DNA of 35,455 nucleotides. Origin: an uncultured Myxococcales bacterium. GTDB lineage: Bacteria > Myxococcota_A > UBA9042 > DTJE01. The translations under genes were made by a program, and so were the position numbers. Under the pieces are notes generated by a model. That model was not told the DNA's origin, did no database searches, and saw nothing but the letters and a program-made list of their open reading frames with translations. Position 1 is the first letter of the stretch. The number at the start of each line of letters is the position of its first letter. Below, piece by piece: positions 1 to 35,455 of this stretch. Location: positions 1 to 35,455 of the forward strand of contig CAINDP010000177.1 of assembly GCA_903847405.1 (NCBI GenBank), written 5' to 3'.

Positions 1-1
1 A

Positions 2-130
2 GCACTCGGCGGCCACCTGAAACACAATGGCGACCCAGGCTGGGAAGTCATTGAGAACGGCCTCGAACGGCTGCTTCTCATCGAAGAAGGCTGGCTCGCG
101 GCGACTGCTTCGAGAAGTGATCAATCGTGA
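2..130 (+). CDS. IS4-like transposase, C-terminal fragment (cut by window edge)
   Basis: The 42 codons from base 2 to a TGA at 128-130 read ALGGHLKHNGDPGW and then an amphipathic helix containing ENGLERLLLIEEGW. The Gly-Gly-aromatic/His-Leu start, the G-x-PGW turn and the helix ending in EGW match the extreme C-terminus of IS4-family DDE transposases, which typically have GGFLGRK, PG and a W-RG-W-RL helix. The rest of the gene lies left of the window, so I cannot tell whether the element is intact. The right end of the insertion should lie between 131 and about 240, but no clear terminal inverted repeat can be recognised without the left end. The frame differs from that of the next gene. The family call is made from motif memory and is fairly sure; activity is unknown. 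Confidence 0.65.
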   Translation, partial: ALGGHLKHNGDPGWEVIENGLERLLLIEEGWLAATASRSDQS

Positions 131-131
131 G

Positions 132-167
132 ACGTGCAGGTCCACGTGCAAGTCTACGTCCACGTCT
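132..167 (+). repeat. Three degenerate 12-bp direct repeats after the transposase
   Basis: Three consecutive 12-bp units, at 132-143, 144-155 and 156-167, begin ACGTGCAGGTCC, ACGTGCAAGTCT and ACGTCCACGTCT. Neighbouring units agree at 10 of 12 bases. The block begins two bases after the transposase stop and ends before the next gene. It could be part of the insertion-sequence end, a transposase-binding repeat, or host sequence at the insertion point. It is short, so chance cannot be excluded. Confidence 0.45.
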
Positions 168-245
168 GCGTGGGGGAGGGTGACCGGGAGGAGGCGGGAT
201 GGGGTACACTTGCCGGCGTCCCGGGGGGAGGTTGCGCGGTTGGCG

Positions 246-3200
246 ATGTCGAAAGGCGGCAGTCGGGTTCGGGTCCAGGCGTCGGTCGAACGGAAGCGCA
301 CGGGGGATGGCCCGCTGGTGGAAGCCACGCTGGGCCGGACCGTGGACGCCGAGGCCGGCGACGTCGCGGACGTGCTGGCGCCCCTGCGCCTGCCCGAGGT
401 TGCCCGGGTCCTGCTGCGCGACATCGACGCCCGGCTGATCAAGGGCGGCCAGGTCCGCCTGGCGGTCGCCCTGGCGGCGGGAACCCACTCGGTTCCCCTG
501 GCCGAGGGGCCCGGGTTCCAGATCGTCGTGGCGCCGAACACCCGGGCCGAGGTGCGGGCCGTCGTCGGCGACCCGCCCGGCGGCGCCTGGTCCGAGGGGC
601 CGGTGATCCAGTCCGTGTCCGTGGACCTGGCCCCGGCCATCGTGTTGCCGAACGTGCTGCAGACGCTGGTGGACCTGCGCCACCTGTTCGAGGACCGGAC
701 CTTCGAAACCGCCCGGAAGGCCTGGGACGGCCCCTTCGGCCGATCGCTGCGCAAGGCGGGAACCGCGGCCCTGCGCGCCACCGGGATCGCCGACGCCCTG
801 TGGGCCACCTTCGACAATGCCACCGGGCTGGCGCCCTTCCTGATGGAGCGGGCCCGTTCCCGCGTGGACTCCCTGGGGCGCGCATTCGCCGACGGCGCGC
901 TGGAGCCCGGCGAGGTCCACCTGTCGAAGATGCGCGGCCGGCCGCGGTGGAACGCCTCGGACTGCCGCTGGGAACTGGAACTGGCCTTCTCCGGCCAGGT
1001 TCGCCTGCTGGACAAGGTGACCTGGCCCTTCGAGAACGTGGTCCTGCCGTCGACCATCCTTCCGATCCCCTTCGCCTCACTGGACGGGCTGCTGTCGGGC
1101 GAACCCCTGGCGACCGGCCTGCTGCACGCCGAGCGCATGGATCGGCGCGCCGTGATGAAGGCGTTGTGGGGCGCCCTGGCATCGGCCGAAGGCGAGATCG
1201 AAGGGGAGGGCACCCCGCCCGTGCTGGGCCTCAAGACCATGCTGGTGGATCGGACCGACGTCGTGCTGCGGGGGGCGCTGCCCGAAACCTGCCGCATCCA
1301 GGCGTGCTTCGTGGCCCGACGCGAGGAGAATCGGCTGATCGTCGACGTGCCCGAGGCGATCGCCGGCTTCCCCGGGGGGGACGTCAAGGCCCGGTGCGCC
1401 CTGTCCCTGGACCTGGACTTCGACGCTCCCGGCGGCGGCCTGCCGGAGGTGCCCTCGGGCTCCCTGCGCGTGGACGCGATCCCCGGTTCGTCGCTGCCGT
1501 GGTTCGAAGGCCGTTCGCGGTCCTCCCATCCCCTGGCCCTGGGCTCGTCGGCCGTGCGGCTGCGCGTCGAGGACGTGCGTCCCACCGGCGGCATGGAAAT
1601 CGACTGGAGCAACGGCGGCGTCGAGGTCCACCTGCGGCCCGAGGGCATCGCCTTCGAGGCCCGCGTGTCGATGCCCCGGCAGGACGCGGTCCGCCTGGGG
1701 GACGCCGGCCTGGGCCTGGAACTGCGCGACGGCACCATCACGGCCCGCCTGAAACCCTTCCGCGACGGCCTGTGGCGCGCCTCGGTGCGCGGCGGGTGCG
1801 TGGTGGAACAGCGCGGGCGCCTGGACATCACGACCTTCCCCGAACTGCACATCGAGGATCCCGTGCTGCAGGAGGTCATCGAGGCGGCGGTCCGGTTCGA
1901 CCTGTCGTCGCGCATGCAGATTCCGCGTCCGGGCGCGCCCGAGTTCCGCATGACGCCCAAGGGACGGCTGGACGTCGTGCTGCGGAAGGCGGCCGTCACG
2001 CTGGACGGGCGGCACCTGGAACTGCCCGAGGGCACGACGCTGTCGGCCGCGTGGCGGGAAGGCGAAATCTCGTCCGAGGGCCTGGGCGCGTTCGCGGTGG
2101 ACCTGGGCTGGGACCTGCTGGACCGTCCGATCCGCGTGGCCGCCGACGACGGCCGGCAGGTGCTGCTGCGATCCGACCCGCTGATGCGGGGGGGGCTGAC
2201 CGTCCACGTCACCCCCGGCGGCCGCCTGGCGGTCAACACCGAGGGCGGATCCGGCATCGGCGCCGGCTGGATGACCACCCTGGTCGGCGGCGGCAGTTCG
2301 GGGTCCCTGAAGGAACTGCTGTGGTCCGGCGAGGCTCTGGACCTGCTGTCGCAGGTGCTGGAACTGTTCGACCCCGACCTGGCCCGCCTGGTCGTGAAGG
2401 CCCGGGATGCCGTCCGTTCGGGCCGCACCTACCTGGACGAGGAGGGCGTCAAGACCGTCGGCGACGCCATTCCCCGCCCCCGGATCGCCCGCCTGCTGTC
2501 GCGCGTGCTGTCCGGCGGGACGTCCTTCGCCCCCCGCCTGGAGCCCCTGGTGCAGGATGTCACCGAGGGGCGCGGGATCAGCCTGCGCAAGGCCAAGGCC
2601 TTGATCGCGGAGGCCATGCCGGACCTGGACGCCGACTACGAGGTGGACCGGATCCTGCGCTGGGTGGACCTGGTCACGCGCCCGGGGCCGCTGAATTCCC
2701 GAACGGCCCCCCGGGAGGAGCCTCCCATCGACATGGATCCCCGTTTCGCGGACGCGATCCGGGACCTGCCGTCCGCGGCGGACATCTACGCCGCTGCGGA
2801 CCGTGTGCGCACGCCCGAGGCGGTCCAGATCCGCATCACCGACCTGGCGCCCGAACTGACCCTGGCGCAACTGGACTGGATCCTGGCCCGGGCCCCCGGA
2901 CGGTGGGGGCCGTCCCGCATCCGGCGCCTGCGGCACGTCCGCGCGGCCAAGCGTGCCGTGGCGCGCATCGACGCGGAAGCGAGCCCCCTGGCGGCCGCGG
3001 CCCAGTCGGCGACCATCGCGGGGTTCCTGGGCGAAATCGTGGGGCCCCTGGCGGGCCTGGACGACCCGGCGTCGGGCTGGCCTTCGCCCTGCGCCCTGGG
3101 CCCGGTGGACGTGGCCGTCCTGCTGCAGGTCGGCCTGTCGGACCAGGCCCTGGGCCTGCAGTCCCAGGTGAACAACCGCCTGCTGCTGGAACTGGTGCGC

Positions 3201-4898
3201 GCGCGCCCCGGGGACTTCCTGCGGGCGGTCCTGATCGAAATGAGCCAGCAGGTGCCGCGCATCCTGGCCGGCGTCCTGATGGCGTTCCTGAACCAGGATC
3301 AGCAGCGCATGAAGGAGCCCCTGGACCTTCCCACGCTGGTCCAGGACAAACTGGGCCTGAAGGTGCCCCGACTGGCGGACTACATGGCCGGCGGCCGGCA
3401 CGTGCGGGACTCGTACTACGAGGCGCTGTCCCGCCTGGCCGACGCCATCATGGACCAGGCGGGACCGTACCTGGCCCGCCGGACCCACCTGCGGGAGGTC
3501 CACCACGGGGTGCCGTCGCCGCTGCGCATCCCGGCCGGTCTGCCCAAGACCCTGGAGGCGGACGCCCGGGCCGCCGTGGCCGCGGCCGACCGCCTGGGGC
3601 GGCGCCTGCGCTTCGACGGGCGGGACAAGGACGCCGCCCTGGACGACGCCCGCCGGGCCTACCGCGAATCGTTCGATGCCTGCGCCGCGTTCCTGGGCGA
3701 GGTGCCCACGGGCTTCCTGCGTCCCTGGATGCGGGACACCTGGCGCCGCAACGAGGAGGCCCTGAAGGTCCTGTCGGTGGTCGGCAACGTCCACGAGGAC
3801 GTGGACGACGTGCGGCACTGGCTGGAGGTGACGTCCGGCGCCGCGATCCCCACCGACGACGGGGCGCTGCTGGACCGGGTCATCGACACGCTTTACGCAT
3901 TCCCCGAGGACCGGGCCGTCCTGAAGGCCGATCCCCTGGTCCGCCTGATGATCGAACCGGCGCCGGGCCGCTATGACTTCACCGCGGTCAGCGCCATGGG
4001 CGTGGTCACCGACGGCGCCGAGGGCCGCGAACTGCACGCCGCATACGACCGCCTGCTGCAGCGCCGGGGCGTGCGCGTCGTGCGGGCGAACACCGGCCTG
4101 TTCCGCAGCCTGGAACACAACGCGTCGGCGATCCTGCGGTCGATCACGTCCGTCGAGGGGCCCTGGGGCTGGATCGGGTACTCCCAGGGGTGCGCCAACG
4201 GCCTGCTGGCCGAATCCTTCCTGCGGGGCGGCACCCCCGAGCAGCAGGGCATCCTGGACCGCTTCGTGGGCCGCAACCTGCTGTTTTCGGCGGCCAACGG
4301 CTCGGTCCACGGCACGGCGGGCACCGACAAGATGCTGCAGGCCATGATCGAAGGCGAGCGCTTCCTGAAGGCCTACCAGGCCCGGTACTCGCGGCAACTG
4401 GTGGACCTGTTCCTGCGCGCCCTGCAGGTCGTGCTGGATTCGCGGCAGTTCGTGGACACGCTGAACGGCGCCCACTCCCTGACCATCGAACGGGCCATCG
4501 CGCTGCACCGGGACGGCCAGTTCGTTCCCTGGGTGCCCACGTCCACAACGCGCGGCGTCGTGTCGCGCGACCGCCTGCCCGAGGCGCTGGAGTGGCTGTA
4601 CTTCATGCACGAGCACCAGAGCCCCGGCGTCCGCCACGACAGCCAGGTCCCCGTGGACGAGGCCCTGGGCCGCGCGACGCGGATCACCAACGAGCGGACG
4701 GTGGCCTTCGCCCGGTGCGACATCGGGTCCTTCGTCCAGTCCACGCACCACTGGTCGCCGCTGACGGTCGAAATCGAGGCCGTGACCACCGAACGCGACC
4801 GCGCCCTGGCCGTGTACGAAGGCCCGAAGGATCGCCACGTCTTCCCGTGGGTGGAAACGCTGGCGCGCTTCGGTCGGATTCGCAGGGTCGAAGGGTAG
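246..4898 (+). CDS. Large orphan protein with C-terminal alpha/beta-hydrolase-like region
   Basis: 1550 residues and not recognised as a known family. The open frame runs upstream to base 27, but that part overlaps the transposase end and has poor codon use. ATG 246 is therefore chosen, with G-rich sequence (GGGGGGAGG, 223-231) about 14 bases upstream, which is a long spacing. There is no signal peptide or obvious membrane span. Residues 1-750 look beta-rich, with many short alternating hydrophobic strands. Residues 750-1240 look helical. From about 1243 the sequence resembles an alpha/beta hydrolase: strands, then a nucleophile-elbow motif G-Y-S-Q-G with Ser1313, and a late His1531 (DRHVFP) that could complete the triad. 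The acid residue is not assigned. It ends 18 bases before the convergent gene at 4917-6122. The substrate is unknown; it may act on an intracellular ester, amide or lipid, but that is inference. Confidence 0.85.
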   Translation: MSKGGSRVRVQASVERKRTGDGPLVEATLGRTVDAEAGDVADVLAPLRLPEVARVLLRDIDARLIKGGQVRLAVALAAGTHSVPLAEGPGFQIVVAPNTRAEVRAVVGDPPGGAWSEGPVIQSVSVDLAPAIVLPNVLQTLVDLRHLFEDRTFETARKAWDGPFGRSLRKAGTAALRATGIADALWATFDNATGLAPFLMERARSRVDSLGRAFADGALEPGEVHLSKMRGRPRWNASDCRWELELAFSGQVRLLDKVTWPFENVVLPSTILPIPFASLDGLLSGEPLATGLLHAERMDRRAVMKALWGALASAEGEIEGEGTPPVLGLKTMLVDRTDVVLRGALPETCRIQACFVARREENRLIVDVPEAIAGFPGGDVKARCALSLDLDFDAPGGGLPEVPSGSLRVDAIPGSSLPWFEGRSRSSHPLALGSSAVRLRVEDVRPTGGMEIDWSNGGVEVHLRPEGIAFEARVSMPRQDAVRLGDAGLGLELRDGTITARLKPFRDGLWRASVRGGCVVEQRGRLDITTFPELHIEDPVLQEVIEAAVRFDLSSRMQIPRPGAPEFRMTPKGRLDVVLRKAAVTLDGRHLELPEGTTLSAAWREGEISSEGLGAFAVDLGWDLLDRPIRVAADDGRQVLLRSDPLMRGGLTVHVTPGGRLAVNTEGGSGIGAGWMTTLVGGGSSGSLKELLWSGEALDLLSQVLELFDPDLARLVVKARDAVRSGRTYLDEEGVKTVGDAIPRPRIARLLSRVLSGGTSFAPRLEPLVQDVTEGRGISLRKAKALIAEAMPDLDADYEVDRILRWVDLVTRPGPLNSRTAPREEPPIDMDPRFADAIRDLPSAADIYAAADRVRTPEAVQIRITDLAPELTLAQLDWILARAPGRWGPSRIRRLRHVRAAKRAVARIDAEASPLAAAAQSATIAGFLGEIVGPLAGLDDPASGWPSPCALGPVDVAVLLQVGLSDQALGLQSQVNNRLLLELVRARPGDFLRAVLIEMSQQVPRILAGVLMAFLNQDQQRMKEPLDLPTLVQDKLGLKVPRLADYMAGGRHVRDSYYEALSRLADAIMDQAGPYLARRTHLREVHHGVPSPLRIPAGLPKTLEADARAAVAAADRLGRRLRFDGRDKDAALDDARRAYRESFDACAAFLGEVPTGFLRPWMRDTWRRNEEALKVLSVVGNVHEDVDDVRHWLEVTSGAAIPTDDGALLDRVIDTLYAFPEDRAVLKADPLVRLMIEPAPGRYDFTAVSAMGVVTDGAEGRELHAAYDRLLQRRGVRVVRANTGLFRSLEHNASAILRSITSVEGPWGWIGYSQGCANGLLAESFLRGGTPEQQGILDRFVGRNLLFSAANGSVHGTAGTDKMLQAMIEGERFLKAYQARYSRQLVDLFLRALQVVLDSRQFVDTLNGAHSLTIERAIALHRDGQFVPWVPTSTTRGVVSRDRLPEALEWLYFMHEHQSPGVRHDSQVPVDEALGRATRITNERTVAFARCDIGSFVQSTHHWSPLTVEIEAVTTERDRALAVYEGPKDRHVFPWVETLARFGRIRRVEG

Positions 4899-4916
4899 GG
4901 GGCCGCGCGGGGGGGC

Positions 4917-6122
4917 CTACATCGTCAGCCCGTGCTGCCCGTGGGGCAGTTCGTACAGGCGGCGGTGGATCCGGTCGAAGTAGTCCGGCAGGTAGGTCCC
5001 GCGCATCCGGATCGGCAGTTCGTCGAACGACGTGCACGGCGACAGCGCGAAGGCGAACAGCCAGTTCATCAGGGCCTCGACGTTCGTCGCCAGGCGGCCC
5101 TTGTAGACCTGGTTTTCCCGCTGGTCCAGCACGTGCGCCTCGTGCATGCTGCGGCCGATTTCCGACTCCAGCAACTGCTCGTAGTCGATCAGCAGGACCT
5201 CGAACCGCACGTGGCCCTCGGCGCCGTCCACGAAGCGCAGGTATTCCGCCTCCAGCGTGGCCTGGTCGGGCGCCACGCCGCGGGAAATCAGCCGGTCGGC
5301 GTGCTCGCCCGTGGGCACGGCACGGCGCAGGCGGTCCAGCGGCAGGCGGTAGGCCAGGACCATGTTGCGGCCGACGAAATCGCCGGAAAAGCGCTTTTCG
5401 TCCACGACGGACAGGTCGGGCCGGTCCCCCAGCCAGGCGTCGAAGCGCTCGGCCAGGTCCGCGTCGGCCAGCACCCGGATCCCCACGACGTCGTCGATGT
5501 GGAAGTGGGGCATGGCCGCGACGAACAGGTGCTCCCGGATGGACTTCAGGACCCGGCGCTCGGCGTGGGTGAATTCCGCCGCCATTTCTTCCACGGGGGT
5601 GATCAACTGGTCCTTGGGGATGCCCAGGCGCCGGGCACGTTCCGACGCCAGTTCGTCGGCGCGCTGGCGGATCTGGTCGTACATGTAGTCGACCAGCCGC
5701 CGGGCCGACTTTTCCGCGATGCGCCGCACGCGCTTGATGCGCCGGGAGCCCCCGTACCGGGGCGGGTCGTCGGTGGTGAAGATCATCCCGTCGTACGGCG
5801 TTTCCCGGTAGAAGTCCTCGGGGAACTGGGCATACCGCGTCAGGAGTTCATCGACGCGGCGGTTGTGGACGGGCGGGTTCGCGACGATCAGGTCCTTCAG
5901 CGCGCTCTTGCAGGTGGCCGGGGAGCAGGCCAGCTCCACCCCGTGCAGCGCCTGGAACAGTTCGGTCGCGAAGGCGTCGGACCAGGTGCGGGCGGCGTAG
6001 GCGTTCAGGTTGACGATCACCTTCAGGCGCCGGGCGTCAGCCGCCGTGAAACGGTCCTCGAGGGCCCGCCCCAACAGGTCGTCCAACTCGTCCCGATGCA
6101 GGAACGATCCCAGCAGGATCAC
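4917..6122 (-). CDS. Uncharacterised protein, weakly RelA/SpoT-like
   Basis: 401 residues. The frame is open further upstream, but GTG at 6122 is preferred because AGGGGGG stands eight bases before it and upstream codons are atypical. The sequence then starts VILLGSFLHRDELDDLL. It has no signal peptide and is probably cytosolic. The central part has a stretch, HIDDVVGIRVLAD, like the (D)I-x-D-x-x-G-x-R strand of RelA/SpoT synthetase folds. Later segments (GRNMVLAYRL, RFEVLLIDYE and a helix with HEAHVL) fall where that fold has its GY-x-S-x-H and E-x-Q-I-R-T elements. The exact catalytic signatures are not preserved, so (p)ppGpp synthesis should not be assumed. It could be a nucleotidyltransferase-like orphan. 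It has its own promoter at 6163-6191, divergent from serC. Confidence 0.75.
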   Translation of the reverse strand: MILLGSFLHRDELDDLLGRALEDRFTAADARRLKVIVNLNAYAARTWSDAFATELFQALHGVELACSPATCKSALKDLIVANPPVHNRRVDELLTRYAQFPEDFYRETPYDGMIFTTDDPPRYGGSRRIKRVRRIAEKSARRLVDYMYDQIRQRADELASERARRLGIPKDQLITPVEEMAAEFTHAERRVLKSIREHLFVAAMPHFHIDDVVGIRVLADADLAERFDAWLGDRPDLSVVDEKRFSGDFVGRNMVLAYRLPLDRLRRAVPTGEHADRLISRGVAPDQATLEAEYLRFVDGAEGHVRFEVLLIDYEQLLESEIGRSMHEAHVLDQRENQVYKGRLATNVEALMNWLFAFALSPCTSFDELPIRMRGTYLPDYFDRIHRRLYELPHGQHGLTM

Positions 6123-6162
6123 GTTCTTGCCCCCCTGAAAACCACCACTCGCGCGGCGCGGA

Positions 6163-6191
6163 ACGTTACTCTTGTTGGGGGCTTGCGTCAA
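6163..6191 (-). promoter_or_regulatory. Sigma70-like promoter of the 4917-6122 gene
   Basis: On the minus strand, a TTGACG -35 box (6186-6191) is followed by a 17-bp spacer and TAACGT (6163-6168). The predicted transcript would start near 6156, giving a leader of about 34 bases before the GTG at 6122. The -35 box is strong and the -10 box moderate. Confidence 0.5.
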
Positions 6192-6262
6192 GCGACGCCG
6201 CTTCCGAAGCCCCTTCGGACGCGTGGGGCCGCGCCCTGGAACGGGTGCGGCCCAGCGCAATC

Positions 6263-6290
6263 TTGCCATCGTCGGTCGTTCGGCTAGGAT
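6263..6290 (+). promoter_or_regulatory. Sigma70-like promoter of serC
   Basis: TTGCCA (6263-6268), a 16-bp spacer and TAGGAT (6285-6290). A transcript starting near 6297 would have a short leader carrying the strong AGGAGG ribosome site at 6311-6316. It lies back to back with the minus-strand promoter at 6163-6191. Confidence 0.45.
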
Positions 6291-6324
6291 TGTCGGGCGC
6301 CCCGGGCGCCAGGAGGAAAGAACC

Positions 6325-7422
6325 ATGTCGAATCGCGTCATCAATTTCTATGCAGGCCCGGCCGGCCTGCCGTTGCCCGCCCTGGAACGTGCCCGCGACG
6401 AGATGCTGGACTTCGCCGGCACCGGCATGTCCGTGATGGAAATCTCGCATCGCAGCAAGGAATACGAGGCCGTCCACAACGAGGCCATCGCGCTGGTCCG
6501 GGAACTGCTGAACGTCCCCGCCAACTACAAGGTCCTGTTCCTGCAGGGCGGCGGGAACCTGCAGTTCTGCATGCTGCCCATGAACCTGCTGTGGGGCGGG
6601 CGCAAGGCGGACTACGTCGTGACGGGTTCCTGGGCCAAGAAGGCCTACAAGGAAGCCCAGATCGTGAACAAGGAAGCCGTGCGCTGCATCGCGTCCACGG
6701 AAGGCGAGGGCTTCCGGCGCCTGCCGACCGCCGCCGAGATGGTCGTGAACCCGGACTCCACGTACGTCCACTTCACCAGCAACAACACCATCTATGGCAC
6801 GCAGTTCAAGGACTTCCCCCAGGCCGGCAACGTGCCGCTGGCGTGCGACATGTCGTCCGACTTCCTGTGGCGCCCCTTCGACGTGACCCCCTTCGGGTTC
6901 ATCTATGCCGGCGCCCAGAAGAACCTGGGGCCGTCGGGCCTGGTCGTGACGCTGATCCGGGACGACCTGCTTTCGCAGTGCAACCCGGCGCTGCCGACCA
7001 TGCTGAAGTACGGCACGCACGCCGACGCCAACAGCCTGTTCAACACGCCGCCGACGTGGTCCATCTACGTCCTGCGCAACGTGCTGGCCTACAACAAGTC
7101 CATCGGCGGCCTGAAGGTGATCGAGGCGTCGAACCTGCGGAAGGGCGAGTTGCTGTACGGCTGCATCGATCGCCACGCGGGCTTCTACAAGCCCTATGTC
7201 ACGGTGGCCGCGGACCGGTCCCTGATGAACGTCGACTTCGCGCTGCCGTCCGCAGAACTGGACGACAAGTTCGTCAAGGAAGCCAAGGCCGCCGGCATGG
7301 TGGGCCTGAAGGGCTACCGCGACCTGGGCGGCATCCGCGCGTCCACGTACAACGCGGTCACGGTGGACCAGGTCCAGGTGCTGGTGGACTTCATGGAGGA
7401 GTTCGTCCGCAAGAACGGGTGA
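6325..7422 (+). CDS. serC: Phosphoserine aminotransferase SerC
   Basis: 365 residues, the usual family length. It is a cytosolic PLP enzyme that transfers the amino group of glutamate to 3-phosphohydroxypyruvate in serine biosynthesis; it can also act in the pyridoxal phosphate pathway. ATG 6325 is set by AGGAGG eight bases upstream. Family landmarks are NFYAGPAGLP at the N-terminus, GMSVMEISHRS near residue 35, the phosphate-binding LQGGGNLQF near residue 75, TSNNTIYGTQF in the middle, DMSSDF, and the PLP-binding lysine Lys199 in AGAQKN. All expected parts are present with no break. No other serine-pathway gene is adjacent, so it stands alone with its own promoter. The next gene starts about 100 bases later and is functionally unrelated. 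Confidence 0.97.
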   Translation: MSNRVINFYAGPAGLPLPALERARDEMLDFAGTGMSVMEISHRSKEYEAVHNEAIALVRELLNVPANYKVLFLQGGGNLQFCMLPMNLLWGGRKADYVVTGSWAKKAYKEAQIVNKEAVRCIASTEGEGFRRLPTAAEMVVNPDSTYVHFTSNNTIYGTQFKDFPQAGNVPLACDMSSDFLWRPFDVTPFGFIYAGAQKNLGPSGLVVTLIRDDLLSQCNPALPTMLKYGTHADANSLFNTPPTWSIYVLRNVLAYNKSIGGLKVIEASNLRKGELLYGCIDRHAGFYKPYVTVAADRSLMNVDFALPSAELDDKFVKEAKAAGMVGLKGYRDLGGIRASTYNAVTVDQVQVLVDFMEEFVRKNG

Positions 7423-7449
7423 CGGCCCGTCCCGGGACGCTCCCCGCTC

Positions 7450-7479
7450 TGGACACTCCCCGTCGCGCCATGACACAAT
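7450..7479 (+). promoter_or_regulatory. Possible promoter of the acyl-CoA-binding protein gene
   Basis: TGGACA (7450-7455), an 18-bp spacer and CACAAT (7474-7479). The -10 box lacks its first T and is therefore tentative. Its position, 39 bases before the ATG at 7519, is reasonable. Confidence 0.3.
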
Positions 7480-7518
7480 GCGTCAGACCTTGATCATCCC
7501 TTCGTGGAGGCAGAGTTC

Positions 7519-7779
7519 ATGGCGGATCCGAAGACGTTCGAAGAGGCGATGCTGCTGCTGAAGACCCTGCCCGAGCAGGGGCCCGACGTGCTGTTGAAGA
7601 TGTACGGCCTGTACAAGCAGGCGACCCTGGGCGACGTGACGGGCAAGCGCCCGGGCATGCTGGATTTCCGGGGCCAGGCCAAGTACGACGCGTGGGCCGA
7701 GTTCAAGGGCCAGACGACGGATCAGGCGAAGGCCGCGTACGTCGCGTATGTCGAGGAACTGGTGAAGGCGAACAGTTGA
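7519..7779 (+). CDS. Acyl-CoA-binding protein (ACBP family)
   Basis: 86 residues, the classical single-domain ACBP length. ACBPs are cytosolic four-helix proteins that bind long-chain acyl-CoA esters and buffer their pool. The signature YGLYKQAT-x-GD is present, followed by KRPGMLDFRGQAKYDAW and a final helix with AYVAYVEEL. These supply the Lys and Tyr residues that contact the CoA phosphate and acyl chain. The frame extends to a GTG at 7504, but ATG 7519 is chosen because GGAGG (7506-7510) lies eight bases before it. Such genes are common in eukaryotes and patchy in bacteria. The next gene follows after 55 bases on the same strand and may be co-transcribed, with no evident functional link. 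Confidence 0.95.
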   Translation: MADPKTFEEAMLLLKTLPEQGPDVLLKMYGLYKQATLGDVTGKRPGMLDFRGQAKYDAWAEFKGQTTDQAKAAYVAYVEELVKANS

Positions 7780-7834
7780 CGTTTGCGTCCACGTTCCCCT
7801 GCACGGCCGCGATCACGTTCACCGGGAGGTTGGA

Positions 7835-9070
7835 ATGCGCCGCCTCGTGCACGTCGTGCTGATCCTGGCCCTCGGGCTGCCCGCCGGAACCGCCGTCGCC
7901 CAGGCCCCTTCGGAAGAGGAAAAGGCGTCGCAGTCCCTGTACAAGAAGGGGAAGACGAAGTTCGACGCGGGGGACTGGATCGCCGCCGAGGACCTGTTCA
8001 CGAAGTCCCTGGCCGTGTTCGCGAACCCCTATGCGCGGCTGTACCGGGCCGCCAGCCTGGCGCACCTGGCCCGCTGCGACGAATCCCGCGGCGAACTGGC
8101 GCGCTTTTCGCCCGACCAGGTGGCCGCGAAGGCCCGGGACAAGGCCCGGATGATGGTCGATCAGGTGAAGGCGATGTGCGCGCCCGCGCCAGCGCCGGCG
8201 AAAGCGGTGGCGCCCGCGGTGGTCGAGGCCCCGGTGGCGCAGGTTCCCACGAATGTCCCCCCCGCGACCGCTGCCGTCGAGCCGTCCGCTGCCGTGGTGG
8301 TCGAACCGCCGCCCCCGGTCCCCGAAAGGGGGAAGGGCAGGGCCGGCGGCGGCAAAGGTCCACTCCTGGTGTCCCCCGACGGCACCGGGGACTTCGTCCG
8401 CCTGGAAGACGCCGTGGCCAAGGCGAAACCCGGCGCGCTGATCCGCCTGGCCCCGGGTTTGCACCGTCTGTCGAAGCCCCTGGACATCACCACCGCGGTC
8501 CGGATCGTTGGGGACGGGAAGTCCGCGGTCATCGTCGGCGACGGCGAGGGACACGTGCTGCGTTTCGTCGGCAAGGGTCCCTTCGAGCTGCACGACCTGT
8601 CCGTCGAGCACCAGGGCGGTCGCTGGGCCCGCGTGATCGTCGTCGAGGACGGCGACGTGGACTTCCGGGGCATCCGCGTTTCGGGCGGCGTGCGCGACGC
8701 GGCGGCCCGGCGGGGGGGCGAAGGCCTGCTGCTGCTGGGCAACGCCGCCGGGACGATCACCGGCAGCGAGTTCACCGGCAACGCGCTGCACGGCGTGAAG
8801 CTGGCCGGCCGGGCCCATCCCCTGCTGGACGGCAACGGCGCCCGGTCGAACGGCAAGGGCGGCATCGTCTGGTTCGAGGACGCGTCCGGCACGGCCCGCG
8901 CAAACACCTGCACGGCCAACGGCCAGTACGGCATGGCGGTCGTGGATCGGGCCGCCCCGAAACTGGTCGCGAACGTCTGCGTGGACAACCTGCGCGGCGG
9001 GCTGTACCTGGAATCCGGGCGCCTCGACGGCCTGGAAGACAACCGGTGCCCGATGTACCATCCCAAGTGA
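7835..9070 (+). CDS. Exported right-handed beta-helix protein
   Basis: 411 residues. ATG 7835 has GGGAGG six bases upstream. An N-terminal signal peptide (basic MRR, hydrophobic VVLILALGLPAG, probable cleavage after AVA near residue 22) directs it across the inner membrane. Residues 25-110 are helical with a TPR-like pattern (LYKKGKTKFDAGDWIAAEDLF). Residues 112-175 are a Pro/Ala/Val-rich linker. From about residue 185 on, repeated short units rich in Gly, Asn and Val (for example GSEFTGNALHGVKL and NTCTANGQYGMAVV) match the parallel beta-helix of pectate-lyase/NosD-like proteins. No catalytic residues can be assigned. A role in binding or processing envelope polysaccharide is possible but not shown. 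Confidence 0.85.
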   Translation: MRRLVHVVLILALGLPAGTAVAQAPSEEEKASQSLYKKGKTKFDAGDWIAAEDLFTKSLAVFANPYARLYRAASLAHLARCDESRGELARFSPDQVAAKARDKARMMVDQVKAMCAPAPAPAKAVAPAVVEAPVAQVPTNVPPATAAVEPSAAVVVEPPPPVPERGKGRAGGGKGPLLVSPDGTGDFVRLEDAVAKAKPGALIRLAPGLHRLSKPLDITTAVRIVGDGKSAVIVGDGEGHVLRFVGKGPFELHDLSVEHQGGRWARVIVVEDGDVDFRGIRVSGGVRDAAARRGGEGLLLLGNAAGTITGSEFTGNALHGVKLAGRAHPLLDGNGARSNGKGGIVWFEDASGTARANTCTANGQYGMAVVDRAAPKLVANVCVDNLRGGLYLESGRLDGLEDNRCPMYHPK

Positions 9071-9593
9071 CTGCCGTGGGTCACCGCCCGGAACGATGGC
9101 GACCTCGAACGAATCGCCCGATGACAACCGCTGACATTCCCCGAAAACCCTGAGGGGCCCGGCGGTGGGGCCGGCTCCGCGACAGGCGCCCCCCCGCCCA
9201 CCGGAGTGGCTCGGGGCCTCCACCGGGGCCGAAGCTACCGCGCCGCTGTCGGGCCGTGCTGCTGTCGACCGGTCGGCAAGCCCTGGGGGCCCGCATCGGC
9301 GCGGCTTCACGCTTCGGCCCCGGTTCCGTGCCCTCGAGCCAACTTCCGGTGGGAGCCAGGTTGCTCCGCCGGCCCCCCCGCCGGACCCACGGGACTCCCC
9401 TGAAGTGGCGCAGCACAAAGCGTCAGGATGGGTCTTGTCGAGGGAGAAGCGGCCTGGGCGGAGTGCTTCCGACCCAGGCGGTGGGTTACGTGAAATCTGA
9501 GGGCGTCCCCTCCACCCGCGTCGGGCATACCCCGCCTTGCCGGTGTCCCGTCGGATACCCATCCCTCGGAAACGGACCTGGGGGAGACATTCC
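9071..9593 (+). other. Gene-poor stretch of about 520 bases
   Basis: Open frames exist in several phases, as expected at this base composition, but none has a convincing start, ribosome site or recognisable product, and codon third positions are not biased as in neighbouring genes. It is not recognisably tRNA, tmRNA, RNase P or SRP RNA. It contains a good hairpin at 9452-9479 and weaker ones near 9157-9173 and 9352-9367. It may hold a non-coding RNA, a decayed gene, or only regulatory sequence for the hydrolase at 9594. Confidence 0.5.
9452..9479 (+). other. Strong hairpin in the gene-poor stretch
   Basis: GCCTGGG (9452-9458) pairs perfectly with CCCAGGC (9473-9479). CGG (9459-9461) pairs with CCG (9469-9471), leaving a single bulged A at 9472 and a 7-base loop. 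There is no T-run after it, so it is not a standard terminator. Confidence 0.5.
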
Positions 9594-10376
9594 ATGAGAA
9601 CCCTGAACATCGCCGCGGGCGTCGCGATCCTGCTGGCCACCGTCGCGGCCGACGCGCGCATCCGGACGGAAGCCCGCGAATACAAGGACGGGAATACGGT
9701 GTTGGAAGGTGTGCTGGCCTATGACGACGCACAATCCGGACGGCGGCCCGGGATCGTGGTCGTCCACGACTGGAGCGGCCTGGGCCCCGACGTGAAGGGG
9801 CGCATCGAAATGCTGGCGAAACTGGGCTATGTGGCGTTCGCCGCCGACATCTACGGGAAGGGTGTGGTCCCGAAAAATGCGGGGGAATCGGCGAAACTGG
9901 CAGGGGAATTCAAGGCCGACCGGCCGATGCTGCGTCGGCGCGCACAGGCGGCGCTGGATGTCCTGCTGGCCGACCCGCACGTGGACCCGAAACGCGTCGC
10001 GGCGATGGGCTACTGCTTCGGCGGCGGCACCGCGCTGGAACTGGCTCGCAGCGGCGCACCTCTGCGGGCGGTTGTCAGCTTCCACGGGTTCCTGGACACG
10101 CCGGATCCGGCCGACGCCAAGGCAATCCGGGCGAAGGTCCTGGTGCTGCACGGCGCCGACGACCCGTTCGTCCCGCCGGCGCAGGTGGCCGCCTTCGAGG
10201 ACGAAATGCGCAAGGCGGCCGTGGACTGGCAACTGGTGAAGTACGGCGGGGCGGTCCACGCCTTCACGATCCAGGGCGCCGGTTCCGATCCGTCCAAGGG
10301 GGTGGCGTACAACCCCGAAGCGGATCGGCGATCGTGGGAGGAAATGAAGACGTTCCTGGCGGCGACGCTGAAGTGA
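9594..10376 (+). CDS. Exported dienelactone-hydrolase-family protein
   Basis: 260 residues. ATG 9594 is supported by GGGGGAG eight to ten bases before it; the frame continues upstream without a better start. The first 21 residues look like a signal peptide (MRTLNIAAGVAILLATVAADA), so the enzyme is probably periplasmic or secreted. The core is an alpha/beta hydrolase of the dienelactone hydrolase family: PGIVVVHDWSGLG early on, the nucleophile Cys141 in GYCFGG, the acid Asp190 in HGADDPF and His222 in AVHAFT. The Cys nucleophile and spacing are those of true DLH-family members, which hydrolyse lactones or esters. The natural substrate cannot be read from the sequence. No aromatic-degradation genes are nearby, so a role in chlorocatechol breakdown is unlikely. 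The stop is followed in the same phase by a propeller-gene remnant. Confidence 0.92.
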   Translation: MRTLNIAAGVAILLATVAADARIRTEAREYKDGNTVLEGVLAYDDAQSGRRPGIVVVHDWSGLGPDVKGRIEMLAKLGYVAFAADIYGKGVVPKNAGESAKLAGEFKADRPMLRRRAQAALDVLLADPHVDPKRVAAMGYCFGGGTALELARSGAPLRAVVSFHGFLDTPDPADAKAIRAKVLVLHGADDPFVPPAQVAAFEDEMRKAAVDWQLVKYGGAVHAFTIQGAGSDPSKGVAYNPEADRRSWEEMKTFLAATLK

Positions 10377-10634
10377 GATTCTTTCGGGCTGGACGTCGTC
10401 GATGCCCGAACGATGGAAACGGTGAAAACGGTGCGCGACTCGTGGTCGGGGCACTACAGCGTGGTGGTCGAAGGCAACGGCAATCGCCTGGTCAGCATCA
10501 ACCACTGGGTCGATGCGCCGGAAATCCAGGTCTACGACGGGGATCTGGAACTGCTGCGGACACTCCCTCTGTCGATGGTCAGCCGGGCGGTCGGCGCCGA
10601 TTTCCGCCGGAACGTCGTGGCGGGCGGGGAGCAG
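10377..10634 (+). pseudogene. Remnant of a YVTN-type beta-propeller gene
   Basis: Directly after the hydrolase stop, and in the same phase, the sequence reads GLDVVDARTMETVKTV, then SGHYSVVVEGNGNRLVSINH and EIQVYDGDLELLRTLPL. That is the pattern of YVTN/WD-like propeller repeats (V-x-D-x-x-T-x-x-V ... V-x-V-x-x-x-G-x-R-L ... I-x-V-Y-D). Third codon positions look coding. The longest in-frame ATG is 10413 and the frame stays open to 10691, but the last 20 codons run through the promoter at 10635-10663. With barely one blade left and no ribosome site, I read it as a decayed or truncated gene. It could be a small 92-residue gene instead. Confidence 0.4.
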
Positions 10635-10663
10635 TTGACGGCGCGATGCGCGACTCCTACTCT
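10635..10663 (+). promoter_or_regulatory. Promoter of the first Cys-rich lipoprotein gene
   Basis: TTGACG (10635-10640), a 17-bp spacer and TACTCT (10658-10663), followed by an ATG 27 bases downstream. The first 14 bases, TTGACGGCGCGATG, are identical to those of the promoter at 11342-11370, and CTCCTA is shared at the end of the spacer and the start of the -10 box. Conservation beyond the two boxes suggests duplication or co-regulation. Confidence 0.6.
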
Positions 10664-10690
10664 TGACGCCGCCTCCGGCATTGGAAACTG

Positions 10691-11323
10691 ATGAAGCGCT
10701 GGCTGGGTTGGATCGCGGTCGCGGGGGCATCGTGCCTGGCCCTGGCGTGCGGCGACCCGGGCAACGAGGACGGGACCGGCCTGCAGCGCGTGGCTTCCGC
10801 CATCGTCGCGGACGCTCCGACGTGCGGCGCGTGTTCCGATACCGACTACTGCATGTTCGGCCAATGCACGGCCTGGCTGGGCTTCTATGGCGGCTGTACC
10901 GAGGTGGGAAAGTCCTGCTACTACGACGACAAGGGACTCTGCGTCGGGGCTGACGAGGGGCCGTCGGGCCCGCTGTGCCTCCCCCGGTGCGTCGTCAGTC
11001 TTGGCTACCAGGATTGCGGGCCTGCGAAGAACGGGATCACGCAGGCCTGCTTCTACTTTTCCGACGTGTGCCAGCCGAACCCCACCATGCTGTGCGTGGC
11101 CCCGGCGCCGGTTCCGAAAAAGGAGGGCCAGGTCTGCCGCGGGCAGGACTGCGGGCCGCACCTGCAGTGCGTCAGCCTGATCTCCAGGTGGACCACGGAA
11201 TGCCGGTATTTCTGCCTCAGCGACGACGACTGCGCCTGGAAGAAGCCGGGCTCCACGTGCCTCCCGGCGATCTGCCCCAAGGGGACGCCCGGGACGCAGG
11301 GTTTCGGCTTCTGCGGTCCGTGA
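10691..11323 (+). CDS. Cys-rich small lipoprotein, paralogue of 13714-14340
   Basis: 210 residues. The N-terminus (MKRWLGWIAVAGASCLALAC, then GDPG) is a lipoprotein-like signal with lipidation predicted at Cys20, although the lipobox is not ideal. The rest is cysteine-rich with recurring short spacings (CGAC, DTDYC, GQC, DDDC), probably disulphide-bonded outside the cytoplasm. No enzymatic motif is seen and I do not recognise a named family. Well over half of its residues match the gene at 13714, including the block TGLQRVASA, the segment NGIT-x-x-CF-x-FS and the TECRYFC-x-SD-x-DCAW block near the end. The two paralogues bracket a larger Cys-rich lipoprotein, which points to a shared envelope structure or surface complex. 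It has its own promoter; the ribosome site is weak (TTGGAA). Confidence 0.85.
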   Translation: MKRWLGWIAVAGASCLALACGDPGNEDGTGLQRVASAIVADAPTCGACSDTDYCMFGQCTAWLGFYGGCTEVGKSCYYDDKGLCVGADEGPSGPLCLPRCVVSLGYQDCGPAKNGITQACFYFSDVCQPNPTMLCVAPAPVPKKEGQVCRGQDCGPHLQCVSLISRWTTECRYFCLSDDDCAWKKPGSTCLPAICPKGTPGTQGFGFCGP

Positions 11324-11341
11324 ACGGGGGGCAGATCGTCA

Positions 11342-11370
11342 TTGACGGCGCGATGTCCGGCTCCTATCCT
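11342..11370 (+). promoter_or_regulatory. Promoter of the FGE-domain lipoprotein gene
   Basis: TTGACG (11342-11347), a 17-bp spacer and TATCCT (11365-11370). It lies in the 79-base gap between the two lipoprotein genes and is nearly a copy of the promoter at 10635-10663. Confidence 0.6.
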
Positions 11371-11402
11371 GCCTCCTGTCTGCACTGACCGCGGAGACCC
11401 AG

Positions 11403-13670
11403 ATGACGACCGTCCACCCGGTGCATCCCCGCCGGCGGTATTCGCGCGTCGCAATACGGGGAATCCTCGGCGGTGCAGTGTTGCTGGCGCTGGTGACCGG
11501 ATGCGGTTCGGGCGGGGCGCCCAGGATGGTCACGGACGAAACGCCCTGGGACGCGAGCCTGCTGGACGTCGCCGGGCTGGATGCGCATCCGGATGTCCTG
11601 GAACGCCCCGACGTCGCCGGGGATGACGTGCCGGACAACGGCGACGCCTTGTCGGAATTGCCGGATCCCGGTCCCCAGGACGCCTGCCAGCCTTCCTGCA
11701 TCGGCCGCGTGTGTGGCGACGACGGGTGCGGCGGGACGTGCGGGACGTGCACGGACGGGAAGGCGTGCCAGGCGGGGCAGTGCGTCTGCGTGGGCAACGA
11801 CCACAAGGCGTGTTGCGGGGCCGCGGTGTGCTGGATCGACAGTTGCGGGGCCACCGGGGACACGGTTGCCGACTGCACGTTCGGCTGCAAGGACGGGGCG
11901 TGCCAGGCGTGCGTGCCCCAGTGCCAGGGGAAACTGTGCGGCGCGGACGGGTGCGGGGGCGAGTGCGGGGTGTGCGCGCCGGGTGCCTGTGACGGCATGG
12001 TGTGGACGCCCGCCGGTACCTGCCTGGACGGCGCGTGCCAGTTGGGCGGCGGCGCATTCTGCGACGACGGCGAACAGTGTACAACCGATACCTGCGACCC
12101 GGTTTCGGGGTGCGCCCATTTCCCCCGCAACGGGGCCTGCGATGACGGCGTTCCGTGTACGGTGGACGACGCCTGCGGGGCATTGGGGTGCGAGGGCGCG
12201 CCGCTGAACTGCGACGACGGCAAGGTGTGCACGGCCGACGGGTGCGACGCGACGACGGGCGCATGCCGGCACACAGCGGTCCCGACCTGCACGCCGGGCG
12301 CCTGTGCGGTGGACGGGAACTGCGACGACAACGACCTCTGCACGCGCGACAAGTGCGTGGCCGGGAACTGCCGGAACGCGGTCATCGTGTGCGACGACCT
12401 GAACCCGTGTACGACGGACTTCTGTACCCGGGGGCCCGGGTATCCATACTGCACGTACCTGGCGGTCCCGAAGGGCACGGCCTGCGACGACGGCAACGTC
12501 TGCACCACGGCAGACGTTTGCGCGGCCAAGGCCTGCGGCGGCGCCCCGGCGGCGTGCGACGACGGCCTGGCTTGCACGGACGACGCCTGCGCGCCGGCGA
12601 CCGGGTGCAGCCACGTGCTGCGGGGCGGAACGTGCCTGATCGACGGTGCCTGCCTGGCCGACGGGCAGCCGGACCCCTTGCAGGCGTGCCGGGTCTGTGC
12701 GCCCGCGACGGACACGGGTGCCTGGACCATCCTTCCCGACTGGACGGTCTGCGGCGACGGGGCCTACTGCCGGTCGGGCCAGTGCGAACAGACGTGCCCG
12801 GTCGGGTACGTCCACATCCCCGCGGGGGCGTTCACGATGGGGTCCCCGGAAACCGAACCGGGGCGCAGCGACGACGAAACGCAGCACGAGGTGACGATTT
12901 CGACGCCGTACTGCCTGAAGGCGACCGAGGTGACGGTCGGGGAGTGGAAGTCGCGGATGGGCAGCGACCCGTATGCCTCCGCTTGCGGCGACGCATGCCC
13001 GGTGCAGGACGTGTCGTTCTGGGACGCGGTGGCCTACTGCAACTTCCTGTCGATCCAGGAGAGCCTGTTGCCCTGCTACCAGATGAAGGGGTGCTCGGGG
13101 ACGCCGGGTGCGGGAAGCCTGCTGTGCCAGGACGCGACGCCGACGGGGCCGACGTGCGCGGGGTACCGTCTGCCGTCCGAGGCGGAGTGGGAGTACGCGG
13201 CCCGTGCCGGGACCACGACTGCGACCTACAACGGGACCAGCGAAACGACGGCCTGCGAGGCGCCGAACCCGGTGCTGGACCCGGTGACGTGGTTCTGCGG
13301 GAACGCGATGACGAACCACCCGGTGAAGGGGAAATTGCCGAACGCCTGGGGCCTGTACGACATGCTGGGGAACGCCTGGGAGTGGACCGGGGACTGGTAC
13401 GGGGCCTACCCGGCGGGACCCGTGACGGATCCGAAGGGACCGGCGACCGGCACGCTACGGGTGGAGCGGGGCGGCGGGTGGGTCGCATCGGGCGCCCGGT
13501 GGAATCGGGCGGCATTCCGCAATCGCAGTTGCTGCATCCCGTGGTTGCGCGCAGAACCGCTGGGCTTCCGGCCGGTGCGGGTGACGTGCGGCGGCATCGC
13601 CTGCCCGACCGTGCCGGGCTACACGGCGTCGTGCAGCGCACAGCAGGTCTGCGGGTATGCGTTGCGATGA
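11403..13670 (+). CDS. Cys-rich lipoprotein with CDDG repeats and FGE-sulfatase-like domain
   Basis: 755 residues. ATG 11403 has GGAGA six bases upstream. A basic N-terminus and hydrophobic stretch end in VTGC, giving lipidation at Cys34. A low-complexity Asp/Pro linker follows. Residues about 93-215 hold two C-G-x-DGCGG-x-CG-x-C units. Residues 220 to about 400 hold seven repeats of the form CDD-x-x-x-CT-x-D-x-C. From about 467 (YVHIPAGAFTMGSPE) to about 740 there is a formylglycine-generating-enzyme/SUMF1-like domain, with RLPSEAEWEYAARAG, LYDMLGNAWEWTGDWY and GGGWVASGARWNRAAFRN. The cysteine pair that binds copper in true FGE near the last motif is not in its usual place, so a non-catalytic, carbohydrate- or ligand-binding role is more likely than sulfatase maturation. 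It lies between two paralogous small lipoproteins, 43 bases before the second. Confidence 0.92.
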   Translation: MTTVHPVHPRRRYSRVAIRGILGGAVLLALVTGCGSGGAPRMVTDETPWDASLLDVAGLDAHPDVLERPDVAGDDVPDNGDALSELPDPGPQDACQPSCIGRVCGDDGCGGTCGTCTDGKACQAGQCVCVGNDHKACCGAAVCWIDSCGATGDTVADCTFGCKDGACQACVPQCQGKLCGADGCGGECGVCAPGACDGMVWTPAGTCLDGACQLGGGAFCDDGEQCTTDTCDPVSGCAHFPRNGACDDGVPCTVDDACGALGCEGAPLNCDDGKVCTADGCDATTGACRHTAVPTCTPGACAVDGNCDDNDLCTRDKCVAGNCRNAVIVCDDLNPCTTDFCTRGPGYPYCTYLAVPKGTACDDGNVCTTADVCAAKACGGAPAACDDGLACTDDACAPATGCSHVLRGGTCLIDGACLADGQPDPLQACRVCAPATDTGAWTILPDWTVCGDGAYCRSGQCEQTCPVGYVHIPAGAFTMGSPETEPGRSDDETQHEVTISTPYCLKATEVTVGEWKSRMGSDPYASACGDACPVQDVSFWDAVAYCNFLSIQESLLPCYQMKGCSGTPGAGSLLCQDATPTGPTCAGYRLPSEAEWEYAARAGTTTATYNGTSETTACEAPNPVLDPVTWFCGNAMTNHPVKGKLPNAWGLYDMLGNAWEWTGDWYGAYPAGPVTDPKGPATGTLRVERGGGWVASGARWNRAAFRNRSCCIPWLRAEPLGFRPVRVTCGGIACPTVPGYTASCSAQQVCGYALR

Positions 13671-13713
13671 TCGAAGCGCCCGTGGGTGACGCGGCGACAG
13701 GGGTGGGGGACCG

Positions 13714-14340
13714 ATGAACGGCACGTCCGCGTGGTGGATCGTGTTCGCGGCGGCTTCGGGCATGGTCGTGGGCTGTGGCGACCCGGGCGGGGAGGGCGGG
13801 ACCGGCCTGCAGCGGGTGGCGTCTGCCGTCGTCGAGGGCGCTCCCGAGTGTGGCTCCTGTGCCGACACCGACTACTGCTTTTCCGGGCAGTGCACGGAAT
13901 GGCTGGGCTTCCTGGGCGCGTGTACCGGGCACAAGGAACCCTGCTACGGCGGAAAGGGGCTGTGCGTCGACCATCCAACGTCGCCTTCGGGGCCCCTGTG
14001 CCATCCCACGTGCGTCGTCACCGTGGCCAACGACGATTGCGGGCCTCCGAAGAACGGGATCACGGAAACCTGCTTCTTCTTTTCCCAGGAATGCGGCGAA
14101 CCGCCTGTGATGCTGTGCGTGCGCCCGCAGGCTGTCACGAAAGCGGAAGGGCAGGTGTGCATCGATGGCCCCGACAGCCCGCACGATTGCGCCCCGGGCC
14201 TGCATTGTGTGAGGCTGGTCAGTCCGTATCTTACCGCGGAGTGCCGGTATTTCTGCCGCAGCGACGCCGATTGCGCCTGGCAGAAGCCGGGATCCAAGTG
14301 CGCGCTCTGCAGTTCGGGCAACGGGTTCTGCCGCCCGTAG
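13714..14340 (+). CDS. Cys-rich small lipoprotein, paralogue of 10691-11323
   Basis: 208 residues. ATG 13714 follows GGGGGA by a few bases. The N-terminus ends in VVGC, a good lipobox, with Cys21 lipidated. The mature part opens GDPGGEGGTGLQRVASA, almost the same as its paralogue, and keeps most of its cysteines (CGSC, DTDYC, GQC, DC and the final AECRYFC block). It differs by an insertion near residue 150 (DGPDSPHDC) and a shorter end. It sits 43 bases after the FGE-domain gene with no clear promoter, so those two are probably one transcript. The function is not known; location at the outer membrane or cell surface is inferred from the lipobox. Confidence 0.85.
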   Translation: MNGTSAWWIVFAAASGMVVGCGDPGGEGGTGLQRVASAVVEGAPECGSCADTDYCFSGQCTEWLGFLGACTGHKEPCYGGKGLCVDHPTSPSGPLCHPTCVVTVANDDCGPPKNGITETCFFFSQECGEPPVMLCVRPQAVTKAEGQVCIDGPDSPHDCAPGLHCVRLVSPYLTAECRYFCRSDADCAWQKPGSKCALCSSGNGFCRP

Positions 14341-14426
14341 GGCGTCCCTCGCAGCCAGGCGTCTTCCAGAGCGAATTCCCGGGACAGCGAGGCGCGCGTC
14401 GGAGCGATCAAGAACGAAGCGAACGC

Positions 14427-16217
14427 CTACAGGTCCCACCCGTCGCCGCCGCCGGACGCCTTCTTCGACAGTTTGACCGAGCGCGCCGGGGTCGCCAGAA
14501 CCTCGTCGTACGCCAGGGCCAGGTCCGTGGATTTGTAGCCCGGGGCCGTGATGCGGACGCGGAGCGTGGTTCCGGGAGGTACGTCGATGTCCAGGGGCAG
14601 GCGTCCCAGGAGGGCGCCGTCGGGCAGGCGCGCGACCTTGGCGCCGTCCGGGGTTCCCGACAGGCGGGCCTTGGCGGGGGCGGGGGCCGGGGCGGCCGGT
14701 GCAACCGCCGGAGGGGCAGGGGGGGACGGCGTCGCAGCGGGTGTCGCCGGGGGTGTCGCGGGCATGGTCGCCGGTGCCGGGGCAGCCTGCGCCGGGGCAA
14801 CCGGTGCCGTCCCCTTCGCAGCTTCCGCCGATGTCGGCACCGCTGCGGGAACGGGAACCTCGCTGGTGGACGTCGCCTGCGACATCAGCCATCCGGCGCC
14901 CAGCGCGATCACCACGACCCCGATTGCGCCCGCCACAACCACCGGAACCCACCGCGACCGCCGGCCGCCCGGCGCCGGCCCCAGGTCCAGGGACGGCGTC
15001 GGCACCGGCGTCAGGACCGTCCGTGTTTCCTGGGCCGCGGTCCCCTGGGACCGCGGGCCCTCGCCGTGCAGCGGCGGCGCACCAAGGAACGTCGCACCCT
15101 GCCGGGACGGACCGTTCAAACCCTCGGCCACCGCCGCGTTCATGGGCGTCGTCGGCGTGGGCTCGGGCCGTCCCAGGAAGGGCGTTGAATCGCTGCGCGG
15201 CGGGGTGGGATGCTCGGCCCCCAGCGTCAGCGTCGCCTGGGTTTCCCGGGGCGTGGGCACGGTCGATCGCAGCACCGCGATGCGGTCCAGCAGCGCGGAC
15301 GCGTCGTGCGGGCGGTCGTCGGCCACCTTGGCCAGCAACTGGTGGACCAACGCCTCGAAGTCGGGCGGGATGCCGCCGCCGCACACGTCCGACAGGCGGG
15401 GCGGCGGCTCGCTGATGTGCTTCAGCATCAGGTGCATGGGCGTGCTGGATTCGAAGGGCGGGATACCGGCGGCCATCTCGAACATCATGACGCCCAGGGA
15501 GTACAGGTCCGAACGCCCGTCCACGCGCTCGCCTCGGGCCTGCTCGGGGCTCATGTAGGCCGGGGTCCCGATGGCCAGGCCGGTCCGGGTCAGGCTTTCG
15601 CCGGCCAGCGTCCGGGCGACGCCGAAGTCCAGCACCTTCACGAAGTCCGGGTGCCCGATCATGGTCATCAGGAAGATGTTTTCCGGCTTGACGTCCCGGT
15701 GGACGATGCCCTTTTCGTGGGCCTCCCCCAGGGATCGGGCGATCTGCTCGGCGATGCGCAGCACGCGCGACGGGTCCATGCGGCCGACGCGGCGTACCTC
15801 GGCCCGCAGGGTTCTGCCCTCCAGGTACTCCATCGCCAGGAACAACTGGCCGTCCTCGGACTGCCCGAAGTCGAACACCCGGATGGTGTTGGGGTGCGCC
15901 AGGCGGCTGGCCGCACGGGCCTCGCGGTAGAAGCGTTCGATGGAATCGAGGTCGGTGGACGCCTCGCGGCGCAGCACCTTCAGGGCCACCTGGGAATCCA
16001 TCGCGATGTGGCGGGCCCGGTAGACCGCGCCCATGCCGCCCCGGCCCAGCAGTTCGACGATTTCGTAGCGATCGACGAAGACCTTGCCCAGGAGGTCGTG
16101 CCCCGACAGGGCGGCTTCGTCCACGGTGGTGATGCGGCAGGTCGGGCAGACCCGTTCCGGGGTCCGCCCCTTGCACTCCGGACAGATCCGCATCGCCGCG
16201 CTATTGGGGGGATTCAT
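14427..16217 (-). CDS. Membrane Ser/Thr protein kinase with zinc ribbon and PEGA-like tail
   Basis: 596 residues. Residues 12-27 form a zinc-ribbon-like knuckle (CPEC ... CPTC). The Hanks-type kinase domain covers about 51-315: GRGGMGAVY P-loop at 58-66, catalytic Lys80, HRDVKPEN with Asp175, DFG at 197-199, then GTPAYMSPEQ. All catalytic residues are present, so it should be active. A Pro/Thr-rich juxtamembrane region follows, with one membrane span at about 423-446, a long Ala/Pro linker, and a PEGA-like domain at about 515-585 (GTPDGAKV, PLDIDVPPGTTLRVRITAPGY) outside the cytoplasm. The substrates are unknown; the divergent 813-residue protein is a candidate partner from position only. No Shine-Dalgarno sequence precedes ATG 16217, and a -10 box lies just upstream (see 16225-16230). 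ATG at 16193 (codon 9) is an alternative start. Confidence 0.95.
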   Translation of the reverse strand: MNPPNSAAMRICPECKGRTPERVCPTCRITTVDEAALSGHDLLGKVFVDRYEIVELLGRGGMGAVYRARHIAMDSQVALKVLRREASTDLDSIERFYREARAASRLAHPNTIRVFDFGQSEDGQLFLAMEYLEGRTLRAEVRRVGRMDPSRVLRIAEQIARSLGEAHEKGIVHRDVKPENIFLMTMIGHPDFVKVLDFGVARTLAGESLTRTGLAIGTPAYMSPEQARGERVDGRSDLYSLGVMMFEMAAGIPPFESSTPMHLMLKHISEPPPRLSDVCGGGIPPDFEALVHQLLAKVADDRPHDASALLDRIAVLRSTVPTPRETQATLTLGAEHPTPPRSDSTPFLGRPEPTPTTPMNAAVAEGLNGPSRQGATFLGAPPLHGEGPRSQGTAAQETRTVLTPVPTPSLDLGPAPGGRRSRWVPVVVAGAIGVVVIALGAGWLMSQATSTSEVPVPAAVPTSAEAAKGTAPVAPAQAAPAPATMPATPPATPAATPSPPAPPAVAPAAPAPAPAKARLSGTPDGAKVARLPDGALLGRLPLDIDVPPGTTLRVRITAPGYKSTDLALAYDEVLATPARSVKLSKKASGGGDGWDL

Positions 16218-16224
16218 GGCGTGG

Positions 16225-16230
16225 ATTCTA
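16225..16230 (-). promoter_or_regulatory. Extended -10 box for the kinase gene, implying a leaderless mRNA
   Basis: On the minus strand the sequence is TGC followed by TAGAAT, an extended -10 element, with only seven bases between it and the kinase ATG at 16217. Transcription normally starts six to eight bases after the -10 box, so the message would begin at or next to the ATG. No good -35 box is seen at the right distance. Confidence 0.45.
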
Positions 16231-16249
16231 GCACAGAGCGGTTCGTCGC

Positions 16250-16278
16250 TGGACCGTCTGGGCCTTACCGGCTATTCT
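16250..16278 (+). promoter_or_regulatory. Promoter of the tail-anchored protein gene
   Basis: TGGACC (16250-16255), a 17-bp spacer and TATTCT (16273-16278). It diverges from the kinase promoter; the two -10 boxes are about 43 bases apart, so their polymerase footprints overlap. An in-frame GTG at 16285 sits six bases after the -10 box. Confidence 0.4.
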
Positions 16279-16314
16279 CCTCCCGTGACCCCCCCGCCGT
16301 TTCACGGGATCGAC

Positions 16315-18756
16315 ATGGGCGACAGGCCGTTGCGATATCCAGGTGCCTCCCTGCTGGCCGAAGTGGTCGCGGCGACGCAGTCCCTGGAGGCCGGGCCGAC
16401 GCCCGAGGACCTGGTCCGCTGGACCGGCCGCCTGCAGGAAGCGTCCGAGCGGGGGCTGTCCTTCGAGGGGTGGAAGGAGGCCGCGCGGACCTTCTTCCTG
16501 CTGCTGCAGGACGCCATCGACCGCGAGGGGCGTCCGCTGGACCTCCCCGAATCGCTGGTGTCGCCCGCCCTGGATGCGGCCACGCGCATCTGGCTGCCCC
16601 TGGTCCCGCTGCTGCCCGCCGACGATCGGGTCCAGGCGTGGAACCTGCTGGACCTGCTGCACGCGAACCGCGTCCACCGGCACTTCCTGGAAGCGGCGTT
16701 CCAGGCGGCCGAGGCCTTCGTGCGCGCGGCGCCGCTGCCGGCGGTGCAGTCCGCCCTGCAACTGGTCCGGCGCACGCTGGAAATGGGTCCCCGCGACGAG
16801 CGCCTGCCGCCCCTGCTGGACCTGCTGGACCGGTGGTGCGGCAGCGAGGCCGACCTGGCCTTCGTCCACGAGGTGCGGTCGGGCCTGGAGGTGCGGTACC
16901 TCGACGCGGCCTCGCGCACGATGGGGATGCACCTGGACGACCTGCGGGGGCTGTGGGCCCTGCACGAGGAAATCACCGAGGTCCTGGGGGGCGAACTGGT
17001 CGCGCGGGAGGCGCCGGCCGGGTCCTCGAGGGCCGTGGGCGAATCCCGGGAGGCCGCCCGGGTGCTGACGGCGCGGGCGGTGGCGGTCCAGGGCCAGTTG
17101 CTGTCCCGGGACACCTTCGTGGACGACTGGATCGAGTTCGAGATGGCGCGCATCGAGGCCGGGACCGGGGAGTACCAGACGGCCATCCGCATCCTGGAAC
17201 GCCTGGTCGAGCGGGGGGTCTTCCCGCTGGAAGCCGCGCAGTTGCGGGCGCGTCTGGCCCTGATGAAGCGCTATCCCGAGGACGCGCGGTCCGTGATCGA
17301 GCGCGCGGCCGCGGTGCTGCCCCTGGTGCGCCGCGACGACGCGCTGCAGGAACCCATACGCGCCGTGTACCGGGAAGCCGGTGGCGCGCCCGATGCGCTG
17401 GGGCTGGCCGAGCCGTCCCAGTCCTTCGTCGATCGGGCCCAGGCCAACCGCGACGACCTGGCGGCACGGGCGCTGGTGGGGATGGAGGCCGAGGCCGAGC
17501 GGGCGTTCTGGGAGGCCCGTCGGGCGCGCCTGGATGCCTTGCTGGGCGGACTGCTGGAAGGGGCGGACTTCGACGCGGCCCTGGGGGAGGGCGCCGGGGG
17601 CCGTGACGTGCGCTTCCCGGTCGGCGACGCGGCGGGATGCGCGCTGGACGACATGCCGGGGCTGCCGGAGGGCCTGCGCCAGGTCCTGCTGGAGGCCGTG
17701 GCCGCGCCCGTGCCCGCCCGGCGCGTGGCGGTCGAGTTCCTGCCGTGGTTCGACGCCCGGGAGGCGGAAGGACGTTCGTTCGACGACCTGGTTCGATCCT
17801 TCCCGGGAATGGGCCAGTCGGTCGCCGTCGCGCGCCGACGGCTGGACGCGGCCATCCAGGGCGGGAATCCCGGCGCGGTCGTGGCGCTGCTGGACCACTA
17901 CGAGTCGCTGCCCGGCGTGCCGGACCGCCTGCTGCTGGAGGCCTGGGAGCGGACCCGCGAAACGGTCGGCGCCGGGCCGCGATGGCTGGAAAACGTCCGC
18001 CGGGGCCGGCGGATCTGGATGCGCCTGCGGGGCGAGCCCGGCCGGCGCTGCGGGGACCTGGTTCGCCAGGACGCCCTGAACCGCCTGGAGGACGAGTCGG
18101 CCCGGGGCGCCTGGGAAGAACTGTGCGCCGCCGTGCTGGACACGATGCCCGACGACGACACCCGGGAACGCCTGTGGACCTGGTTCCAGTCGCGGTTCCA
18201 GGCGCGCACGCCCACCGACGCCATGCTGCGCCTGGGGGCGCTGCTGGTGCGCCGGATCGGGCCGCCCTTCGAGGCGCACGTCCGGGCCATGGTCCGGGAC
18301 GCGGTGATCCCCGAGGTCGGCGCGCTGGTCCGCACCGATCGTCCGGAGGAAAACCGGGAAACCATCGAACGCCTGCTGGACGTGTCCGGGGGCGACCCCG
18401 CGGTCCAGAACGCCGTGGTGGAGTGGTTCCTGGGAGGGCGCGCCGACGGGGATGGCGGACCGGGTGCCCAGGCCGACCTGGGGGAATGGCTGGCCTCCCG
18501 CCTGCAGGGCGATGCGGCCGAGCGTGTGCGGCGCAAGACGGGCCAGTTCCTGGTGTCGATGCTGCAGGCGTCCCCGGACTCCGGCCGGCAGGTGGCCATC
18601 ATGGAGCGCCTGAACACCCTGCAGCCCGGGGACCCGGAACTGGCGCGGATGCTGCGGGACGCCCGCACGACCGCCGCGTCGTACCGACGCATCGCGGTCT
18701 ACATCGGGCTGGGGGCGCTGGTGTCCGTGGCCCTGTTGTGGCTGCTGTTGAAGTAG
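16315..18756 (+). CDS. Large helical protein with C-terminal membrane anchor
   Basis: 813 residues from ATG 16315; not recognised. There is no signal peptide. The sequence is almost wholly helical with paired amphipathic helices, suggestive of TPR or other helical repeats (for example YQTAIRILERLVERG and VQSALQLVRRTLEMG), but no clear repeat period is evident by eye. The only hydrophobic span is the last 24 residues (RIAVYIGLGALVSVALLWLLLK), so it is probably tail-anchored with its bulk in the cytoplasm. Neither start has a strong ribosome site: ATG 16315 has only GGGAT, and an in-frame GTG at 16285 lies six bases from the -10 box and would be leaderless. It is divergent from a Ser/Thr kinase, which suggests a scaffold or substrate role; that is inference only. 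Confidence 0.85.
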   Translation: MGDRPLRYPGASLLAEVVAATQSLEAGPTPEDLVRWTGRLQEASERGLSFEGWKEAARTFFLLLQDAIDREGRPLDLPESLVSPALDAATRIWLPLVPLLPADDRVQAWNLLDLLHANRVHRHFLEAAFQAAEAFVRAAPLPAVQSALQLVRRTLEMGPRDERLPPLLDLLDRWCGSEADLAFVHEVRSGLEVRYLDAASRTMGMHLDDLRGLWALHEEITEVLGGELVAREAPAGSSRAVGESREAARVLTARAVAVQGQLLSRDTFVDDWIEFEMARIEAGTGEYQTAIRILERLVERGVFPLEAAQLRARLALMKRYPEDARSVIERAAAVLPLVRRDDALQEPIRAVYREAGGAPDALGLAEPSQSFVDRAQANRDDLAARALVGMEAEAERAFWEARRARLDALLGGLLEGADFDAALGEGAGGRDVRFPVGDAAGCALDDMPGLPEGLRQVLLEAVAAPVPARRVAVEFLPWFDAREAEGRSFDDLVRSFPGMGQSVAVARRRLDAAIQGGNPGAVVALLDHYESLPGVPDRLLLEAWERTRETVGAGPRWLENVRRGRRIWMRLRGEPGRRCGDLVRQDALNRLEDESARGAWEELCAAVLDTMPDDDTRERLWTWFQSRFQARTPTDAMLRLGALLVRRIGPPFEAHVRAMVRDAVIPEVGALVRTDRPEENRETIERLLDVSGGDPAVQNAVVEWFLGGRADGDGGPGAQADLGEWLASRLQGDAAERVRRKTGQFLVSMLQASPDSGRQVAIMERLNTLQPGDPELARMLRDARTTAASYRRIAVYIGLGALVSVALLWLLLK

Positions 18757-18820
18757 GCTCGGACGGGAATTCGACCGGGTCTGCCCGGGTTCTGGGTCCC
18801 GTGACGATTCGGAGGGGCCG

Positions 18821-21607
18821 ATGCGTGCATGGATCAAAGCCATCGTGGTGCTGCTGCTGATCGCAGGGCCCGCGGGCGCGAATGCGAAAACGGTGGGCAA
18901 GCGCGCCGGCAAGGCCGCGGGGAGCAAGACGATGGAAAACCCGATCCGGGACCTGAAGCCTGAGACGTTCAAACTGTCCAACGGCTTGACGGTGTTCTTC
19001 GTGGAGGACCACCGGGTGCCGCTGGTGGCGATCGACATCAACTACCAGGTCGGGTCCAAGAACGAAAAGCCGGGCCGGACCGGGTTCGCCCACCTGTTCG
19101 AGCACCTGATGTTCCAGGGCTCGAAGCACTACGACGACGACTACTTCAAGCCCCTGCAGGACATCGGCGGCCAGGTGAACGGGGCCACCAGCACCGACCG
19201 CACCCGCTACTGGGAGGTCGTGCCGGCCGGGTACCTGGAACGGGCCCTGTGGCTGGAATCGGACCGCATGGGGTTCCTGCCCGACGCGATGACGCAGGCG
19301 CGCCTGGACAACCAGCGGTCGGTCGTCCAGAACGAGCGGCGCCAGAACTACGACAACCGCCCCTACGGGACCGTGTGGGAAAAGACGCTGGCCGTCCTGT
19401 ACCCGGCGACCCACCCGTACAACTGGCCCACGATCGGATCCATGGAGGATCTGACGGCGGCCACGCTGGACGACGTGAAGGACTTCTTCAAGACGTACTA
19501 CGCGCCGAACAACGCCAGCCTGGCGCTGGTGGGCGATTTCGATCCCAAGGTCGCGAAGGCGGTCGTGGAAAAACTGTTCGGCGCCATCCCCCCCGGCCCG
19601 CCCGTGTCGCGGGTGGACCGCTGGGTGCCCCGGCTGCAGAACGACGTGGACCTGGTGGTGCAGGACCGGGTGCAGTTGCCGCGGACGTACTTCAGTTGGC
19701 ACACGGTCCCGATCTACGACGGTGACGACGCGGCGCTGGACGCGTTCTCGCAGGTGCTGGGCGGCGGCAAGACGTCCCGCCTGTACCAGGAACTGGTCTA
19801 CAAACGCCAGATCGCCCAGGACGCGGTGGCCTTCCACATGTCGTCCCAGGTGGCCGGCGTGTTCCAGGTCATGCTGACGCCCCGGCCCGGGCACACCACC
19901 GCCGAAGTCGAGGCGGCCGCTGGTGAAGTGATCGACCTGGCCCTGGAAAAGGGCATCACGGCCGAGGAACTGGAGCGGGTCCGGACGTCCACGATGGCCG
20001 ACTTCGTGCGGGCCATGCAGAGCATCGGCGGGTTCGGAGGCATCGCGGATCGCCTGAACGCCTACTACCACCACCTGGGGAACCCGGAAAAGTTCGGCTG
20101 GGACCTGCAGCGCTACCTGGACCTGGACCAGGACCGCGTGCTGGAAACGGCGCGCAAGTACCTCCGGGCGCCGCGGGTTGCCGTGCGCGTCGTGCCGCTG
20201 GGCGAAATGGAGGCCAGCACGTCCCCCGAGGCGACGACGCTGGATCGCACGCAGATGCCGGCCAAGGGGCCCGAGTCCGCGTTCCACCTGCCGACGCGTG
20301 AAAAGTTCACTATGGCCAACGGGATGCAGGTCTTCCTGGTCGAGCACCACGCGCTGCCGCTGGTGTCGTTCTCGATGGTCGTCCCGGGCGGTTCCACGGC
20401 CGAGCCCGAGGGGGAAGCCGGCCTGTCGTCGCTGGTCGCGGCCCTGATGCAGGAAGGCGCGGGCGGCAAGGGCTCGAAGGAACTGGCCGACGCGCTGGAG
20501 GCCCTGGGGGCGCAGTTGGACCTTCAGGCATCGACCGACGCGATGGTCGCCCAGTTGTCCACCCTGAAGGGCAAGATGGACCCGTCGCTGGCCCTGATGG
20601 CCGACGTCATCCTGCGTCCCGACTTCCCGGCCGACGAACTGGAACGCCAGCGGACGCGCCGCCTGGTCCAGTTGCGGCAGGTGCTGGATCAGCCCCAGTA
20701 CATCGCCTACACGGTGGGCCAGAAGGTCATCTTCGGCAGCCATCCGTACGGGAGGCCTGCCCTGGGCACGCCGGAAGCCGTCGCGGCGATCACGCTGGAC
20801 GACGTGAAGGGCTTCTGGAAGGGCCAGTTCGTGGCCGGGAACGCCCGCCTGATCGTGGTGGGCGACGTGACGCGTGCCGAGGTGGAAGCCGCGCTGAAGA
20901 AGGCCTTCGGATCGTGGGCGAAGGGTTCGACCGCCGCCGTGTCCGTGCCGCCGATCCCGGCGGCCCGCGCCCGGACGATCTACCTGGTGGACAAGCCCGG
21001 CGCGGCCCAGTCGGTCATCCTGGCGGGCCTGCCCGGCGTGGCGCGCACGACGCCGGACTACGCGGCGCTGGAAGTGGTGAACACGGCCCTGGGCGGCCAG
21101 TTCGTGTCGCGCCTGAACCTGAACCTGCGTGAGGACAAGGGCTACACCTACGGCGCGCGGACGCGCTTCGACTACGGCGTTTCGGGCGGCGACTTCGTGG
21201 CGTCGGCGCCGGTGCAGACGAAGGTCACCGCCCCGGCCCTGAAGGAAATGCTGACGGAACTGGCGGACATCGCGGGTCGTCGGCCCCTGACGAAGGAGGA
21301 ACTGGCGTACTCGGTCGGTTCCATCGTCAACGGGTACGCCCGCCGGTTCGCCACGCCGGGGCAGATCGCGTCGGAACTGGGCGACGTGGTGCTGTACGGC
21401 CTGCCGGACGACGCTCCGGAAACGTTCCCCGGCCAGATCCAGGCCGTGACGATCGCCGACGCGACCCGCGTGGCCGGCCTGCGCATCCCCGCGGACAAGG
21501 TCGCCATCGTCGTGGTGGGGGACGCCAAGGCCATCCGTGCCGACCTGGAAGCCCTGAAGGTCGGGACGATCGTGGAACTGGACCGTGAAGGCAACCCGCT
21601 GAAGTAG
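18821..21607 (+). CDS. M16-family zinc metalloprotease, two-domain, exported
   Basis: 928 residues. ATG 18821 follows GGAGGGG by seven bases. A signal peptide (MRAWIKAIVVLLLIAGPAGANA) precedes a Lys/Gly-rich stretch. Two M16 halves follow. The first has the inverted zinc motif H91-L-F-E94-H95 and the distal ligand Glu172 in NERRQ, so it is catalytic. The second half, from about residue 480, has AGLSSLVAAL where the zinc motif would be and lacks it, but carries the substrate-closing LREDKGYTYGARTRF near the end. One active and one inactive half in a single chain is the usual arrangement in many bacterial M16 proteases, which degrade peptides in a closed chamber. Location is periplasmic or at the outer membrane. 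It lies 64 bases after the tail-anchored gene and may be transcribed with it. Confidence 0.95.
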   Translation: MRAWIKAIVVLLLIAGPAGANAKTVGKRAGKAAGSKTMENPIRDLKPETFKLSNGLTVFFVEDHRVPLVAIDINYQVGSKNEKPGRTGFAHLFEHLMFQGSKHYDDDYFKPLQDIGGQVNGATSTDRTRYWEVVPAGYLERALWLESDRMGFLPDAMTQARLDNQRSVVQNERRQNYDNRPYGTVWEKTLAVLYPATHPYNWPTIGSMEDLTAATLDDVKDFFKTYYAPNNASLALVGDFDPKVAKAVVEKLFGAIPPGPPVSRVDRWVPRLQNDVDLVVQDRVQLPRTYFSWHTVPIYDGDDAALDAFSQVLGGGKTSRLYQELVYKRQIAQDAVAFHMSSQVAGVFQVMLTPRPGHTTAEVEAAAGEVIDLALEKGITAEELERVRTSTMADFVRAMQSIGGFGGIADRLNAYYHHLGNPEKFGWDLQRYLDLDQDRVLETARKYLRAPRVAVRVVPLGEMEASTSPEATTLDRTQMPAKGPESAFHLPTREKFTMANGMQVFLVEHHALPLVSFSMVVPGGSTAEPEGEAGLSSLVAALMQEGAGGKGSKELADALEALGAQLDLQASTDAMVAQLSTLKGKMDPSLALMADVILRPDFPADELERQRTRRLVQLRQVLDQPQYIAYTVGQKVIFGSHPYGRPALGTPEAVAAITLDDVKGFWKGQFVAGNARLIVVGDVTRAEVEAALKKAFGSWAKGSTAAVSVPPIPAARARTIYLVDKPGAAQSVILAGLPGVARTTPDYAALEVVNTALGGQFVSRLNLNLREDKGYTYGARTRFDYGVSGGDFVASAPVQTKVTAPALKEMLTELADIAGRRPLTKEELAYSVGSIVNGYARRFATPGQIASELGDVVLYGLPDDAPETFPGQIQAVTIADATRVAGLRIPADKVAIVVVGDAKAIRADLEALKVGTIVELDREGNPLK

Positions 21608-21620
21608 CCTCCGACCCGCC

Positions 21621-21648
21621 TTGCCCTTCGCCACCGTCCGTGTATCCT
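21621..21648 (+). promoter_or_regulatory. Promoter of the HAD hydrolase gene
   Basis: TTGCCC (21621-21626), a 16-bp spacer and TATCCT (21643-21648), starting 13 bases after the protease stop. The same -10 hexamer occurs at 11365-11370. Confidence 0.4.
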
Positions 21649-21676
21649 TCCCGCCGGAATCGTTTGCGGGACCTCC

Positions 21677-22372
21677 ATGGCTTCGTTCGGTGTCGTGTTC
21701 GATCTGGACGGTCTGCTGGTGGACAGCGAGCGGGTGCAGGCGATGGCCTTCAACGTCGCGCTGGCTCCCTACGGCATCGTCCTGTCCGACGACGACTTCG
21801 CGATGTTCGTGGGGTACTCGACGCTGCAGAACTTCCGGGACCTGGCGGTCCGCCATCCGAATATCGCGCCCGACGTTGTTGCCATCCATGACGCGAAAGA
21901 CCGGGCCTACGCGGACCTGGTGCAGACGCACATGCGGGTGATGCCGGGCGCGGTGGAACTGGTCCGGGCGCTGCAGTCCGCGGGCGTGCCGATGGCCGTG
22001 GCGTCGTCCTCGTGGCGCGTGGACGTGGAATCCTGCCTGCGCCTGGTGGGCCTGGGCGACGTGCTGACGACGCTGTCGCCGGGGGACGAGGTGGCCCGGT
22101 CCAAACCCGCGCCGGACGTGTACCTGCGCGCGGTCGGGCTGCTGGGGCTGCCGGCGTCGTCGTGCGTCGCGCTGGAGGACGCCGAGGCGGGCGTGCGGGC
22201 GGCCAGGGCGGCGGGCCTGGCGTGCATCGCGGTGCCCAACCGGTACACCCGGGGCCACGTGTTCGCGGGGGCCGACGCCGTGATGGACTCGCTGGCGGGC
22301 ATCACGCCGGCGCTGCTGGAATCGATGGTTCGGACGGCAGGGCAGGGTGCGCCGCGACCGTCAGGATCCTGA
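21677..22372 (+). CDS. HAD-family phosphatase, beta-phosphoglucomutase-like
   Basis: 231 residues, cytosolic. The four HAD motifs are present: FDLDG with nucleophile Asp9 and acid Asp11, AVASSS near 107-112, Lys143 in RSKPAPD, and LEDAEAG with Glu167 and Asp168. The cap lies between motifs I and II and is helical, as in the beta-phosphoglucomutase/phosphoglycolate subgroup, so the substrate is a small sugar phosphate or similar; which one cannot be told. ATG 21677 has no strong Shine-Dalgarno sequence (only GCGGGA eleven bases before), but it begins exactly at the conserved N-terminus and there is a promoter 28 bases upstream. The next gene starts 218 bases later after a structured leader. 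Confidence 0.92.
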   Translation: MASFGVVFDLDGLLVDSERVQAMAFNVALAPYGIVLSDDDFAMFVGYSTLQNFRDLAVRHPNIAPDVVAIHDAKDRAYADLVQTHMRVMPGAVELVRALQSAGVPMAVASSSWRVDVESCLRLVGLGDVLTTLSPGDEVARSKPAPDVYLRAVGLLGLPASSCVALEDAEAGVRAARAAGLACIAVPNRYTRGHVFAGADAVMDSLAGITPALLESMVRTAGQGAPRPSGS

Positions 22373-22500
22373 CGCCGTGACGCAACGCGTCTTGCGGGGA
22401 TCGACCAGCCGCGCCGCGGGACTTCAAGGTTCTGCGTGGTTGCGGCCACTTGCGGCTCGCCGGACGCGGCGTCCGCCGGGCCAGGCACGGCGGAATGGGC

Positions 22501-22564
22501 GTCCGGGTTGGCCCGGACCTTGCTGATACCGCAGGGTCAGCAAACCCGCCTCAGGGCGGGGGTT
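22501..22564 (+). promoter_or_regulatory. Three consecutive hairpins in the leader of the barrel-metzincin operon
   Basis: Three inverted repeats lie side by side: GTCCGGG/CCCGGAC (22501-22507 with 22512-22518, tetraloop), TTGCTGA/TCAGCAA (22520-22526 with 22537-22543) and AACCCGCC/GGCGGG-GG-TT (22543-22550 with 22555-22564, loop TCAG). The ribosome site AGGAGG is at 22581-22586. A smaller hairpin, GGACG/CGTCC, is at 22462-22474. No T-run follows, so a simple terminator is unlikely. They may be a structured 5' leader, an RNA or protein binding site, or a Rho-dependent region after the HAD gene. Confidence 0.45.
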
Positions 22565-22590
22565 CCTTCGACAGGCACCCAGGAGGACGC

Positions 22591-23661
22591 ATGGAACGGC
22601 GAAGAAGTCGGTGGAGGGGAGGCGTCGCGGCAGCCGCGTTGGCGCTGATTGCCTTCGCGACCCCGGCGATGGCCCAGGAGGCCGGGGAGGTCGGCGGAGG
22701 CGCCGGGGATCTCCCGATGGTGTCGTCCGCGGCCGTGCCCGCGAACGGGATCAAGGCGGCGAAGTCGCCCTGGCGCGGCACGCTGCTGGCCATACGCACC
22801 GAAACGACCCTGCTGACGCTGCAGAAGGACGCGGAACTGACGTACAACCCGTACGTCGCGCTGAACTTCGAGGCCCGGCCGCGGTACCACTTCGGGGACA
22901 TCTTCTACCTGGCGCTGGACTTTTCGCTGACCCGCGAACTGACCAACGCGGACGACACGACCCGCCGGGGGGAAACCTGGCTGGGCGACCTGAACGTCGG
23001 GGGCGGGGCGCAGCGCTTCTGGACCATCCCCGGGGTCGGGATCGATCTGTCCGCGGACGTGCGCGTGGTCGCGCCGACCAGCAGGATGTCGCAGGCCCGC
23101 ACGATGCAGGCGGCCCTGCGCGGCGGGCTGACGCTGTCGCGCGATTTCAAGGTGCTGAAGGGGCTGTCGATCGCCTACGTCCTGAACGGGACCGGGTACT
23201 TCCATCGCCGGACGACCGCGGCGCTGGACGCGCCCCTGATCAGCGGGTGCGGCGCCAGCGACGGCTCCTGCGATCGCTTCCTGAACACCGGTCTGCGGAA
23301 TTCCCGGTTCCGCCTGGGGAACGGGCTGTCGATCAGCATGGATTTCCTGTCCTGGCTGGCGCTGGACGTTTCCGTCATGCACCGCCTGGACTTCCTGTAC
23401 CCGGCCGCCGACGGCGACCCGCGGATTTCCTACGTGCCGCAGGACCCGACCGATCGCCGGCATTCGCTGGGGTATGAAATCGAGTTGCGGTTCACGCCCA
23501 TGAAGAGCCTGGGGATCGGGGTCGGCATCAGCTCGATGAACCCGCTCCAGGCCCCGGATTCGACGGCCTACAGGCCGTTCGTGAACCGGTACACGATGGC
23601 GTACCTCGAATTGCGGCTGTTCGTCGACGGCCTCGTTTCGCAGATCAAGGGGGAGAAGTGA
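22591..23661 (+). CDS. Probable outer-membrane beta-barrel protein
   Basis: 356 residues. ATG 22591 follows AGGAGG closely (four bases). A Sec signal peptide (MERRRSRWRGG, then a hydrophobic Ala/Leu stretch, cleavage after AMA near residue 28) leads to a mature protein built from alternating amphipathic strands. These include YVALNFEARPRYHF, FYLALDFSLTREL, DLSADVRVVAP, ALRGGLTLSRDF and a final MAYLELRLFV. It ends with a short polar tail. That is the pattern of an outer-membrane barrel of perhaps 12 or more strands, but the family is not recognised. Its stop lies two bases before the ATG of the metzincin gene, so the two are made together. It may anchor, export or serve as a partner for that protease; this is inference. 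Confidence 0.8.
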   Translation: MERRRSRWRGGVAAAALALIAFATPAMAQEAGEVGGGAGDLPMVSSAAVPANGIKAAKSPWRGTLLAIRTETTLLTLQKDAELTYNPYVALNFEARPRYHFGDIFYLALDFSLTRELTNADDTTRRGETWLGDLNVGGGAQRFWTIPGVGIDLSADVRVVAPTSRMSQARTMQAALRGGLTLSRDFKVLKGLSIAYVLNGTGYFHRRTTAALDAPLISGCGASDGSCDRFLNTGLRNSRFRLGNGLSISMDFLSWLALDVSVMHRLDFLYPAADGDPRISYVPQDPTDRRHSLGYEIELRFTPMKSLGIGVGISSMNPLQAPDSTAYRPFVNRYTMAYLELRLFVDGLVSQIKGEK

Positions 23662-23663
23662 CC

Positions 23664-26600
23664 ATGAAGAAGACCAGTCTGTTCCTGCTGCTCATCGCCC
23701 TGCAGGGCCTCGCCGTCCTCGCAGGATGCGCGACGGAACGCGCGGCCATCGACCGCGTGCAGCCGAACGCCCTTCCGAAGTCGTTCTTCGTCGGGGCCGA
23801 CCTGGCGGACAGCCGGGACGACCCGGAATTCTGGTTCGAGGCGACCCTGGTCGACGTCGGCTACGGCGCGTCCCAGGACGGCCTGTTCACCTCGACCTAT
23901 GCCCAGCCCGTGGCCCGGATCAAGTGGGAAATCACCGAAAACTACCTGATCGGCCGGCTGGCGTACGAGCGCATCGCCGGGTCCGACGGCAAGGGTGTCG
24001 GCGGCGCGGTGCAGGACGGCGTGGTCGTCGCGACCTACGCCATCGAAAGCCACTTCGACATCACCAACGCCTACAACCCGACGACCGGCGAAAAGCTGAA
24101 CATCGTCGAGGAAAACACCTCGGACCGGCCGTGGAACCAGCGTGCCTACATGCACGTGAACTTCTCCCGGAACGAAAACACCGACAGCTACGACTTCGAC
24201 ATGCTGTCGCTGATCGGGGCGTACGGCGGCGTCACGTATGAGGCGCTGGCCTACGACGTGTCGGACCCGACCGACCCCGACGCGCCGCACTACGACCTGG
24301 AGGCCGGCTACTTCGACGTCACGAACAAGGCCTTCGCGAAGCCCGGCATGATCGACCTGTCGTCGCTGGGCTGGGGGACGGGGCAGTTCCCGGCCTGCTT
24401 CCTGGACGCGGACTTCGCGGGCGGCACCGGCCCGTCCGGCAGTTGCAGCCCCGTCGAACTGACGGTCCGCAGTTCGTTCCGCAAGGTCGTGGACAGCGAC
24501 TACGAGCCCGTGCAGTGGGACGGCTTCCGGTTCCAGGCCTACGGCGGCTTCACCACCGACCGGTACGGCTACTCGCGCAACTACGGCATGACCGACGAGA
24601 TGTGGCACCGGTTCCTGAACCGCTACCAGATCTGGGATCGCAGCCACTACTACCTGGATCCGGCCGCGATGACCGGCTCGATCGCCTGCTTCACGCCCGT
24701 CACGACGCCCTTCGGCGCCGACCCGCACCGGGACGAGGACGCGGACGGCACCGAGGACGAATGCGCCGCCGTCGGGAAGGGATCGCGCTGCGACGAGTTC
24801 CGCCAGCGGTGCACGCTGCCGTTCGTCGAGCGCACGCCGATCACGACGCCCTGGTACTACGCCAGCGGGTCCGACCCGTCCTACTTCGATTCGACCGAGC
24901 GTGCGACCAACGATTGGGACGTGGCCCTGCGGACCGCGGTCCGCACCGCCCAGTACGGCGAGTGCATGGGCACCGGCGGCGCGGACTGTGACGCGCGCTT
25001 CCCGATGTACCAGGGCCAGCAGGAAGAAAACGACGACGCGGTGCAGCTGGCCGTCGAGGTGGACGATTGCCGCCACGGCAGGGCGTACGCCGAAAAGGGG
25101 CGCGACGAGGGCGCCTGCGTGGCCCTTGCGGACGAAATCGGCGCCATCCGCGGATACTCCGCCGGGGTCGTTTCGATCGCGAAGATGCCCGAGATGATCG
25201 TGCTGTGCCACAGCCCGGTCGAGGCCGGGGATCCGGCCGCCTGCGGCCAGCCGCGCCTTCCCGCCGAGTTGAGCGCGCGTGGCTGCTACGACGCGTACAA
25301 GAGCGGCGACCGTGCCGCCATGGCCACCTGCGAAAAGGCACTGACCGTGCGCCGGGGCGACCTGCGCTACCACCACGTCAACGTCATCGAGGAAGCGCAG
25401 ACGCCCAGCCCCTGGGGCATCATGGTCGACGCCAACGATCCCCTGACCGGCGAAACCATCGCGTCCAGCATCAACGTCTGGTCGTACGTCACCGGGATGT
25501 GGTCCCGGGGCGTGGTCGATCGCCTGCGCTACATCGCGGGCGAACTGCAGACTTCCGACGTGACCGAGGGGCTGGACGTCGCCGAATGGTCCCAGGCCGC
25601 GGAGGCTGCATCGGGTGGCGGCGTGCTGCCCATGCTGACCCAGGAGGACCGCGCCCGAATGATCGCGGAGTTCGGCCGGGCGACCGTGGATCCGGGTGCT
25701 GCGTCCTCGACGACGGCCGCGGTCCCGCTGGATCCGGCGGTGGTGAAGGCGGCCCGCGCGTTGCGGGAGAATGCCAAGGGCATCCTGGCGACGGCGGACC
25801 AGACCTCGTCCCTGTCGTCCGTCTACTATGCCCGGGCGCAGCACGCCCGGGGCTCGGCGATGGAGGCCGAACTGCTGACGCCGATGGTGCGGCAGTTGAA
25901 CGGCGTCGAGGGCCTGCCGATGACCGGCGCCGCGCTGGAAGTGGCGTCGCCGTTCCGGGCGGGCAACCCGACGTTGCTGCGCGAAATCCGGCGCCTGCAG
26001 GAAAACGCGCTGGCGGCCCGGGGCGCCTGCATCCTGCGGGAAGCCGAGGCCCCCCTGGGTCTTGCGCCCCTGGGTGAAATCCTGCAGGCCAAGTTCGGCG
26101 CGTTCAACGCATCCGAATCCAAGGCGATCCAGGAAGAGCGCGCGACGCGGATGGCGTCCTACATTTCCCAGCGCTCGCACTCGTCCGTCATCGCCCACGA
26201 GATGGGCCACTCGGTCGGGCACCGGCACAACTTCGTGTCCTCGTCCGACGCCTGGAACTACCGGGCCCAGTACTGGCAGCTGCGCACCAAGGACGGGGCC
26301 GTCACGACCCCCTGCTCCACGTTGTCCGAAGGCGAAAACTGCGTCGGGCCGCGCTATTTCGATCCGGTCACGTCCAACGAGCGCACCAACCTGATCTGGA
26401 TGTTCATGACCTCGTCCATCATGGAGTATGCCGGCGAAACCACCCAGGACTTCATCACGCTGGGTCCCTGGGACTTCGCGGCCACGCGCAGCTTCTACGG
26501 CGACGTGACGGCGGTGTACCGGGACGAGTCGTACAATCTGGGCACCGAGCGCGCGACGATGGCCCTGTCCAAAATGGACAACTTCGGCGGCATCCTGGGC

Positions 26601-28466
26601 ATCACGCACCAGGTCGCCGGCGAAGACATCCACTATTCGGCGCTGCAGAAGAACCTGGACCTGATCACGGATTGCGTCGAGATCGATCCCAACGCGTTCC
26701 GGCCCGGCGCCTGGGACGGAGGGCCCATGGGCGAGTGGCACCCGGTGCTGGACGGCCAGTTGGTCCAGGTGGACGGCAGGTGGACGCGCTGCAAGCAGCC
26801 GAAGGTGGACTACGTGCGCTGGCGGGACCTGGTCAAGCCCGAGGGTTTCACCGGGTACTTCCGGTCCGATCGGGGCGTGGACGCCCAGAACCGCGTCCGC
26901 GTGCCCTACGGGTTCGCGACCGACCGGTGGGCCGACCTGGGCAACCTGTCGGTGTACCGCCACGACAACGGCGCGGACGCCTACGAAATCTTCGACTTCC
27001 TGATCACGCAGCAGGAAGTGAACCACATCTTCGACAACTACCGTCGCGGCCGCCAGACCTTCAGCGTCAAGAACGCCTCGAACCGGACGCTGACGCGCTA
27101 CAACGAAAAGATGCGCGACGGCGCCAAGGGCCTGACCCTGATGCGCAACATCTACCGGGACTTCGCGCTGGCGCAGGGCTACAACTTCGACCAGTTCTGG
27201 CCGTCGATCGCACCCCTGTTCTTCGGCGAAAACATCCTGGCGTCCAGCATGGTGTTCGACCACTTCACGCGGACGCTGACGCGACCCCAGGCCGGCGCCC
27301 ACTTCGTCGCCACCGGGACCAGTTTCCTGCAGCCGTCCGACGCCTATGTCGGAAACGCTGGCGCGACGCTGGTGTCGATCCCGAACGGCGCCACGGGCCG
27401 GTTCGGCGCCATCACCCCCGGCGGCCGGCCGGTCGAAAACGCGCTGGCGACGGGCATGGGCGAGTACGACAGTGACTACACGGTCAACTGCGGCTCGTAC
27501 TACGACAAGATGTGGGCGCCGATGCTGTTCAGCGAGTCGGTGGACAATTTCATTTCGGATTCGCTGGGCGACTTCGTGGACGCCCGGTACCGCGCGTGCT
27601 CGCTGGCCGACCTGTTCCCCGAGGGGTACCGGCGCCTGCTGGGCAACATGCTGACGGGCGACACGTTCCTGAAGGGACCGCGGGTCGAGGCGGACAGTTC
27701 GGGCAAGCCCCTTCTGGACGCCGCCGGCTTCCCGGCCAGCGGGCTGGCGTGGACCTCCTGGTGGGGCGACGCCCCGAAGGCGTGCTTCCCGGGCGGGGAC
27801 AGCCCGATCTGCACGTCGTTCGGCGCTGAAACCGACGGGCCCTTCGGCGGGCACAGCGCCGCGAACGTGGCGGTCATCGACCCGCAGGTCGGGTGGGAGC
27901 AGCAGAAGTTCCTGATCGCGATGACGCTGCTGTACCTGCCGGAAAACCAGAAGCAGACCTGGATCAACCAGATGCGCATCTGGGAACTGGGCGAGGACGC
28001 CGACCCGGGCTTCGCAAACCGGATCGAGTTCCACGATCCGTCCGGCAAGGTCTACGTGGCCAAGACGTCGGGCAAGGAAGTGATCTTCGGCAAGACCGTC
28101 CAGAAGGGCGTGGCGGCGCGCGTGCTGGAGTACGCGAACCAGTTGGTGGCCGCGGCGTATGAAACGCGGACGGACGGGGTTCCGGACAACGACGGCGACG
28201 GCGTCGGGGACTGGGTCCTGCCCGTGCTGAACGCCACGACCGGCGAGCCGGTGGTCCGGTTCGACAGCACCGTGTCGGCCATCAAGGACGGCTACGTCTA
28301 TCCGAAGGGCGTGCCGGGCTGCAACACGACGGACAATTCGTCGTGCACCTGCGCGGCCAACCGGGCGTGCGTGGAACTGTCGGACTATGTGTCGGTGCCG
28401 TTCTTCTTCCGGCAGGCGATGCACGACTACGGCCTGGTCGATCCCAGCCCGAAGGGGATCTACTGA
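23664..28466 (+). CDS. Very large metzincin-type zinc metalloprotease lipoprotein
   Basis: 1600 residues. ATG 23664 follows the previous stop by two bases and has GGGAG eight bases upstream, inside that gene. The N-terminus ends in LAGC, lipidated at Cys22, so it is anchored to a membrane, probably the outer one. The zinc site is H845-E-M-G-H849-S-V-G-H-R-H855, an H-E-x-x-H-x-x-G-x-x-H metzincin motif followed by NF. It is followed about 65 residues later by SSIMEY, whose Met920 would be the Met-turn. This combination matches the DUF4953/DUF5117 'Met-zincin' group, though those are usually about 800-900 residues, so this one has large extra parts. Acidic calcium-loop-like motifs occur (DEDADGTEDE near residue 355, DNDGDGVGD near 1510). 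It overlaps nothing and ends six bases before a convergent transporter gene. The substrate is unknown. Confidence 0.92.
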   Translation: MKKTSLFLLLIALQGLAVLAGCATERAAIDRVQPNALPKSFFVGADLADSRDDPEFWFEATLVDVGYGASQDGLFTSTYAQPVARIKWEITENYLIGRLAYERIAGSDGKGVGGAVQDGVVVATYAIESHFDITNAYNPTTGEKLNIVEENTSDRPWNQRAYMHVNFSRNENTDSYDFDMLSLIGAYGGVTYEALAYDVSDPTDPDAPHYDLEAGYFDVTNKAFAKPGMIDLSSLGWGTGQFPACFLDADFAGGTGPSGSCSPVELTVRSSFRKVVDSDYEPVQWDGFRFQAYGGFTTDRYGYSRNYGMTDEMWHRFLNRYQIWDRSHYYLDPAAMTGSIACFTPVTTPFGADPHRDEDADGTEDECAAVGKGSRCDEFRQRCTLPFVERTPITTPWYYASGSDPSYFDSTERATNDWDVALRTAVRTAQYGECMGTGGADCDARFPMYQGQQEENDDAVQLAVEVDDCRHGRAYAEKGRDEGACVALADEIGAIRGYSAGVVSIAKMPEMIVLCHSPVEAGDPAACGQPRLPAELSARGCYDAYKSGDRAAMATCEKALTVRRGDLRYHHVNVIEEAQTPSPWGIMVDANDPLTGETIASSINVWSYVTGMWSRGVVDRLRYIAGELQTSDVTEGLDVAEWSQAAEAASGGGVLPMLTQEDRARMIAEFGRATVDPGAASSTTAAVPLDPAVVKAARALRENAKGILATADQTSSLSSVYYARAQHARGSAMEAELLTPMVRQLNGVEGLPMTGAALEVASPFRAGNPTLLREIRRLQENALAARGACILREAEAPLGLAPLGEILQAKFGAFNASESKAIQEERATRMASYISQRSHSSVIAHEMGHSVGHRHNFVSSSDAWNYRAQYWQLRTKDGAVTTPCSTLSEGENCVGPRYFDPVTSNERTNLIWMFMTSSIMEYAGETTQDFITLGPWDFAATRSFYGDVTAVYRDESYNLGTERATMALSKMDNFGGILGITHQVAGEDIHYSALQKNLDLITDCVEIDPNAFRPGAWDGGPMGEWHPVLDGQLVQVDGRWTRCKQPKVDYVRWRDLVKPEGFTGYFRSDRGVDAQNRVRVPYGFATDRWADLGNLSVYRHDNGADAYEIFDFLITQQEVNHIFDNYRRGRQTFSVKNASNRTLTRYNEKMRDGAKGLTLMRNIYRDFALAQGYNFDQFWPSIAPLFFGENILASSMVFDHFTRTLTRPQAGAHFVATGTSFLQPSDAYVGNAGATLVSIPNGATGRFGAITPGGRPVENALATGMGEYDSDYTVNCGSYYDKMWAPMLFSESVDNFISDSLGDFVDARYRACSLADLFPEGYRRLLGNMLTGDTFLKGPRVEADSSGKPLLDAAGFPASGLAWTSWWGDAPKACFPGGDSPICTSFGAETDGPFGGHSAANVAVIDPQVGWEQQKFLIAMTLLYLPENQKQTWINQMRIWELGEDADPGFANRIEFHDPSGKVYVAKTSGKEVIFGKTVQKGVAARVLEYANQLVAAAYETRTDGVPDNDGDGVGDWVLPVLNATTGEPVVRFDSTVSAIKDGYVYPKGVPGCNTTDNSSCTCAANRACVELSDYVSVPFFFRQAMHDYGLVDPSPKGIY

Positions 28467-28472
28467 CCTGAT

Positions 28473-30131
28473 CTACCCCAGCGCGATCAGCACGATCACC
28501 TGAGCCAGCACCACCCGCAGCAGCATCGTCAGGGGATAGACCGTCGCGTAGGCGATCGACGGCGAATCGTCGCCGACCAGGTCCGTCGCGTAGGCCAGGG
28601 CGGGCGGGTCCGTCATGCTGCCCGACAGCAGGCCGCACAGGGACACGTAGTCCAGCTTCTTCCACCAGCGGGCGACGAAGCCCACGACCAGCAGGGGCAC
28701 CAGGGTGATCAGCGCCGCCAGGCCGATCCACTTCAGGCCGTTGCCGCCCGTCAGGACCTCGACGAAGCGCTGCCCGGACTTCAGGCCGACGCAGGCCAGG
28801 AACAGGGCGATGCCGAACTCGGCCAGCAGTTTCTTGGCCGCGTTGGGGATGTAGGCCAGGAAGGGGCCGATGCGGCCGAAGCGCGACAGGAGGATCGCGA
28901 CGACCAGGGGGCCGCCCGCCAGGCCCAGGCGCACGGGCGCGGGAATGCTGGGCACCGCGATGGGGATGCTGCCGACGACGACGCCCAGGGCGATGCCGAA
29001 GAAGACCGGGATGATGTGCGGGCGGTCCAGGTTGCTGACGGCGTCCCCCAGTTCCTGGGCGGCGGTGGCGGTGGTCATTTCGGTGCCGACCAGCATCAGG
29101 CGATCGCCGAACTGCAGGTGCAGGTGCCGGGTCGGCGTGAACTCGACGCCCGAACGGGTGACGCGCGTCACGATGACGCCCAGGCGCTCCTCCAGGCCCA
29201 GGTCGTCGAGGGCCTTGCCGGCCATCTCGGGCCGGGTGACCACGACGCGGCGGATGTAGATCGCGCTGGGCAGCTTGGGCAGTTCGATGTCGCTGAAGCG
29301 GCCGACGATCGTCTTGAAGCGCTCGATGCGTTCGTCGGTGCCGATGACGTGGAGCACGTCGCCCGGGACCAGGCGAACGTCGTGCCCGGCCAGCATCTGG
29401 GCGCCCCCCCGGAACACGCGGCTGGCGACGACGCCGCGGCCCGCCAGTTCCAGGACCTCGTCCACGGCCTTGCCCCGCAGGTTTTCGTTCGTGATTTCGA
29501 CGTTGCGGGTGGCCAGGGGGCGGACGTTGCGGCTGCGGGCGCGGCGGAACTCCTCGGCTTCCTTCTTCACGTCGATCTTGAAGGCCTTCCGGACCAGCAG
29601 CATCGTCAGGATGATGCCCAGGATGCCGAAGGGGTAGGCCACGGCGTAGGCCATGCCGACCACCTGGGACGCGTCGATCGGGGCGGCCGGGAGTCCCGAC
29701 AGGGCCTGCTGTGCGGCGCCCAGGCTGGGGGTGTTGGTGACCGCGCCGGACAGGAGGCCCACGGCGGCCGGGAAGTCGACGCCGGCCAGGAGGGCGATGC
29801 CCACGGCGATCGCGGTGCCGCCCAGGACGATGGCCATGGCCAGCAGGTTCAGGGTCAGGCCGTCGCGCCGCAGGCCGGAAAAGAAGCCGGGACCCACCTG
29901 GAGGCCGATGGCGTAGACGAACAGGATCAGCCCGAATTCCCGCACGAATTCCAGGATTTCCGGCGAGAACGTGACGTCGAGGTGGCCGAAGGCGAGTCCC
30001 ACGAACAGCACGCCCCCGACGCCCAGGCTGATGCCCGCCACCCGCAGTTGGCCCAGGGCCAGTCCCAGGCTGATGACAATGCCCAGGGTCGCCACGGCCG
30101 CGGCCACGCCATGAAGGGGAAGGAAATCCAT
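28473..30131 (-). CDS. AAE-family transporter (AspT/YidE/YbjL-like) with two TrkA-C domains
   Basis: 552 residues, the usual length for the YidE group. It is an inner-membrane protein with two bundles of about five to six helices flanking a cytosolic pair of TrkA-C (RCK-C) domains at about 205-290 and 295-375, where LRGKAVDEVLEL and PGDVLHVIGTDERIERF are typical. Each transmembrane half has the family signature near a re-entrant loop: SGAVTNTPSLGAAQQAL in the first half and SGSMTDPPALAYAT in the second. Characterised AspT exchanges aspartate for alanine; for YidE-like members the substrate is not established. ATG 30131 is chosen by GGAG eight bases upstream. It lies 88 bases downstream of the racemase gene but has its own promoter at 30178-30206. 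Confidence 0.92.
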   Translation of the reverse strand: MDFLPLHGVAAAVATLGIVISLGLALGQLRVAGISLGVGGVLFVGLAFGHLDVTFSPEILEFVREFGLILFVYAIGLQVGPGFFSGLRRDGLTLNLLAMAIVLGGTAIAVGIALLAGVDFPAAVGLLSGAVTNTPSLGAAQQALSGLPAAPIDASQVVGMAYAVAYPFGILGIILTMLLVRKAFKIDVKKEAEEFRRARSRNVRPLATRNVEITNENLRGKAVDEVLELAGRGVVASRVFRGGAQMLAGHDVRLVPGDVLHVIGTDERIERFKTIVGRFSDIELPKLPSAIYIRRVVVTRPEMAGKALDDLGLEERLGVIVTRVTRSGVEFTPTRHLHLQFGDRLMLVGTEMTTATAAQELGDAVSNLDRPHIIPVFFGIALGVVVGSIPIAVPSIPAPVRLGLAGGPLVVAILLSRFGRIGPFLAYIPNAAKKLLAEFGIALFLACVGLKSGQRFVEVLTGGNGLKWIGLAALITLVPLLVVGFVARWWKKLDYVSLCGLLSGSMTDPPALAYATDLVGDDSPSIAYATVYPLTMLLRVVLAQVIVLIALG

Positions 30132-30177
30132 GGTTGCGCTCCGTCGGGGGGGGGCGGTGTCCGTGCACCGGCGCGTC

Positions 30178-30206
30178 TGTGTAGCGCGATGGCGGTGCGG
30201 GGTCAA
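30178..30206 (-). promoter_or_regulatory. Promoter of the AAE-type transporter gene
   Basis: On the minus strand, TTGACC (30201-30206), a 17-bp spacer and TACACA (30178-30183), in the gap after the racemase gene. The -35 box is good and the -10 box weak. The predicted leader is about 40 bases. Confidence 0.4.
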
Positions 30207-30219
30207 GCCGGGACGGGGG

Positions 30220-31098
30220 TCAGGAAGGGGGCGTCCAGGGGGACAGGCGCACCTTCCGGGCGTCGATGGGGCGTCCCAGCAGCCGGGCCCCCAGGTCGCT
30301 GAAGCGGCCGGCGTCGTCGGTGGTCCAGAACTCGGTCGAGGCGCTCCGGGACAGGCGTCGATCCATGTCGGGATGGCGATGCAGCCAGCCCTCCAGCCGC
30401 TCGGCCACGATCGGTCCCTGGGACAGCAGGGCGACATCGGGCGGAACGATGCGGCGGATGCCTTCCATCAGGACCGGGTAGTGGGTGCAGGCCAGGAGGA
30501 TCCGCGAGGGAGGTTCGACGTCCGGCGCGAACAGGGGATCCAGGTACCGGTGCAGGAACCACTCGGGGCCCGCGCCCTCGGTTTCGCCGGCCTCGACCAG
30601 CGGCACCCACAGGGGGCAGGCCTGCTGGACCAGGCGCAGGCGCGGCGCCAGGTGGGCCAGTTCGATGCGGTAGGAATCCGACGCGACGGTTCCCTGGGTC
30701 CCCAGGATGGCGACCCGGCCCTCGGTGTCCGACGGGGGGGTGACGCCCGGCAGCGCCCCCGGGGGCAGGCCGGCCAGCGCTTCCACGGACGGGCGGACCA
30801 CGCCCAGGACGCTGCGGTCGGGACGGTAGCGCGGAAGGTGCCGCTGCTGCAGGGTCCGCAGGGCGCGTGACGACGCGGTGTTGCAGGCGACGACCACCAG
30901 GGGGCAGCCGGCCTCGAACAGGGCCTCGACGGCCTCCCGGGTGAACTCGTGGACGACGTCGAACCCCCGGGTGCCGTAAGGGGTCCGTGCGCTGTCGCCC
31001 AGGTACAGGTAATCGTAGTGGGGCAGGCGTTCCAGCAGCGAACGGAGGACCGTCAGCCCCCCGAACCCCGAGTCGAACACGCCGATCCGGCCGTCCAT
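30220..31098 (-). CDS. murI: Glutamate racemase
   Basis: 292 residues, cytosolic. It interconverts L- and D-glutamate to supply D-glutamate for peptidoglycan. The frame is open far upstream, but ATG 31098 is preferred: AGGGAGG is just before it and the sequence then starts MDGRIGVFDSGFGGLTVL, the family N-terminus. Catalytic residues are visible: Asp9 in FDSG, Cys72 in VACNTASS, and the pair Cys204/His206 in LLACTHYPVL. GDSARTPYGTR near residue 34 is also conserved. The protein is slightly longer than the E. coli-independent average of about 265 owing to a Pro/Gly-rich insertion near residues 108-125 (GLPPGALPGVTPPSD). It is followed by a transporter gene and is divergent from a histidine kinase gene. 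Confidence 0.96.
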   Translation of the reverse strand: MDGRIGVFDSGFGGLTVLRSLLERLPHYDYLYLGDSARTPYGTRGFDVVHEFTREAVEALFEAGCPLVVVACNTASSRALRTLQQRHLPRYRPDRSVLGVVRPSVEALAGLPPGALPGVTPPSDTEGRVAILGTQGTVASDSYRIELAHLAPRLRLVQQACPLWVPLVEAGETEGAGPEWFLHRYLDPLFAPDVEPPSRILLACTHYPVLMEGIRRIVPPDVALLSQGPIVAERLEGWLHRHPDMDRRLSRSASTEFWTTDDAGRFSDLGARLLGRPIDARKVRLSPWTPPS

Positions 31099-31121
31099 GG
31101 GCCTCCCTCGTCCACCGCCCG

Positions 31122-31127
31122 ATTGTA
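31122..31127 (-). promoter_or_regulatory. -10 box of murI
   Basis: TACAAT on the minus strand, 23 bases before the ATG at 31098, a good match to the sigma70 -10 consensus. No convincing -35 hexamer is found at 16-18 bases; TTGCCT lies 23 bases upstream. Confidence 0.35.
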
Positions 31128-31173
31128 TCCGGTTGCCGTCGAATCCGACCAGGCAACGATGAAAATTGGGGGC

Positions 31174-31203
31174 TTGACCCGAGGAGCCGCGGGGCGATAT
31201 GGT
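31174..31203 (+). promoter_or_regulatory. Promoter of the histidine kinase gene
   Basis: TTGACC (31174-31179), an 18-bp spacer and TATGGT (31198-31203), giving a leader of about 48 bases to ATG 31258. It is divergent from the murI -10 box about 50 bases away. Confidence 0.45.
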
Positions 31204-31257
31204 ACCCGCGACTCGAGCCATACTGTCGTCCCGCGGGCCTGTCGTCGCGGGAAATCG

Positions 31258-33492
31258 ATGCTCCGTATGCGAGCAGACCTTCCGGGGGGGAAGTTGCCTG
31301 CACTGACCATGCTGTGCTTTCTGGCGGCACCTTTCTACGCGTTCCTGGGCTTCGAGGCCCTGGGACGCGATCGCCGTTCTGCGCTGAACCGGGTCTTCGC
31401 GCTGGTTACCGGCTGTTTCGCCTTCTGGACCGTGTCCTTCGGCTTCCTGTATGCCGCGCCGAACGTCGAGGTCGCCGGGTTCTGGTATGGCGTCGCGGCG
31501 CCCTTCTGGACCGCCGCCTCCGGCCTGGTGCTGCACTTCGTGATCCTGCTGACGCGACGCGGGTGGCGCATCAAGGTCTGGACCTACCTGTTGCTGTACT
31601 TCCCCTTGATCGTCGCCATTGTCTGGCAGAGCACCGGGAGGCGCTGGTTCGACGTCGGGTTCGAGCCGGGTCCCTGGGGCTGGATTCATGACGTGTCGCG
31701 CAGCCGGGACTGGTTCGTGGCGTTCCTGGCCGTCTACGTGCTGCAGTTGTCCACCGCGGCCTACCTGGTCGCGCGCTGGCGCAAGGACACGCGCCTGAAC
31801 CGCGAGCGGCGTCAGGCGACCCTGATCCTGGGGTCCGGGCTGACGGCATTCGCCCTGGCGTTCGTGGTGGATGCCGTCTGGCCCATGCTGTCCGCCGAGC
31901 GCCTTCCCGTCCTGTCCCCCGTCGTCGCACTGATCTGGTTCGCCGGCCTGGCGGTTGCGATGGTGCGGCACCGCCTGCTGTCGCCGGTGGTGGTGGTGCG
32001 CCCCGAACAGATCGTCGACGGGACCTCGGACCTCCTGCTGGTCGTGGATTCGGCGGGACAGGTGCTGGAGGTGAATCGCCGGGTCGAGGACCTCCTGGGC
32101 CGCTCCGGTCGCGAGGTTCTGGGCGGGCCCGCGCGTTTCCTGGCGGTCGATCCGGTCGAGGGTGCGCGGTTGTTCGAGGGCGGACCGACCGCGGTCGATC
32201 GGGGAATGGTCCTGCTGCAGTGCCGGGCTGCGGACGGGGCGGCCGTTCCCCTGGGCTTCCGGGGACACCCCCTGGCCAATCCGGATGGCGACCCGTTGGG
32301 CGTCCTGTTCATCGGGCAGGACCTGCGCACGGTCCTTGCCCTGCGGCGGGAATCCGAAGGGCGCAGCCTGGCGGAGCGGGGGCTCGCGGCGGAGCGGGCC
32401 CTGGTCGAGGCGGCCCTCGATTCGATTTCGGACGGAGTATTCGTCCTGGACGGCGAATGCCGGATCCGCCTGGCCAACGCGTCCGCGACGACGCTGGTCG
32501 GCCGACCGCCCGATGCACTGGTGGGGCGCCTCCTGGACGACGTGGCGGGGCTGCGGGACGAGGGCGGCGGTGCCCCGCTGCGGTGGGATGACCTGCGGGC
32601 AGCGTGCGGCAACCCGGACCGGCCGCGGGCCCTTCCCCCGGTGCGGCTCCTGGACCTGCCGGGGGGGCGGACCCGCCTGGTGGAACTGGTGTTCGTGCCC
32701 CTGCGGGTCCCCTCGGGCGAAACCGGAGGGTTCGTCGCCGCGCTGCGCGACGTGACCGAACGTCGCAGCGCCGAGGCCGAGTTGGCCCGGGCGGCGAAGA
32801 TGGACTCCCTGGGGGTCCTGGCCGCGGGGATCGCCCACGACTTCAACAACGTCCTGACCGCCGTCATCGGGTACGTCGCGATGGCGCGGGCCAACCCCGG
32901 CAAGGTGCGCGACGCGGACCAGTATCTGGGCCGGGCCGAGGACCAACTGGAACGGGCGAAGTGCCTGATGCGCCAACTGCTGTCGTTTTCCCACGGAGGG
33001 AAGATCGAGCGGCATCCCGTGGACCTGCGGGCCGTGCTGGGCGAATCGGCAAGCCTGCTGGGGTTCGGGGGGCGGTGGACCGTCGAGGTCCGGACGCCGG
33101 ACGACCTGTGGGCAACCCCCGGGGACAAGGCGCAGTTCCGGCAGATCTTCGACAACCTTCTGCTGAATGCCCGACAGGCGATGCCCGACGGAGGCAGGGT
33201 GGCCGTGGTGGCCGCGAACGTCCTGGTGGGCGAACCCGAGGCGGCCGGCCATCCGCGCCTGTGTCCGGGCGCCCACGTCCGTGTCTGCGTCACCGACGAA
33301 GGTCCTGGGATTCCACCCGAAATCCTCCGGCGAATCTTCGACCCGTTCTTCACCACGAAGCCCGAAGGCACGGGGCTGGGACTGTCGACGGTGTTCGCCG
33401 TCGTGTCCGGCCATCGCGGCGCGGTCAAGGCCTGCTCCACGCCGGGCACCGGCGCGACCTTCGAGGTACTGCTGCCCGCCGACGCACCCTGA
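31258..33492 (+). CDS. Orphan membrane histidine kinase with two PAS domains
   Basis: 744 residues from ATG 31258 (weak GGGA ribosome site; ATG 31267 or 31309 are alternatives). About seven to eight hydrophobic spans occupy residues 15-240, like the N-terminal seven-helix sensor of some histidine kinases. Two PAS domains follow: about 250-355 (LLLVVDSAGQVLEVNRR) and about 380-500 (SDGVFVLDGECRIRLAN). The dimerisation helix has the H-box LAAGIAHDFNNVLTAVIGY with phospho-acceptor His527. The ATPase domain has the N-box FDNLLLNARQAM near 630, G1 DEGPGIPPE near 679, and FDPFFTTKPEGTGLGLS. All catalytic motifs are intact. No response regulator lies beside it, so its partner is elsewhere. The HDFNN H-box and TGLGL ending are typical of NtrB-like/HK4 kinases, often paired with NtrC-type regulators. 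Confidence 0.93.
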   Translation: MLRMRADLPGGKLPALTMLCFLAAPFYAFLGFEALGRDRRSALNRVFALVTGCFAFWTVSFGFLYAAPNVEVAGFWYGVAAPFWTAASGLVLHFVILLTRRGWRIKVWTYLLLYFPLIVAIVWQSTGRRWFDVGFEPGPWGWIHDVSRSRDWFVAFLAVYVLQLSTAAYLVARWRKDTRLNRERRQATLILGSGLTAFALAFVVDAVWPMLSAERLPVLSPVVALIWFAGLAVAMVRHRLLSPVVVVRPEQIVDGTSDLLLVVDSAGQVLEVNRRVEDLLGRSGREVLGGPARFLAVDPVEGARLFEGGPTAVDRGMVLLQCRAADGAAVPLGFRGHPLANPDGDPLGVLFIGQDLRTVLALRRESEGRSLAERGLAAERALVEAALDSISDGVFVLDGECRIRLANASATTLVGRPPDALVGRLLDDVAGLRDEGGGAPLRWDDLRAACGNPDRPRALPPVRLLDLPGGRTRLVELVFVPLRVPSGETGGFVAALRDVTERRSAEAELARAAKMDSLGVLAAGIAHDFNNVLTAVIGYVAMARANPGKVRDADQYLGRAEDQLERAKCLMRQLLSFSHGGKIERHPVDLRAVLGESASLLGFGGRWTVEVRTPDDLWATPGDKAQFRQIFDNLLLNARQAMPDGGRVAVVAANVLVGEPEAAGHPRLCPGAHVRVCVTDEGPGIPPEILRRIFDPFFTTKPEGTGLGLSTVFAVVSGHRGAVKACSTPGTGATFEVLLPADAP

Positions 33493-33545
33493 ACTCCGCT
33501 CTCCCGTAGTGAAATCGCATGGATGGGAGCCGGGGGATGGCCGTG

Positions 33546-33589
33546 TTGAACAATCCGGCATAAAAGGGTCCGTGATACCGATTTGACAA
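33546..33589 (+). promoter_or_regulatory. Imperfect dyad upstream of the Rrf2 gene, possible operator
   Basis: TTGAACAATCCGG (33546-33558) and CCGATTTGACAA (33578-33589) form an imperfect inverted repeat, separated by 19 bases of AT-richer sequence than its surroundings. It lies just before the ribosome site GGAGGT at 33595-33600. Rrf2 proteins often repress their own operon, so this is a reasonable operator candidate. Its spacing is wider than the usual IscR or NsrR sites. Confidence 0.3.
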
Positions 33590-33603
33590 CGAACGGAGGT
33601 CCC

Positions 33604-34056
33604 GTGAATCCTGTCGTCCGCGTTTCCGAAGCCGCAAGCATGGCGCTGCACTCCCTGGTGTTCATGGCCCAGCAGCCGGACCGATCCATTTCGGTCCGCG
33701 AAATCATCGAAAAACTGCCCGTGTCGTCGACCCACCTCGCCAAGGTGCTGCAGCGGCTGGCCCGCCAGGGGCTGCTGGAGTCCCTGCGGGGGCCCCATGG
33801 CGGGTTCCGGCTGGCCCGTCCGGCCGACCAGATGACGCTGCTGGAAATCTACGAGGCGGTGGATGGTCCGCTGCGCCCGGGAGGGTGCGTGTTCGACCAT
33901 CCGGCCTGCCCGGCGGGGGACTGCCTGTTCGGCGGGGTTCTGGCCAGCGCGACCCGACAGGTCCGGGAGCGCCTGGGGGGAACCCGGCTGTCGGATCTGC
34001 CGATGCTGCACCACCACGGAGGAGAAGCCGTTGCGACGCACGATCATCCGGATTGA
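33604..34056 (+). CDS. Rrf2-family transcriptional regulator with three cysteines
   Basis: 150 residues. GTG 33604 is set by GGAGGT three bases before it. The N-terminal winged helix-turn-helix is typical of Rrf2: ALHSLVFMAQ, then ISVREIIEKLPVSSTHLAKVLQRLARQGLLES and the wing RGPHGGFRLARPA. The following GGCVFDHPACPAGDCLF holds Cys95, Cys102 and Cys107, placed as in IscR/NsrR, where they bind an iron-sulfur cluster. The spacing of six then four residues fits a cluster-binding loop. It therefore probably senses redox state, nitric oxide or iron-sulfur status; which one is not shown. Its last 26 bases overlap the start of the ferredoxin-like gene, so the two are translationally coupled and that gene is a likely target of its control. 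Confidence 0.93.
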   Translation: MNPVVRVSEAASMALHSLVFMAQQPDRSISVREIIEKLPVSSTHLAKVLQRLARQGLLESLRGPHGGFRLARPADQMTLLEIYEAVDGPLRPGGCVFDHPACPAGDCLFGGVLASATRQVRERLGGTRLSDLPMLHHHGGEAVATHDHPD

Positions 34057-34840
34057 CGAAGACAAGTGTGACGGCTGCGGCGATTGCGTACGGGCGTGCC
34101 ACGAGGGCGCGATCCGGTTGATCGACGGCAAGGCGCGGCTGGTGTCCGAAACGTACTGCGACGGCCTGGGGGCCTGCCTGGGCGAGTGCCCGCAGGGCGC
34201 AATCTCGATGGAGCAGCGCGAGGCGGAAGGCTTCGTGGGACCGGCACCGGGGTCCCCGGCAACCGTTGCGGCGAATCCACCGGCCGTTCCGGGGGACGTC
34301 GCCCGCGCCGCGTTTGCCCGGGCGATGGACCAGGCGCCCGTTGCGCATGGGGGCCACTCGCACGGCGGCGGATGCCCGGGATCGGCCCTGCGGGACCTCC
34401 GGCCGGATCGCGCCGCGGCGGCAACCGCGCCGACCGTCCCGGCATCGGCAGAAATCCCGGCCGTATCGCACCTGTCGCACTGGCCGGTGCAGTTGATGCT
34501 GGTGCCGCCGGGCGCGCCCTTCCTGAAGGGGGCCGACCTGGTGGTCTGCGCGGACTGCGTGCCGTTCGCCGTGCCGGACTTCCACGCCCGGTACCTGCAG
34601 GGCCGTTCGATCGTCGTCGGCTGCCCCAAGCTGGACGACCTGCCGCACTACCACGAGAAACTGGCGGCCATCGTTGCCGCTGCCGGCCCGCGGTCCCTGA
34701 CCGTGGTCCGCATGGAGGTGCCGTGCTGCGGCGGCATCGTGCGGGCGCTGGTCGATGCCCGGAATTCGTCCGCACCGGGCCTGCCTGTGGAGGTCCACAC
34801 CGTGGGCATCGGCGGCGGGATCACGCGCCAGGTCGTCTAG
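34031..34840 (+). CDS. Two-cluster 4Fe-4S ferredoxin-like protein
   Basis: 269 residues. The start is TTG 34031, with GGAGGAG six bases upstream inside the Rrf2 gene; no in-frame ATG precedes the first cluster motif. Residues 13-23 (C-DG-C-GD-C-VRA-C) are a full 4Fe-4S motif. The second, residues 43-53, reads C-DG-L-GA-C-LGE-C-P: Leu46 replaces the second cysteine, so it can bind a 3Fe-4S cluster or one with a non-Cys ligand. The same YCDGLGAC form is known in this group of ferredoxin-domain proteins. A His/Gly/Cys segment (HGGHSHGGGCPGS, Cys115) and a C-terminal domain with Cys173, Cys176, Cys198 and Cys232/Cys233 follow, perhaps further metal sites. Electron transfer tied to the Rrf2 signal is inferred. 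It ends 15 bases from the convergent pseudouridine synthase gene. Confidence 0.88.
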   Translation: MRRTIIRIDEDKCDGCGDCVRACHEGAIRLIDGKARLVSETYCDGLGACLGECPQGAISMEQREAEGFVGPAPGSPATVAANPPAVPGDVARAAFARAMDQAPVAHGGHSHGGGCPGSALRDLRPDRAAAATAPTVPASAEIPAVSHLSHWPVQLMLVPPGAPFLKGADLVVCADCVPFAVPDFHARYLQGRSIVVGCPKLDDLPHYHEKLAAIVAAAGPRSLTVVRMEVPCCGGIVRALVDARNSSAPGLPVEVHTVGIGGGITRQVV

Positions 34841-34855
34841 CGAAAAGTGGGACAG

Positions 34856-35455
34856 TCACCCTTTCTGCGCCACCAGTCCGTCCGGGGGCGGCGCCACCGT
34901 CGTCCACCGTTCGCCGTCGCGTCGCGGCAGCACCAGTTTCCATGCGTGCAGCAGGAAGCCGCCGTCGCCGGGTTTCGCCGGAGGTTCGCCCGGGGCCGGC
35001 AGGCGGGGATGGCCGCCCGGGCCGTACAGGGGATCGCCGGCCAGGGGAAACCCCGCCCAGGCCAGGTGGATGCGGATCTGCTGGTTGCGGCCCGTGTCGA
35101 TGCGCACCTGGACGATCGCCTGGTCCCGGCCCGGGTCGCGGGCAAGAACCTCGATGTGGCTGGACGCCGTCTTGCCGTCCGGGGCGACACCCGACACGAA
35201 GCCCAGGGGAGGGTAGGGGACCCGGCCGATGGGTTGCGCCACCGAAAACCGCTCGGGCAGGTCGCTGCCGACGACGCGGGCCAGGTACGTTTTTTCGACG
35301 CGGCGGGTCGCGAAGGCCTGGCACAGGTGGCGCGCGGACTCGGTGGATCGGGCGAAGGCCACGGCGCCCGACGTACCCGTGTCCAGGCGATGCACGGGTC
35401 GGACGTCCGGCCCGAACCGTCGTTGCGCCAGGGCCAGCAGCGTATTGTCCTGGCA
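34856..35455 (-). CDS. RluA-family pseudouridine synthase (5' part outside the window)
   Basis: At least 199 residues are seen, ending in VAQKG. The reading frame continues to the right edge, where it reads QDNTLLALAQRRFGPDVRP and then the catalytic RluA motif HRLDTGTSG with its aspartate. The missing N-terminus would hold the start of the domain and any S4 domain. Other family segments are present: RVEKTYLARVVG after the active site, DTGRNQQIRIHLAWAGFPLAGDPLYG, and LHAWKLVLP, the usual final beta-strand motif. These enzymes convert uridine to pseudouridine in rRNA or tRNA; RluA, RluC, RluD and TruC-type substrates cannot be told apart here. ATG or GTG starts inside the visible part (GTG at 35395) lie within the catalytic motif and are not real. 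Confidence 0.93.
   Translation of the reverse strand, partial: CQDNTLLALAQRRFGPDVRPVHRLDTGTSGAVAFARSTESARHLCQAFATRRVEKTYLARVVGSDLPERFSVAQPIGRVPYPPLGFVSGVAPDGKTASSHIEVLARDPGRDQAIVQVRIDTGRNQQIRIHLAWAGFPLAGDPLYGPGGHPRLPAPGEPPAKPGDGGFLLHAWKLVLPRRDGERWTTVAPPPDGLVAQKG

Follow-up and report, generated by a model that had tools for sequence, protein, structure and literature searches.

The nearest precedent for the lipoprotein gene described here (gene B, Table 1) is the set of Treponema denticola target genes that survive loss of their diversity-generating retroelement (DGR). The T. denticola DGR targets (TvpA class) resemble B in having an FGE-type head, lipoprotein signals and several paralogues per genome, and target genes are found in isolates with no reverse transcriptase or template, following DGR loss (PMC4891356). 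There are also differences: the T. denticola orphan loops differ mostly at template adenines whereas those of B do not, and the sections of that report cited here describe neither a CDD-repeat stalk nor a cysteine-rich partner, both of which B has (PMC4891356). Compared with Thermus aquaticus TaqVP and the other solved variable proteins, as covered in the cited part of PMC6328139, B adds a 29-residue tail behind the loop, a stalk and a lipoprotein signal. Multi-VR targets, which include an ORF of three tandem FGE paralogues, have several FGE units with variable loops (PMC3521204, as far as cited), as is also the case in congener G002, whereas B has one truncated unit. The likeness to TraA, the myxobacterial kin-recognition receptor, is one of architecture, a variable lectin-like head being carried on a cysteine-rich tandem-repeat stalk, and the TraA repeats were compared with Pfam00526 in the source paper; TraA, however, combines an N-terminal PA14 head with a MYXO-CTERM anchor whereas B has a C-terminal FGE head and an N-terminal lipid anchor (PMC3325183, as far as cited). 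Neither a PA14 domain nor a MYXO-CTERM tag was found in B by Pfam or NCBIfam match, and B does have a cysteine-rich tandem-repeat stalk of the TraA type (Dicty_CTDC match scoring 42.7 bits, the threshold being 27). What is new is the cysteine-rich partner, together with the stalk and the tandem arrays.

The window (the whole stretch of 35 455 nt that was analysed, from an uncultured Myxococcales bacterium) carries B between two smaller genes, A and C (Table 1). Our preferred reading, to which we would give a probability of roughly 0.7, is that B belongs to the DGR-target class of surface receptors and has been orphaned in its own genome, with a loop that was formerly variable and is now fixed.

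Table 1. Positions of the features discussed, numbered from the first nucleotide of the window
Feature	Position	Strand	Basis
Insert relative to congener G002	9071–14426	.	tblastn and blastn synteny
Dienelactone-hydrolase family gene within insert	9537–10376	+	Pfam DLH, 8.6e-47
Promoter-like/leader repeat upstream of A	10635–10659	+	88% identity to repeat upstream of B
Gene A, small cysteine-rich lipoprotein, single C-type module	10691–11323	+	ORF and A/C alignment
Sigma-70-like promoter upstream of B, TTGACG-17-TATCCT	11342–11370	+	copy of repeat upstream of A
Gene B, lipoprotein with acidic linker, cysteine-rich stalk and FGE-type C-type-lectin head	11403–13670	+	ORF, Pfam, model
Two C-G-x-D-G-C-G-G units of B	11712–11735, 11937–11960	+	motif positions
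Stalk of B, seven CDD (Dicty_CTDC-like) repeats	12060–12575	+	Pfam PF00526, DNA repeats
FGE-type head of B	12807–13580	+	Pfam, alignment, model, top match 2y3c
Segment equivalent to DGR variable repeat, 45 codons	13446–13580	+	hypervariable between paralogues
Tail of B, matching linker of FGE head 1 to head 2 in two-headed G002 proteins	13581–13667	+	
Gene C, paralogue of A	13714–14340	+	ORF and alignment
Ser/Thr kinase gene, convergent, conserved backbone gene, right border of insert	14427–16217	-	Pfam Pkinase 1.4e-47, orthologues

The original prediction was that two paralogous cysteine-rich lipoproteins flank a middle lipoprotein with an FGE-like domain, and both parts of this were borne out, the three ORFs lying at the positions given: the alignment of A with C spans 210 columns at 57% identity (E = 9e-67), and B matches Pfam FGE-sulfatase (PF03781) over residues 469–726 (E = 5.8e-43). 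The further features ascribed to B were two C-G-DGCGG units and seven C-D-D-G repeats; the units and the number of repeats are as described, whereas the repeat motif is strictly CDDG in five repeats, the others being one CDDN and one CDDL. Between the two C-G-x-D-G-C-G-G units lies a D-H-K-A-C-C/W-x-D-S-C-G module that is present too in a G002 DGR target. All three signal peptides end in Cys (...LALAC in A, ...LVTGC in B and ...VVGC in C), and B and C match the strict lipobox pattern whereas A does not; presumably the looser PROSITE lipoprotein pattern fits A. Chance can be dismissed as the source of these features. The predicted structure of A/C is poor (pLDDT 41.5), and none of the 11 stretches considered as possible named relatives of C was confirmed.

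For the head of B the predicted model is good (pLDDT 90.8), and the best PDB match is T. denticola variable protein 1, both in a sequence search (4.5e-28) and in a Foldseek search with the model (4.6e-19); VIA-align 2 aligned the two with a Z score of 31.7 and 2.2 Å over 242 residues. The C-type-lectin scaffold of DGR targets (FGE subtype) is present in B. The PF03781 match and the similarity of the fold to FGE and PvdO could also indicate a formylglycine-generating or related oxidative enzyme (FGE, EgtB or PvdO type), but Ala and Trp are aligned to Cys336 and Cys341 of human FGE, the loop holding these two cysteine positions is the hypervariable one and the head is borne on a cell-surface stalk. 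Since both catalytic cysteines are replaced the head does not appear to be an enzyme: B was rejected as a formylglycine-generating enzyme, an enzyme of any of these types seems scarcely credible, and the annotation ‘sulfatase-modifying’ is misleading for B-type genes. As a receptor, B would carry its FGE-type C-type-lectin head on a disulfide-rich stalk and bind ligand via the loop region at 13446–13580, its likely role, purely by analogy, being in cell–cell or cell–prey/phage contact.

The trio lies in an insert that is absent from G002, where 55 bp separate the homologues of the beta-helix gene (7835–9070, at the left border) and the kinase gene; in congener G001 another cysteine-rich protein occupies the slot of the trio. 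The dienelactone-hydrolase family gene is probably a passenger unrelated to the trio. Conserved co-location of the three genes in relatives, which had been expected, was not found: in addition to the empty slot in G002, single-sequence searches found A/C homologues in none of the 12 other genomes of the family, and a three-row A/C profile gave a signal in only six of 376 other genomes of the phylum, all weak, the best match outside the genome (6.9e-11) being to one module within a 930-aa protein. B homologues occur in 10 of the 12 other family genomes and A and C are absent there. Within its own genome every one of the three assembled junctions has a B-type gene immediately before a C-type gene, so the recurring unit is the pair B–C and a partnership between B and C is plausible. 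Only in this respect does the proposal of a bracketed surface complex stand; A–B–C as a unit does not. The three genes are closely spaced, have lipoprotein signals in common and include the recurring B–C pair, all of which would suit a three-part surface complex, but B-type genes occur where A and C are missing, the trio is an insert and A and B have copies of one leader repeat (its exact 14-mer core is found genome-wide only upstream of A and upstream of B), which points to duplication; we consider such a complex very unlikely. The trio reads as a local gene duplication rather than a conserved complex, and A is best taken as the leftover of a duplicated B–C pair, that is, as the C of a second copy from which B would have been lost. 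The promoter pattern upstream of B was found once against 0.1 expected, and with only 43 bp between B and C the latter is probably co-transcribed. C may be a co-expressed, surface-anchored cysteine-rich partner of B, adjacency being the sole basis for this suggestion, and would represent one module of a kind that the genome also seems to string together in long surface proteins.

B homologues lie beside a reverse transcriptase and template repeat in three family genomes (G002, G008 and G009), and the mismatches of the template repeat there are almost only at adenines, identifying DGRs. At G002:C5 the head, accessory ORFs, reverse transcriptase and template lie in a row, whereas at G008:C162 and G009:C11 the head adjoins the reverse transcriptase; mismatches fall at template adenines in 17/19 (p = 8e-11), 13/15 and 17/18 cases respectively, although the repeat-pair listing was restricted to those in which 85% or more of the mismatches lay at A or T in one copy, and so selects for adenine bias. 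Short A-biased repeat pairs (83 and 74 bp) were also seen in L069. G002 has three template/variable pairs with reverse transcriptases, its heads remote from the reverse transcriptases still match the templates, and the family includes proteins with two to four variable heads matching two different templates. The head of B, 58–61% identical to five G002 heads of which one has a linked DGR, is thus homologous to proven DGR targets, and it would be the loop equivalent to its own that the DGR rewrites in these relatives. The last 29 residues of B match the linker to head 2 in the G002 proteins, and this tail would be a relic of truncation. We infer that B goes back to a DGR target with two heads, of the kind seen in G002, that the B lineage lost both the second head and the DGR, and that the receptor would now be fixed, changing by duplication and ordinary mutation only.

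Alternatively, the forebears of B could have been ordinary binding lipoproteins of the FGE type and never DGR targets, with DGRs recruited later in the G002 lineage. Heads with no linked reverse transcriptase are indeed common (among the matches listed, four of 80 wider head loci have one), and the adenine footprint is not specific, but DGR-linked heads are scattered through the clade containing B in the head tree (which left out heads matching fewer than 200 profile positions), and the tail of B corresponds to the linker in two-headed proteins with loops that match G002 templates; this origin is possible but doubtful. The node uniting B with the G002 heads is weakly supported (81/57), and among the best 80 of 493 head relatives the nearest include Eisenbacteria, deltaproteobacterial and uncultured Myxococcales MAGs.

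In its own genome there was no match to RVT_1, the best match to a G002 DGR reverse transcriptase had an E value of 0.48 and there was no template repeat (best E 0.009 over 34 nt), nor was a variable repeat of B matched to an own-genome template with adenine mismatches. As neither a reverse transcriptase nor a template could be detected, the likeliest reading of B is as an orphan receptor of the DGR class. A live DGR in this genome was set aside on the same grounds and retained as a rival, in which a reverse transcriptase and a template missed in assembly or binning would still act on B in trans. The arrangement in G002, with heads remote from their reverse transcriptases, offers a model for this, and the assembly, which is 96.7% complete, is in 273 contigs, those of the arrays being interrupted at repeats, and could lack a reverse transcriptase for that reason. 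The loop paralogues, however, disagree with the G002 template at between 34 and 43 of the 95 non-adenine sites, against 1–2 of about 100 at linked DGR targets, and a live target is quite unlikely.

Unlike newly made DGR copies, the paralogous loops also carry differences at third codon positions and at sites other than adenines. Between the C13 and C145 paralogues 27/44 loop codons are nonsynonymous compared with 30/299 elsewhere in the head (p = 2e-13; the loop interval was picked after the divergence had been seen), with differences at 16/18 template-adenine codons and 7/24 others. For B in the window, compared with the G002 template, template-adenine sites are changed at 25/31 positions in the loop compared with 58/134 adenines upstream (p = 1.4e-4), and other sites at 34/95 and 157/517 respectively (p = 0.18). 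Similar footprints against a G002 template are given by FGE proteins from other subfamilies encoded in this genome (C122, 21/31 and 24/95; C200, 24/30 and 27/87), so that the footprint is a mark of exposed loops in FGE heads generally and is no proof of past retrohoming. The footprint comparison covered 37 heads, and most G003 heads have many non-adenine differences from their own template. Within the family, DGR targets that are live, decayed or orphaned occur next to one another, and the gain, freezing and loss of heads could be followed directly in it; after loss of the mutator, hypermutating receptors may live on as lipoproteins that are fixed and duplicated and have a new partner specific to the lineage. 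In the partners of the C13 and C145 heads module 1 is nonsynonymous at 67/221 compared with 12/185 in the rest. On an unlikely reading, B and C might be the matched halves of a bipartite recognition system, with recombination of tandem arrays in place of DGR mutagenesis; the head loop and the partner module would then vary together from one pair to the next, and the rest would stay alike.

The three lipoprotein genes A, B and C are present as originally predicted, in head-to-tail order, and A and C are indeed paralogues (210 and 208 aa, 57% identity). B encodes 755 aa comprising a lipoprotein signal, an acidic linker, two C-G-x-D-G-C-G-G units, seven CDD units (the stalk, scored by Pfam as Dicty_CTDC repeats) and an FGE-like domain (the head, a Pfam FGE-sulfatase match), although the predicted C-D-D-G motif is strict in only five of the seven units (one is CDDN and one CDDL). 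No Pfam family was matched by A or C, and NCBIfam gave no match to A and just two to C, both sub-threshold. C lies 43 bp downstream of B. Separate leaders precede A and B, marked by a 25-nt repeat whose copies are 88% identical and whose exact 14-mer occurs at only these two sites in the genome; the sole sigma-70-like site detected in the region is the copy upstream of B.

Coordinates of the genes and domains discussed
Feature	Location	Coordinates	Product
A	window, + strand	10691-11323	
B	window, + strand	11403-13670	
Head of B	window	12807-13580	
Loop of B (variable-repeat equivalent)	window	13446-13580	
C	window, + strand	13714-14340	
Backbone gene	window	27-4898	1623 aa
Backbone gene	window	16084-18756	890 aa
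C13 partner gene	L005	1113-2333	
Protease-like frame	L019 (G002:C15)	445-3234	930 aa
Multi-head frame	L057 (G002:C28)	6172-12087	1972 aa
Multi-head frame	L059 (G002:C79)	6953 upward	at least 3016 aa
B-type heads of G003	C36, C62, C155, C76, C90 and others (L062-L065, L079-L082)		

The source assembly (5.65 Mb in 273 contigs, 96.7% complete, the window being contig C177) contains four full C-family members: A, C and one near the start of each of contigs C13 and C145, where a B paralogue, represented by its FGE half, lies immediately before the C-type gene. C145 continues into the stalk half of another B and C169 likewise ends in a stalk half. The ends of C145 and C169 share 141 bp, as do the starts of C145 and C13, and these ends overlap these starts by exactly 87 bp, which indicates that the assembly broke inside a tandem B-C-B-C array. 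As a B-type gene immediately precedes a C-type gene at all three assembled junctions, the B-C pair is the recurring unit, and A is most simply taken as a C-type gene whose B was lost after duplication. The array partners are of double length, a C-type module being joined by another that has diverged (E 1e-07 between the two) and by a tail; module 1 is fast-changing (67/221 codons nonsynonymous versus 12/185 in the remainder). The C13 partner gene carries a single in-frame TAG that could reflect decay or assembly error, its relatives in the window and C145 being intact. Tandem C-type modules also occur in 1155-aa and 2446-aa reading frames of this genome.

Conserved co-location of the trio was not borne out, since a single-sequence search with C found no relative in any of the 12 other family genomes; a three-row profile gave weak matches only, confined to 6 of the 376 further phylum genomes. 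B-type heads are present in 10 of the 12 (E 1e-20 or better). At the syntenic site in the congener G002 the beta-helix gene and the kinase are 55 bp apart, versus 5.4 kb in the window, where the trio is accompanied by a small ORF and a dienelactone-hydrolase gene; in the congener G001 the kinase has a different, repeat-rich cysteine protein as its neighbour at this site. The trio itself is a local duplication, and the idea of a conserved, undescribed surface complex is not supported.

Reverse transcriptases were found in 10 of the 13 family genomes, and three adjoin B-type heads (G002:C5, G008:C162 and G009:C11). At G002:C5 the target gene is followed by two accessory ORFs, then by the reverse transcriptase and the template. 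Over 131 bp at its 3' end the target differs from the template at 19 positions, of which 17 are adenines in the template (p 8e-11). Seven template/variable pairs, three of them in G002, two in G009 and one each in G003 and G008, came out of a scan of the collected loci that selected for an adenine bias between repeats, and these are diversity-generating retroelements (DGRs). The adenine bias recurs in other G002 heads, together with more changes elsewhere, as expected of remote or decaying targets. G003 (3.1 Mb) has 31 B-type heads, often in tandem rows and with several lined up on a single contig, with one reverse transcriptase detected, and most of its loops differ from the template at numerous non-adenine sites.

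The head of B shares 58-61% identity with the G002 heads, the tree joining them having weak support (81/57). Its model (pLDDT 90.8) best matches T. denticola variable protein 1 (Foldseek 4.6e-19; Z 31.7), and the two FGE catalytic cysteine positions are Ala and Trp. Neither a reverse transcriptase nor a template repeat was found in the 96.7% complete assembly of the window's genome. Against the G002 template, adenine sites of B are changed at 25/31 in the loop versus 58/134 upstream (p 1.4e-4) and other sites at 34/95 versus 157/517 (p 0.18). Between the C13 and C145 heads nonsynonymous changes affect 27/44 loop codons and 30/299 outside, for a loop interval picked after the divergence was seen, and differences occur in 16/18 G002-template-adenine codons versus 7/24 others; against the G002 template, changes at non-adenine sites are elevated as well in the loops of C13 and C145 (p 0.021 and 0.025). 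It should be noted that, as a control, FGE proteins from this genome that belong to other subfamilies give a similar adenine-site pattern (loop counts), as the exposed loops of FGE heads sit at template-adenine codons. The footprint is therefore not specific, and the relationship of B to DGR targets rests on kinship and architecture.

In G002 the C28 and C79 frames carry two to four FGE heads of two subtypes within one reading frame, whose loops match two distinct templates (subtype 1 that of C5, p 4e-07 to 1e-09; subtype 2 that of C2, p 5e-03 to 1e-14). The last 29 residues of B match the linker joining the two subtypes, so that B resembles a two-subtype protein truncated after its first head, just behind the linker. 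Excerpts of published reports describe left-behind targets lacking reverse transcriptase or template in T. denticola isolates (PMC4891356), several DGRs per genome with possible in-trans diversification (PMC10907252) and multiple variable repeats per ORF, including tandem FGE paralogues (PMC6642488, PMC3521204). In the titles, abstract openings and excerpts from a limited open-access literature search we recognised neither a cysteine-rich lipoprotein described as the partner of a DGR target nor two different DGRs described as serving a single protein.

We consider it most likely that a lipid anchor holds B while the disulfide-rich stalk presents a binding head, an anchored display like that of DGR targets and a layout like that of the kin-recognition receptor TraA; by analogy B may recognise neighbours, prey or phage. 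The loop would formerly have been rewritten by a DGR, or derive from a lineage in which it was, and would now be fixed in this genome, altering through duplication and point mutation. C would be a small surface-anchored cysteine-rich module produced together with B.

The two large backbone genes of the window are kept in the congeners, and their products had no Pfam match at E 0.001. The G002 frame L019 combines a CGSDGCGG unit, a C-type module and a protease-like region with HEFQH (Pfam Peptidase_M30, below cut-off). Ser/Thr kinases akin to that of the window lie about 5 kb or less from FGE targets at two G002 loci (C5, L056; C28, L057), which the window resembles in having a kinase close to an FGE target.
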